Source of the DNA: Pisolithus tinctorius
Lineage: Eukaryota > Basidiomycota > Agaricomycetes > Boletales > Pisolithaceae
Length of the DNA stretch: 64,000 nt
NCBI GenBank assembly: GCA_024663395.1
Contig: JANFAH010000127.1
Coordinates: 1 to 64,000 of the forward strand
Direction of reading: 5' to 3'
Shown: piece after piece, positions 1 through 64,000 of the stretch
Layout: the number at the start of each line of letters is the position of its first letter
Numbering within the stretch: position 1 is the stretch's first letter
Notes under the pieces: generated by a model
What the model was told of the DNA's origin: nothing
The model's input: only the letters and a program-made list of their open reading frames with translations
Database searches by the model: none
Program-made: the position numbers and the translations under genes

Positions 1-154
1 TTATTGTATGCTGTTTGTAGCTACTATATTGGATGCAGGGATCATGGCTGACAGGCGAATGTTTTATACTGCATCTCACATGAACAGGGGTCACTGTGTG
101 GGTAAGACGTCACTAACCATGCTGCTGTTACCAATCCGCAGCCCCCTTGGGTCG

Positions 155-159
<5 letters not shown>

Positions 160-187
<28 letters not shown>
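160..187. repeat. 28-base poly-G run
   Basis: An uninterrupted run of G follows a short T-rich stretch. It is far longer than any other G homopolymer in the window and could form G-quadruplex structure. Translations across it give meaningless polyproline or polyglycine, so it is not coding. An exact length of 28 may be unreliable because such runs are hard to sequence. Confidence 0.9.
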
Positions 188-188
<1 letters not shown>

Positions 189-560
189 GCTTTGACAGAG
201 GTGGTGTTCACTCCTTAAACTCGATCTGTTGGTGATTTGAGGTGTCAGCATTTGTAGTCACAGGTGCTCGAAACAGGTGTGTTGGTCAGGTGGCTCTGTC
301 ATTGGGGCTCATCGGTGACTCACCACAGCTGTTTGAGATGGTGGTTATTTGGCATTTGGCTATGGGTGTGTCAGGTGGGTTGGGGTTGGGGTGGATACAT
401 GTCTCACTTAAAAGGGCTGACATGACTATATCTAGGAGGGCTGCAATGTCTACCATGACAGTCTTCAGATTCTTTGCATTATCAGGTGGTCAGTGAGTGC
501 AGTCATCAAGGCCTGGGGTGACATCAAAGACATACCACTGTTTGTATGACACTGCTGTGC
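188..560. other. CpG-poor non-genic stretch, probable old transposon DNA
   Basis: No convincing gene is visible. The sequence is rich in TG and CA and poor in CG compared with host genes further right, as expected for transposon DNA decayed by methyl-cytosine deamination. It directly precedes the Helitron Rep remnant and may belong to the same dead element. Confidence 0.4.
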
Positions 561-900
561 AGTGTACATCAGGTGCAGTTCAGTCACCAGGAGGTGTCAC
601 TACCAGATGAGAGTGGCCAAGGGGTGGGAGATGGAGAACACAGATAAAGACCTCAATGCAGTTACAAAAGGATTGACACACTCAATACTGCATTCACTCT
701 GTGGAATTCCAGAAGCAGGGTCTACCTCATGCACACATCCTGCTCAAGTACACATCTGCATGTGACAGCACTGATGACATAGATGCTGTTGTTTCTACAG
801 AGCTTCCAGATGACCCTGCTGATGCTCAACTGGTCTGCACTGACAACGAGGAGTTTTGAGACATCCTGAAGCAGTGCAAGTGCACAAGCAGGGCCCACAA
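561..900 (+). mobile_element. Helitron Rep/helicase remnant (HUH motif)
   Basis: From about 701 the plus strand reads VEFQKQGLPHAHILLKY in one frame, followed by D-rich residues (SACDSTDDIDAVV) up to a TGA at 857. This resembles the Rep core of Helitrons, where an (I/V)EFQKRGLPHAH-type block carries the two metal-binding histidines (here H-A-H) of the HUH endonuclease. Upstream, the same frame is interrupted by a TGA, and downstream I cannot follow the helicase, so this is a short dead fragment. Helitrons move by rolling-circle replication without target duplication. No element end (TC or CTRR) could be assigned. Identification rests on one block, so confidence is moderate. Confidence 0.6.
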
Positions 901-1099
901 CAGTGGACATCCATGCACGCACACAGCACAGAGAAAGCAGTGTTTATTCAGAGGCCTGTGAGTGTATGAGCTGGGCCCACAACAGTAGGAATCCAAGCAC
1001 ACACACCACATGGGAGCAGATGAGAGTGTTGAGAAGATGACATGAGCTTGGCGACGTGTTCGTTTTTCAAATTGTATCATGAAAAAGGAAAGAGTTTCT

Positions 1100-1743
1100 G
1101 GCTGTGTCACCACACGAAAAGGAAATAACTTCTGTCATCAGTTGGCTCCCACGGGAAATATGGGTGCGGTAGGACCCCTGCAAGCAAGATAACAAGCTAG
1201 AACATAGCGTAGTGTTGTTGTCGAACCGTGTCTGTGTAGGTAAGTTGTTACCATCTGTCTGCTCGTCCTTATGTTACTTATGACTGTCATTGTGGGTTGT
1301 GTTTCTTTTGCGGCAAACACAGGTGGGGCCAACCCATGCCAGACTACGATGGTAACTTCTTCGGTGCACTTAGGCAGAACGCTCCTCCTTCGAGGTGGAA
1401 ACCTGTCAGGATTGTCAAAAGCACCCATCGGCCACCCTTCGTATGCACTGAATGACTTTCCTCTCCCTCACAGCACTGACGTACACCCTCTTAGTGGTCA
1501 CACTTCTCGGGAGGGTCTGGTGCACCATATTGGACACTCCCAACGTGTGGTATAAACCCTTGTGCAATTACAGTGGCCCAAGCAGCTGTCCTACATTGCG
1601 AATACCCATCACCTTCACCAGATTTACACGACCTCGCATCTCGAAGGATAGCATGCGCCATTATTTGGCTACATTCCAAAACTAAATAAAAGCGCTCTTC
1701 TGAGTTTCGGTTAATTCTGGTCTATCGATACGAAGGCCGCTGT
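1100..1743. other. No recognisable gene
   Basis: Short open frames exist on both strands, none with a recognisable domain or exon structure. The stretch ends where clear homology to the 51.4 kb locus starts, at about 1744. Confidence 0.4.
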
Positions 1744-3447
1744 AACATGAAAACGAAAGCGCCTGAGCCTACTTGCGCAATTCTTTGCAATTGAAGAAGA
1801 TATGCCAGGCAATGTGGTTGTGGGACAACGTTCGGATGAGAGCATCTGTTGATTCAGGATCAGCCCCTGGAAATCTCTGAGGGCTTATCGCAGACAGAGG
1901 AGGCTTCGGGACATAGAAAAGCTGTTCCGTGTGGGGTCGCTTGGGAGGGACTTGGATGGTAGCAGCAGCCTCGGCAGAGTGCGGACTGATGCCATGTGCA
2001 CCAGTAGGTGGTACGACGACGGGGATCTCAGGCTTGCAGTGAAATGGGTCATCAGCAGTCTGATCAAGCTTGGGGGGGACGTCAGTCATAGCTATCGGCA
2101 CAAACCAACAATGTGGGGAAAAGATGGGAATGGGAAGCCGTCAGGCCCCCAACTGAATGTATGCAACCATCCTAGTGTACACCATATATCCGTGATGATA
2201 GCTGAGCAAGTCAAATGAGCTATTCATGTATAAGAGAGCGCAGTGTTACAATGATATCCATTTCAGTGGTGATGCGCTACACCTTCCCTTGCACTTCCAA
2301 CATTGCCAGATCCTCATATGCCTTTTGCTCAAATTCTTGATAGTTCCAAACCCCAGCATTAGTCTAACCCTGGACTACCCAACCCAACGCTGCACTCATG
2401 AGCCATGCAACTCGTAAGAACACCGAGACGCCCAGGTAGGTGTAGTTGGGATCCACATCCACCCCATCCTTAGACAACAACTCCATCACAAAGCCAGCTT
2501 GCCAGTGACTGTACAGTGTCGCAAAGTGCGTGAGTGCATGTTGGAATTTGCACAAGTGCTCGTTTGGATGGACAGTCGCATTCACGAGGATTGGGTACTA
2601 CGAATTGGGTACTAACGCGTACGGAGAGTTGGGAGACGGAAGAGCATCAGATGCAGCAGCGGGCTGGGGACCCGGAAGAGTCATTGAGTGCTTTGCAGAC
2701 AGGGAATTTGGGAACAGTGGAAGCAGGGTAGCGGTAAATTCTTTCAATGGGAAGGGGGATCTCTCATGGACACCTACCACGTGATGCTTGTCAAGAAGTG
2801 GGCACGAAGCAGCAATGTCTGAGACCGGTGCGATATATGGGCACAAAGGGACAGCAAAAAGAGAGTAGATGTGACGATATGGCTGCTATACAGATAATCA
2901 GCCCATCAGAAATGATCAGATCCAGTCATATCGCATGAGATACACACACGTGAAGAAGTTGGCACGATACTTGGCATCGTTGCCATCCCAGCTTCCAACG
3001 CCATACATGAGCATGTCGGTGAAGATGATCTCCTCTAGGTACATTTCCAAGTCTTCTTGGTTCTTGGTGTTGCAACACCGCATTTCGGCGTACTTGTTGA
3101 AGATTTCGCCATGTGGCTCGAGCATGGCAGCAAATTCGTGCTTGTCAAGAACTCTAGAACTGAAGAAGCACATATCTCGGAGCATGAGTGCAAGATATTC
3201 AACGCTCTAAAGTGTGTGCCAGACTTGGGGCACCTGTTAGTGAGACCAGACAAAGCACTAATTGGGACCCCACACACTTTGTTTCTCTAACTCTGTGAGT
3301 AGAGTGGTGGGCTCGGGAGTAAACAGAAGGCGTGAGATGAGGGTCATTGCACCAGCAGGATGGACGGCAGTCCAGGCCAGGCCTGGAACGGCAGGTGAAT
3401 GGGTGTAATGATGGAAGGAAGTAGTTCCGTACCTTCCGCAATTATGC
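1744..3447 (-). pseudogene. Duplicated questin-oxidase-like fragments (copy of 51.4-53.1 kb)
   Basis: This stretch is collinear with 51373-53097. It starts with a copy of the first exon of the left questin-oxidase-like gene (1769-2101), with the recognisable block RFPGADPEST. It then carries the last exons of the right gene: the 2364-2585 and 2916-3185 pieces match 51907-52488 and 52547-52900. Many substitutions, small indels and stops break the frames. At about 3447 the homology jumps to 54469, so about 1.37 kb containing the 5' halves of both divergent genes and their shared promoter is missing. The copy therefore cannot make an oxidase. It is read as a segmental duplicate, not an independent gene. 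Confidence 0.85.
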
Positions 3448-4468
3448 CTCTCAGCCAATGGCCGCAAGTTATAATCCACACGCCAGGTATGATTAGTGGG
3501 AGGCACAGGGACTCTTTAAACCCCAGACACAGTCTGATGGGACCCCCAAACCCGAAGGACATTTTGCCATCCCGGCCCTCCTCCAAATGTGGCCGGGAGC
3601 TTGCATGTTGGTCACGTGCTCACTGTTGCCATCCAAGACTGTCTGGTGCACTGGTGAGCATCAGCAGTTTCTCCCAACATTTAAATCCACACTCACCTCC
3701 CGTGTTTGAAGGAACCGTATGTTGGGCAAGACGACTCTTTTTAACCCTGGATTCGATCATGCTGGTATCTCCACCCAGTCCATTGTTGAGCGGAGGCTAT
3801 ACAAGTTGGAGGGAAAGACACGACACGATCTGGGCAGGGAGACTTTTCTGGCGAAAGTTTTGGACTGGAAGGTCGATTTGTACGCGTGGCATTTTAATCC
3901 CACTGACCATGACACAAGTTATCAAGCTCGTATCATGAATCAGCTACACAGGCTCGGAGGAAGTTATGACTGGGACTGTGTCACATTTACCATGGGTCCA
4001 GTCAGTATCTGGGTTTTACAATGTAGACACTCTGCTGATGCGTCACAGTCACCCTCGAAAGTTGTCATCGAGACATTTTGTCGACTGCATGAAGGGGGCA
4101 TCCTTTATCGTGCTAATTGCCTTGTCAACTGGTGTGTCAAGCTGAATACTACACACCGTCCAATCTAGAGGTATAACCGAGACTCCCGAGGAAAGTGTAG
4201 TTTTGACTATCGGTGCAGGTAGAACAATCACAACTAGAGAGTAGAACCTCTTGAACATACCGGGGAATGATCTAAAGGAGAAATTCGAATTTGGCGTAAT
4301 TACTTCTTTTGCGTACCCCATACAAGACTAGGGTACGTGTTTTTAAGTGACCCTGCCCTCTAATTATTGGGATTACTTTGTGGACGAGAAGATCGTCATT
4401 GCTACTACACAACCAGAAACGATGTTGGGAGGTTCCGCAATTGCAGTGCATCCTGATGAACCTTGGTA
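3448..4468 (+). pseudogene. Valyl-tRNA synthetase pseudogene, left part
   Basis: Collinear with exons 3 to about 7 of the intact valyl-tRNA synthetase (54469-55500). Recognisable are the copied 'MLGKTTLF' and '[14 protein letters not shown]' blocks, and exon-intron boundaries are also copied, so it arose from DNA and not from mRNA. It lacks the first exons. The HIGH region is damaged, reading a mutated SL-H-V-G-H-V-L type sequence in place of SLHIGHAL. Homology stops at the TA at 4467-4468, where a Tc1/mariner element is inserted, and resumes at 23831. Confidence 0.88.
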
Positions 4469-4491
4469 CAGTAGACTTTCTCATAATGCAT
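4469..4491 (+). repeat. Left terminal inverted repeat of the mariner-like relic
   Basis: Starts CAGTAGACTTTCTCATAATG and is preceded by TA at 4467-4468. It pairs with 23808-23830 with two mismatches. Confidence 0.85.
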
Positions 4492-4654
4492 TTGCTACTG
4501 ATGCATAAATCTCATTTTGCATGACCTTTTGGGTGATTCCACTGTGGAATGCAGGGGTAACATCACATTTTTGCATAAATACTAATGCATGGGATCTGGA
4601 TTGATATTATGCAGTATGAGATGCTCTGTTTGCAGAGGGGAAGTCTACTGAATG

Positions 4655-4812
4655 GGGCTGAGCCACTAAACTGGCAGCCAAAAAAACTGAACTGGACTTA
4701 CAATCAAAATTCCAGCATCTCATCAATCACTGCAACTTACAGCTGCTGAGGAAGAACTGAAGGACTCTGTGAAAACATTACAAGAGCACAAGCACATTTT
4801 TGGCATACCACT
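4655..4812 (+). pseudogene. Mariner/pogo transposase remnant, left part
   Basis: A frame reads IPASHQSLQ, then EEELKDSVKTLQEHKHIFGI up to the Gypsy insertion. If G1 and one copy of its 5-base target duplication are removed, this frame continues directly into the right part at 23352 (GIPLTINEILTL, one in-frame TGA, then EENEIGKPMYQ). The IPASHQSL block resembles the second helix-turn-helix of CENP-B/pogo transposases, but that assignment is tentative. Confidence 0.5.
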
Positions 4813-5497
4813 TGTTATGCCCTCGTTACATGCTTTTCCTTTTTCGTCATTACCCCCTAAATCGCCAGGTCACGTGTGTCACGTGTCTTGTCGTGTCGCT
4901 TGTCCTCGCCATGGTCGTCCTCGGTCTGTTGGCACGAAGAGCCTTCAGATCACCGGCGGTGGTGGTATTTCCAATACCAACTGATGCTGCGGACATTGTC
5001 GTCGCTCTGACTCGCAGCTGCGCCCGCAGCTGATGGACGTATGTTTCATATGTGTTTACTTCTTGTTCCACATACCGTGTGTCTCGTTCGTATGTTAACG
5101 TCCCTTTTCTCGGTACTGAGGCCCCTCACTGCGGACTGCGTCCGCAGTCGGTATGGCTGTCCCCGCAGTACCTGACTCTTTTCTATTTCATTGTTTACTT
5201 GTTTACGACTAGCTGTGGATGTTGATACTGTGCAGACCCTGGAGGGTATATAGGTAGACGAACAGTATCCTGTATCCTCAGTTTTTCGATTTCTTGCAAT
5301 CTAGCTATCATCTTCAACTCGTCCTCGACTCGCCCTTAGTCGCAATCCCAGAAGAACTCGCCAATAGGACGAATCTTTAACCGGACTCGTTGATAACCAG
5401 TTAGACCATAGGGGTTACGATAAGTTCGGCCCGTAGAATCTCCTCCTGACTATCGTGCCTAGTCCATTTGATGAAGTCACTCGTCTTGAGCATAACA
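4813..5497 (+). repeat. 5' LTR of G1
   Basis: Starts TGTTATGCCC and ends CATAACA. A TATA box (TATATAG) lies at 5247-5253, so transcription probably starts near 5275-5285. Two near-perfect hairpins occur: CAGCTGCG/CGCAGCTG near 5015-5032 and CTGCGGAC/GTCCGCAG near 5131-5149. The 3' LTR has an ATG where this copy has GTG at 5455. Confidence 0.93.
5247..5253 (+). promoter_or_regulatory. TATA box in the G1 5' LTR
   Basis: GGGTATATAGG sits about 245 bp before the LTR end, a usual place for the Pol II promoter of an LTR element. The same sequence is kept in the 3' LTR near 23101. Confidence 0.65.
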
Positions 5498-7141
5498 AAA
5501 TCGAAAAACTCTACGCAGCTTTCAGGACTCATTCGACCTCTTTGTGCAAAGTCAAACTCGTCCCTCGGTTACTGAACTTCAACAAACCTACTATTTCTTT
5601 ATCCGGCTTAATGCTCTACAGGCAGCCCTACAGGGATTAATACATCGCCTCCCTAGAGTCCAGAATCCTTCTCCCCTTTTACTACACTGACAGGTTTCCT
5701 TTGGGATATAATTCCTCCCTCAGTCTTCATTGTCACTATCCGTTAAAGTGTCTTCCGACAAGAAGAGTAAGCCTCCAGTCCCTCCCTGATCTAACCCGCT
5801 TGGACTAGGAAGGAATCCACCTTTGCCTCCCATACCACACGGTCGGCTCGGACCGTCTTACTCTGCCACAAACCCACGTATATCGTTTCTTTCGCGGTAT
5901 CGCGAAGAAGAAGTCACTCTTAGTTCAGAAGAAGAAGACGATCAGAAGTCTAATACTTCTTTCGGATCAGTCCTCAAAGAAGAACAGGAAGAAGCGCAAA
6001 CACCCGTAATGTCAATGATGCAAGGTCACAGAGAGTCCGCTCTGGAAATGCCTCAAAGAGTATTCTCAGAAGAAGAGGTGCGTCAACAGCTCGAGGAGCA
6101 ACGCCACCGCTTGGCCGAAGAAGCGAGAAGATTGGTTGCCGAAGCCGGGGACCCTTTCCCCAATGGAGTACCTACTCAGAGGATGCTCCGTGATTGGTAC
6201 GCTCGGAATTTCAGAAAGGACGTACCCCCAGAGCCCTACCCAGATAGCGGCAGTAAGGGGAAATCTAAGTATGATGACGATGACGATTACCGCCCATGAC
6301 CCCCGAATGGAGGTTGAGAATTTAATGTTGGCAAACCAGGAGAATATGACGGAAGCCACAACAGTCTTCAGACGTGGCTCACACAAGTAGAAGGTTATCT
6401 CAACCTTAATCGACACGTTTACAGCACCGATTCCCTTAAAATCGCTTTCGCACTCACGTATATGACAAAGGGAGCTGCAGTTTCGTTCGCCGAAAATTAT
6501 CAAAATGAAAACCGCATCAATGACGGAAGTATCTACTACATGGATACTTTTCAGACTTTCATAGATCGACTCAAAGCTACCTTCGAGTCTGGCAATCAAA
6601 CCGCGTTAGCCATCCTTCGCTTGTCAAGTATTGAGCAAGGATCTTGCGAGCTTGAGGCCTACATCGCGGAGTTTACAGGTCTTGTCAACAAAGCCCAACT
6701 TAAGGAAGAATCTTGGGAAGCCGGAATCTTCTTTGGGAAAGGTCTGTCTAAGGAGTATCGTAATTGGATCCTTAACAGCGGACGAGCCCCTAACACCGTT
6801 ATGGAATGGATCAAGGTCGTGGGAGAAGCAAGAACCGTGATTGCCACTCGTAATATCTTAGAAGGGAAGGAATCTCGGCATGAAAGGAAGTACGTCCACT
6901 TCCAGCCTTCTAACCGAGATCCAGACGCCATGGATGTCGATAAACGAAAGAAGAACGTCTGGTGATCCACCACTGACGTCACATGTTACAACTGTAACAA
7001 GAAGGGTCACTACAAAAGTGAATGTAAAGCCAAACAGCTTTCCAACGTTCGTATTGTCGTCTCCGAAGACGGTACCAAGACCGCCTACGTCGGAGATAGG
7101 GAAGCTAACAATGATGAAAAGAAGTTGTTGGGTTTTTAAAG
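5455..7141 (+). pseudogene. G1 Gag (capsid and zinc knuckle), broken by stops
   Basis: The main frame runs from about 5600 to a TAA at 7139. It includes an acidic, coiled-coil-like N-terminal part (from the ATG at 5823, with runs such as EEEVRQQLEEQ), a retrotransposon capsid domain (around 6318-6950, with TWLTQVEGYL and FIDRLKATFE) and a CCHC knuckle CYNCNKKGHYKSEC at about 6984-7025. In-frame TGA codons at 6297, 6315 and 6963 interrupt it. The first two are best explained as CGA changed to TGA by CpG deamination. Upstream of 5823 the frame has further stops. An alternative frame starting inside the LTR at 5455 (GTG here, ATG in the 3' LTR) reads across the LTR end and could be the original N-terminus with a later frameshift. 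Gag would form the particle core. This copy cannot. Confidence 0.8.
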
Positions 7142-7177
7142 GGGACTGCTGAAAATTCTCCTGCAACAGTCAGTCCC

Positions 7178-10100
7178 GTGTCTATTTTGTCGGCTAAATG
7201 TACTTCTATAGATGACAAATCGAATATGCGTATCCGTTCGCCTCTCAGATTGGTTATTTTACCCGACTTCAAGGCAGGAATTTGGGCCTGTATCGACTCA
7301 GGCACAGAGGTATCGCTTATATCGGAAGCGATGGTACGAAAACTACAAATCCCGACTTACCGAGTAGAATGGAAGTTCAAGACAATGTCCTTCACCGGAA
7401 AAGACCAAGAATGGGTTACGCGGAAATGTACTATCAAAATGGAAATCAAGGAACGAATCGTCCGAGTCAAATGCTACGTTGGACCTCTCGTCGGGAAGGA
7501 ACATGTCCTTCTAGGGATGCCATTCTTGAAGGAGTACAAACCGCGTATGAATTGGGAAACCGGTAAGATCACATGTTGGGATGATGGTTTCGAATACCCC
7601 AAAAAAGAAAAACCCTCCGTGAAGGAGGTTGTTGTACCGGATGAGCTGGCAACTATTAACAAGACTACTCTGTCTACAGAGTTGGAAGCTGCTCTCGCGG
7701 CGTCGAAGGAGGAAGTCCGACTACCGGATCGATACAAGAAATTCGCCAAGGTCTTCGCAGAAGATGATATCCCGTTGCCGAAACATCGCCCTGGGTTGGA
7801 TCATGAAATACGACTAAAAGACAATTTCAAACCAAAGAAAGCAACGGTATACCCTATGTCCCCTGACGAACTGAAAGTTTTAGATGAATTTCTTGACAAA
7901 AATCTTAAGTGCAAGAAAATTCGACCTTCGACTTCGCCGCAGGCAGCCCCGGTGTTCTTCATCGCCAAGAAAGATGGAAAGAAACATCTTATTCAAGACT
8001 ACCAATACCTCAATTCGTTCACCATCCAAGACGCCCATCCTTTACCAAATGCCCAGGCCTTGTTCAACGAACTCATCGAATCAAGGTATTATGCCAAGTT
8101 CGACATTCGGTGGGGGTTTACAAACCTTCGCGTAAAGGAAGGAGACGAATGGAAAGGAGCTTTTATTACTCCTCGAGGATTGTTTGAACCAATGGTAATG
8201 TTCTTCGGGCAGTGCAACTCACCACCTTCTTTTCAGTGTTATATGGACAAAACCTTTGAAAAACAACGCGGAAAACAAGTAGGGTATATGGACGATGTTG
8301 TCGTTCATGCCAAAACCCTCGAAGAACTTCAGAAACGGGTCCAAGAGTTCCTCCAAATTTGTGAAAATGAAGAGCTACGCCTCAAAATCAGCAAATGCTG
8401 TTTCGAAGCCAAAGAAGTGGAGTTTCTGGGGATGATTATCGGAAAAGGACGAATGGAGACTTCCCCAACCAAGACTGACACCATATCAACATGGGAAGCA
8501 CCGGAGAATCTCACAGGGCTTCGTCGGTTCCTTGGGTTCTGCAACTTCTACCGGAAGTTCATCCCTTCTTTCTCAAGCATCGCACGTCCTCTCCATGACC
8601 TTACCAAGAAAGGGGTCTCGTATCAATGGACTCCTGAGAGAGCGGCAGCTTTTGAAAGGCTAAAATCTTTGTTATGCTCTTCTCCGGTCCTCACTATCCC
8701 CAATTTTACGAAGCCTTTCGCTCTCTTCACAGATGCCTCTAAGCTCGGTACCGGAGCTGTTTTGGCACAGAGGGGGTCCGATGGTGAATGGCATCCATGC
8801 TCGTACCTTTCACAGTCGTTGGTAGGGGCCGAACAACACTACCAGGTCTACGACCTGGAGATGCTGGCTGTCGTTCGTGCTCTCAAAGCTTTCTGGCCTT
8901 ACCTTCTCTCCCCTGTCGAACCTATGGTTGTGTTCACCGACCACAAAAACCTGGAGTATTACCGGGAACCGCAACAGTTGACCCCGCGGCAAGCGCGGTG
9001 GGCGGCCACTGTTCAGTCGTATCCGATCAAGTTCTCGTGGCAAGCCAGTCGTTTGCAGGTCCCTGCGGATACTCTTTCACGCAAAAACCTTTCAGAGGAG
9101 CCTGCCCCCGTGGCCACGGTTCTCCCAGCGAACCTTTGGCTTTCGGAGGGGGTGGATTCGCAAATTCGTCTTGTTTCTCCAACTTTTTCGTTGACAAAGT
9201 TACAAAAACAGCTAAAAATAAACCGTCTAGCACGAATAGGACGTCTCCCAGCCAAGGTGTCTCGGTCTAAACCCAAGCCTTACTCTCGCCTGTCTGAGGA
9301 ATTATCAAAGGAGAGTTCGGCCGCGAAAGCTCGCCCCACGAGGGAACCAGTAAAAGGAGCTAGAGGGGTCTACGCCATATCCGCGGACCTGTACGAGCGC
9401 GTCAAGAACGATACGCCAAAGGACTTGACAGGCCCAGAACCGAAAGATAACGTTACTATCGCTGATGACGGAACTAAACGGTTCGGAACTACTCGTCTAT
9501 ACATCCCGCCAGAGGATCGCCGACACTGTATGCGGTCCTATCACGATCACGAGTCCGCTGGACACCCCGGACAGAAGGCAATGCTCAGCAAGATGCGTAA
9601 GGAGGTGTGGTGGGAAGGTATGGGAAAGGACGTCAAGGCTTATGTCGCAGGATGCCCCCTGTGTCAAACCACTAAGGTGGTCACGCACCCTCCGACACCC
9701 CCGGTCGTACCTCACGATACCCCTAAATCTCTGTTCCCGTTCCAGCAGGTGTCTATGGATCTCATCACAGATCTCCCTGTTTCGGGAGAACAGAAATACG
9801 ACTCCATTCTCACGGTTGTTGATCAGGGTCTTACTAAGGCCGCCCTGTTTGTTCCGTGTCATAAAACAGTTGACTCAGTCGGGGTGGCCCGACTCTTCCA
9901 TCAGTTCATATATTCCCGATTTGGAGTTCCAGAATCGGTGATTTCGGATCGTGGCCCGCAGTTCACGTCGTCCTTTACGAAGGAGCTGTACAAAGCTATA
10001 GGGGTCAAAACGAAGCTAAGTACCGGATATCATCCACAGACTAACAGAGAAAGCGAGCGTGTAAACCAGGAAGTCGAGGGATATTTGTGCCTCTACTGCT

Positions 10101-10804
10101 CGGAGTTCCCCAACTCATGGGCCTCGAAACTTCCGTCCGCCGAGTTCGCTCACAACTCCTGGGTACACTCCATTCATCAAATGACCCCGTTCTCACTCAT
10201 CCTCGGATACGATCCCTCTCCTTACCCTGAAAAACGCCTTACTCCCGTACCGTCAGTAGACAAGCGACTCGAACGACTCGCCTCGTCGCGAGATGTTGCC
10301 ATCCTTGCACACAAGAAGGCACAGGAGGTGATGCGTTCGCGCAGTAAAGGGTCCTATGAACCGCCGAAAGTCGGAGACCAGGTACTTCTTGATGTCGGCC
10401 ATCTTAGGATCAAAAACCAGTGCGACAAGATTGCGCCCCGACGCCTCGGACCTTTCAAGGTGACTCAGGTGGTATCGCCTGTCGCCTTCCGGTTGGAGTT
10501 ACCCCCGACTTGGAAGGTACACCCCGTCTTCCACGCTTCTCGGATCTTTCCCTACGTCGAAAACAAGGTATATGGAGCTGCGCCCACAGCCCCTTTACCC
10601 GAACTAGTGGATGATGAGATAGAATGGGAGGTAGAGGCGATACTAAATCATAAAACAGATGGTCATAGAGGACAGCGTCACTATCTGGTCGAATGGAAGG
10701 GATTCCCGCATTCGTCCAACACTTGGGAGCCTGAGGAACATATAAAAGATCACGCAGCTGAATCCCTCGACCAGTACAAACTCGCTCGTCACCTCAGAAG
10801 TTAA
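7178..10804 (+). CDS. G1 Pol: protease, reverse transcriptase, RNase H, integrase, chromodomain
   Basis: An intact 1208-residue frame. Aspartic protease: D-S-G-T at residues 40-43. Reverse transcriptase around 200-400 with the catalytic Y-M-D-D at 370-373. RNase H around 460-600, with the FTDAS and FTDHK blocks. Integrase: an N-terminal HHCC zinc site (ending CPLCQ) and a D,D-35-E core at D861, D924 and E960. A C-terminal chromodomain lies around 1145-1195 (EWEVEAILNHK and YLVEWKGF), which in chromoviruses binds histone marks and guides insertion into heterochromatin. The frame differs from Gag's last frame, and Gag's final TAA at 7139 precedes this ATG by 36 bases. Fusion or frameshift expression is therefore possible but not shown. 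The stop TAA overlaps the next ATG as TAATG. Confidence 0.95.
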   Translation: MSILSAKCTSIDDKSNMRIRSPLRLVILPDFKAGIWACIDSGTEVSLISEAMVRKLQIPTYRVEWKFKTMSFTGKDQEWVTRKCTIKMEIKERIVRVKCYVGPLVGKEHVLLGMPFLKEYKPRMNWETGKITCWDDGFEYPKKEKPSVKEVVVPDELATINKTTLSTELEAALAASKEEVRLPDRYKKFAKVFAEDDIPLPKHRPGLDHEIRLKDNFKPKKATVYPMSPDELKVLDEFLDKNLKCKKIRPSTSPQAAPVFFIAKKDGKKHLIQDYQYLNSFTIQDAHPLPNAQALFNELIESRYYAKFDIRWGFTNLRVKEGDEWKGAFITPRGLFEPMVMFFGQCNSPPSFQCYMDKTFEKQRGKQVGYMDDVVVHAKTLEELQKRVQEFLQICENEELRLKISKCCFEAKEVEFLGMIIGKGRMETSPTKTDTISTWEAPENLTGLRRFLGFCNFYRKFIPSFSSIARPLHDLTKKGVSYQWTPERAAAFERLKSLLCSSPVLTIPNFTKPFALFTDASKLGTGAVLAQRGSDGEWHPCSYLSQSLVGAEQHYQVYDLEMLAVVRALKAFWPYLLSPVEPMVVFTDHKNLEYYREPQQLTPRQARWAATVQSYPIKFSWQASRLQVPADTLSRKNLSEEPAPVATVLPANLWLSEGVDSQIRLVSPTFSLTKLQKQLKINRLARIGRLPAKVSRSKPKPYSRLSEELSKESSAAKARPTREPVKGARGVYAISADLYERVKNDTPKDLTGPEPKDNVTIADDGTKRFGTTRLYIPPEDRRHCMRSYHDHESAGHPGQKAMLSKMRKEVWWEGMGKDVKAYVAGCPLCQTTKVVTHPPTPPVVPHDTPKSLFPFQQVSMDLITDLPVSGEQKYDSILTVVDQGLTKAALFVPCHKTVDSVGVARLFHQFIYSRFGVPESVISDRGPQFTSSFTKELYKAIGVKTKLSTGYHPQTNRESERVNQEVEGYLCLYCSEFPNSWASKLPSAEFAHNSWVHSIHQMTPFSLILGYDPSPYPEKRLTPVPSVDKRLERLASSRDVAILAHKKAQEVMRSRSKGSYEPPKVGDQVLLDVGHLRIKNQCDKIAPRRLGPFKVTQVVSPVAFRLELPPTWKVHPVFHASRIFPYVENKVYGAAPTAPLPELVDDEIEWEVEAILNHKTDGHRGQRHYLVEWKGFPHSSNTWEPEEHIKDHAAESLDQYKLARHLRS

Positions 10805-11031
10805 TGGACTCTCCTCGCTCTGTAAACACTGAAAACGACTATGCCAAGCTCCTTGGAGAATCCGTTTACGACCCCGCAGGTGACAGGGACGACCTTCTCG
10901 CCCCCCCCATCGCCTGCTATCACGGCTCCCCTCCCCCGCGTGCTGCCACCTGTGTTTCTGAGTCGGACACCTCGTCCCTCGTCTCACAGTGGGAGGTACC
11001 GACCCTTGTCTCCCGGCCTCTCCGACCGCGT
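10804..11031 (+). CDS. G1 third ORF (ORF3), 5' part, interrupted by G2
   Basis: Starts at the ATG overlapping the pol stop (TAATG) and encodes 76 residues before G2 enters at 11032. It continues in frame at 21537 once G2 and one GCGT copy are removed. The start overlap suggests termination-reinitiation on one mRNA, but that is inference. This part is rich in Asp, Ser and Pro with no known domain. As it stands the reading frame runs into the G2 LTR and stops at 11091. Confidence 0.75.
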
Positions 11032-12038
11032 TGTGGGACACTACCTCTGGGTAGCGTGCGAATAGGGGAAAGCTGTAGGGAAAATCCCTAGGCTCGACCC
11101 AAGGGGTGCTGAGTAGGAAGGAGACGTAGGATGCGATGGTAGAGTCGGTCGAAGAGTCGAATGTGGGTCACGGAATTTAATTCCGTAGAGTCGAAGGAAG
11201 GGACAGACTTGCTTTTGAAATTCCGGATGACGATCTTGCACCAAGGAAGTAACTCCGAGACGAATTAAGCGTGCGGGAGAGGCAAATGAGTACTAATGGA
11301 TCAAGGACGCGAAGACACGGTAGACACAGTAGACGCAAAGACACAGATACGCAGCGGACTCAGAGGACGCGAAGACTCTGTGAACTCTTTAGACTCGCAC
11401 TAGACGCAGAATGTGGGTCCCAAAAGAGATTATTTCCGTTTCGTTGCTGAGGCGGAATTATATAGTACATGGATAGTAAGGTACTGATCGGAGAAATGTG
11501 GGGCGGGAGAAGCAAAACTCCGAAAAATAAAGGGGACGACGTGTCAGACGTCAAAGCCATACAGCAACGTGTGAAAACAAACTGTAAGGTAGTAACTGAG
11601 AAATACAACAGGAAAGACGGGTATCTTCCGACAGGGCGAGTGTACACTGTACCGTAGAGTGGAACGCGAAGGGTAGAGGCCGTAGGTAGAAAGGGGTTCT
11701 CGCTTTGTGGAGAAAGGTTCGCGGGAAAGGAACGAGAGGGGTAACCGGAGTTTTTACCGATGATCTGCGTGATTTTCCGACTACGTGGCGAGGCGAGGGT
11801 TGAAGCGGCACGACTGCGGAATTCCGGATAGACGTATGTCAGGTTGATGTTGACGCGGAATTTCGGGACGATGACTGGTGTGTGTTATTGATGGACCGGG
11901 GAGCTCCAAAGGTTCGACAGGCGAGGCAGCGCACGAGGCAGAAGGGATAATTCCGAAGACGATAGACGTGGATGGTAACGGCGGAATTTTGGTGTTGGCA
12001 TCCCTATTTTGGCCTCAGGGAGTATACTACTCCCTACA
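11032..12038 (-). repeat. 3' LTR of G2 (left copy)
   Basis: 1007 bp. It holds about nine CGGAATT/AATTCCG motifs, among them the palindromes CGGAATTTAATTCCG near 11171 and CGGAATTCCG near 11818. It also lies immediately upstream of the plus-strand accessory gene at 12308, so it may supply that gene's promoter. Confidence 0.93.
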
Positions 12039-12307
12039 CCTCCCGGGGCCTTCGAATGCTGACCGTCCTCGGTCAGAGGTCATCGAGTCGCGACAGAAGG
12101 GCGGCGGAGATTCGGAAGGTGACGTAAACGAAGAAGGCTCGTGTTTGGCCACACGACTTGTGTGAGCAAAAAAAACTCCGCACCCGGATAACATGTCAGC
12201 AGCAGCCCTTCGGAATTAAAAACTTGCCCAGGAACGTCTCATCGTCAGATTCACCCTTGATATTCCACCACCTCGTCCTCAGACTCTCACAACTCTCGCC
12301 AACGACC

Positions 12308-13903
12308 ATGCAAGCCTACTCCGTCAACGACGCGCGTCCCGTGTTCAGCATGAGGGACCAGGCGACCACGGCGCTCGCTGCAGCTCTAGGGCATGTCTGG
12401 AACTTGATCGAGGCGGCGCCACAGCCAGAGGAGAGGCTGGAGACCATCTATGCGTGGGTGGAGGACTGGGATAAGACATGGGTGAGCAACCTTCCACTGT
12501 AGTGCGTCGCACGTTGACAGAGATCCGCAGGCCAGCATACGCTCGTGGTGGAAATACATCGACGACAACGGAATTTCCGTGCCGAAGGTTCGCGATGAGT
12601 GCATGCGCGACTATACCGAGGAATCTGCGATGTGCCAAAGCCTTCTAGTCCCGGGTGCCATCGCCATCGCTGACCTCCGTCGTCCAGTGGAGCAGAGACG
12701 GATCCACATCGATGACATCTTCGAAGACTACCAGGAGAGGGTAGAGTTGAGAGCGCAGCTCGAGGCGGAGAGGTTGACAAGAGAACCTTCTATGCGCACG
12801 CGTAGACAGTCAGCAACGGCAACAGGTGAAGGTCAAGGCTGCGCGCCCAGCGACACTGAAGCAGGGGAGTCGTCGGGGGGGGGCTGGACGACCAGTGAGG
12901 CGACAGACGGATAGTACAGGCAAGGGGAAGGGCAAGGAAAAGGTACGTCCTACCCTCCAGGAAACTCCGAGTGCGATGGCTAATGTTCAGAAAAACTCTG
13001 CAGGCCACAGACGAAGTCGATGAATTGGAGAACGACGAAGACGAACACCCACCGAACCCTGACCCATCGAAAACTGGTGCTCCGGCAGCCGAAGCCGACC
13101 TTCGATGCAGGGAGTGCGCGAAGGTAAACGCAGTGTGCGAAGGGCTACCTGGGGAGTCATGCGAGCGATGCAGGCAGGCCAAGCGGAAATGTAGCCGATC
13201 GCTCAGAGTGGGTAGGAAGGTGAGTACGAGCTGATCGCGACGTGACGAACGAGGACACTGAACCGTAACACAGCGCAAGAACGCTGGAAGTGGAGAGACG
13301 GCCGCTGGCCCGTCACATAAACGGGTCAAATCAGTAACGGTGACGAATGAAACTCCGGTGTTGACCGGGTTGAAGCTTCGAATCCCTGCTCGCAAACCAC
13401 CTCCCAGGCAAAACTCCGAACCACTTCCCGAGCATCCAACACCTCGAGCAAGTCCCTCGTTGTCTTCTGACATGCCTCCACCTCCCGTACCTCGACCACC
13501 TCTGTTCCTTCCATCAGCAACCCCTGTACCACGACCTCATCCGGAGCTGACTCCACCACCGATGGACAATCCAGGAGACCTTGGCGACGGTGGACTTTTT
13601 GGCAGACCGACGGGTTTATTGGACGATCCACCCGCACCCATCGTCAGCACGCAGGACGAGTCTGAAGGTCCTCCAGTCGAAGAAACTCCGCAGGTCGCAA
13701 ACCCGAGTGAATCGGCTACGCGCGAGACTCTTGCTGAGCGCGTCCGACTGCTGGAGGGTAGGGCAGACGACGAGGAGTTTGAGTTGACCCAGATCCACCA
13801 GATGCTGGGGCTGTTGGCAACGCGAGTGGAGCGACAGATCGGCGCAGTTCAGGGGCGACGCGAGGAGCTGAAGAGGTTGAAGGATCAGCTCAAAGATATG
13901 TAG
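12308..13903 (+). CDS. Antisense multi-exon gene of G2: Zn2Cys6-like/AT-hook/coiled-coil protein
   Basis: Exons by splice consensus and frame: 12308-12481, 12531-12772 (end uncertain), about 12810-12942, 13004-13219 and 13274-13903, about 464 residues. Donors include GTGAGC at 12482, GTACGT at 12943 and GTGAGT at 13220. The 37-nt gap at 12773-12809 is short for an intron and may instead mark a frameshift. Residues about 218-246 (13106-13192) contain six Cys spaced CX2CX6CX7CX2CX6C, the Zn(II)2Cys6 pattern, with the basic loop CERCRQAKRKC in the second half and not the first. A GRP-centred AT-hook-like basic patch precedes it, then a Pro-rich linker and a C-terminal heptad-like helix (LAERVRLLEGR to LKDQLKDM). 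It runs against pol, inside the element. Predicted role, by inference: sequence-specific DNA binding in the nucleus. Confidence 0.7.
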
Positions 13904-14187
13904 GTACGAGTACAGTAGCGTAAGTAGATTGCGGAATTTATTTGTTTTATTTTATTTCGTGGATCTTTCGGCATTTTGAACAGGATCATCGCTAAGAAGG
14001 GAACAGGGAAAGAGAACGAATCGACGAGAGGCTGGAGATGAGCGGAATTTTTTTTTTTTTTTTTTTGTTTTTTGTGGCGGTTTTTGGTTTCATATGAGAC
14101 GAAGAGCGTAACTATATAAGCGAAAGGAAAGGCGAAGAAAGAGAGAAAAGAAAAGAAAAGAAAGAAAAAGATAGAGAGAAAGGTGTG
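13904..14187. other. Convergent intergenic tract in G2 with T run, TATA-like site and purine tract
   Basis: Between the two convergent stop codons lie two CGGAATT motifs (13935, 14043), a run of about 19 T interrupted by G, a plus-strand TATATAAG at about 14113, and about 65 bases of nearly pure purine ending at 14183. The TATA-like site faces into pol from its 3' end and could start further antisense RNA, but nothing proves this. Confidence 0.5.
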
Positions 14188-17100
14188 CTACTCATCTGAT
14201 TCGTCCAAAGGGACGCCAGCGAGTGCAGGGTCTGGTAGTGAATCATCTTCTAAGCGGTCCAAGTCGCCTGCAGAAATTCCAGTCAACTGCGTGACTTCGA
14301 TACGAGAGTTGTCCCGCGGGAAATAGGGGTAAAGACGGAAGGTGGCAAACCGGAATTTGGACACGGCTCCATCTAATTCCGCCAGGATGTACGAGCCTCC
14401 TTTGGTATGCCGAACGACTATCATGGGACCTAGGTAGCGTGGTTTGGTCTTGCGATCTAGTTCCCGCTCGATACGTGAATTCCGCACGAGGACGAGTGAC
14501 CCAGGTTCGAAGTTGAAGTCTTGGATGGTGTGCGCAAAACGAGCGACGAAGTCTTTGACCGACGCGAAGTGGGATCTCAGGACGAGATCGTGGATTCGAG
14601 CAAGGTCTTCTGGACGTTTCTGGAGTTGGCGGGCGCGATGGGCGATGAGTTCTGACGTCGAGTAAAATTCCGCCTCAAAAGGGGCCAAGAATGTCGCCTC
14701 GACAATGTCAAAGGGGAGTCTAGGTTCGACGCCGTGAGCCATATAAAATGGAGAAAACCCAGTTGCCTTGTGAACCGTAACCCTCTCTGCCCAGAACACC
14801 GCAGGAGCCACTTCCGACCACTTTGATGCTTCTCCTCCGCAACTCTTTACCAACGCCTCCCTCACATCGAAATGCCGACGCTCAACAACCCCGTTAGCTT
14901 GGGAGTTATAGGGTGAGATTCGGATGTGGCGAATCCCGAAGGTTTTGGAGAGCCAATCGAGAGTGAGGACGTAGGGACCACCGTTGTCTGTGACAATTTC
15001 CGCAACTGCACCCCAGCGGCACAAGATCTGTTCGAAAATGAATTTTCCGATGGACTTGCCGGTCTCCGCGCGAAGCATAGCCCACTCTGGATAACTAGTA
15101 AGTGAACAGCGAGCTTGGGTGACGTAGCGAAATCCGTTCGACTTCGGCATCAAGAACGTGTCCATATACGCTTTAAAGAATAGGGGCTCGGGGATGGCGA
15201 CGACTGGCGGAATATGTACGCGATCCAAACGGCGTATTTGGCATTCGTGACACGACTTGACATACCAGCGGACGTCCTGCTCTAGCATAGGCCACCAGAA
15301 ACGAGTCAGCAGCTGCATGTGGGTCGAGTAGATACCCTTGTGTCCTAGCTCATCATGAGCCTGACGAAGAATCCCGAGTCGTTTGTGAGGGGCGACTACT
15401 AGTTGGTGACGTCCGTGAGGGTCCTTTCTCCACAGGTCTCCTCCTTTGACGAAATACCGAGTGGCGAGACGCACCAGGCTTTCCAACTCCCCTTCCTCCA
15501 ATCCTTCTGGCTTCTTCTTCGTCTCCAAAAACTCCTTCACCACTTTTAACCTCTCCTCTCTCTGGATCGCTTTCTCTGAGCGCGGAATTTCCGTTTCGTA
15601 GACACTCGGTGAGGTTTGTTCGGAGGAATAGATGCCTAGACTCTGTGACAAGACCGAAGGTGAGTCTGACAAGGTACTCGGAATTTCCGAAGGGTAAGGC
15701 TGAGACTCGAAACGGGCCTCCCTATGGTTCAAAAGCTCGACAGCGAAGGCTCCACACTCGTCTATCCACTCCTCGTAGTCCTCTTCTCCATCCTCATCTT
15801 CTTCTGCTTTCGGTCTCCTTGAAAGACCGTCTGGCGCTGCATGCTTGTGAGCAGGGACATGTACGAGCTCGAAGTCGAATAAAAGAATTCCCGCAATCCA
15901 GCGGTTGATGGTTGCGTTGGGCTGTAAGTCTGGATTGTTAATCATCCCCTTTATATATCGTGCGTCAACCTCGACAACTAAATTCCGCACGCCAAAAATG
16001 TGAAGTCTGACGTCGTGTAAAGCGCGGAAGAGACCAAAGAGCTCGAGTTTGGCTTGGCTGTAACGGCGCTCGCGGTCGTTGAGAGTTATCGAGCCGAACC
16101 TTGCAGGGTAACGTTTTCCATCTTCCCCCTCCTGCATGAGGAGGTATCCTACAGCGATATTCGAAGTGTCGACTGCCAGAATGACCTTCCTCTCGGAATT
16201 GTAGTCGATAGTGCGAAGCGCAGGGGAGGAGACGATAGCTTGGCGAAGATAATCCATGGCTTCCCTGTGTTCGTCGCGGAATTCGAAGGAGACATCTTTC
16301 TTGGTCAGCTCGACGAGGGGACGTGCGTGCTTAGCGAAATCCTTGATAAAGATCCTACAATACGAGCAAAGACCTAAAAATCCGCGCACTTCGGTGACAT
16401 TAGCGCAGTAGGGCCAGTCTTTAATTTTCTGGACTTTAGCTTCGTCCGGAATTCTCCCCTCGAACGACACCTTATGCCCAACCACAATGATAGACGGCGC
16501 GGCGATGACGCATTTCTTTGCTGAAACGGTAGCTCCTGCATGACGCAGACGATGCAAGACGCGGTTGACGTTCTGCAGATGTTCCCAGATGAAGTGCCGG
16601 ATCCCGGAGTTTTGTGCGATTGTCTGGAAGGTACCGTCGGAGTTTTGGTAACGAGATTTGGGGCCTTTGATCGGGCAATCGTTGATGAATGGGATGGTAA
16701 CTTCCGGAATTTCATCCTTTAATATCCAACAGACGTCTCCGTGGAAAATTTGGACGGCATTTGTGTAGCCCATGGGTAGTTTGGTGAGTCGAAGGGTACC
16801 AATAGGGGTTTGGAAGGTAGTTAGATCGCGGTATTTGTCATGGATGGTGCGATGATCGTATCCGACCATAAGATCTAAAATTCCGTAGACGGAGTGGCAG
16901 GCGAAAGCTTCTGCAATCGAGTCGACGAAAGGGGGAACGGCTGAATCCTGTATAGATACGGCATTCAGAGGTTGTAAGTCATGAACAAGGCGCAGAGATT
17001 TTCCATCCTTCTTGACTACGCAGAACCATTTCGAGCGATAGGACGAAGTAGAAGGTTCGTAGACACCTGCGGAAATCTTTTCTTTGATTATGCCGACGAC

Positions 17101-17796
17101 GTCACGAAAAATGGCAGGAGGTATGGGGATATTCCGCTCGACCCAGGGTTTGTGGGCTAGCGTGGGTATCTTCAGCGGCGGAAACATATCTTCTCGGAAG
17201 GTTCCTCTTTCTGAGGCATCCCAAGCGAAGGCGGTCTCGTGTGTCTTGACCAGCCATCGTACCAGATTTAACTCCGTGGGCCAAAGGAACTTCGAAGGGT
17301 CCAGATCAAGCTCGTCAGCCCTTTCCTGGGTGAACCTGGAGCCTGGCACAAATGGAGGAGGATGAGTAGGTAATACAGGTAAGTCTGCGAGAGGATCTCC
17401 AGCCTCCCGACGCTCTACCCGGAATTCCACAGGCATCGACGTCGGTACAGGCCTGACCTTCTTCGCTACAGGTTTGTATTTTAAGATATGAAGGACGGAA
17501 TCGAACTGGTAAGTAGAACGTAAGGCTGAAATTGTCAGTGGTGAAACAGTAGTGCTAGTAGAAAATAAGAAAGGGTCATTCGAAGAAACGGAACTAGAAT
17601 CGAACGGGTCAATTGGGGGCGTACTGTTGCTTTGGAAATCATAGAGCAATGCCGCAGCGGGATTTTGGGTAGTATCTGTAGAGAAAAGAGAAGCCGGCTT
17701 TGAGGGTAACAAGGAAGAATCAGAAACGTAGAGCGAACACACGGAGAAAACATTATCATGGCCTCCTCGCGATCTAAACGAGTCATCGACCGGCAC
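14188..17796 (-). CDS. G2 Pol: reverse transcriptase, RNase H, integrase
   Basis: 1202-residue open frame that begins just after a TGA; the first codon used here is GTG. RT lies at about 210-430: the blocks WFCVVKKDGKSLRLVHDLQ and LPMGYTNA are normal, but the catalytic box reads F-I-N-D (Asn at residue 372) where x-D-D is required. RNase H follows (VILAVDTSNIAVGYLL), then the HHCC zinc region (ELGHKGIYSTH, CHECQIRR) and integrase catalytic core (AYMDTFLMP, VTDNGGPYV, NGVVERRHFD). No chromodomain is seen at the C-terminus. The RT substitution is GAC to AAC, a CpG transition read on the other strand, so RT activity is probably lost. Coding potential is otherwise complete. Confidence 0.93.
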   Translation of the reverse strand: MPVDDSFRSRGGHDNVFSVCSLYVSDSSLLPSKPASLFSTDTTQNPAAALLYDFQSNSTPPIDPFDSSSVSSNDPFLFSTSTTVSPLTISALRSTYQFDSVLHILKYKPVAKKVRPVPTSMPVEFRVERREAGDPLADLPVLPTHPPPFVPGSRFTQERADELDLDPSKFLWPTELNLVRWLVKTHETAFAWDASERGTFREDMFPPLKIPTLAHKPWVERNIPIPPAIFRDVVGIIKEKISAGVYEPSTSSYRSKWFCVVKKDGKSLRLVHDLQPLNAVSIQDSAVPPFVDSIAEAFACHSVYGILDLMVGYDHRTIHDKYRDLTTFQTPIGTLRLTKLPMGYTNAVQIFHGDVCWILKDEIPEVTIPFINDCPIKGPKSRYQNSDGTFQTIAQNSGIRHFIWEHLQNVNRVLHRLRHAGATVSAKKCVIAAPSIIVVGHKVSFEGRIPDEAKVQKIKDWPYCANVTEVRGFLGLCSYCRIFIKDFAKHARPLVELTKKDVSFEFRDEHREAMDYLRQAIVSSPALRTIDYNSERKVILAVDTSNIAVGYLLMQEGEDGKRYPARFGSITLNDRERRYSQAKLELFGLFRALHDVRLHIFGVRNLVVEVDARYIKGMINNPDLQPNATINRWIAGILLFDFELVHVPAHKHAAPDGLSRRPKAEEDEDGEEDYEEWIDECGAFAVELLNHREARFESQPYPSEIPSTLSDSPSVLSQSLGIYSSEQTSPSVYETEIPRSEKAIQREERLKVVKEFLETKKKPEGLEEGELESLVRLATRYFVKGGDLWRKDPHGRHQLVVAPHKRLGILRQAHDELGHKGIYSTHMQLLTRFWWPMLEQDVRWYVKSCHECQIRRLDRVHIPPVVAIPEPLFFKAYMDTFLMPKSNGFRYVTQARCSLTSYPEWAMLRAETGKSIGKFIFEQILCRWGAVAEIVTDNGGPYVLTLDWLSKTFGIRHIRISPYNSQANGVVERRHFDVREALVKSCGGEASKWSEVAPAVFWAERVTVHKATGFSPFYMAHGVEPRLPFDIVEATFLAPFEAEFYSTSELIAHRARQLQKRPEDLARIHDLVLRSHFASVKDFVARFAHTIQDFNFEPGSLVLVRNSRIERELDRKTKPRYLGPMIVVRHTKGGSYILAELDGAVSKFRFATFRLYPYFPRDNSRIEVTQLTGISAGDLDRLEDDSLPDPALAGVPLDESDE

Positions 17797-17872
17797 TAAA
17801 AACCCTGCTCAGGTTGCTTCATGTGGCGACGCATCTCCTTGCGTGCAAAGTAGTCTTCTTCGTCTTCGGAAT

Positions 17873-20005
17873 TTACGAACCGTGGAAGAGGCTGTAGTCT
17901 GTTCCAGGGCGCGTCGGAATTAATACCTGTCTTCCCGTGTTAGGATCACGAATCTCTAGGGACTGTTCCCCGTCGGGGAAATCTCGTAGGACGCTGGTGA
18001 GCAGACAGAAGAAGGGTCGCCCGAGAAGTAGATCAAATGGAGCGTGATCAACAACCTGAATCTGGAGGTGCGCTTCGATATTCCCTATGCGCAAGGACGC
18101 GTTCTCTATGACACCTAGAGTACTTTCTTTGGATTGGTTAGCGGCTTCGAGAGTCATGCTCATGTCAGAATGAAGAGGAGCCCCTAAGGCCTCCCATAGT
18201 TCACGACGCAAGGCTACCACCTGACAACCACTGTCCAGAATGCATTCGACGTGGAGTTTGTTCATTAAGATGCCATCGACAGCGCGTAAGGGGGCAGTAG
18301 CGAGGCCTACACACTTCCCTTCGACGTCTCTGACCCAGAATTGTTCATAGGACGCCCAGGTAGGTGACGCCACAGCTTCTGACGCCGTTTCCAGGCTCCC
18401 AATCGTTATCTTTTTCGTCGCAGCCAGTTCTCGGACCTGCTTACGAATCTCCGGGCTGACAGCAAGGAGGTCTTTGGTAGAGATCTCCATCTTCGCTTCT
18501 AAGACTTGGTTTACGAGACGTCTGGTAGCAGCCACTTCATCGAAACTGCTCTGGTATCGAAATTGGGGTGCGGGAATTGTTGTAGGCTTAGATTTCTTGG
18601 AATCTGTAGGATTAGAGATGGCCGGAGTTTTACTAACGGTTGGGTTCTCTGTAACATGGACAGGATCGTTTGGAACGGAATTAACGACTGGCCTGGGGGC
18701 GGATGATGCATTAGCAGGCGCTGGACTTGTCGCGGGGTTTCGCTGACGGCGGATCGGAATTTCTACACCGTCGAAACGAGCAACCTTCTTCTTCTTGATA
18801 TTATTTTTCAATTCTTCTACTTGCGCGTAAGCTCTCACCAAGGCGCGCTGGTCTTCTTCATCGGCATTACTCTCTAGTTCTTCGTCGATTAGGTAGGAGG
18901 AGGGATGTAGGTCGACCTGAAACTCCGCGGATTCTTCATTAGTGAAGAACATCGTGCTGACGAGATGAGGTGGGGTATCACGTCCTCGAGATGAGTTCGA
19001 TGACTGGCTAGGACGTTGTACGGAGACGAGGTTTGCTGAGGCAATGATAGAATCGCGCATGGCAAGGAAGTTGTCGATCTTTTCTTTAAAGTTCCGGCCA
19101 GCAGCCGTCCTAGGAATGTCAGAACCATCAGGCATAAATACTCTTCCCCCTATCAGGGTGCATTTCCCAGCTTGTACGTATTCACGACACAGTGCGCACT
19201 CTGCCGTACGGTGACCATCGGTGCTCCCGCAGAAGAAACACTGTGGGTCAAAAGAGCGACGGAATTGGGCCTCTTGACCTTGTTGAGGGGGTGACGTGTC
19301 GGTAGGTTGTTGGGCGACTTGGACGTACTCGCGTTTTAAGATAGTGGGGACAGTCGACGAAGAAGGGGGTGCGGAGTTCTGGGGAAACAAGGCCGAAGAA
19401 TCAGGTTGAGGGAGATTTCGTTTTGCTCCGCTGAGTAGGTAGTTAGCGTGCTTGTAGACCAGATCGAACTCCCAAGGTTCGTCGATGTCGTGATCTAGGT
19501 CTGAAAGTTGCAATCGCGTGAGCAAGGAATTCCAGAACCTCGGGGGAAATCCCTCAAGGAATTTCTCGTTGATGTAGTCCTCAGGGAGCTTCTTCTTCTT
19601 CTGGACGAGGCCAAGGATGCGCCGGAATTCCCGGACGTATTTACCAAGATCTTCCAGCGATCCCATAGGTTTCTGAACTTGATGGTAGAGTAAGGTTTCG
19701 AGGTCGGCCTTGGTATAGCAACGATCTTTCACTGAAGCACCTGGATAGTAGTTCAGGAGTTCTTTGGAAAACGCGTCCCAGTCATTGAAGCCGTCGGTTG
19801 CAGCGTCTAAGGTGGACCAAAATTCCGCCTCGTTGTGATCGGCGTAACGGATGACCCAGTGGATTTTATCTTTTCCGGTGTCCAGGCCAGCTTCGACGCA
19901 GAGTTGTTCGACGTCTTCGAGGTAGCGAGTGATGTCTTCAGTGCGACCGGAAAACTTCGGGGCTTTGTTAGAGCCCCTGAGCGGCATGTCTCTGGCTCCA
20001 GACAT
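17873..20005 (-). CDS. G2 Gag-protease
   Basis: 710 residues from the ATG at 20005. An N-terminal capsid-like region (PKFSGRTEDITRYLEDVEQL, LLNYYPG) is followed by a zinc-knuckle variant C-X2-C-X5-H-X4-C (CFFCGSTDGHRTAEC), a Pro/Ser/Thr-rich linker, and a retropepsin-like domain with the catalytic D-S-G (CILDSGCQVV) and the flap-side block FDLLLGRPFF. Protease is thus fused to Gag and separate from RT. After its TAA the third frame reads VNSEDEEDYFARKEMRRHMK and leads to Pol, so Gag and Pol were probably once one continuous frame. Upstream of the ATG the same frame stays open to the LTR. Confidence 0.9.
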   Translation of the reverse strand: MSGARDMPLRGSNKAPKFSGRTEDITRYLEDVEQLCVEAGLDTGKDKIHWVIRYADHNEAEFWSTLDAATDGFNDWDAFSKELLNYYPGASVKDRCYTKADLETLLYHQVQKPMGSLEDLGKYVREFRRILGLVQKKKKLPEDYINEKFLEGFPPRFWNSLLTRLQLSDLDHDIDEPWEFDLVYKHANYLLSGAKRNLPQPDSSALFPQNSAPPSSSTVPTILKREYVQVAQQPTDTSPPQQGQEAQFRRSFDPQCFFCGSTDGHRTAECALCREYVQAGKCTLIGGRVFMPDGSDIPRTAAGRNFKEKIDNFLAMRDSIIASANLVSVQRPSQSSNSSRGRDTPPHLVSTMFFTNEESAEFQVDLHPSSYLIDEELESNADEEDQRALVRAYAQVEELKNNIKKKKVARFDGVEIPIRRQRNPATSPAPANASSAPRPVVNSVPNDPVHVTENPTVSKTPAISNPTDSKKSKPTTIPAPQFRYQSSFDEVAATRRLVNQVLEAKMEISTKDLLAVSPEIRKQVRELAATKKITIGSLETASEAVASPTWASYEQFWVRDVEGKCVGLATAPLRAVDGILMNKLHVECILDSGCQVVALRRELWEALGAPLHSDMSMTLEAANQSKESTLGVIENASLRIGNIEAHLQIQVVDHAPFDLLLGRPFFCLLTSVLRDFPDGEQSLEIRDPNTGRQVLIPTRPGTDYSLFHGS

Positions 20006-20525
20006 TTTTCGAGGTGGAATGGGGATCTGGATCGGAATTCGGGGAAGGATAGGAGCAGAATTCGAGAGAGTCGAGGCAAGAGTATTCTGTACGGGTATTT
20101 GAGTAGAAAGGGTGGTGGCAGAATTTGCGATTAGGGAGTGGGAAGGAAGGAGGAGCTGTTCAGTGGCTAGTTCTGAATCACTGGATGGCGAGGACGAAGA
20201 AGAAGTTAGTTCTGAGAGAGGCGAAAGTTCTTGACGTTCAGCGGGAGGATCAAAGGGCTCGTCGAAGTCGAAGCCTCCTGGAAACGCTGGGTAAAACGCT
20301 GGGGACTCTGGGCTCCGAAAGATCTCGTCTAAACCGAGGTCTGAGTCTGACGAGTGCGGCTCTGAAATATCTCTAGGATCAGCTACCGGAATTAAGATTT
20401 CTGCTGAGGAAATAGATAGTCTGTGGAAGGGCTCTAAGAGCTCTTCGAGTTCGGTTCTTTGACGAGTGGGTCGTAAGGATCTCCTTTCCAGATCTACAGA
20501 CCCCTCGCGGTGGGCTCCAAAACGA
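20006..20525 (-). other. G2 gag leader, open in the Gag frame
   Basis: Reading the Gag frame backwards from 20005 finds no stop through the whole leader and primer-binding site and on into the LTR, to a TGA near 20660. The translation is acidic and Ser/Pro-rich (for example EPFDPPAERQELSPLSEL). No ATG occurs in that stretch, so either Gag starts at 20005 or a spliced or non-AUG start extends it. Confidence 0.55.
20500..20519 (-). other. Primer-binding site of G2
   Basis: On the minus strand, six bases after the LTR end, the sequence TGGAGCCCACCGCGAGGGG begins with TGG, the complement of a tRNA CCA end. The matching tRNA could not be named from memory with confidence. Confidence 0.5.
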
Positions 20526-21532
20526 TGTGGGACACTACCTCTGGGTAGCGTGCGAATAGGGGAAAGCTGTAGGGAAAATCCCTAGGCTCGACCCAAGGGG
20601 TGCTGAGTAGGAAGGAGACGTAGGATGCGATGGTAGAGTCGGTCGAAGAGTCGAATGTGGGTCACGGAATTTAATTCCGTAGAGTCGAAGGAAGGGACAG
20701 ACTTGCTTTTGAAATTCCGGACGACGATCTTGCACCAAGGAAGTAACTCCGAGATGAATTAAGCGCGCGGGAGAGGCAAACGAGTACTAATGGATCAAGG
20801 ACGCGAAGACACGGTAGACACAGTAGACGCAAAGACACAGATACGCAGCGGACTCAGAGGACGTGAAGACTCTGTGAACTCTTTAGACTCGCACTAGACG
20901 CAGAATGTGGGTCCCAAAAGAGATTATTTCCGTTTCGTTGCTGAGGCGGAATTATATAGTACATGGATAGTAAGGTACTGATCGGAGAAATGTGGGGCGG
21001 GAGAAGCAAAACTCCGAAAAATAAAGGGGACGACGTGTCAGACGTCAAAGCCATACAGCAACGTGTGAAAACAAACTGTAAGGTAGTAACTGAGAAATAC
21101 AACAGGAAAGACGGGTATCTTCCGACAGGGCGAGTGTACACTGTACCGTAGAGTGGAACGTGAAGGGTAGAGGCCGTAGGTAGAAAGGGGTTCTCGCTTT
21201 GCGGAGAAAGGTTCGCGGGAAAGGAATGAGAGGGGTAACCGGAGTTTTTACCGATGATCTGCGTGATTTTCCGACTACGTGGCGAGGCGAGGGTTGAAGC
21301 GGCACGACTGCGGAATTCCGGATAGACATATGTCAGGTTGATGTTGACGCGGAATTTCGGGACGATGACTGGTGTGTGTTATTGATGGACCGGGGAGCTC
21401 CGAAGGTTCGACAGGCGAGGCAGCGCACGAGGCAGAAGGGATAATTCCGAAGACGATAGACGTGGATGGTAACGGCGGAATTTTGGTGTTGGCATCCCTA
21501 TTTTGGCCTCAGGGAGTATACTACTCCCTACA
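20526..21532 (-). repeat. 5' LTR of G2 (right copy)
   Basis: 1007 bp, about 99 percent identical to the left copy. Differences (for example near 20720, 20755, 20864, 21161 and 21328) are C/T or G/A within CpG. It should drive gag-pol on the minus strand. Confidence 0.93.
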
Positions 21533-21536
21533 GCGT

Positions 21537-22646
21537 CCACACCAGGGTTTCACTGTCCGCCGAGTACCAGCCCCGAAGCCCAGAGTCCCCACGAGTGGGG
21601 ACAGTAAGCCCAAAGGAAAGGGAAAGGGTGAAAAGATCCCTAACGATGACTCCGATAGTGGAAAGCCCGCCCCCAGTCCCTCCAATGCTGCCCGCTCTGC
21701 CCACGTTTGCCCCGAACCAACCCATTCCCGCAACGTCGCCCTCGACCTGCTCGCCTCAGTTGCCCTTGCCAGGGATGACGAGCCGCGACTACCAGTCTCA
21801 GCAAGTGACTACTTGGACATTACTAGGTCGCTTGACCTCTTCCACGACGGGGACAACATTGACGGGTGTACACCGGAACAAGTTAAGTATTTTGGGCTGC
21901 TGTCTGAAATCTACAGAGCAGCAGACGTGATCGGGAGGGCCACCAACAAGATTCGTACCACGCAACTCTCTGGGACTGCCCCCCTTGCCGAGGTCATTAT
22001 GACTACTATGTTAGAAAAAGGGTATGCGGACGTTTTAGAAGCCGTGACCGGTGGCACGTACCATCACCTTCGAGATCGCCAGGTCGGGGAGTTCCTGGCT
22101 CTGGCCGGTTCTCGACTTCTCGAGCGCATTTGGCCGAAGGAACCCCCGGTGATCCCCGATATGAAACCAGAGGCAGATCAGGAGGTCCGGTGGAACCCAC
22201 CTCTGGAGTTTATGGATAACGCTACTGTCTTTAAGGAGGTTGGTCGTCGCCTTGGTATGGCTGCTAACGGGACGGGTTGGGAAGCCCTGCTTCAGAACGC
22301 TTCTTGGGCAGGCTTAGGGAAGAATTTTCATAATGCGATCTACACCACCGACCCTATCCCTCCGGCTCCCTTCGTCCCCGTCCCTGAACTTAACCTTCAA
22401 TACTATCTCGGAGGAAGGGAGCCTGTACCGGAGGGGCACCCCCTTTATCAACACGCCTGTTTCCAGTGTCGTAAGCTGGGACATTGGTCCTGCCGCAATG
22501 GGCAGGGGTCTCGCTGGACCCCGGCTGCCACGACCGCCTCCCTGCCTACTCCATCGCCTCCGGTGCCAGTCGCCTCCCGTACCTGCTCCCGCCACCCTGC
22601 CGCGCCTTCCACTGCACGCACCCTTCGCTCGTCCTCAAGGGTCTGA
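21537..22646 (+). CDS. G1 third ORF (ORF3), 3' part
   Basis: 369 codons in frame with 10804-11031, giving a 445-residue protein before G2 inserted. It has a Lys/Gly-rich basic stretch (KPKGKGKGEK), a predicted helical middle region (for example VKYFGLLSEIYRAADVIG), and near the C-terminus CFQCRKLGHWSC, a variant of the CX2CX4H zinc knuckle. The position after pol is that of env in retroviruses, but no signal peptide or membrane segment is visible, so it is not an envelope. The knuckle suggests a second Gag-like or nucleic-acid-binding protein. I do not recognise a named family. The frame is free of stops despite Gag's decay. Confidence 0.75.
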   Translation, partial: PHQGFTVRRVPAPKPRVPTSGDSKPKGKGKGEKIPNDDSDSGKPAPSPSNAARSAHVCPEPTHSRNVALDLLASVALARDDEPRLPVSASDYLDITRSLDLFHDGDNIDGCTPEQVKYFGLLSEIYRAADVIGRATNKIRTTQLSGTAPLAEVIMTTMLEKGYADVLEAVTGGTYHHLRDRQVGEFLALAGSRLLERIWPKEPPVIPDMKPEADQEVRWNPPLEFMDNATVFKEVGRRLGMAANGTGWEALLQNASWAGLGKNFHNAIYTTDPIPPAPFVPVPELNLQYYLGGREPVPEGHPLYQHACFQCRKLGHWSCRNGQGSRWTPAATTASLPTPSPPVPVASRTCSRHPAAPSTARTLRSSSRV

Positions 22647-22653
22647 GGACCTT

Positions 22654-22663
22654 AGAGGGGGGG
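22654..22663 (+). other. Polypurine tract of G1
   Basis: AGAGGGGGGG followed by TGA abuts the 3' LTR at 22667, where plus-strand DNA synthesis is primed in LTR elements. Confidence 0.75.
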
Positions 22664-22666
22664 TGA

Positions 22667-23351
22667 TGTTATGCCCTCGTTACATGCTTTTCCTTTTTCG
22701 TCGTTACCCCCTAAATCGCCAGGTCACATGTGTCACGTGTCTCATCGCGTCGCTTGTCCTCGCCATGGTCGTCCTCGGTCTGTTGGCACGAAGAGCCTTC
22801 GGATCACCGGCAGTGGTGGTATTTCCAATACCAACTGATGCTGCGGACATTGTCGTCGCTCTGACTCGCAGCTGCGCCCGCAGCTGATGGACGTATGTTT
22901 CATATGTGTTTACTTCTTGTTCCGCGTACTGCGTGTCTCGTTCGTATGTTAACGTCCCTTTTCTCGGTACTGAGGCCCCTCACTGCAGACTGTGTCCGCA
23001 GTCGGTATGGCTGTCCCCGCAGTACCTGACTCTTTTCTATTTCATCATTTACTTGTTTACGACTAGCTGCGGATGTTGATACTGTGCAGACCCTGGAGGG
23101 TATATAGGTAGATGAACAGTATCCTGTATCCTCAGTTTTTTGATTTCTTGCAATCTAGCTATCATCTTCAACTCGTCCTCGACTCGCCCTTAGTCGTGAT
23201 CCCAGAAGAACTCGCCAATAGGACGAATCTTTAACCGGACTCGTTGATAACCAGTTAGACCATAGGGGTTACGATAAGTTCGGCCCGTAGAATCTCCTCG
23301 TGACTATCATGCCTAGTCCATTTGACGAAGTCACTCGTCTCGAGCATAACA
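22667..23351 (+). repeat. 3' LTR of G1
   Basis: 685 bp, the same length as the 5' LTR, with about 24 differences by hand count. It starts right after the polypurine tract and is followed by the second CCACT target copy. Confidence 0.93.
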
Positions 23352-23717
23352 CCACTGACCATCAATGAGATTCTTACACTGTGAGAAGAAAATGAAATTG
23401 GCAAGCCCATGTATCAATTTGAAAATGATGCAGCCATCACTACAGCAGTCCAGTACCAGATGGCCATCAAACATGTTGAAATTATTGAAGTTGATTCAGA
23501 TGACAAAGAAGACATCCAACCCACTGCAGCCTCAATGTCACCTGCAGAGATTATTCTGTTGTGCAAGAAATTTGAAGCAGCTTGCATCAGTCAGAGTCAC
23601 CCAAACACCTCTTTGGACTTGATACAACATGTTCATAAGTTCCATGGTGAGCTGCATGGGGAGGAAATACAGAATGTGAAGCAGACTACATTAGATTGTT
23701 ATTGGAGGCCATAGGTA
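23352..23717 (+). pseudogene. Mariner/pogo transposase remnant, C-terminal part
   Basis: The open frame from 23409 encodes about 101 residues with an acidic stretch (EVDSDDKED) and a QTTLDCYWRP tail before a stop. Q-T/S-x-L-x-x-(F/Y)-type tails after acidic linkers are typical of fungal pogo-like transposase C-termini. The DDE catalytic region is missing. The sequence is poor in CpG, as expected for an old silenced transposon. Confidence 0.6.
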
Positions 23718-23807
23718 GACTGTAGAGGTCATGCATGTCACACTGTGTCACACTTTTAGTGCCGCATGAATCTCATCTTGCATCTAAGAAAGGTCAGCGC
23801 AACATGT

Positions 23808-23830
23808 ATGCATTATGACAAAGTCCACTG
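23808..23830 (-). repeat. Right terminal inverted repeat of the mariner-like relic
   Basis: On the minus strand reads CAGTGGACTTTGTCATAATG, matching the left end. It is followed by the second TA copy at 23831-23832. Confidence 0.85.
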
Positions 23831-24430
23831 TATATGGTGAGCGACCGTGTCAGTCTACGTACCCATCTGCTAGCATTTGCCTTAGCATCTCCACGGAAAA
23901 TTCGCCAAACATCCTTTCGTCGACCACCTTTTGCCCATTGTTACCGACGCTATCATGGTAGACATGGAATTTGGCACTGGTGCCGTGAAGATCACACTCG
24001 CCCACGATCCGAACGACTACGAAGTTGGTGTGCGGCACGGATTAGAACTCATCAATGTCCTCAATGACGATGGAATATTGAATGCCCATGCGGGTGAGAC
24101 ATTCCAGGTTAGCATCCTGGTTCCACTGGGACAATGATATTCACGGCTTGCTAGGGTATGAAAAGATTCCATGTGAAGAGAGAGGTTGTTAAAGTGCTCG
24201 CGGAGGCCGGCCTTTTTCATTGAGATAAAAGACAATGCAATGCAAGTTCCCATTTGCAGGTACGTAGTACCGTGCATCACTATACCCCCCTCGTCTCAAC
24301 AAGCGGGAGCGAATCTGGAGACAACATCGAGCCCATACTGAAACCGCAGTGGTGGGTAAATTATATACCACTTGCGGAAGAGGCAATCAAGGTATTAATT
24401 ACGAGTTGTCCTAGTGGAATACCGCAACCA
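23831..24430 (+). pseudogene. Valyl-tRNA synthetase pseudogene, right part
   Basis: Resumes exactly after the mariner relic and is collinear with 55500-56098 of the intact gene. The editing-domain exon ([28 protein letters not shown]) and the following two exons with their introns are recognisable ([10 protein letters not shown]). Substitutions damage splice sites and codons, for example P to L in the block before AHDPND. Homology ends near 24430, the right limit of the segmental duplication. Confidence 0.85.
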
Positions 24431-24840
24431 CCATCATGTCGTCTTCCTCGCTCTCAAGTGCGGTCGCACTGGGATGGTACGATACTGCCCGCTGTACAAA
24501 CTGACGGCTACCCCCCTCCCTCCTCGTAGGTGCAAGATTCACAGGCACATGGCAATCGCCATGCCTCCAGCACTGAAACACACCGTGTCCGGTTTGTGTC
24601 CTCCAATGTCCTTAGTACCGTCGTTGACAAACGGGAACGATGTCGATGTCATCGCGCTGCGGGACGTCGAAAGCGAGGTGGATATTGGTGGATGGGCGCA
24701 TGCTGACAAACATGCTTGAGGAGTCGATGCGGAGTCTTACATTGGGGGAGCGGGTGAGTTGAAGGGTCGAAAGCTGTGAGGACTTTCCGAAGGTGAAAGA
24801 AGAGATGAAAGAGGGTTCCCTGTCGGCTTATATACTGATG
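24431..24840 (-). pseudogene. Possible truncated gene with TATA promoter
   Basis: On the minus strand TATATAAG (about 24830) is followed by a pyrimidine-rich leader typical of fungal promoters. A frame then starts near 24718 (MFVSMRPSTNIHLAFDVPQRD) and stops after about 33 residues, with a second frame continuing (FVNDGTKDIGGHKPDTV). It ends at the duplication border, so it may be a gene cut by the rearrangement. I do not recognise the product. Confidence 0.3.
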
Positions 24841-25194
24841 GTGGATGTTGCTTCTTCCATATGGATACAGTTATTTGCTCTTGCCGATGGATGGTGGGTA
24901 CGGCTTCTGCTGGCTTTGTGGGTGCTGTTCTTTGGCGGCGATGTCAGTGACCGTGTCGTTGTGTGATCACCATATGCATCAATCCATAGCACATCCGACG
25001 AATGCAGGCATGTCACACATCAGGTTCACTCGTGGCAGCCTCCAAAATAGCGCCTGTTTCAAGCTGAGAGATGCCTAGAAGTCTGTCGCAAAACAAATGG
25101 TTTAATCTAGATATGACAACGACATATAACTTGAAGGAAACTGAGTTTGCCACCTCCGCACTCTACACACTAGTATAAATTCCGAGTCACCCCT
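24841..25194. other. No recognisable gene
   Basis: No exon-like frame or repeat was identified. The stretch separates the truncated-gene promoter from the 3' end of the small membrane-protein gene. Confidence 0.35.
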
Positions 25195-25770
25195 TCATTG
25201 TGAGTTATGGAAGCCTCGGTATGCTAGTGGTGGAGTCCTCAGATCCTCACGTGATGCTTGATATGGGTGCCTCAAAGATCCATCAGTCTCCCACCCAGGT
25301 TCTGCGTATGGTGGTGGTGGTGGATTGCCGGAACCATTATACATGGGAAAAATCTCTTTTGGATACGCAGCCGGAGTATAAAATGGATTGAGGTAGGACC
25401 CATTTCCGTCCACAGGGGTAGGTTGCACGTTACGGATGACACGCGCTGGGATAACTGATCGGGAAGGTTGACGCAACATCTTAGTGGAGTGCTCCTTTGG
25501 TAAAGACCGGGGAGATTTGCGAGAACACAGCCTAGTTGCAGGAGAAAGGGCGAATAAGATATATGTGCAATGATCAACGAGAAATGATATTCCAAACGCA
25601 CAGGATTATTAGGGACCCAAGGAAGAATAGCGATACGCAGGCAATCAGAATCTGGAACCATCCTCGTTTGTAGATTGGCAATAGCTAGAGCAGTATGTTA
25701 GCCAGCAAGTGGTGAAGTTTTTCATAGACATGAACATGCCGGCTCTGTCTTGGGATCGTAAAACCAGCCC
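25195..25770 (-). CDS. Small single-pass membrane protein, function unknown
   Basis: Two exon-like pieces fit together on the minus strand. One, around 25590-25690, is preceded by a CTCTAG acceptor and encodes a basic flank (YKRGW) plus a hydrophobic helix ILIACVSLFFLGSLIIL, a good transmembrane segment. The second ends at 25195 and encodes a Pro/Tyr-rich tail with PPPPPYAEPGW, a PPxY-like motif that can bind WW domains. The intron between them ends at about 25495. A short N-terminal exon near 25750 (MGWFYDPKTEPA) is possible. The overall plan, short lumenal end, one helix and a cytosolic PY tail, resembles small adaptor proteins. The exact start and first donor are uncertain and no family is claimed. 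Confidence 0.45.
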
Positions 25771-25984
25771 ATCGCAGAAGCCAAGGCTGTATGGTAGAGA
25801 AGGGTAGTGGCAGCAGCAAGGGTACGAAGGAGGTAGGGGTTGATAGGGTAGGAGTGATAGGGGCAGCCCCTATCACCCCTAGTACCAGTCACTGCTAGCC
25901 ACCTAACTATCGCCGCTGAGGGCATTTGGAGACCTCTCCAGATACCAGTCATGTTCATGTGCCAAGGAGTTTTTGATCGTATTC

Positions 25985-26145
25985 CCTCTCCGTCGTAGGA
26001 AGCTTCTCTGATGGGGTCCCCTTTTCGATCTTTTCCAAGAATCCGATGGCCTGCTCGTCTGGAACCACAGGGTTGTCTTTTCCTTATGTATATAAGTGCG
26101 CTGGTCAATGGTACGCCAGCATAGTCAAAATCACGACTTAACGCC
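25985..26145 (-). pseudogene. S9 peptidase C-terminal fragment
   Basis: Clearly similar to 60590-60750 of the S9-peptidase-like gene, covering the segment around the catalytic Asp and the last intron (blocks matching LLVSHDFAYA and the P-E-E-Q region). Only about 160 bp remain, with frame damage. It shows that this family is scattered in the region as broken copies. Confidence 0.65.
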
Positions 26146-26361
26146 CTCGACACGAACAAAGTATGAAGACAGCTTTGGCCCCACCCAAGTTGACGCGAGA
26201 TACGCCAGTCCTGGATGTTCTCCAGCCACCGGCACCAACCGGGGTGGTAGTTCGCGAACCACTCGCTTCATTAGAATGGCCTCGAAGCCCCGGAATCAAC
26301 GCTCCTTCTCACAATGTACATTCTGCTGAGGCTGTATCGAGTTGTGGGTGTAAGGACCCCC

Positions 26362-27032
26362 CTAACTGTACCGTGCTTTGTCATTGAGGTCCACTGGCTC
26401 AAATTTCCCAATCCAATGATGAAACACGAGTCCTTGCGCTCCAAAGGCGACGAAGGAATACGCTCTCAAGTTGAGTTTAACAGATTTCAAGGACGGAATC
26501 TCGATACTGCCAATACGGTCCAAAATACTCCGACACGGGCATGCCCGAGAAGACGTACAGAGGGAAAGACTGCGCCAGCGGTTCCCATAAGGAACGAGGA
26601 GCTCCAGACCTTCGCCAATAGTACTATAGGATGCGAACGAAACACCACATTGAAGAGTGATATCGAGCAATGCCTCGCGACTTTTCTTCAAATGTTCCCT
26701 TGCGAGACTTAAATTCCGCCCGCCAACAACCTCTATTGTGGATCAGAAACTGGGCTGGTTCAGAATCACCCCTCCCTCACCAAAGCCGCGATACACGTGC
26801 CAAGATCCCCTTTCGCGAAGGGTTGGTTCCACCGAGAGCAAGGTGAAAGATTGACGAGAGCAGCTCTACAGGGAGAGGTTGAACAAGCGGCGGCCTTGTT
26901 CGGATCAGTTCGTCAATCCTCTTCCTCTGCCCCGCTGCTTCTACACGGACACCGATAGCTTTTCAACAAGCTTTCCCTCATTTTCCTCAGGGCGAACCAA
27001 TTAAACTCGCGCTACAGCAAGTTCATCCATAA
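26362..27032 (-). pseudogene. F-box-like gene relic (copy 3)
   Basis: Homologous to the intact F-box-like gene at 34405-35984: begins with a damaged M-D-E-L-A-V-A-R start near 27032, soon hits a stop, and keeps LLVPYGNRWRSLSL and SIEIPSLKSVKLNL from the leucine-rich middle. The F-box helix itself is scrambled. Upstream sequence to about 27400 also resembles the upstream flanks of the other copies, so flanking DNA was duplicated too. Confidence 0.7.
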
Positions 27033-27799
27033 TGTGAAGTCGACGGCCCTGACAGACAGGTGTCTGTTTGGTATCAGTATCCCGTTTCAACGGTGAAGAA
27101 TTATTGGACTTGAGTAACTTTGAAAATACCAGAAAGTGCAGAATTTCATATAGAAGTACGTTTGAACGAGTCCAAGACTAGAGAGCTGACCGGAGCAACT
27201 CAAGCACTGGTACTCTTAACTCTGAATTTTGGCTTACGCCTTCTCACAGCTTCTCACTTCTCTTCGATCAACTGACGTCTGACTGCTACCCAGCGTCCTT
27301 GAAACCCAGCGTCGACGCGCCTCATGTTTACTTTACCCCCATCCCATCGTGAAAGCAAGTGTTTCAGTCAGCATGTGTGCATGTATCGCAAGAGGGGCAT
27401 CGGCGAACACTGGGATGAGGAACAGTCCACACCGTGCCATCAACTGTTGAAGGGGCGACTGTCTTAGGGTAGTATATAGTCAATGGTCAATAGGCGCTGC
27501 TAGCAACTAAAGAAGCATACAATTCCGAATCGGGTGGCATTCGAGGAAAAACCATAATACGGCATAACGACAACTATTCTGACGATGGGTACATGCGCCT
27601 TCTAGAAACAAAATTACAAGAGGAGAACGCGACGAATCGATGTGGTAGTGGTACAACATGCTTGGAGAGCGAACACAAGACTTGACGGACCAGGATTTGA
27701 GCACCGCAAACGAACCATAATAACAGCAAAGGGAAGCGGAGGAAGAATACGTTCAAAACGTCGAGCAATGGAATAGAGAAGTTTGAAGGAGCTGTAGAG
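27033..27799. other. No gene seen
   Basis: The left half looks like duplicated upstream DNA of the F-box family. The right half is unremarkable intergenic DNA that ends at the 3' end of the Rua1-like gene. Confidence 0.35.
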
Positions 27800-29723
27800 T
27801 CACAGATCAAGTTCCCGAACTTTGCGGTAGACGTCATCGTCTTCGAAAAAATCATTGTCGCCTTCGATGTGAGTTCCTTGATGACATGCCGCAGCATGCT
27901 TCCACCTGCGCCAGTGAGGTCCGAGAACCGGTTCCATCAACACACGTACCAGTAGATTTCCTTGACCTTGATCGATGTTGTTACAATTACATGAATAATA
28001 TTGAAAGTGCAATACCTTGATCTCCAACTCTTTCAAGCTTTCGACGGGAATCCATTTCTTACACTTGTGACATTTCCCCTCGAGTATATGCGTGCGCTCC
28101 CTTTTTCCAGGATTGCGCCGTTTCGTCGTGCGGAAACTAACTGGCGGAGAAAATGGAGTAGATGACACTGCCGATATGCCTGCTTGATATATAGCCTACA
28201 TGGGATGTCTTAGAAAGGAAGAATACATACCGTGCCCATATTGCATGTGGTAACTAGAAAACATCTTAGCAGAAATCATCGAGAGATGAGAAACCTCTAT
28301 AAAGGATCAAATGAGCCGTGCCTAAACCCCTTCGGGTATGGATGGACGCACCACTTGTATGCAGAGAACTTCATGGAAAGCCACACGCATTGGCCACTTC
28401 CTCCTCGACCAGGACTCTCCACGCATACTGGGCATAGACCAACTTTGCTAGTCCCACAGCCCCGTACGAAGCGCGGAGTGTACAGATCTGAGGCACTACG
28501 TGGAGGGTTATATAGTCCGCCAGGGTGCTGCAAGCTTGAGCTAAGGGGGGCGAATCTGAATAGGACCAAAGTCAGTATACATTGATAAACAATATTCACG
28601 CGTAATGTCGGGAATCTATCCGTAGGACTGACATTCCGTCTGCAGTTTGAATGTGAGAGCTAACGGGGAAGCGCCTGTAGAACAGAGAAAACTGTGGATG
28701 ATACGGAATACCAGCTGGCAGGAGACGGCGTGTGGGTTTATTGCAATCGAAAATTGGTAGGATAGATATAGCATCGGTTTCGTTTAGTGGCCGTAACTTC
28801 TTTCGCTTGTGACAATTTTCGCCCATGTGTGCGAAGTAGTGGTATACTGGAACTGGCTTTCGCTTCCGTTCAAAATCATCGGATCGTTTACTTGACTCTT
28901 GTGTCAGGTAGGCTGAAGGCAGATCACGAGCAGGGCGATTGGTTTCGGCGGTCTCCGTCGCATTCCGGAAGGAATATTGGACAGGGGAAGTGGGGGGCGT
29001 ACTCGCTTCCCTTGGCGCATGCCGTCCGACAAACCGGTCTGGAGAAGACAACGGAGTAAGAGATGATGCGTCAGAGATAGGTGATTTTGAACGCTTTTGG
29101 GAATCGCCATCAGGTTCTCGGGCAACGGACTTAAACCTCTCGATTAAGGATACACGTTCGGTCGTTGAATACAGTTCCAAATTCTGGGCCCTGTCGTTAC
29201 ACAGAGGCGTTGTGCCACTCCGGATATCAGTAAGAGGACTTTGAGAAGAGTGAATGGAATCCTTCCGGGAAACCGGAGACAGGTCGGTATTGAAACTGAT
29301 ATATTCGGCGTAGGGAGGGTCGCTGGTGAATTGTCGCTCAAAGGGCGTGTTCCCTTGAAACGGAGGTGAGAAATCTGGGTGGAGCAAGGCCGTATTGCGA
29401 GACAAAGGACTTGGCGACGATATCATTTGCATGGACGTCGGATGTCCGGGGCACGGTGTCGACTGGATAGAGAATACTCGTGGGGAAGTGTGCCAGGGGG
29501 GTAGACTGATGTTCGAGAGGTACTGAGATCGATACGGGGTTGATTCCCGGACAGGTGACCGCATATAGCGTTTTGTATGGTCACTAGAAAAAGCAGAGTT
29601 ACTGCTCATGACAGGACACATCCACTGAATGTCGTCATGATCCATCGAATAGCGTTGAGTGTGTGTTACGTCGAGCAGCTCTTCACAAAACGAGTTCGCG
29701 GGCACGCGTTGGCCTGGGTACAT
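27800..29723 (-). CDS. Rua1-like transcriptional regulator (PF14616-type C-terminal domain)
   Basis: Exons on the minus strand: 29723-28600, 28555-28355, 28253-28231 (23 nt), 28179-28016, 27966-27950 (17 nt) and 27905-27800. All boundaries are GT-AG and keep frame. The first exon is a long disordered Ser/Pro-rich region. The rest forms the conserved domain: DLYTPRFVRG, VGLCPVCVES, VWLSMKFSAY, then YHMQYGHGISA, SFRTTKRRNPGKRER, ILEGKCHKCKKWIPVES, VKEIYWWKHAAACHQG. This matches the basidiomycete domain formerly DUF4451, now named after Rua1, the zinc-finger activator of ustilagic acid genes in Ustilago maydis. Cys and His pairs suggest zinc binding. A nuclear DNA-binding role is inferred, and target genes are unknown. 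A splice acceptor directly before the ATG at 29723 suggests an untranslated upstream exon. It diverges from the p24 gene. Confidence 0.85.
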
Positions 29724-29965
29724 CTGTGGAGAAGAATGCGTTACGCTGTGACAAGCAACGGAGGTGTTTCTTTTACAGTCTAAACGCTGGACAACTTGAC
29801 GAGCAAGAGAGAAAAGGGGCGCAGGGATATTCGACGCGTCGCGTCTCTCTTATAACATAGGGGGAGATCTGAGTTACGCGGACATCGAATATTATTTGAT
29901 CTCCGCATTCCGCATTTGCGGCAACTCGAGTGCCGAAAACGTCATATTCCGCTGTTCCCAACGAC
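29724..29965. promoter_or_regulatory. Bidirectional promoter, Rua1-like gene / p24 gene
   Basis: 242 bp separate the two divergent start codons. It must hold both promoters, and probably a 5' untranslated intron of the Rua1-like gene. No clear TATA box was seen. Confidence 0.5.
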
Positions 29966-30866
29966 ATGCTCGTGTTCAATGTTCTCGTGTTATGCGCGTC
30001 GCTGCTGGCAGCTGCAGGGCGTGCAAGGGCCTCAGCATTGACCACTTCAGTTGCTCCTAATGAACGCCTCTGTTTCTATGCTGATGTCGACAAGGCAGGG
30101 GAGAAGATTGGCGTATGTATGAGGGTAGTAGTTGTCTATGTGGTACTGACGCACATGTCCAGTTTTACTTCGCAGTGAGTGTACACAGTTTTATGGCTTT
30201 ATACAGTGATGTGGACGAGTGCCAAAGGTGCAAGCCGGAGGGTCTTTTGACATCGACTTTGATGTGAAAGACCCGAACGAGAAGGTCCTTCTTGACGGTC
30301 AACGCGAGCGGTCGGGAGACTACGTGCTAACAGCGAATACCGTTGGAGAATACTCGTTTTGTTTTGAAAACGACATGTCCACGTTGACAGACAAGCTCAT
30401 CGACTTTGACATCATGGTGGAAAGCGAACCGCGGAGAGAAGTGGCAGCGAAACCTGGCCAAGTAGCGGATCATACCAGTCCGCTGGAGGAAAGTGTATAT
30501 CGTTTGAGCAGTATGTTGAACAGCATAAAGCGGACACAGAGATAGTGAGTTCCCATCACTGACCTCGGTACGCTCCGCTGACCGTCTTTCAGTTTCCACA
30601 CACGAGAGACACGAGGTTTCTCGTTGGTGAAGAGTACACAAAGGTATTACGAGCCATGCTGATTCGTGTGCCGTGCTGATCGTTTCACCTTCCAGTCGTT
30701 TATTCTGGTATGCAGTTTGCGAAAGCCTGGCTGTAGTGGGAATGGCTATGTATGTTTTTTTTTTTTTCTGTTATTAACCTTCCGGTCTTTCTGACCACCG
30801 GATAGCTTGCAGGTTTACGTACTTCAAACATTCTTTACGAAAACTGGCCGCAGGTACAAAGTATAG
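29966..30866 (+). CDS. p24 (emp24/gp25L) family cargo receptor
   Basis: Signal peptide MLVFNVLVLCASLLAAAGRA, then a GOLD domain beginning with NERLCFYADVDKAGEKIG and continuing after an intron (FDIDFDVKDPNEKVLL, GEYSFCFENDMS). A coiled-coil stem follows (ESVYRLSSMLNSIKRTQR), the conserved YFHTRDTR block, a transmembrane helix (FWYAVCESLAVVGMAM, next exon LQVYVLQTFF) and a short basic tail ending GRRYKV. Two Cys in the GOLD domain fit the usual disulphide. p24 proteins cycle between ER and Golgi in COPI/COPII vesicles and sort cargo such as GPI-anchored proteins. Several 50-60 nt introns interrupt the gene. The tail resembles the yeast Erp/Emp group, but the subfamily is not assigned. Confidence 0.9.
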
Positions 30867-31278
30867 CACTCGAACTCGTACGTTACTTTGATGAAATATT
30901 ATTTTCCTGAATAATTTCGTCAAATCCATGGTTGTGAGGGAGGATCTGGGCGAAGCCAAGAAATGTCTGGATGTCGAACACCGCTAACGCCATGGGCGGG
31001 AGAGGTGGACCACTCTTCTGGGACCATATCCAACTACTTCTCCGGGTGCACAGTGACATTCATGCGGTCGACACCCAACCGGCAGGCAAGGTTACCTGGA
31101 GATTATTTTTGTTTAATGCGCGTACACAGCCAAAGTAAACTTGACGCATGTCGACTGGGTGGGAAGCTTTGTAACAGTCTAATGCTAGTTCACAGGCAGA
31201 TTAGGAACTGTTGGGAGTCTGGGTGTCTCCATTCTTTTCAGCTCTCGGTACCAACGACCGTCCAGCAGAGCCATCGAT
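30867..31278. other. No recognisable gene
   Basis: GC-richer stretch with no exon-like frame. The right part is likely duplicated upstream DNA of the F-box relic that starts at 31279. Confidence 0.35.
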
Positions 31279-32130
31279 ATGGACGAACTAGCTATAGCAC
31301 GAACCAAGTTAGCTCACTTAGAGGGAGATGAACGGCAGCTTCTTGAACAAATATCGGACATCTGTGTAGCAGCGGTGGTGCAGAGTAAGAGGACCGAGGA
31401 ACCGGTGCGTAAAAGACCACCATCCTCCGCCTCCCTGCGGAATCACACTCGTCAATTCTGCGTCTTGCTCTCCGTGGAACAAACCCTACGCGAAAGGAGA
31501 TCCTGGCACGTGTATCGCGGCATTGGAGGGACGTGATGCTAAACCAGCCAAGTTTCTGGTCTCGGTGGAGATTGGTAGTGGGCCGCAATTGGATCCTGCA
31601 AGGGAATCACCCACATCCTGGGACAGTCTTGGTGAAGGTCTGGACCTCCTCATCCCTTATGCAAACCGCTGCGGTAGTCTTTCCATTTATCCATGTTCCT
31701 CGACATCGCCAATGCCGATGCCTCAATTCATTTTGAACTGTATTGGTGGTATCGAGCTTCCTTCCTTAAAACGTGCTCTGCTTGATTTGAGAGTGACTAC
31801 CTTTTCTACCTTCCTTTCCTCAACAGATGTCTCCGTTCTGGAGCGTCTGGAAACGCGGTCTGATCATCATAAGCTGCGTTCGATATCCGGTATGTTTTCC
31901 AGTAGGGTTCGGTGGCTCTGATCTATATGATTTTAACAACTTTGCAGGTATGTCATTTTCAAAACATATTCCGGTTCTGACACTAGTCACTTTTACGATG
32001 CGAACTACAAGGCGCGAGTATCAGGGTCCGGATTGTCCCTCAGGATGGAGTTTTGAAACAAGAACTGTAGTGCCTTCCGAACTTCGTTATTTAATTCACG
32101 TACAACATGTCAATGATTCTTCTTTGACAG
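31279..32130 (+). pseudogene. F-box-like gene relic (copy 4)
   Basis: Begins MDELAIARTKLAHLEGDERQ, matching the N-terminus of the intact copy, keeps the coiled start and part of the F-box region, then shows stops and frameshifts (W followed by stop near 31540, repeated stops near 31860). The exon-2 start with its intron is still recognisable near 31950 (acceptor then SFSKHIPVLTLVTFT). It is on the plus strand, opposite to the other copies, and runs tail-to-tail into the dioxygenase gene. Confidence 0.75.
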
Positions 32131-32151
32131 GTATGTACTGGCGATATTTAC

Positions 32152-33280
32152 TCAATTTCCCAGAGAGTAGCCCAGAGCCTGCCCTCCCACGCTGGTCTGC
32201 ATCGCAACAAGGCGTTGTACCATCGCTCTCCCTTTTTCACCGAGCTGAGAACGAAAACGATCCTCCGTCATCCATCGTAGACCATGCTGAAGTACGTTTC
32301 TAGCACGTGTCGAGCCTCCCTTGACATCCCCTACACATGCATGTAGTGTACAACGCGGTTTCTTCGAATCGTATGTTGCACAGTGGAGCACGTTGGAACT
32401 ATAAAACACTGTCTCCCCTGCTAAAAGCGACAATTCAGTCCATCATCTGAGAAAAATAGAAACAGAGGTACTCACGCCTAAGGGTGACTCGGATAGCGTC
32501 CGGCATGTCAAGAGGATTCTTAGGTGCATCCTGGGTGATAGAGTGTGCTCGTTGCTCTGCTGTCCTCGGGATTCTGTGTGACTTCGGGACAATAAAAAGA
32601 CAGGAATCCTCATACAACGCACTGTCAAAGATCTGAGTACCAGATGAAACCGGAGAATGTCGGGCGTTCTCACGTATTCCATTGTACCTATGTGAAGTGG
32701 ATTTGACTACATAAGTCCTCCCTTGATACACATGGAAAGACGTACACCATATTTCCATGCGGCGAGAGCCTGGGCTTCTTCGTCTGCAGTCGCATCCTCT
32801 TTCACGTCGTCTCGATGCCATCGGAGGGCAAAATGATGGTTCAAGGGGTTAATCAAAAGATTGAACAACTCTGGTCGCCGTTCATGCACACTGCGGTGTT
32901 AGCCCCAGCATTCCCACTCGGATGCGACGGCTGATGCCAGAAGTACTGACCCACTTACCCATTTGCAACTCGTCTTCTCTACATTGTAATAGCTCCCTCA
33001 CAACGGCCAAGAGCCCCTCCGAAGTGTACCACTCCGCAAAGACAGGCTCACCAAGATCCGGATGCATGACGTGCTGCACGCCCCAGGAATCCGTATTATC
33101 ATTGTCATAGGGCGGAAACTGTCGCCCTACCGTGCGTCGGTGTGGCCATGCGCCCGAGCGTGTTTTGGCTATGACACGCTCGCATGCTTTGCTTAGTAGC
33201 GTAAAGTGCTCAGGGGTTACCAAGCCTGGCACAATCACATAACCTTGCTCATCGTACATTTCCTTGATGCTAGGTGTCAT
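32152..33280 (-). CDS. Phytanoyl-CoA dioxygenase (PhyH) family protein
   Basis: Starts MTPSIKEMYDEQGYVIVPGL, the usual PhyH opening strand, and ends at 32152 after ALGYSLGN. Exons are separated by about 50-nt introns. The facial triad of Fe(II)/2-oxoglutarate oxygenases is visible: H-R-D in ALRWHRDD and the distal His in SNVLHCATY, with the 2-oxoglutarate-binding Arg in KPRCTLHA. VPKSHRIPR is the typical PhyH core block. Such enzymes hydroxylate lipids or secondary metabolites, often in the cytosol or peroxisome. No peroxisomal SKL-type end is present. The substrate cannot be told from sequence. The gene lies alone, not in an obvious cluster. Confidence 0.88.
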
Positions 33281-34404
33281 GATGATGGCGTCCGAACTGA
33301 CGATCGTCTTTCCTCATAGGTTTCCGCAGGTACCATATCTGTGTTTCGCATGCCGAAACACGTAATAATCGCGACTTCAGGGATGTCAATTTTGAAGTGC
33401 ACCCAAAGCAACCCGTGTTCGTTCTCGGAGGTCACATAAATACCTACCGGCCGCCGTCACCACGCTGTATGTCATTAATACCGCGAAGGATACCATCTTT
33501 TCACCTGTTTAAGGAGCTAATCTCTATTCGTCCCTGGTCTTCAATCCGTCTGGTGCTAAGGTTGTCTGGCAAGAATGGTTTCTTGCCGAAAGTCCTCACC
33601 ATCTTCCTTCTGTGCCTCGTACGTCTAATACACGGCATTCTTTTGATTGGTCAAACTCTTATGTATCTGGGAATACTGAAACTGTGATGTCGTGTGCAAT
33701 TCAGCTTGGTAGGAAGGGCGATGGTTGGAGAACGTCGAGAGTGCACATGAGTGCTCGTATCCGTGAAACACGTAATATGGTGGATGGGGGGCTAACAACC
33801 TCCAATAACTCTCCCAAAACTATGTTGAGGCGGGGCAAAAGCATAGCTAGTATCCGACGACATCCGTCTAGGTGTAGCGTGTACTTGGGAGTACCAAGCG
33901 GAGCAGACAATTAGCAGTAGCACCACTGCGAAAACTTACGCGTGGTGAACATCATAAGTTGCAGTCAAAGTTCACGACCCGTGATTTAGGCCCTCGGGAG
34001 GGATTAAATTATTGCGGGTGATGGACACCGACGCTTTGTCCGTGCGTGCTTCTGTCGTGAGCTATGGCCCTCATGTCTTGAGGGTTGTACGCACCAGTAT
34101 GGCGTACATTTGGACGGTTGCAGCCTAGATTCAAGATCACAGCACACACCCTGATGAAAATGCGTGGCAAAGGAAATGGAGCTCTTGTCCTCGATTCGTT
34201 GTGTAACAGTATTGGCGATTGCTGGGCAGACCATATCTCGACAATAAAGCGTGGATCTCCCAAACCTGGTATGAAGTAATGGTATTTGAGAATTACGTGT
34301 ACACAACAGGCGAAGGAGGAATTGCACGATCAAAGACGAGCACTGGGGTAAATATAATACAAAGTGTCCGTACGCATTTACTACCACCTGTAAGATGATA
34401 ATCC
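33281..34404. other. No gene seen; partly duplicated F-box flank
   Basis: Contains the upstream region of the dioxygenase gene and, from about 34236, sequence matching 37070-37240, that is the shared 3' flank of the two F-box tandem units. Short open frames here show no domain. Confidence 0.4.
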
Positions 34405-35984
34405 TCATTCCGTGGTACCCCCTGTTAGGGCAACTATGTCATCCACGAGGCCAGTGGTGAACACTGGCACGCTCTGCATTTGTGAGGTGAGGGAACGAAC
34501 AACGCTATTAGGGGAATCACTCACGAGCTGCAGACGAGAACTTGCTGAATTTGAAAGCGTCGAATCATGGCGCAAGGTAACGTTCTGCAGCTCAACAACA
34601 CAATATTCCCGGAGTATTTCGTACAGCCTACAAAATGATTCAACATCATCTTCGTCCGGGATGTAGCTGTCTTTGAAGCGGACCCGGAGTCGGCGTAGGT
34701 CATGTCTTGTCATAAGCCACCGTACAAAGGCATTGTCTTCTCGAATAGGCTCCAGCCCTGTCGCAGGGTGATGCCGACCAGTTACCACAGTTTCGAGGCT
34801 TTTCCAGTAATCTGCAGGAGATTGCAACCCATCGATACCTTCGCAGCGTCGGAAAAAAGCCGACAGTGTCCATGCCGAGTCAAATTCCGCATGGCAAACT
34901 CCCGGAAATGCTCTGCAAAGAGCTAGAGCATCCAGCGTATTCAGACTGTCTGAGGACATTGTCAAAGACACCTGCCTGACGCTACTGAACTTGTCCGCCA
35001 AACCGCTGAAGACAGTAGAAGGCGGAATTTTCGAGACAGCACCATACTCAAGATATGTGAGCTTCGGAGCTATGATTGCTTTGAAGAAATCATCTGCATT
35101 TCTGAGCCAGAATTGTAGGGCCTCTAGAACAGGAAAGCGGACACTGTTTGGTTGGAGTGACCACTGTGGTATATCACCCGAAAGTGCTAATGTCACCAGT
35201 GTCTGAGCCGGCATCTGCATGAACAATGATGTGCCTGAAAAATTGATGAGACTGATGGGCTTCGGAGCCACAAAGCTTTGCTGCAAAACATACCAGGCGT
35301 TGAGCGTGGATCATTATTAATAAATGAGATTTTCAAATGCTCCAGAACCTCGACACTAGTTGGGGAAAGGAAAGTAGGAAAGGCATCTACTACCGGCCCG
35401 AACTCAACACGGTTCAACGATGGAAACTTGACAGCACCGAGATGGTCTAAAACAGACTGCGGCATGGTTGTAGAAGAGCCCAATGAACGGACGGAAAGAC
35501 TACGCCAACGGTTTGCACAAGGAACAAGGAGGTCCAGACCTTCATGAAGGGCACCGTGGTATCTGTCCGACCCAACTCCAACAGTTATATCGAGCAGTTC
35601 CTCGCCACTTTTCTCCAAATGGAGGCTCACAGCAGGGCTTAACTCCTCCGAGAACAGAATCTCTATCGCGGACCAGAAAATCGGATAGTCCAGAATTACA
35701 TCTCTCCAACGCCGCGATACAAGTGCCAGGGTACCTTTTTCTGAAGGATTGGTTCCACAGAGAGCAAGGTGAAGGATTGACACGAGCACCTCTACGGGGA
35801 GACGCTGGATGAGTGGTAGTCTTTGCTGGATCAGCTCGTCGATTCTCTTCCTCTGTGCCGCTGCGGCTGCACGGACGCCCAATAGTTGTTCGACAAGGTT
35901 TCGCTCATCTTCCTCTAGCCGAGCCAACTCAGCTCGCGCCACAATGACTTCGTCCATCTCGGTGACTCTGTCAGATAGCGTCAA
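34405..35984 (-). CDS. F-box-like / leucine-rich protein, intact copy
   Basis: Two exons. Exon 1 runs from the ATG near 35984 (a second Met follows at MDEVIVARAELARLEEDER) and ends at a GTATGT donor near 35287. The intron ends TTTTTCAG near 35232, and exon 2 runs to 34405. An N-terminal coiled coil leads into an F-box-like motif, LIQRLPVEVLVSILHLAL followed by LALVSRRWRDVIL. The rest is a leucine-rich, repeat-like region (FPSLNRVEFG, FPVLEALQFWLR, PKLTYLEYGA). Proteins of this layout are abundant in Agaricomycetes and are thought to recruit substrates to SCF ubiquitin ligases through Skp1. The target is unknown. It is the only uninterrupted member among four copies here. Confidence 0.85.
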
Positions 35985-37060
35985 TACAGGGCATTACCCA
36001 GGATCAGACATACATATTAACTAGGCTTACAACCTTCAAAAGAAAAGAAAATTATGTACCAGAAAACAGAGTCTCGATCTGGTAGAATTGCGCTCGAACG
36101 AGTCTAAGAGTCGAGGGCTTAAGCTTGGGCACGCTTTGATGCCCGAAAGACAGAAAGGCAGGTGTGTGACTCTGTGACGTCGCGAGGCTTTTGTCTCCGG
36201 ACGAGCGTCTATTAAGCGGCACGTTTCCTTTTCCTCCCGTGCCACCACCTCGTTCGCCGCACCTCATCGTCGTCCCACCCACCACTCCCCATCTCAAACT
36301 TCGTTTTCCGCGCCTCGCAGTCTCATTTTCTGGGATCCCCAGTAATTCAGCACACCCTACTGTTTCGTCCATGCAGTGAGGCGGTCCCACCAGCCCTCGC
36401 AGCTCACGCCCACCCTGCAGGTTACCGCTGCCGTTCTGGGCCGGCAAGCGCGAAGCGCTTGCCTTAATCTCCCTATCCTTTCACCCCACGAGTTTCTTCC
36501 ATAGTAATGCTATCTCCCTTCATCCTCGCGAACGAGACCGATATCCAAAGATGAACGGCTCCAACTCCCAAACTCCGAATTTTGGTTCCGAGGCATCCTG
36601 GTTATTACCGCATCTACTTACATACTTGCTCTTTGATGAACGCTAAATTCGGCGTCCGTCAAGTGCACTTTACCCATGTTTCGAGGCCAAAATGCAATGG
36701 CAGGACTTAAGCCAAAGGCTAACTGAACCCAGTCACCTAGCTGGCCTTCATGGCGAACGTTCAGACTTAGAGTCCGAGCACGCCATGCGAGGTTTGCTGA
36801 ACCGTAGTCGGATGTCACTTCGCACTTGGAGAGGTTCTCAGCCATAAAAATGGCCTGCTTCTTCGGCCTACGACGTAATTAACACCTGCCTGAAACCCGA
36901 CGTCGCAATCGCTCCAGAGCGAGGGCAGCATCGTACCATCAGCGCTTTACTGTGGTTGTGCTGTGATTTTCGTGGTTTCCCACTTGCATGTACACGCCCC
37001 GGACGAAATGAATGAGGTTTCCTATAGGGCTGTACCAATGGTATCGGTATCAACCAGTAG
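35985..37060. other. Upstream region of the F-box gene; no second gene seen
   Basis: Short frames only. A pyrimidine-rich CpG-containing stretch (36230-36380) may be promoter. 36600-36850 resembles the upstream flank of the neighbouring decayed copy around 39100, supporting tandem duplication of a unit of roughly 2.5-3 kb. Confidence 0.4.
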
Positions 37061-37259
37061 ACCGGCTAGGTATTGTCGATCTTGAAGTGTGGGTCTCCCG
37101 AAAGCTGGCACAAACTTGGTAAGAAGTTATATTCACCTACCACAGGCAAAGGAGGATTTGGACGATAAGGAACGAGCACCAGGCTAAATGTAATGCAAAG
37201 CCACCGCACGCACTATACTATTACCCACCACTGTCCTGGTTTTCCTATTTGGACGCCTG

Positions 37260-38731
37260 CTCGTCGTCCATGAGACCAGTGGTGACCGGTGAATGTCGAC
37301 ACACATTGCATTCGCGAGGGGAGGAAATGAACAACGCTACTAGGGGAATCGCTCACGAGCTACGGACAAGAACCTGCTGATTTTGAAAGCTCCCGATATG
37401 CGACATAGGGTGACACCTTCAAGTTCCACAACGCAATGTTCTGGCAGCACTTTGTACAGCCTACACGCTGACCTAATGAACTTCTCTATGAAACGGGAGC
37501 TTTCAATGTGGACGCACAGTAGTTATTGGTCCTAAAGCCCCAAAAGCCACCGAACGAATACATTGTTATCTCGAATAGGGGGCTCCAGCAATATCTCCGT
37601 GTCCATCCCACGAAGTACCACAGTTTCGAGGCTTTTCCGGTGGTCTGCAGAGACTGTAGTTCATCGATACCTTTGTAGGGACCGAAAGAGGCCGGCACCG
37701 CAGATTCTAAGTAAAATTCAGCGTAGTATACAGGTAGAGAAGCCCTGCAAAGAGCTAGAGCATCCAAGGCATACATACTGCTGAACATCGTGAGATACGC
37801 GGTTGACACTATTTAACATGTTCCCAAGGCTGCTGCAGGTAGAGAGTGGATTTTCCGAGCCAACAGTGTAGTCGAGAAATTTGAGCTTTGGAGTTGCAAT
37901 CGCTTTGAAGAAATCATCTGCATCCTCGAGCTTGATTTCCAAGACCTCAAGGACGGGAAAGTGAACACTGTTTGGGTGAAGTAACCTCGGTGGTATATAA
38001 CCCGAAAGGGATAATGAAACCAGTGTCAGAACCGGAATGAGTACTGAGTTTTTAAAGTGACGTACCTGCGGAGTCGTTAAACCTGAGACAGTCCAGAGCC
38101 ACAGAATTTCACTGTAAAACACACCAAGCGGTGAACGTAGATTATGATGGAGGATGCTGACCTTCAGTTCCTCGAGAACGGGGACGTTTGTTGCAGAAAG
38201 GAAATTAGGACAAGCTTTGACCTTTAACTCGAATTCGACACGTTTCAGGGATGGAAACTCGATACTACCCAGACGGTCCATAACATACGGCGTGGATCTC
38301 TGAGTCTGTGAATAGACGGAGAGAATACGCCGGCGGTTTGCACAAGGAATGAAGAGGTCCAGACCTCTATGAACACATTCGTTCCGCCCGAGCTAAATCC
38401 TGATTTGAACCTCTATCAAGCAGCTCCTGGCGACTTCTCTTCAACTGTAGTCTCACTGCAGGGTTCGACTTCTGCGGGCCAACAATCTCTATTGCAGACC
38501 AGAAACTTGGATTGGCTTAAACCACACCCTTCCGATACCATGATACACGTACCAGGATCTCCCCCCGCCAAGAATTGGTCCCAGTGACAGCGACTCTAGA
38601 GGAAAATGTTTTTAGATCAGCTCATTGATTCTCTTTCTCTGTACCGCTGCTGCCGCACGGAGTTTGACAAGCTTTCGTTCATTGTCCTCCAAGCAAGCCG
38701 GCTCGGCTCGCGCTAAAGCAAGTTCATCCAT
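37260..38731 (-). pseudogene. F-box-like gene relic (copy 2, tandem)
   Basis: Starts M-D-E-L-A-L-A-R-A-E at 38731 and is collinear with the intact copy to about 37260. Stops and small deletions destroy the F-box. An open 187-codon part (37718-38281) keeps SIEFPSLKRVEFELK and DADDFFKAIATPKLKFLDY. Its 3' flank (37070-37240) matches that of the intact copy, showing a direct tandem duplication. Confidence 0.8.
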
Positions 38732-39635
38732 GATGTGGAATCGATGGCTCTGTTGGCGGGCGTCAGCATGTACCGCGAATCCGACGTTCCAACTACGAAC
38801 AATTGCTGGACTGAAAGTAAAATTACCATAACTTCACAGAGTTTCAATCTTGTAGAACCACGTCTGAACGAGTGTAGGAGTCGAAGGCTTAAGGTTGGGC
38901 ACGCCTTGATCTCGGAGTTCTGTGCTTTGTATGAAGCAGCATTACATAGGGGCCTATAGAAGTTCATGAAGGAACGAGTCAGCATGGAGACTCTGAGATC
39001 TGAATCGTGGTTTCGAGGGGTTATCATCCTACCTTCTTGCTCGCTCCTCGATGAACTAGCACACTGGCGTCAGACTGCTACACAGCTCTCCCGGAACCCA
39101 CTTTTGTCGTGCGTCAAGTTTACCTTACCAGCGTTCCGGCGCTGAAGTGCAACGGTAGCAAATGTTGACCTATAGTAAATGGTGCCTTATTGCTTAGAGC
39201 CGTATCACACCACGCGGATGCTTTGTCGTGGTCATGCTGGATGGATTGATTGTTGACGAATAACGATGAGACGAATACTACCGTCTAGGACACCGCCCGG
39301 ATCGTCTAGGGACGGCTTTGAACGATTTGAAACATATTGAGGATACGGAACGAGGACAGCATTAGCATGAAGATCGGAATAGATCCGAAGTACAACAAGG
39401 TAGTCATGCATGTGAGCCTCACCCATTCCCGGCGTCCATGCGCAACCATGAGTGAGCGCATGTCCAAGAGCAAAGCCAGCAACAAGTCTCGTACCTTGAA
39501 ATGTCGAGATATCGTTAAGACGCACTAACGACGCACGCATCGTACACATTATGATGACGCACTTACAACCCCTTACTGTACATCACAGCTCGACTCTCCC
39601 ATAGCTTCTGCAAGAGGAGCCATCCATAAGCAGAC
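38732..39635. other. No gene seen
   Basis: Left part is the duplicated upstream flank of the F-box relic. Right part is the 3' region after the dsRBD-like gene. Small frames here have no recognisable domain. Confidence 0.35.
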
Positions 39636-42614
39636 TCACGATCTTTCCGCTCCGCCACCATTGCTCCGCAGCCGCGCTAAGACTTTCTTTGCAACGTGCT
39701 CTCGTCCTTCCTCAACACTCTCGTACATCTTCAGAAGCTCAAACCGCTCTTTCCCTATAATAATCCACACTTTGAACTTGTTATTCTCTTCCTGCTCTTC
39801 GTGAAATGAAGGTTTGCTATGGCCGTTGCGAATACAGTATTCTGCACGAGAAATGCAGCATTTCGAGGTCAAGTACGTTATACGAGTCGTCAAGCATACG
39901 AACCTGTGAGCGCTTCTACATGTGACGTCTCCGCCTTGCCGCCAGTATTATTCGTCCGCCCCACCGACACTGTCGGGGTTCTGGTGGCAGTCTGTAAACC
40001 TGCAGTGCGCTTGAACTCTCCTTTCGACTCAGATGGCACAGTTGTGGCCTCATCAGGTGTCCGAGTGGGTTTCGATATAGTTTTCCTGCGTGGATCGAGA
40101 GTCTTTGCACTTGTTTCACCTGGTCGATGGATGAATAAAAGATTATCTGAATATACATGATCGATGCACCAACCTTGTCCGCTTGACCGTATGCAACTGC
40201 GAACATCTTGACTACATAGTGGGGATATGGATGATCGAACTTCTCCGGGCTCTAGAGCAGAATCTGCAGACCGAGCGGGGGTTATTGGCATCGCTGCAGT
40301 GTTGACAAGTACGGGTGCGGGTACATTGGAATGCCCCAGAGGAATAGCATGCTGGGGAATGACGGGAAAGAGTGGTGAAAGGGAATGCGTCACTAGAGGT
40401 TGGATGGAGTTAAGGAGGCCGGGACCTAGAAAGTCATTTGTACTGCCCAAGACGTAGGGACTTGAGTCGAAAGGTATAGATAAGGACAAGGGATCGTTGA
40501 ACGGAAGCTGGCCGTAATGACAACTGCTAGCAACTCCGTGGAGGGGAGGCCCAGACGGTCGACCTGGTTCATGTACGTCCCCGGGTCCTGTGAAAGGCCA
40601 ATCTGCTCCGAACACCTGTGCTCCACTGGCCCCATCAGGTCTGGGAATCCCATAGCTCTGGTCGTAGCTACTACCACCATCGTCCTGGTGCTCTTGACCG
40701 GGTGTACCTTCATGCCCACTAGGATCCTTGCCACTACCTCGAGGCACATTTCTCTTCTGTTTCTTTGACGGTCTCGTTTCTCTGTCGTCTCGACTGTCTG
40801 GTTGGGGTCGTCTCCTTGAAGTATCCCCATCGTAGTTTTGCAATTTGTAGGGACTACAGTAGCCAGGCGGAGGAGGTCGCCCTCGAAAACGAACAAATTC
40901 GATGACGCCCTGCTCCGCCGCTAGTGCAATTACAGCCGCCTTTGCGTCGGCCTTACTACCGTATTCGCACGGGGCCATGTACTTTCGTGATTGCTCAGGG
41001 ATGGACGAAGCAGACAACTTGACAAGCAAAGTGGCTCCAAAAGCTCAAAGGGAAAGAAAAGTCGTGATCACGACAATGTGAGCTAAGTAAGCATTTTACT
41101 CACCATCTCGCTCCTTCTCAAATTCGAAATGCGGGTACAAGCCGGGGTCAATCTTGCTGAGTTCCGACTGTAATGTAGGGTGAATGTAATTGTTTGAGAA
41201 CGAGCGCATCTGCGATGTCAGCTTCGATTCGACGGACGAGACGATGGTCCGAATATATTCGCCAACTCCACAAGACATAGCTTTCAGGCACACGGCTGCT
41301 TTCGCATCGGCGCGCTTAGCAAACTCGGCGTCAACAAGATAAGCTCTGTAGGTGCCCGGACGATCAATCCTCAACAGACAACCGTGTACTACAAAAGGAT
41401 GAGAATGAGCATAGTTATGTACACAAGTGAGCACACTCACATCCAGGGGTAGAACCGGAAATATAATAGGAGACCATGGCGAATTTCGAGCCCTTTGAGT
41501 TCCGGATCAGGGAGTTAAGCCAGGCAGGTGCATTAATCTGGTATGCATTGCTTGTATCGAATGTCTCGGGAAGAGGTCTCGGGAGAGAGTCAAAGAAATT
41601 CTGAAGAGTCAATGGGAGTTTGAAGTGGTCCGATTGTTTATTCTTCTCATCCAAGAGTGGGCTTCGAGATTGTCGAGGAGACGGTGGACGGACTTGGCCG
41701 TCACCGTGTTTGATAAAGCGTAGCACACCTTCCGTTATAGCAGCTGTAGCACACGCTTCCTTGGCTTCGTCATAGGTGTCGAAGGTTGGTTCAGACATGT
41801 AAACGTGGTCAACGTGGGGGGAAAGTTTAACTTGAAGAGCGCAACCGTGCTCTGCGTCATAGTTCGATGAACGACGTGATGGTGAAAGCAAGAGCGGGTA
41901 CTCACTAAGTCCAAGCCTTGGCTCGGTTAGTGCAATCCAACGTGGTACGACTCTTCCAGCTCGCCATTGGATACAACAACTCTCGATAACGTCAATGGCC
42001 TGAGTTGATGAGCTGCCCCCACCGGATGGCCCGTCGCTGGCAGAAGACGTAGGTGAATTTCTTTTCTCTTTCTGCCCTTCGCTCTCTCCGTACATGAGGA
42101 AGTCAAGAGCACCCATCTCGATTGCAATCCTGGAGACCTCCGCTTTGGCTTCGGCCTTCTTCTGAAAGATCGGCTGAGTGGTATAGGAACGTTTCGTGCC
42201 ATCATGGCGAGCAATCGTCAATATGCATTGTTTGCCTGACAATCGTGAGTGCCAGATAGGGATTCTGCGCTAGTCGAGCGTACTTTTGGGACCATTTTCC
42301 TCCAGGAACTCGTATCGGAGAGGATCTGTGTTACCAAAGACACGTTGGCATATCTCGTTTAGACGTGAAACGGCGTTGTGGCGTGCATATTCTGAAGATT
42401 TTGTCGGTGACGTGGGCAGGGACAAAGTGGACGCAGATGGATATAAGGATAGATCAGTGGTAGACGATATCGCAGTACTGGAGTCAGAGTCGTGCAGATA
42501 TTGATGGAGCGAAAGAGCCCCCAACTCTGTCAATTTCTGAAAGACGGCGTCAAATGTAGCCTGTGATATCTCCAAATCAACACTGTCATAGAATTCCAGT
42601 GTTTCAGGTTGCAT
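39636..42614 (-). CDS. Protein with several dsRBD-like repeats
   Basis: Exons about 42614-42285, 42238-41890, 41870-41450, 41391-41098, 41033-39905 and 39870-39636, joined in frame by short introns. The product starts MQPETLEFYDSVDLEIS. It repeats a unit of about 50 residues with a shared ending: KAEAKAEVSRIAIEMGALDFL, YDEAKEACATAAITEGVLRFI, RADAKAAVCLKAMSCGVGEYI and KADAKAAVIALAAEQGVIEFV. Each follows a strand-like stretch (e.g. KYMAPCEYGS). The last exon has FKVWIIIGKERFELLKMY and ARLRSNGG, much like a double-stranded-RNA-binding fold. The pattern F-x(2)-K-x-E/D-A-K-x(2)-A is that of the third strand and second helix of dsRBDs. A disordered Pro/Ser-rich segment (about 40230-40850) separates the last repeats. 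RNA binding is inference. The gene diverges from eS10. Confidence 0.65.
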
Positions 42615-42948
42615 AGCGAGCCTGTGTAACGCGGGTCAGTGCCGCAGTTCCAAGTGCGGTGCACAGCCACACCCCAACCGGTTGATGCCGTTGGCTTCGG
42701 AGTTTGCCGATGTGCATCCGCCCAAGGCAGCCTACCACGGATACCCTCGAGCTCGCTGTCCGGCACGACGTCAAGCATTCAAGATATCAAGACTATCGTT
42801 GTGCTGTAAGTCAGCCTTTTGGCCATATCTGCAGATCTCGATACGCTCTTGTGTGTGGAGGCGTCGCAGACGCTGGATGGCTTGTCTCCCCGGACGATGC
42901 TGACTCCTACCAAAGCATCTCAAGTAACACAGTAACAACTTGCCCAGC
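42615..42948. promoter_or_regulatory. Bidirectional promoter, dsRBD-like gene / eS10
   Basis: 334 bp between divergent start codons. Ribosomal-protein promoters are strong and constitutive, and the partner gene may share that activity. No TATA box recognised. Confidence 0.5.
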
Positions 42949-43506
42949 ATGATCATTTCAAAGAAGAACAGGCGCGCTATCTACGAAAACCTCTTCAAGG
43001 GTGTGTATATGGTACGGCGACCGCCCGCGATCCCCGCTCTGATATGTATGACGCAGAGGGTGTCCTTGTGGCCAAGAAGGATTACAATGCGCCCAAGCAC
43101 GAAGACCTTGATGTTCCTAACCTCGAGGTAATCAAGGCTATGCAAAGCTTGACCTCCAAGGGATTGGTCAAGACTCAGTTCTCGTGGCAATACTACTACT
43201 ACGTCCTCACTCCAGAAGGTGTCGACTATCTCCGTGCATGGTACGTCCGTTGTAGTCATCCGAAGAGAATCGTGAAAAATCTTCAATCTTCCTTACAGGC
43301 TACATCTCCCAGATGAGATTGTTCCTGCTACCCACAAGCGGGCTGTCCGTCCTCCCCGTCCTGCCGTTGTGCGCCAAGGTGGCGAGGGTGGTGCATACCG
43401 CGCCCCTCGTGGTGATAGGGAAGATTACCGGAGGAAGGAGGGTGGTGCGCCCAGCGAGTTCAGGCCACAGTTTGCAGATGCCGGTCGAGGTGCCCCCAGA
43501 GAGTAG
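42949..43506 (+). CDS. RPS10: 40S ribosomal protein eS10
   Basis: Three exons, 42949-43000, 43057-43240 and 43299-43506, all with GT-AG introns and intact frame. The protein begins [17 protein letters not shown] and continues [52 protein letters not shown] and [14 protein letters not shown], the winged-helix core of eS10. It ends in a Gly/Arg-rich tail with [12 protein letters not shown]. eS10 sits in the beak of the 40S subunit near the mRNA entry channel. Length (about 147 residues) fits the family. An unquestionable host housekeeping gene. Confidence 0.96.
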
Positions 43507-44053
43507 ATGTTGATTACGACCTTGGTTGGATGTCGCTTGGGAGTCCAGCTACCGAAGTGACTGTCGGGAAACCTCACGCCCGCTTTACTACCCGTTGTGC
43601 TGACGGATGACACTGTTGTTTCACGTAGCTCTCAGTACACAAAATATATGGACGATGATTTTGTCCTCCTTGGAAGTTGCGTGGATTCCAATCGTGGAAG
43701 AGACAGAGGGTCAAGCTCCAACTTACTTGGCATTCCCACAGTCGTTCCCGCAGTACAATACACCGTATGGTACATACTTTGTTGCCGGTGTAGAATGGGC
43801 AGAGCAGTGTAGAGCTCAGTCGATAGCGGCTGCCTTAATGACATGCGATTGCGGTGACAAGCGGCGGTGGCGAACTGCCTCGTTGAACAACAACTCCACA
43901 GTTGTCGAGACGCACGCAGGGCCAAGCCCAACTGAAACCGTGAAATTCGACTGCCAGCGGCGACAAATTCCCGGACTGGACAAGTCACAGCTGTCCCACT
44001 TTCCTTGATCTCTACCCTCACGACCAGCCTCATTGTCAACCCGTTTCCTCGAC
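43507..44053. other. Intergenic region, no gene seen
   Basis: 3' region of eS10 and promoter of the TVP38-like gene. A 133-codon frame at 43607 has no domain and no exon support. Confidence 0.4.
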
Positions 44054-45874
44054 ATGCCGCCCTACGGACACGACCCATACCAGCCCTATAGCCCACATTT
44101 CGGCCAGGATGCCAGAGGCGCCTCAAGGACGCCGAGCCCGTCTCCGAGCGAGATTGCGGCACTCAACCAGACTGCCATGTTTGATATCAGACGCATCTTG
44201 AACAAGGAGAAAATATTCTCGAAACAATACTTCAGTGTGTTCATTCACCGGGCATCGTTCAGCCCAGCGCTTGCTGATATTTATGGCGCCCAGTTTACTA
44301 TGTAGTCGCAATCGTCGTTATCGTCGTCGCTCTTCTCATATATATCTACGACAAGCAAATTGTGCATGCGATACAACCCGCAGCCAACTGGATGCATAAG
44401 TGAGCGCAGGCGTGACGACGCCCCGTCGGGAATCATAGAACACATCTCATCTCCCCCTTTCATAGCTTGTCCTTTGGCTGGTTGATCCCTATCGCTATAT
44501 TTTTTGTCATATCCTTCCCTCCGGTTCGATATTCGTTCCTGTCTGCCCAACAACTGCTCTGACTCGTGGATACAGCTGTTTGGACACGAGATACTGGCCA
44601 TCGTGGTTGGACTCGTTTGGGGAGTCTGGGTTGGATTTGCAATTACTGCAGCAGGAACTTTACTCGGCGAAATCGGTAACTTCTAGTGAGCTTGGTTTCG
44701 TCCTGTGCTCTACGTCCCATTGATCTCTTACAGCACCTTCAAATATTTCTTGAAATCATACGCCGACAAAAAGGAAAAGACCAACATCCAATATGCATGC
44801 CTTTCGAAGCTAGTTCGAGAAGGCGGATTCAAGATAGCTCTCATTGTAAGATACAGTGCTGTGCCGGGTCATTGTAAGCATTCCGTTGCGCGGACTCGCT
44901 TCTTCCGTGATGTGATTCTTGCATTAGTTACGACCGCCATCTTCGCTGTGTGTGGCATGAACATACTCGTCTTCATTGCAGCTGCTATTCTCTCCATGCC
45001 GAAGCAATTCATAACGGTTTATATTGGAACCCTTCTGGAGGACGACGCAAACGGTAACGATAATTACTCTAGGGCGTGCGCTCGCTGACGTCGATTGGGG
45101 TCTACAGGTTCAACCACTACCCGTGACAAGATACTCAGTTATGTCGTGGCCGCTATCACCACCGTAGTAACTGTGGCGGCGATGTGGTATATTCAGAAGG
45201 AAGTGAACAGAGTCAAACCTGACGTTATCTACGAACGTCGAAAGGCCCGGTAGGTGTCTTTCACCACACCACTATCACTCCATATGACCTTCTCTCGCTA
45301 CAGCCAAGCCAACTTGGGCGGAAGCGACGGTATCTATCAAAACGTCGATGCTACCGGGACGTTTGATGAGGCCATATTCAACCCCGCCCGTTCGGATCTC
45401 TCACTTGCCACATCGGATACCCCGTACGACCCCCCTCACCAGAAGTGGGATAAGCAGGGTCGTGCTGTGGGGTACACGACGACTGAACCCCACGTTTATG
45501 CTCCTCAGCCTCGTCGAGTCAACGAAGGCTTAGACTCCAGCCTCACGACGCTGCGTGGTGAAAGTGCAACCCCGACTGGAAGGCACCGCCAACAGAGCTC
45601 CGACAGCGTAGGGTGGGAGTTCCAAGCTGGCCCTTCAGAACCACAGAGCTATCCGCTGCAGACCCTCCCGGATCCCGAACCTATCGGTCCGCTCAAGAAT
45701 CCGTTTGAAATGGAGGAAGCTACTGAGGCTACGGCCATCCCGCCTGTTGCCTCTCCTCCACCTCGAGGAATGTCGTCTGACGCTAACTATGCTTTCGCCT
45801 CACCACAACACAGTTTCGGGCCTGTCAAGGGAGGTTCTTCTAGTGCCAGCTCCCCTCCATCCTATCGAGAGTGA
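44054..45874 (+). CDS. TVP38/TMEM64-family (VTT domain) Golgi membrane protein
   Basis: Starts MPPYGHDPYQPYSPH, with seven exons linked in frame by short introns. Transmembrane helices: YYVVAIVVIVVALLIYIY, then WLIPIAIFFVISFPP, LAIVVGLVWGVWVGFAITAA, a FAVCGMNILVFIAAAIL segment and YVVAAITTVVTVAAMWY. The VTT (SNARE-associated) core shows FGHEILAIVVGLVWG, GTLLGEIGNF and a conserved GFKIALIVRYSAVPGH, a re-entrant-loop signature. A long disordered cytosolic tail follows (SDGIYQNVDATGTFDEAIF to SSPPSYRE). Yeast Tvp38 lies in the Tlg2-containing late Golgi, and related VTT proteins (TMEM41B, VMP1) scramble lipids, so a role in Golgi lipid handling is likely. No unusual feature. Confidence 0.9.
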
Positions 45875-46550
45875 TTTTCAGAGATACAGACACTTATGTA
45901 CACATTCCATATTCTCCTCTCGTCACAGTCCTTCCCATCAAGCCGAATTGTACATAACAGTAGTGTTAGTATTCTCAGATAACTTATATTCTTTAGTGAC
46001 CATCTCGATACCCCTTCGTACTACTATGGTTGCTTGTATTCACACGCATCTCTCCTCGCGATTGGGCTTGCAGCCATGTGGTTGTGCGTGACAGTCATCT
46101 CTGGACTGTGCCTAATGACTTGGTATAAGGACTCCCAATTAGGAGTCTAGGCCTGTGTTCTCCATTCTTATCAGCAAATCACTTTTTCTGTCCAGTACTG
46201 GCCAGTATGTGAGAGCGACGAGGGCATACCGCACTCATTTCCTCCCTGTTTAGGGTACCCGACACGGTCACGTGGGTGGATGCCCGTAAGCTAAAAACAT
46301 ACTTTCTCGCATATCAGTTTGGTTGCTTCGCCTGTGATGGGATTGATGACCGATATCACACAATATCCGGAGGGGATTTGCCTTTACCCTGGAATAGGTG
46401 GAGTGTAGCCTCCCCACAGGGTGCCTGCTCCACTGCGTGTTCCTTTCATAATGGGGCTATGCCAAGGCTCCACAAGTCCTTAAGTAAAGCAAACTCACGT
46501 CCAGGTCGCTGGTCTACTGCCCAGTTGGCACCGCCATTGTCTACGTCGGG
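45875..46550. other. Intergenic region
   Basis: 3' region of the TVP38-like gene and upstream region of the kinase gene. A 170-codon frame at 46276 may contain a 5' exon of the kinase gene, but no domain supports it. Confidence 0.35.
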
Positions 46551-49050
46551 GTGTATTCCACCAGGTCATCGCAAATTCACTGGCGTCCGACGGAATTTCC
46601 ATGGTATGTCCACCAGCGTTGCCTTTGGCGTTGCCGTCTTAGACTTACCTCGTGTAAGATCGAACCCGCCACCGATGTTCATCCGTACATTCCCCAGTTC
46701 TTCTGGAAGTTCTGGTTATCGGATGCGTACGGCTGTTGAACCTCTGACTCATATCACCACATCTGATTCTGAATCTCTCTCAACTTAATGTCAGTGATCC
46801 GGATTCGTCTAGGCGCACCCTCGATGACCATCGCATGCATATCTACGACGTCTTTAACAATACTCTGTCCGAAACGCGTCGTGTTCCGGCACAAACAATC
46901 ACCGTGTTTCAGGACTTCCTTTCTGACATATTAGATGAAGGCTGTCAGTCTGCCGTACGTGCAGCAGAGCAAGCGTTTATGCGGCTAGAGAACGAGGTTG
47001 AAAGAATCCTCGCAGACCTCATATTGAGAGTTCGTTCATTGCAAAATGGCACTCGGTCACTCGAAAGAAAAGAAATACCAATCTCAAACCGTGCTCGCGA
47101 TCGGCTCCTTCGGTATTTTGTCTTCCTACGCTACCGCAACAGTAAATCATACGAGTCAACAATCAACAGCCTGACTCGACGCGTCATGGTTGAAAATGGT
47201 GCCACTGTGAATGCTTGTCACGCTTGGCATCGGGTCCGTAGGCGTGCCCTCCTCAGCAGTTATCACTCCTTTCTACACCATGAATTACTTGACAAACGCA
47301 GGCTTTCTCGCTTTCAAGACTTGAATTGTTGGAACTTTCGTCAGGCAGACATCTGTGTCGGGGTCGCTGCAGAGGGTTGTCAATATGTGTTGCCTGAGAC
47401 TTGCTTTGCGACCCTCGACGAGGATTTCAGTAGGGACATGTAGGTGTCTTGCGGTTTTTATATTTGCAAATGATTTCACGCATGTATCTCAGGTCATCCT
47501 ACCACCTGCTATTTCCAGTCATGCCTACCATTTGTTTATATATCTTGGGCACACAGGATGCGGAAGATGCCCCTATTCCGTCTATCCCCAATGGTAACGA
47601 CGGAGAGCCAAGGTGTATCGATGTCGACCTTGAATCTGCTTCTGATGTCCACCTGCGTAATGCTTCACTCCTCCAAACCCATCCATCCATCCTGTACTTC
47701 TCTTCACTTACCTCCGTTGTGCAAGCCATATCCAGCTACGACGTGTTTCGTTGGATACCAGAGCATCTTGATTACTCCCGCCTTAAACAGCGCGCGCGGC
47801 AGAAAGCCACTCTCGAAACGGTCACTAAGACGTTACTCATCAAGGGCAGTGTGGTGCTAGTAGACTTGACTGATGAGGTCACCAAAGTCGGCCAGCATCC
47901 CGTGTTCCACGGTGGTTTTGCAGATGTATGGAAAGGTGTGTGGACCAATTCAGCAGGAGAATCCAGGGTGGTGTGTACTGTTCTAACCGAATCCAATTTG
48001 GTGGTGATGTCATTGACAATGAGGCTTCGGTTCAACAGGTGGCCCTCAAGTTTCTCCGTCAATGCTATGGCGTTGCCCAGGATGTACGGGAGAAAGTCCT
48101 CAAGGTAACTTCATAACTGCCGTGATATTCGTTGTGTTTCTCATGATTCGTTAGCGCCTAAAAGCCGAGGTGATCGCATGGTATCGTTTGCAGCACCCCA
48201 ACATCGCCCCTCTCTACGGCGTCATTCAGTCTGCAACCTCAATGGCAATGGTGTCCCCTTGGTGCAAAAATGGCACTATTATGCACTATCTTGAAAGAGA
48301 GGACGTGCAACCAGATAGGCTGGCATTGGTAAGTGAATTTTAGTGTCTAATGGACACCTGCCATTCTCAACAAAACAAATAAGTTGTTGCAAGTTGCCTC
48401 AGGAGCGAGCTACCTGCACAATATGAAGCCTGTTGTTGTGCATGGTGACCTAAGAGGGGTATGCGATCATCCATCTTGTGTTTCTCTGGTCAAGACATTA
48501 AACTTGTTTTAGACAAACATTCTCATCAGTGATGCTGGTACTGCCGTCATCACAGACTTTGGACTTTCCACGGTCATTGAGGAGCTATCACTTATGGAGT
48601 CTGGTTTGCAAGCTGCGAAGCTAAGGTCGTCTGGGCACCGTGGTTCAACGCGTTGGATGGCGCCTGAACTGTTTATTGCACTCGTCGACGATGAGGTTCC
48701 ACAAATCACAACCGAAAGTGACGTCTACTCCTTTGGATGCGTATGTCTGGAGGTCCGTCCTTTTTTTGTTTGATAGCGAGAGGACATCATATATGTACGT
48801 ATGTCAGGTGGCGACTGGATACCCGCCATATGCTCACCGGTGGAACGACCCCGCTGTGACCGTTGACATAATGCGAGGCGTCAAACCATCCAGGGGTGCA
48901 CCGACGACATGCAAGATCGTGTTCACTGAGAAACAGAAGGAGGAGTTCTGGGAGATCCTGAACCAGTGTTGGGATCCTATCCCCATGCTCCGACCGAGTA
49001 TGACTGCAGTGAGGGAGGCACTTGCTACCATGGCTGGCTATTGCACGTGA
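46551..49050 (+). CDS. TKL-type protein kinase with uncharacterised N-terminal domain
   Basis: The N-terminal part spans about 46551-47700 over several exons. It contains RYFVFLRYRNSKSYE, LNCWNFRQADICVGVAAEG and YVLPETCFATLDED, a pattern I recall only from N-terminal regions of expanded Agaricomycete kinases (DUF4238-like; uncertain). The kinase domain is complete: a Gly-rich loop FHGGFADVWKG, the Lys in QVALKFLRQ, helix C Glu in LKAEVIAWYRLQHPN, the catalytic loop HGDLRGTNILI (Asp kept, Arg of HRD replaced by Gly), DFGLS, MAPELF and the C-lobe SDVYSFGCVCLE and CWDPIPMLRPSM. Stop at 49048-49050. Such kinases form large lineage-specific families with unknown targets. Loss of HRD Arg means activation does not need activation-loop phosphorylation of the classical type. 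First exon uncertain. Confidence 0.8.
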
Positions 49051-49179
49051 TAGCAGTAGTTGCTGGTGATGTCATGAATTACATGATTACTGAAATGCAG
49101 CAGCACTTCTAACCTTGATATTACTGATACATTTTTAAAGCACAAGTTGGTACTAAGCCATTGCATATACAGTGTACAC

Positions 49180-49275
49180 TATTATGTGCCCATCTGCTAG
49201 CATTTCCATGGAAAATCCACTAAACATCTTTTTGTCAACCACACTATACCTGGCATTGCTACTGTAGAATACATA
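49180..49275 (+). pseudogene. Third, very short valyl-tRNA synthetase fragment
   Basis: About 85 bp match the intron end and exon start at 55530-55640 (CCATCTGCTA, then ATGGAAAATCCACTAAACAT and TTGTCAACC), with a small deletion and CpG losses. It lies only about 5 kb from the intact gene and is flanked by CpG-poor transposon-like DNA. Confidence 0.6.
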
Positions 49276-49850
49276 CAACAGGGAATAAGTCTATTTAGCA
49301 TGGGAAAACCCCCACAATGCTCTGGGAATGGGTCCACTTAGCCTGGGAAAACCCTAATGATCCCTTTGGCTTAGGTCTATTTTTCCACTGGGAAGTTCCA
49401 TTGGGACCCCAGAAACCCTGACAATCTGCTGGAGAATCTCCAAGGCCTGGCAAATCTCCAGCAGTGGTTGGGAATACCTGGGTGGTCAACACCTATTAGG
49501 TGGACACATCATACATCTATAAGAACATAGGGACCTAACAGGTCCCCTAAAGGGGGTGACTGAAGTGAAACAACACTGACAAAAAGATGCTGCCAGTGTG
49601 TCACATGATGTCATGCAACATGTCAGGGCAGTTGAGTAAGTGGAAGCTGTTAAAGCATGTGATGAGGGGATTGTCACAATATTGCAGCACATCAAACTGT
49701 AATATTAGCACCATCCATCCATTCTATTTGACCTTTTGCATTACACTATTGCTATCTTTCACATATGGAACCAGTAGAAGGAAACCTCTTTGGTAGTACA
49801 TTTTCAGAGACAGAGGTTTGAGCGAACATGTGGAAATACGCCTGCAATCA
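49276..49850. other. CpG-depleted stretch, probable decayed transposon
   Basis: Almost no CpG over more than 500 bp, unlike the genes on both sides, and no coding frame with a domain. Internal short repeats of the type CTGGGAAAACCC occur near 49300-49350. Family not identified. Confidence 0.45.
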
Positions 49851-49902
49851 CCTCTTGGCAATCACTTACTGAAGTGCATTCGGCGTTCCACCTACCCACC
49901 TT

Positions 49903-51730
49903 TCACGCACTCTCTTCTGCATAGAACCCATCAAAATCCCAACGGTCTTCATGCTCGCCCTCGCGCATCCATCCCAGCCTATTCTGCGTTAACATTGCAA
50001 TACGCAAGAACACAGTTCCATCCAGCTCTTTCAGCCCTACCTTCTCCTCCGCCTCGTCCTCCCTAGCCAGCTGCGCAGCACTCAAACTCCGACCTTCCAC
50101 CGGCCCAGATAGTTCACCTTTCCTGCGGGTGCCATACAGGGCAGAATAATGTGCCAAGGCACGTTGCGCCTTGCATAGGTGCTCGTTGGGGTGAACAAGC
50201 ACAGTTTGGATGAGAGGAAGCCACGTGTTAGGCGTTTGTGCTAAATCTGACGATGGGTCCGGTAGGGTGCCTGGGGCGGGAGATGTATGCACTCCGGGGA
50301 CTTTATGTAGCAGATGTTGCGTCCCTTCGTAGAACGCTCGGACGTCTAGCTTTGGGCGACCACGAGCGACATAGAATACGAGGGACGTGATGAAGTACGT
50401 GAGGAGAAAGAGCCTGCGAGACGAATACTTGGGAATATTCGCAACTAAGCTCGGAAGAAAGAGCGACGAGGTCAAAAGATGCATGAGGAAGAAATCTGCC
50501 TTGAAGCGTTGGTTCGAGACGTGACCACCGACCCCGTAGATCAAGGTGTTCACCCAAGAGAGCTCCTCGACCGCGTCGGCCAGACCGACTTCGGAAGATA
50601 TATCGAACTTCCACATTTCCACGTATTCGCGGATGGCCTTGCCGTATCTCTTGAGGCCCCCGGCAAGGAGGCCACCTTCGATTGGTTTGACGTTGGAAAA
50701 ACGAGGATCACATGCGATGAGAGATAAAATCGTCAATGCGCTCCGCGTACCACCTTTGATATTAGGTTCGGAGACGACGTCCGGGAACCAGGCTCTGTCG
50801 ATTAAGTCTAAGTTGGAAGGGTGTACAGCAGTCATTGCCAGCCCTATATTCTCGCACAGTGAATCAGCATGACGATATTAAAGACGGACACTAATACCTT
50901 CTGCGCTGACACCCGCCAGGCCAAACTCTGCTCCAAAACCGGTATGTATGAATGGGTGAATGGCGCCCATAACGAATCGGGACAGCATTGCGGGTTGTTC
51001 GCCACCATCACGAGTAAAATTAGCAGCCGGAGAGAATACATATTCTTCCAAACACTCTGGAAGGCCGCGCTTGAGGACCTCAGCTGAGAAGAACTTGAGA
51101 TAGGCAGAGTAATAACTACATAATAAATCCGCCATTAGTTGAAGATGCCGGGCTAGTGTGCGGGTGGGACAAAAAGGAGGGACTACGTACCGTTCATCGT
51201 CGAGATGCTTGTGGACGTTATCGTGTGTGATGTGTCCAGGCGATTCGAATGCAGGCCGCTGGTACACACAGTGCGTTGCATATGCGGCATCTATGACTGG
51301 ACCACTAGCGCCCATCGCCCAGATAGAAAGCAGGTGATGCGGGGCATGACTAATACAAAGCCTGTCAATTCTAACATGAAAACGAAAGCACTTGAGCGCA
51401 CTTGTGGAATCCTTTGTAATTGAAGAAGATATGCCAGGCAACGTGGTTATGGGACAACGTTCGGATGAGAGCATCTGTCGATTCAGGATCAGCCCCTGGA
51501 AATCTCTGAGGGCTTATCGCAGACAGAGGAGGCTTTGGGACATAGAAAAGCTGCTCCATGTAAGGTGGCTTGGGAGGGACTTGGATGGTAGCAGCACCCT
51601 CGGCCGAGTACGGACTGATGCCATGTGCACTAGTAGGCGGTACGACGACGGGGATCTCAGGCTTGCGGTGAAACGGGTAATCAGCAGTCTGATCAAGCTC
51701 GGGGGAAACCTCAGCCATGGTTATCAGCAC
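49903..51730 (-). CDS. Questin-oxidase-like protein (AflY/DUF4243 family), left copy
   Basis: Minus-strand exons: about 51730-51385 (block PGADPESTDALIRTLSHNH), about 51360-51190 (HHLLSIWAMGASGPVIDAAY), about 51120-50895 (SAYLKFFSAEVLKRGL, HPFIHTGFGAEFGLAGVSAEG) and 50850-49903 (MTAVHPSNLDLID to the stop). The His-rich HPFIHTGFGAEF block and the late HPNEHLCKAQRALAHYSALYG block are typical of this family, which includes questin oxidase and AflY. These proteins are linked to Baeyer-Villiger-type ring opening of anthraquinone-like polyketides. No polyketide synthase is nearby, so the substrate is open. The start is uncertain (51730 or an inner Met). It sits head-to-tail with the right copy. Confidence 0.8.
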
Positions 51731-51906
51731 AGATCAACAGCGCGGGGAAAAGATGGGAATTGGAAGCCTTCTGGCCCCCCAACTGAGCATATGCAACCAT
51801 CCTTATGTACGCCCATTATCCGTGACGTCAGCTGATTAAGTCAAATGATCTATTCATTTGTAAGAGGGCGCAGTACCGCAATGATATCCATTTCAGTAGT
51901 CGGGCA

Positions 51907-53804
51907 CTAGGCCTTCCCTTGTGCTTCCAACATTGCCAAATCGTCATACGCCTTCTGCTCAAACTCCTGATAGTTCCAAATCCCAGTGTTAGTCTCACCC
52001 CGGACTACCCAACCCAACGCTGCACTCGTGAGCCACGCAACTCGTAAGAACACCGAGCCGTCCAGGTAGGCGTAGTTGGGATCCACATCCACCCCATCCT
52101 TAGACAACGACTCCATCACAAAGCCAGCTTGCCGGTGACTGTACAGTGTCGCAAAATGCGCGAGTGCACGTTGGAATTTGCACAAGTGCTCGTTTGGATG
52201 GACGATCGCATTTGCGAGGATTGGGTACCACGGATTGGGGACTAACGCATACGGAGAGTTGGGAGACGGAAGAGCGTCAGATGCAGCAGCGGGCTGGGGA
52301 CCCGGAAGAGTCGTTGAGTGCTTTGCAGACGGGGAATTTGGGAACGGCGGAAGCGGGGTGGCGGTAAATTCTTTCAACGGGAAGGGGGATCTCCCACGGA
52401 CCACCCACCACGTGATGCTTGTCAAGAAGTGGGCACGAAGCAGCAATGTCTGAGACCGACGCGATATATGGGCACAAAGGGACGGCAAAAAGAGTGCAGA
52501 TGTGACGATATGACCGCTATACAGATAATCAGCCCATCAGAAATGATCAGATCCGGCTATATCGCATGAGATATACACACGTGAAGAAGTCGGCACGATA
52601 TTCGGCATCGTCGCCATCCCAGCTTCCGACGCCGTACATGAGCATGTCGGCGAAGATGATCTCCTCTAAGTACTTTTCCAAGTCTTCTTGGTCCTCGATG
52701 TTGCAATCCCACATTTCGGCGTACTTGTTAAAGATTTCGCCATGTGACTCGAGCATGGCAGCAAACTCGTGCTTGTCGAGAACTCTCGAACCGAAGAAGC
52801 GCGTATCTCGGAGCATGAGTGACAAGATATTCAACGCTCTAAGGCGTGCGCCAGACTTGGGCATCCATTCAGGCTCTGAGATGGAAGTTAGTGAAACCAA
52901 GCGCTAATCTGTACCCCACATACCTTGTTTCTCTAACTCTGTGAGTGGAGTGGTACGCTCGGGAGTAAACAGAAGGCGTGAGATGAGCGTCGTCGCGCCC
53001 GCAGGATGGACAGCAGTCCAGGCCAGACCTGCAACAGGCGGGTGAACGGATGTAGCGGTGGAGCGAATTAGTTCCGTACCTTCTGCGATCATGCCTAGGA
53101 GGCCAAACTCGGCACCATATCCGACGTGAATGATGGGGTGTAAAAGAATTTCCAAGAACCTGTTTAACATTTCTGGCTGTTGAGTGCCCTCCTTTGGCGT
53201 CCTGATGTTGTAGTAATCAGAGAAGATATATTTTTCTATGATATCAGGGATGGTCGCGCCAGGTTGGAGGACGATACGGTGGAAGTAATCGAGATACGCA
53301 TTGTAATTCCTAGGATGGGAGATGGGTTGACTGATCTGGGGGAATCTGAGAGGCAAGGACGTACTGGTCATTTCCGAGATAATCAGTGAAATTGTCGTCA
53401 GTGATCACCACGTTTTCGGGTGCAACGAATGCAATTCGCTGATGGTCAAGATGAGTAAGCTCATAGGCAGCGGTAATCACCGGGCCTGGTGCCCCAAGTG
53501 CGTAGATGGCGAGCAAGTGATGAGTGGAATGGCTGATCGCAGAGGGAAGTCAGGTCGAAACGCGGGCATGAGAGGGGAGGACATACTTGTGGAAACTGAA
53601 CTGGTTGAAGAATACGTGGCTCCTTTCGTGGTTGTCTCTGAGTGCGGTGAGTAACGCAGCCAATGCATCGGGACCGTTGTTCGCGATGCGAGTAGGAGCC
53701 AACACAGACGGGGGTGGTTTGAGCCCGGGGAAGAGACGGGCGAGCACCTCCGGGGAGGAGGGTTTAGCAGGGACAATGATCTCTGGGGGGGCAGACGTGG
53801 CCAT
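51907..53804 (-). CDS. Questin-oxidase-like protein (AflY/DUF4243 family), right copy
   Basis: Starts MATSAPPEIIVPAKPSSPE at 53804 and ends ...LAMLEAQGKA at 51907. Exons: about 53804-53585, 53525-53370, 53310-53060, 53030-52925, 52880-52565 and 52490-51907, split by short introns. Family blocks: GPDALAALLTALRDNHERSH, HHLLAIYALGAPGPVI, HPIIHVGYGAEFGLLGMIAEG, LAWTAVHPAGATTL and HPNEHLCKFQRALAHFATLY. The conserved His pattern suggests a cofactor-independent or metal-assisted oxygenase fold. The two copies share layout but have diverged strongly, so the tandem duplication is old. It is divergent from valyl-tRNA synthetase. A broken partial copy lies at 2219-3447. Confidence 0.85.
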
Positions 53805-54110
53805 GGTTAGTAACTAAATCACTGGGATGTGGATTGCCTCTGGCTTTTAAGGCCTGGCCGTCGTCGATAAGGCGTGGCTGTCATTGGGCTTAGTCGGCTG
53901 CAGCGGAGAGTATACGGAACAGCTAGCACAGGCTCGGCTAATTGATTGGATAAGCACAGGGGCTATTTTGCTTATCTAAGCCATGACTCGAGATTTTGCC
54001 ATCCGACCTCCGACTTCCGAGAGTCCAATTACCGCATGGTCATCTCGGTTTATTATCGATATCTCAGACTTGCCTATCGACATCACCGACCATCATTGTA
54101 TTTTTCTGGC
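53805..54110. promoter_or_regulatory. Bidirectional promoter, questin-oxidase-like gene / valyl-tRNA synthetase
   Basis: 306 bp between divergent starts. This piece, with both 5' halves, is exactly what is missing from the duplicated locus at 3447, so the duplicate lost its promoters. Confidence 0.55.
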
Positions 54111-57100
54111 ATGCACACCGCAGGGGCAGGGGAAGGGGCGCCACAAGTGGATGGTGTCCCATCCAAACATGCAGGTATGAAACTAACGGCACCTGCTACT
54201 AATTTGAAGACATTGATGATCATCTCTTACAGCTAAAAAAGAGGCAAAGAGGCTGGAGAAAGAAGCTAAATTAGCTGCAAAACAACTCAAACAGGCTGCC
54301 CCTGCTTCAGACAAGAAAGCGAAGGCGGACAAGGAGAAAACATTGAAAGTGGAAGAGACTGTTTTCGAAAACACCACTCCCAAGGGAGAGAAGAAGGGTA
54401 TGTTGCTTGATCAATGTTTTCATCTCAGTCTCTAAGGATGACCCTGCGTTTCCAGACATGTCTCAGCCAATGGCCGCAAGTTATAATCCGCACGCCGTGG
54501 AGGCCGCTTGGTACGATTGGTGGGAGGCGCAGGGATTCTTTAAACCCCAGACACAGTCTGACGGGACCGCCAAATCCGAAGGACAATTTGTCATCCCCGC
54601 CCCTCCTCCAAACGTGACCGGGAGCTTGCATATTGGTCACGCGCTCACTGTTGCCATCCAAGACTGTCTGGTGCGCTGGTGAGCATCGGCAGTTTCTCCC
54701 AACATTCAAATCCACACTGACTTCCCGTGTTTGAAGGAACCGTATGTTGGGCAAGACGACTCTTTTTGTCCCCGGATTTGATCACGCTGGTATCTCCACC
54801 CAGTCCGTTGTTGAGCGGAGGCTATACAAGTTAGAGGGAAAGACGCGACACGATCTGGGCAGGGAAACTTTCCTGGCGAAAGTTTTGGACTGGAAGAACG
54901 AGTAGGTCGATTTGCACGCGTGGAATTTTGATCTCACTGACCGTGATGCAAGCTATCAAGCTCGTATCACTAATCAGCTACGCAGGCTCGGAGGAAGTTA
55001 TGACTGGGATCGTGTCGCATTTACCATGGATCCAGTCAGTATCTGGGTTTTGCGATGCAAACGCTCTGCTGACGCGTCACAGTCACTCTCGAAAGCTGTC
55101 ATCGAGACATTTTGTCGACTGCATGAAGGGGGCATCCTTTATCGTGCTAATCGCCTTGTCAACTGGTGTGTCAAGCTGAATACCACACTGTCCAATCTAG
55201 AGGTATAACCGAGACTCCCAAGGAAAACATAGTTTTGACTATCAGTACAGGTAGATCAAAAACAGCTAGAGGGTAGAACCCTCTTGAACGTACCGGGGTA
55301 TGATCTAAAGGAGAAATTCGAATTCGGTGTAATTACCTCTTTTGCGTACCCCATACAAGGCTCGGGTACGTGTTTTTTAAGTGACCTTGCCCTCTAATTA
55401 ATGGAATTGTTTTGTAGACGAGAAGATCGTCGTTGCTACTACGCGACCAGAAACGATGTTGGGAGATTCCGCAATTGCAGTACATCCTGATGACCCTCGG
55501 TATAAGGTGAGCGGCCGTGCAAGTCTACATACCCATCTGCTAACATTTGCCTTAGCATCTCCACGGAAAATTCGCTAAACATCCTTTTGTCGACCGCCTT
55601 TTACCTATTGTTACCGATGCGATCGTGGTAGACATGGAATTTGGCACTGGTGCCGTGAAGATCACACCTGCCCACGATCCAAACGACTACGAAGTTGGTG
55701 TGCGGCACGGATTAGAATTCATCAATATCCTCAATGACGATGGAACATTAAATGCCAATGCGGGTGAGAAATTCCAGGTTAGCATTTTGGTTTTGCTGGG
55801 ACAATGGTATTGACGGCTTCCTAGGGTATGAAAAGATTCCATGCGAGGAGAGAAGTTGTTAAAGCGCTCACGGAGGCCGGCCTTTTCATTGAGATAAAGG
55901 ACAATCCAATGCAAATCCCTATCTGCAGGTATGTGGTACTGAGCATCGCTATACCCCGATCGCCTCAATAAGCGACAGCAAATCTGGAGATATCATCGAG
56001 CCCATACTGAAACCGCAGTGGTGGGTAAATTGTAAACCACTTGCAGAAGAGGCAATCAAGGTATTAATTACGAGTTATCCTAGTGGATTATCGCAATGAC
56101 CTGAATTGTTAGCGTACTCGTAACGGGGAACTCATGATAAGTCCTAAGCAGTCAGAGGCGGATTGGTACCGGTGGCTGGAGAACATCCAGGACTGGTGTA
56201 TCTCGCGTCAGCTTTGGTGGGGCCACAGATGTCCCGCATACTTTGTTCGTGTTGAAGGCGTTGAGGCTGATGTCAGTGTCCTTCGTGCATCCTCATGGCA
56301 CTATCTGACCAGATGCAGGTCAATGATGGCAAAAATTGGGTCGTCGGACGAACACTTGAAGAAGCTACTGCCCGAGCCAAAGCCCTGGCGAATGGTGCCA
56401 ATTTCACGCTTGAACAGGACGAGGACGTTCTCGATACATGGTTTTCGTCTGGTCTCTGGCCCTTCTCGATCATGGGATGGCCAGAACGGGTACGTCGTCT
56501 CCATTCCCACGAATTTCAGGTGACAGATGTATACAGACTCCGGATCTCTCTCATTACTATCCTGCGAGCATGCTTGAGACAGGATGGGACATCCTCTTCT
56601 TCTGGGTGGCTCGCATGGTTCTACTCGGAATATACCTAACTGACAAAGTCCCATTTTCGGAAGTGCTATGTCACGCCATGGTGCGCGACGCCCACGGTCG
56701 GAAGATGAGCAAATCCTTAGGCAATGTCGTTGATCCTTTGGATGTTATCTACGGACTACCCCTCGCAGATCTTCATAAGAAACTTTATGAAGGTAATTTA
56801 GATGAGAAAGAAATTACCAAGGCAATCGCTGGGCAGAAGAAAGATTTCCCTAGAGGGATCCCGGAGTGCGGCACTGACGGCCTGCGTTTCGCTCTCTGCG
56901 CGTATTCAGGGGGAGGTGAGCACAGTTCTCGATTCTTCGATCGCACTGCGCTGAGCATACCTGGCAGGACGGGATATCAATCTCGACATTCTCCGCGTGG
57001 AGGGATACCGAAAGTTCTGCAACAAGATATTCAACGCAACCAAGTTTGCTATGCTCAAGCTGGACTCCACGTTCATTCCGAATGCTTTACCGACTGCAAG

Positions 57101-58290
57101 TACGCGTACCGTATCATCTTCGTTATTCTAATACCCAACGCAGCCCACTGGAAACGAGAGCCTCGTGGAAAAATGGATCCTTCATAAACTCAACATAGCT
57201 TCAGCCAACGTCAACAGTTCTCTTGAGCAAAGAAATTTCATGGCGGCTACGACGGCAGTTTATAATTTCTGGCTCTATGAACTTTGTGATGTGTTCATCG
57301 TACGTCCCTCTGTGTCTGATCCTAGATGTACTAGCTGATTCCACCAACAGGAAGCTATGAAGCCAATGACTGATCCCGCAGTTACTTTGGAGACTCGCAT
57401 TTCGGCGCAGCAAACACTCTATACATGCCTTGATTACGGACTCAGGCTTCTTCATCCGTTTATGCCTTTTGTCACCGAGGAACTCTGGCAGCGCCTCCCT
57501 CGTAGAATAAATGACGGCCCATCCATAATGGTCTCCAGATACCCAACGCAGGTATGTTGCAACGCGATTTCAGACTGTATTGTGTCCATGTCTTTCTCTA
57601 TTCTGTAGGATGCATCTTTCGTCTTTGATGATGCCGAGAGTCAATTCGAACTTGTCTTTTCTGTGGTCCGTACTGGTCGTTCACTTGCAGCATCATACAA
57701 TTTGCAGTCGGACATCCAATGTGAGTTTTCCTGCTCGATACCTGTGATTCGTCACTCATCGTGAAATGCCCAGTGTTTATTCATGCCAGTGATATTGCGG
57801 AAACGGCACTCCTAGAATCTCAAGCACCGACTATAGGTTCACTAATTAAAGGGTGTACAAAGGTGGCGGTTATAGGAGATTTGTCACAGTTGCCACCTGG
57901 CTGTGGGTCAACTGCCCTGTCTCCAACAGTTGCTGTATACCTAGCTGTTCAGGTAAGCCCGACGATAGGTGGGTGATGGACTGACCTGACAACTAATCAC
58001 GATGCAGGGCTTCATTGATCTCGAAGCTGAGGTCGCAAAGTTGGAAAAGAAGATCCACGCTGTGAACCTCAACCTTGACAAGCTATTAAAAGTCACGTCG
58101 CAGCCTGACTACCGAGACAGCGTACCAACGACAGTGCAACAAGCCAACGAGGATAAGGTTAGTTTGAGCTCTGAATGAATCTTACTTGCTGTCGTGTTTA
58201 TAATAACACTACTCCTTGTAGCAAAAAGTGCTGGAGGCAGAGATTGCGGCTTTGCAGCAATCCAAGAGCATGTTTCAGAAGTTGCAGTGA
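54111..58290 (+). CDS. Valyl-tRNA synthetase, intact
   Basis: Class I synthetase that charges tRNA-Val with valine and edits threonyl errors. The start at 54111 gives [13 protein letters not shown], spliced (54175-54232) to a Lys/Ala-rich extension [20 protein letters not shown], then after 54398-54455 to [20 protein letters not shown]. Signatures: [15 protein letters not shown] (HIGH), the CP1 editing domain ([31 protein letters not shown]), the zinc/[11 protein letters not shown] block, [25 protein letters not shown] (KMSKS), the anticodon-binding helices ([13 protein letters not shown]) and a C-terminal coiled coil ([14 protein letters not shown]). About 16 exons with short introns; the frame is clean to the TGA at 58288. 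Fungi usually have one gene for cytosol and mitochondria; no clear targeting peptide is seen. It is the donor of two broken copies in the window. Confidence 0.93.
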
Positions 58291-59342
58291 GCATTTTTGC
58301 ATAAAATAGGCCTCAAATGTATTAGTTACCTCCACATCGAGTTTTATTCTTGCTCCATCCTTGACGTGAGGATGCCCCTTGAAGGCTTGAACTTCCGTAA
58401 GGTTGTGAGCTATAATTCACCTGAGGGATTCCAGCTCCAAGCTGGACCAGTCCCAGATTCATGATGTGCATGACTGGGATGTCACACTTGGTATTCTTGT
58501 GAACACGTCCAACAGCTTCAGGTTCTAGGATGTTTCCTCGCCCTGGAACCTATTCCCATGGAGAAAGGTTATTTCCTTGGGAGGAAGCGCTTGGCCTCTC
58601 GGACATTCCTCCTGGGAATAGAGGTCCTTTTTATCTCGAAATCCCCGCCATGCCCGCCGAGAATGGTGCTCCTTTCGCTCATGCGCAACCTCTAGTCGCC
58701 CTCTCTCCTACTCCAATTAATCAAAGTTACACGTCCTCCCTAGCTACCATACTGTATCGTGAAATTGTCCATTAGTTGTAACCACCACACTACGTTGAAA
58801 TTGACAGTTTTTTGAATTATGCTTGCGTTTCGTGGTCGGGGGAAGGAACGATGCCATTTCTGCGTCGCCACGACATCTCAAAGGAGTGTTGAACATCCTT
58901 GCGAAATAGCCAACCGATTGGCTGAGCATGCACGGTGAGACAGACTCGGCGAGGTCTCCACCCACGGCCGCCTCACACTCATTTTGAAAGAGGTCGTTGA
59001 GAAACGACGACAGCGTTCGGTCTTCTCTAAAGAAAGAGCAGCTGGACAACAGTTCACTAGCGGCACATTCAGAATGATCCGCTCACATAACGCGGGTGGC
59101 CTCTTAGACTGAGTACCGAGGGTGCGTCTCGGGTGTGAGAATCGAGGCCCCCGCGGGCACTGTCGGTGCATAAAGGACGTACCAAAGAATGAGTGGGTGA
59201 GTAGCAGTGGGGAATGGATCATGTCAACCGCTACATGCTCGCGCCCCCTAATAGTAATGGTTGGCCTTGGAAGTGTGTTTACTTTGTTTGGACCTAAACA
59301 ACGTTGAGCGTATTAGCTAATCTGCCTTCGACAACGACCACC
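58291..59342. other. Intergenic region, no gene seen
   Basis: 58300-58790 contains short frames without domains. The remainder is probably upstream DNA of the Mago nashi gene. No repeat ends identified. Confidence 0.35.
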
Positions 59343-60133
59343 ATGGCATCCTACGACAGCGATCCGTTCTACCTCAGGTGAGCCAGCCTATCAGACTCAT
59401 CTAAAGCATCATTTACCCATGATATGTCTAGGTACTAGTGCGTGCATCATATCATCACGTCTACGCAAGCAGCAGGCTGACTCGTGTGTGTAGCACCGGT
59501 CCATTCCGGTAAACACGGCCACGAGTTCCTCGAGTTCGAGTACTCGCATGGTCGTCTGCGCTATGCCAACAACTCCAACTACCGAAACGACAGTTTGATT
59601 CGCAAGAAAAGTTCGTCGAAAAAGTTGCTTCCTATGGCGCTCGCCTCGTCGCGACTAATCACTCGTTGTAGTGTGGGTAGGGCCTTTGGTAGTCAAGGAG
59701 CTCAAACGTATAGGTCGAGTCGAGTGAGATAACAAAGTAATGTCCACTGTTTCTTTTTCTTCTCGATAAAGAGACATTTTTGACCCTCGTTCATTCGTGC
59801 ACAGGGAAGACGATACAAATTGGCCGAAAAAGAACATTGTTGGGAAACAGGAGCTTGAAATTCGGATAGGCAACGATCATATCGCATTTGAGGTTCGCAA
59901 ATATCATCCTACGGCGATTTCCGCCTCTCACGGGCTTGCTAGACTGCAAAGATCGGGTCGTTGGTTGAGATCCAGGATAGCGAAGACCCGAAGGTCTTCG
60001 TGTGTTCTACTATCTTGTCCAGGATCTTAGAGTGAGTCCCTCAGGCATTCTTCCAAATCTTCTTCGCTAACTGTTCGATTAGTGCTTTATCTTCTCTCTC
60101 ATCAGCCTTCACTTCAAGATCAAACCCATCTGA
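59343..60133 (+). pseudogene. Mago nashi (exon junction complex), frame-broken copy
   Basis: Starts MASYDSDPFYLR (59343). A 6-nt exon GTACTA (59432-59437) gives the RYY of the family, followed by [99 protein letters not shown] and a final exon CFIFSLISLHFKIKPI with TGA at 60131. All blocks match Mago, which binds Y14 in the exon junction complex. Two single-base changes break the frame: an extra base in the GGTCC near 59501 and a missing base in CCCGAAGG near 59990. Since Mago is normally single-copy and conserved, these may be assembly errors; if real, this is a dead paralogue. Confidence 0.85.
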
Positions 60134-60499
60134 AGCTCACGCGTCTCGGGCCTTCGGCTTCTTTTACACCATCTGCTGTACTTGTGTCACTTTGTGAGCA
60201 AAGGTAGACTAGTTACAGTACGATTCGCTCAAAACGTATTTGATTGCGCAAGAAAGCATTGTACTCTGTTTACGAGGTAGGAGACTATTTTCATGCGAAG
60301 ATACATCGGTGTTCTGACAAGATGTGAAAATAGATCGTAGAAATCTACTTCATGTTCGGCGAAAGGGATTATTCTGTGGTACCTAGCGATGGAGCTTCCA
60401 CTCCCTAGTCGCTGGCAGTGGCACATTTGTTAAAGACATTTCTCAAGCAATCGACTACGGTCAAGTATCGTACACTCCCCGACACCAGCAGACCAACCT
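60134..60499. other. Convergent intergenic region
   Basis: Lies between the 3' ends of the Mago and S9 genes. 60380-60490 matches 63790-63880, the 3' flank of the second S9 copy. Confidence 0.5.
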
Positions 60500-62853
60500 T
60501 TAGAGCAGTAGGTTCTCCAGATACCACCTGTGTTCACGTTTCAATGCGTCTTCGATTGTGCTCGCCTGCTTCCAGCCGTGACCCTCGCCATCGTAGAAAT
60601 GGTAAGAAAGCTTCTCGTCTGGTGCTTCCACTTTGATCTTGGCCAAGAATATGATGGCTTGCTCTTCTGGAACTATAGGATCCTCCTTTCCTTGTAGCAT
60701 CTGTACGAGGCGCACATAAGTGCGTCATTCATAGGGTACGTGGGCATAAGCAAAATCGTGACTCACGAGAAGTGGAATAGTCATCTGAGGCTGACCAGAT
60801 GAATCGAGAACGTTGTAGTATGGGCTGCGTGCCGTGTACACGTCCGGGATTTCATCCGGAGAACCACCCAGGAGCTTGTACATGTACTGCAACTCGAACT
60901 TCTCCGTTTTCTCAGCCAAAAGCTTAAGGTTTGATATGCCACCATAGGCAGATGTCGCGGCCTTGTAGTACGTGTTGTTGCTGGCTGTAGTAGTCGAACA
61001 AAGCGTGGTGAACCCGCCAGCGGAACCTCCTCGGACTGCAGCACGGTTGCTGTCAACCAAACCCTGCTGTTCATCGACCATCGTAACAGCATTTTCACAA
61101 TCCTGATTATCCAGGATACCCCAATTACCAGCGAGAAGCTCGCTAGGAGTGCACAGTTGTATTCGTGATCGCTTATGGGGAAGATGTTCACTCACATATA
61201 GTCTCGGCCGTATCCCGATGATCCACGATAGTTCACATCTAACCTAGTAGTTTCATCATTGATTGACGTCAGTTGCTGATCTCATTGGAAGCCGGAGCCA
61301 CTCACCAGGCAAACCCACGGCTGGTGAAGTACAACTTTTTCAGGTCCATTGCCTGCGTTGACATGGAAGTTGGGCCTCCATGCACACCCGTGATGCAGGT
61401 GGCTTCTCGCCAGTTGGTCCTTCGAAGTCAGGGTTCTTCGGGAGGTACAGGATGGCATAGATTGGGTTAGGATCACCATCGTTGTACAATGTAAGGGGTT
61501 GGGGGATTGAAATGTACGAGTCATCTACCGGTTGCGCAGAGCTACTTTTCAAGTACACGTAAGTCGGGACAAACGAAGGTGCGGCTCCAAGTGAACACTG
61601 AAGCACGCCACCAGGTTGATTGTTCAAGCTAGCTGTAAAAACAAATGTGGTAGCATCAGGACCTTCCTGCTTCAGATGTTGCGCCACCACGAATGGGAAA
61701 TCAACTATTTGCACCGGATCAGAAGATTTGGTGAGATCAAGAACATATAGGATATTGCGGCCATCCTGGAAGGCAGTGAATGCCCCGTAACTGCCGTCTC
61801 CTAAGAGAGCGTAAGGATAAAGCCCAAAGTACCAGGCAGGCTCAGCGAAATCCTGTGCGATCGGAGTTGCAAGCGCAGCTCGAGAGGATCCGGTGTCAGT
61901 AGAATAAATGAACGGGTTCTGGAAACGAAGGGACGAGCCGGGAGTATAGTCGGAAGTATAAAGTAGGGCAGTGTCAGAGATCCAAAGGGGGTATCCTGCG
62001 GAGACCTCGAGCTTTTCCCCGGCAACGTACGTCGTGTTAGAGAGAACAATGGCACCGTCTTCGATTGAGACATCTGCGACATAGACTAAGCCTCCTTCGA
62101 AGGGCATGTCTGGCTGGTACCACTCCTGCCAGGCGATCTTAGTACCGGACGGGTTGAAGACTGGAGCAGCGTAGAAATCTGCGCCTTCCACAAGGCCTGT
62201 CCGTGTCGCAGTCGCAGTATCAAAACACACAGAGTGGTTACAACGTTCTGGGGTTTTCGTCGGGATGATATTCGAGGATAGATGCGATCAAATTAGTTTG
62301 AACAGGGTGCACGGCAAAGTTAGCATAGCGATATTGTTGGTTGGGATCCTCTGCGGCAGATCAGCCAAGAATTGGAGAACTGCACTTTAACCAACAATAA
62401 CATACCAGGTGAGACAGGGCTGGGCTCACTACCCTCTTCGTCTTTGACTGAATACATTCTGCCGTCTGTTAAATTCGAGAAATAGGCGATGCCTCCATAC
62501 ACGACGGCTGCAGCTCCACCATACTCATTCACGGCATCAGCTGCGTTGAAGCCAGAGGGAGTTACGTCCCGACCCTCGGCCGTGTGACGATTACAGATCG
62601 ACCATCTTCATCGGGGCGCTCTTCGATGTGGTACACAACGATGTAATGGGGTCGACTAGCACATCATCGAATACGATGCTCTATCCATACGAAAAGTGTA
62701 AGCGCAGTTAAAACTGAAGGATGAGCCACGTACGCTAGTGGCAACAGTCTCCGGTGTGATAGGGGACGTCCACGTTCCATATGGAGCAGTTTGAACCATA
62801 GGTGATTGATTACTGCGAGGAATGCGCCTGAGAGCGACTGGCCAAAGCATCAT
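60500..62853 (-). pseudogene. S9 prolyl-oligopeptidase-like gene with several frame breaks
   Basis: Minus strand from about 62853 (QTAPYGTWTSPITPE) to the stop at 60500. A seven-bladed-propeller region (EYGGAAAVVYGGIAYFSNL, PSGTKIAWQEW, SNTTYVAGEKLEVS) is followed by the hydrolase part: ITGVHGGPTSMSTQ, LDVNYRGSSGYGRDY, the nucleophile elbow G-G-S-A-G-G, the acid in QGKEDPIVP and the catalytic His in YDGEGHGWK. So it is an S9-family dipeptidyl/acylaminoacyl-peptidase-like protein. One-base frame shifts are apparent near 62640, 62575, 62235 and 61395, besides normal introns, so it is likely a pseudogene or a badly sequenced gene. The C-terminal exons are intact. Related pieces occur at 25985 and 63880. 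Confidence 0.75.
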
Positions 62854-63880
62854 GATCGAAAAATGCGATCTCTTTTATAGGGCATCGTCGGGATTCCGAT
62901 GGACCATGCTCCGCACTTCTGAACCTGTTGCATCAGAGGAATTCGAATGAAACGACACAATAGGTATCCGTCTGCCGACTACAAGGGTTAGATTTGGAGT
63001 TTGAGGGCATTCTCGCCATTTCGGTTCGGCGCAAACACGGTATTACCGTGTAACCGGATGGCAGGCTGAATAGTCCTTCTGATGCATGTGCGTGAGGCCC
63101 CACTGTATACCAGTAGAAGCCTCCAGATATGATAATGTCCGTGGACTCTACACACTGCAGTTCTCGCAGGATTCCGAGCTAGGTTGCACTGGGAGGTCTC
63201 ATGTGGTGATCGGTCGCCGCCGCCTCGGATGCAAGCATGACTGCGAATCCTATGGAAAAGGAGGACAAAGGACACCAAGCACTTGTCAGAATGAAGTCGT
63301 GATTGACAGTCAACTCGTACCCTTTCGAAACACTGCGTGGCTGCTAAGCCCATACATGAACATACTAGCCGATCGGAAACTCACTATCGAGCCACAAAAA
63401 CCTGCAGAGCACGATCAGCGCATCAGGTATAAAAAAACTGCACCGTCTTCAAGCAGGTTGCGCAGACTTGTAGTGAATGAGTGTAAATAATTAAAGCCAA
63501 TCGCCAGGGAATACCTGGTAATCTGGTCACAGCCATATCACTCAACTTCGCACGCTGTCGTCTTTGCGCAGTGGGTTTGAGAGGAGCCTAATGACGTTTT
63601 CTGGATGAGGTGGGTCCGAGTGACTAAGAGGGCAATCGTCTTAAGACAGGATTACGGAAGTTGCATAAAAACATGTCAGTTTTGGCTCCGGAAGGACCGC
63701 CTGCGGTGGTAGCCACCTTTCTCACTAATACCCACAGAAATGTGTGTTTTGCGAAGGACCATCTTGTGATGTTGAGTGGTGGAGCTTTACCACTTGTCTC
63801 CCAAGTCGCTGGCAGTGACACAAATCCGTTAAGACAGATCTCGAGAAGGCGACTACATTCAGATACTGTACACTCTCGGA
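62854..63880. other. No gene seen
   Basis: Upstream region of the S9 gene and 3' flank of the next copy. A 134-codon frame at 63086 shows no domain. Confidence 0.35.
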
Positions 63881-63897
63881 CACAAGCAAACAATTAC

Positions 63898-64000
63898 AAT
63901 AGGTTCTCCACATACCACTTATGTTCACGTATCAATGCGTCTTTGATCGTGCTCGCCTTCTTCCAGCCATGACCCTCGCCATCGTAGAAGTGGTAAGAAA
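63898..64000 (-). CDS. Second S9-peptidase-like gene, C-terminal end only
   Basis: The minus strand encodes SYHFYDGEGHGWKKAST and a tail ending WYVENLL before a stop, aligning with the last exon at 60500-60610. The rest lies beyond the window. Both copies share 3' flanks, so this is a tandem duplicate in the same orientation. The catalytic His (GEGHGW) is kept; whether the gene is intact cannot be seen. Confidence 0.75.

What the first reader, a model, noticed from the sequence alone, without database searches (positions are those of the whole stretch)
11032..21532. Retrotransposon G2 is saturated with a CGG half-site motif and encodes a Zn2Cys6-like protein on its other strand
Seen: CGGAATT or its complement occurs about 44 times in 10.5 kb (about 9 per LTR, about 26 inside), against one or two expected by chance and about six in 23352-64000. 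Copies lie in coding and non-coding DNA, in different codon phases, and some form CGG-N4/5/9-CCG palindromes. Seen: the opposite-strand gene at 12308-13903 has CX2CX6CX7CX2CX6C plus a coiled coil. Known: Zn(II)2Cys6 proteins dimerise through a coiled coil and bind paired CGG/CCG triplets. Inference: the element makes its own binding protein, which coats or regulates it (promoter control, silencing escape or genome packaging). I know of no described Ty3/Gypsy element with this arrangement.
Basis: partly seen in the sequence, partly recalled or inferred. Interest (0 to 1): 0.88.

Follow-up and report, generated by a model that had tools for sequence, protein, structure and literature searches.

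The report
Retroelements tagged with one DNA motif
In a mushroom-forming fungus, a family of retrotransposons carries a selected 7-letter DNA tag all along its length plus a spliced backwards gene for a likely DNA-binding protein, and an unrelated retrotransposon in which no such gene was found carries the same tag, which suggests that one mobile element makes a factor that another exploits.

Summary
CGGAATT occurs 44 times in 11032-21532. The motif is CGGARTT: 49 sites in one LTR plus interior against about 3 expected, on both strands and in all codon phases. The opposite-strand gene is real: four exons, GT-AG kept in 20 of 20 copies, dN/dS 0.20-0.40, and a sister gene equals a public Pisolithus tinctorius protein, intron for intron. 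The window's own copy of the gene is frameshifted before the zinc cluster.

A diverged sister Ty3 family keeps 9 of 10 aligned pol sites where 22% would be expected. Pieces of eight other retroelements from this genome are at background. A Ty1/Copia family in which no such gene was found carries the motif at equal density, with the palindrome CGGAATTNAATTCCG: 128 in the genome, 0 for the reversed control.

So the motif is a selected double-strand DNA signal for a diffusible factor shared by two superfamilies. Best reading: the Ty3-encoded Zn2Cys6-like protein binds it and opens or activates tagged copies, as VANC proteins do for Arabidopsis VANDALs, and the Copia exploits it. Binding is untested; a host factor is the main rival.

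The parts
11032..12038 (-). 3' LTR of the Ty3 element (sense is the minus strand); 12 CGGARTT sites in the 11029-12042 stretch counted
   Evidence: direct repeat pair; site counts
20526..21532 (-). 5' LTR; 10 interior differences from the 3' LTR, 10 of 10 CpG transitions; the element is flanked by a 4-bp target duplication GCGT
17873..20005 (-). gag-protease ORF, 710 aa (DUF4100, aspartyl protease)
14188..17796 (-). pol ORF, 1202 aa, RT - RNase H - integrase order (Ty3 type); 16 CGGARTT sites
12308..13903 (+). antisense gene, exons 12308-12481, 12531-12942, 13004-13219, 13274-13903; Zn2Cys6-like cluster in exon 3, coiled coil (reading) in exon 4; one-base frameshift in exon 2 in this copy
   Evidence: GT-AG kept in 20 of 20 copies; dN/dS 0.20-0.40 in 10 of 10 pairs; sister gene in L042 encodes public protein P0021, 467 of 467 aa, in four exons that end at the matching places
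13088..13200 (+). zinc cluster CX2CX6CX7CX2CX6C followed by the conserved basic arm (approximate bounds)
11171..11185 (.). 15-bp palindrome CGGAATTTAATTCCG (CGG-N9-CCG); second copy in the 5' LTR at 20665-20679
11453..11459 (.). CGGAATT overlapping a likely sense TATA box (TATATAATTCCG read on the minus strand)
   Evidence: kept in both sister copies L042 and L043, but altered in many family A copies; the TATA assignment is inference
11817..11826 (.). overlapping palindrome CGGAATTCCG (CGG-N4-CCG)
   Evidence: not kept in L043
12174..12217 (.). two motif sites between LTR and gene start; 12211 is unchanged in L042 and L043; 12174 is AATTCCG in L043 and AATTCTG in L042

Best explanation
Shown: a lineage of Ty3 elements in Pisolithus carries a spliced antisense gene under purifying selection and a selected motif, CGGARTT, spread over the whole element at about one per 194 bp, densest in the LTRs and including a CGG-N9-CCG palindrome; a Copia family in which no such gene was found carries the same motif and palindrome. 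Inferred: the antisense protein, a Zn2Cys6-like dimer, is the factor that reads the motif. Made from an antisense transcript that leaves the 3' LTR, it binds tagged copies in trans along their length and keeps their chromatin open and transcribable against CpG methylation, as VANC proteins do for VANDAL transposons. The Copia has evolved the tag to use this factor.
For: Motif excess under codon-aware and Markov controls. Conservation between families A and B in pol, 9 of 10 and 8 of 10 sites against 21.7% and 17.3% of other CG-containing 7-mers (p 9e-6 and 3e-5; the two B copies are not independent); LTR 4 of 11 and 3 of 10 against 4.4% and 3.5%. AATTCCG/AACTCCG exchange at homologous sites and new sites at other places. 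Both strands and all phases, so not a protein or RNA constraint. Gene: GT-AG kept 20 of 20, dN/dS 0.20-0.40, exact public gene model in the sister family. The second zinc loop plus basic arm is 18 of 25 identical between A and B against 55% overall. CGG triplets and CGG-N-CCG palindromes are the classic Zn2Cys6 targets (recalled). Palindrome 128 against 0; 11 of 11 fetched places are in LTRs of these families. About two-thirds of the changes at motif sites in other A copies (113 of 174) and 10 of 10 LTR-LTR differences are CpG transitions, which points to methylation of silent copies. Precedent: VANC6 acts on an unrelated element, AT9TSD1, that shares its motif (PMC5735166, passages).
Against: No binding, expression or methylation data. 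The Copia family has the motif without a detected gene, and L044 has a B-type gene with few motifs. Pfam Zn_clus is marginal: 22.4 bits against a cut-off of 21 for one peptide, and only 1 of 23 homologues at E<0.1; the second loop, not the first, resembles the canonical first loop. The structure model is poor (mean pLDDT 50). Motif CpGs differ between copies about as often as other CpGs (0.185 against 0.198), so old copies are not protected. Within family A alone the conservation test is not significant (P 0.11). Sites in the antisense-gene block are not significantly kept between A and B (p 0.06, 0.26). VANC motifs lie in non-coding DNA; these lie in coding DNA too.
Confidence: 0.5

Rival explanations
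1. A host Zn2Cys6-type regulator binds CGGARTT, and both the Ty3 and the Copia families have adopted its site to be transcribed; the antisense protein does something else.
For: The Copia family carries the motif and no such gene was found in it. A host factor explains sharing without invoking trans-hijack.
Against: A promoter site need not fill coding DNA; motif saturation runs through gag and pol in both superfamilies. Pieces of eight other retroelements are at background. The Ty3 element encodes a CGG-class protein itself. Among the first 100 listed plus-strand sites (contig C1, to 2.34 Mb) the 4 clusters of three or more within 3-kb steps lie at a B element, a G2-type LTR, a Copia LTR beside the gag-only element of L045, and L046.
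Confidence: 0.28
2. The antisense protein binds the motif but represses: it silences or limits copy number, or opposes sense transcription, as HBZ does in HTLV-1 (recalled).
For: Antisense arrangement opposite gag-pol; sites dense in the LTR and over the likely TATA box.
Against: An unrelated Copia gaining the sites favours a benefit to the tagged element; element-wide spread exceeds promoter control (inference).
Confidence: 0.15
3. The motif works at the level of RNA or reverse-transcribed cDNA (packaging or integration complex) and not chromatin.
For: Whole-element spread would suit coating of a genome.
Against: Sites lie on both strands (30/19) and form palindromes, which favours duplex DNA; the Copia copy L046 is less even (5/16, partly one tandem repeat). 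Gag and integrase of Ty3 and Copia differ (general knowledge).
Confidence: 0.05
4. Composition, codon use or a repeat artefact.
For: The Copia has a 21-bp coding tandem repeat that holds part of its sites.
Against: Codon-preserving and Markov controls, cross-family conservation and genome-wide counts.
Confidence: 0.02

Closest known systems
VANC anti-silencing proteins of VANDAL (MULE) transposons, Arabidopsis
   Same: TE-encoded protein; short motif accumulated in the element family; one VANC motif also found in an unrelated element (AT9TSD1) that loses methylation (PMC5735166, passages and one section)
   Different: DNA transposons, motifs in non-coding regions often as tandem repeats, demonstrated binding; here an LTR retrotransposon, coding DNA included, Zn2Cys6-like protein, binding not shown
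Antisense ORFs between pol and 3' LTR of plant Retand Ty3/Gypsy elements (TRP28 domain)
   Same: same position and orientation; predicted to bind DNA (PMC11963269, abstract and passages)
   Different: TRP28 domain reported only from flowering plants; the passages I saw report tandem repeats but no element-wide motif; here a spliced gene with a zinc cluster in a fungus
HBZ of HTLV-1 (named in a passage of PMC11963269; details recalled)
   Same: antisense, spliced, leucine zipper, regulates the provirus (recalled)
   Different: bZIP cofactor without element-wide cognate sites (recalled)
Fungal Zn2Cys6 transcription factors (Gal4 class, recalled)
   Same: six-cysteine spacing, coiled coil, CGG half-sites and CGG-N-CCG palindromes
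   Different: basic residues lie in the second loop; marginal Pfam score; encoded inside a retrotransposon

Membership tests
Ty3/Gypsy LTR retrotransposon | LTR pair, target duplication, protease, then RT-RNase H-integrase order | tested here: met
   (RNase H and integrase zinc-binding domains over cut-off; RVT_1 and rve_3 below theirs)
Zn2Cys6 DNA-binding protein | CX2CX6CX5-12CX2CX6-8C (recalled definition) | tested here: met
   in-frame pattern in 13 of 20 family A copies, one of these with a stop inside it, and in P0021
Zn2Cys6 DNA-binding protein | Pfam Zn_clus match over cut-off | tested here: inconclusive
   22.4 vs 21 bits for one peptide, 1 of 23 homologues at E<0.1
Zn2Cys6 DNA-binding protein | binds CGG triplets | not testable with these tools
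   needs EMSA or DAP-seq
VANC-type sequence-specific anti-silencing | short motif accumulated in the element family | tested here: met
VANC-type sequence-specific anti-silencing | element encodes the protein that binds the motif | tested here: inconclusive
   a selected candidate gene is present; binding not testable here
VANC-type sequence-specific anti-silencing | motifs in non-coding regions | tested here: not met
   16 sites in pol and 9 in gag
VANC-type sequence-specific anti-silencing | loss of methylation at bound elements | not testable with these tools
   no methylome data
VANC-type sequence-specific anti-silencing | protein related to VANC | not tested
   no direct comparison was run; Pfam scans gave no convincing domain besides Zn_clus
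Retand-type element with antisense gene | antisense ORF between pol and 3' LTR | tested here: met
Retand-type element with antisense gene | TRP28 (PF04195) domain | tested here: not met
   no such hit in Pfam scans of the zinc peptide, exon 4 ORF and 23 homologues

The most novel reading that the evidence does not exclude
An LTR retrotransposon family encodes, on its antisense strand, a sequence-specific DNA-binding protein that marks and opens the chromatin of every copy bearing a 7-bp tag, and an unrelated Copia retrotransposon has filled its LTR and coding sequence with the same tag to steal this service: a parasite mimicking another parasite's self-recognition signal.
Probability: 0.42. 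Interest if true: 0.93.

Novelty: new variant of a known kind. Interest (0 to 1): 0.82.

Why it matters
How retrotransposons escape silencing is largely open; the element-encoded sequence-specific anti-silencing system that I found in print is that of plant VANDAL DNA transposons. A fungal Ty3 lineage with its own tag and a likely reader, plus a second superfamily that bears the tag, gives a testable system for trans-acting cooperation and cheating among retroelements, and shows that coding sequence can be shaped by a DNA-level tag.

Tried and rejected
Composition or codon artefact: rejected by codon-preserving and Markov controls. RNA-level signal: disfavoured by the two strands and palindromes. 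Structure route: the AlphaFold model of P0021 with 23 rows had mean pLDDT 50, the best PDB fold match had E 1.0, the PDB sequence search gave none at E<=1: uninformative. Conservation within family A alone: P 0.11, not significant. Conservation within the Copia: 8 of 11 motif cores identical in the old copy L047 against 56.5% of controls (p 0.22), 16 of 17 in L048 (p 0.58): no power. Homologues outside Pisolithus: none listed at the thresholds used, in searches that scored capped candidate sets or a region only. A hoped-for coevolution test (a different motif in a diverged family) did not come about: family B has the same motif. The worry that the controls hide decayed sites: CpG-decayed forms stand at 8.9 per 10 kb in the eight controls (17 in 19,208) and 7.4 in window 23352-64000, against 40 in the decayed copies L041 and L047. 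The search for pol relatives without the gene did not complete, so the closest gene-less Ty3 control is missing; the four Ty3 controls are only about 23-32% identical in pol.
Full report
What it is. The window lies in a 92.5 Mb genome. A sister locus in it, L042, encodes the public Pisolithus tinctorius protein P0021 over all 467 residues, so the source is taken as Pisolithus tinctorius, an ectomycorrhizal relative of the boletes (inference). G2 is a Ty3/Gypsy element on the minus strand: LTRs 11032-12038 and 20526-21532, a 4-bp duplication GCGT, gag-protease 20005-17873 and pol 17796-14188. Its LTRs differ at 10 interior positions, 10 of 10 CpG transitions. At the 17 CGGAATT sites in 11029-15400, 113 of 174 changes in 19 other copies are CpG transitions (99 of 131 without copies L013 and L019). 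This points to CpG methylation of silent copies (inference).

The motif. 44 CGGAATT in the element. In one LTR plus interior (9494 bp) there are 35 CGGAATT and 14 CGGAGTT, against about 1.6-1.8 each expected. Second-order simulations gave a mean of 2.9 and a maximum of 7 of the two together in 60 runs. Codon-preserving shuffles (300 each) gave CGGAATT means of 2.19 in pol (observed 13, maximum 6) and 1.50 in gag (observed 6, maximum 5); CGGAGTT alone is within the shuffled range there (3 in each; maxima 4 and 3). Sites are on both strands (30/19), in all codon phases, at 11.8 per kb in the LTR and about 4 per kb elsewhere. The genome as a whole has 9983 CGGAATT against 5364 for the reversed control.

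The gene. Exons 12308-12481, 12531-12942, 13004-13219, 13274-13903; GT and AG kept in 20 of 20 copies held. L004 is open to the end; the other 19 have an earlier stop, some with a changed length. The window copy and L002 share a one-base frameshift in exon 2. dN/dS is 0.20-0.40 in 10 of 10 pairs tested. The six-cysteine pattern is in frame in 13 of 20 copies, one of them with a stop inside it. The sister gene in L042 equals P0021, in four exons with GT-AG introns at the matching three places. The two whole-protein searches listed 82 different proteins, each named as Pisolithus tinctorius or P. orientalis. Introns on the antisense strand cannot be removed from the sense genomic RNA, so they survive retrotransposition; that fits a gene used from its own transcript (inference).

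Selection on the motif. Family B (L042 and L043, 94.5% alike, so not independent) has pol at 82% DNA identity to G2, LTR about 59%, and an antisense protein at 46-55% by method. CGGAATT is also its commonest 7-mer. Of 10 aligned G2 pol sites, 9 (L043) and 8 (L042) are identical, against 21.7% of 327 and 17.3% of 329 other CG-containing 7-mers (p 9e-6, 3e-5). LTR 4 of 11 and 3 of 10, against 4.4% and 3.5% (p 1e-3, 4e-3). Gene block 2 of 9 and 1 of 9 (p 0.06, 0.26, not significant). New sites appear at non-homologous places. A third B copy, L041, is CpG-decayed: 5 CGGAATT and 19 TGGAATT/CAGAATT. L044, a chimera with a B-type gene, has only 5 CGGAATT in 6 kb; this goes against a strict link of gene and density. 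Within family A alone the effect is in the same direction but not significant (P 0.11).

A second superfamily. The first 100 listed plus-strand sites, all on contig C1, showed hot spots. One, L046:3526-8597, is a Ty1/Copia element (LTRs 97% alike, copia gag-protease-integrase and RT frames by reading) nested in a G2-like element. It has 21 CGGARTT in 4781 bp, 5 plus and 16 minus; coding counts are 5 (codon-shuffled mean 1.26, maximum 4) and 12 (mean 2.51, maximum 6), the latter partly in a 21-bp tandem repeat. tblastn with both antisense proteins found no convincing homologue in L046. L048, a 97% identical DNA copy, has 26 in 5 kb; an old copy, L047, has none left but 18 decayed forms. At least 66 matches of its RT were listed. 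The 15-bp palindrome CGGAATTNAATTCCG occurs 128 times in the genome, the reversed control 0. Of the 50 places listed, 39 were assigned by eye from coordinates near earlier hits (one of them, C2:5827725, lies 7.8 kb from its hit); the other 11 were fetched and 11 of 11 match LTRs of G2-like, B or Copia families. The sequence around the palindrome looks unrelated in Ty3 and Copia, so I read this as convergence, not descent.

Controls. Pieces of eight other retroelements of this genome, chosen for long open frames (4 Ty3, 4 Copia; 8 of the 19 I first asked for), hold 7 CGGARTT in 19,208 bases, 3.6 per 10 kb, against 44 per 10 kb in G2 pol (16 in 3609) and 44.5 in the Copia frames (17 in 3819) (Fisher 1e-8 and 6e-9). 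Decayed forms in these controls are at 8.9 per 10 kb, near the 7.4 of window 23352-64000, against 40 in the decayed copies L041 and L047. A gag-only element in L045 has 6 in about 4.3 kb, intermediate and unexplained.

How it most likely works. Shown: a selected duplex-DNA tag shared by two superfamilies, and a selected antisense gene in one of them. Inferred: the gene product reads the tag. The cysteine spacing, CGG core, CGG-N9-CCG palindrome, heptad-like C-terminus and the conserved second loop with basic arm (18 of 25 identical, against 55% overall) fit a Zn2Cys6-type dimer. Whole-body tagging, CpG decay and presence in a foreign element fit anti-silencing or activation in trans better than promoter control or repression. 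The nearest precedent is VANC6, which also acts on the unrelated AT9TSD1 that shares its motif (PMC5735166, passages; sequel PMC10398659, abstract and outline). Plant Retand elements have antisense, predicted DNA-binding ORFs in the same place (PMC11963269, abstract and passages).

Print. Searches of the open PMC library (listings only, apart from the papers named) showed no title or abstract start describing such an element; most subscription papers are not in it.

Noticed in passing
L046:3526-8597 (G000 contig C1, about 2339-2344 kb): Ty1/Copia family with the same CGGARTT saturation as G2 and a coding 21-bp tandem repeat that multiplies the motif; nested in a G2-like Ty3 element.
   Followed up: yes
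L045:3209-7463: Ty3-like element with a gag frame (31% identical to G2 gag) and no pol match found, with 6 CGGARTT, a weak excess.
   Followed up: partly
L045:45-734 (minus): Another ORF with a zinc-cluster-like cysteine pattern and a lysine-glycine stretch like that of the antisense protein; possibly a wider TE-associated family.
   Followed up: no
L044: B-type antisense gene next to a diverged gag (28% identical) with little pol: a chimera with few motifs.
   Followed up: partly
L005/L006 and other pairs on small contigs: Copies with identical scores on small and large contigs (C143/C16, C163/C73) look like haplotype duplicates, so copy counts may be inflated.
   Followed up: no
window 7178-10804: Second Ty3 element (C-terminus looks like a chromodomain, by eye only) left of G2; window 1-11028 has background motif density (3 CGGARTT).
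   Followed up: partly
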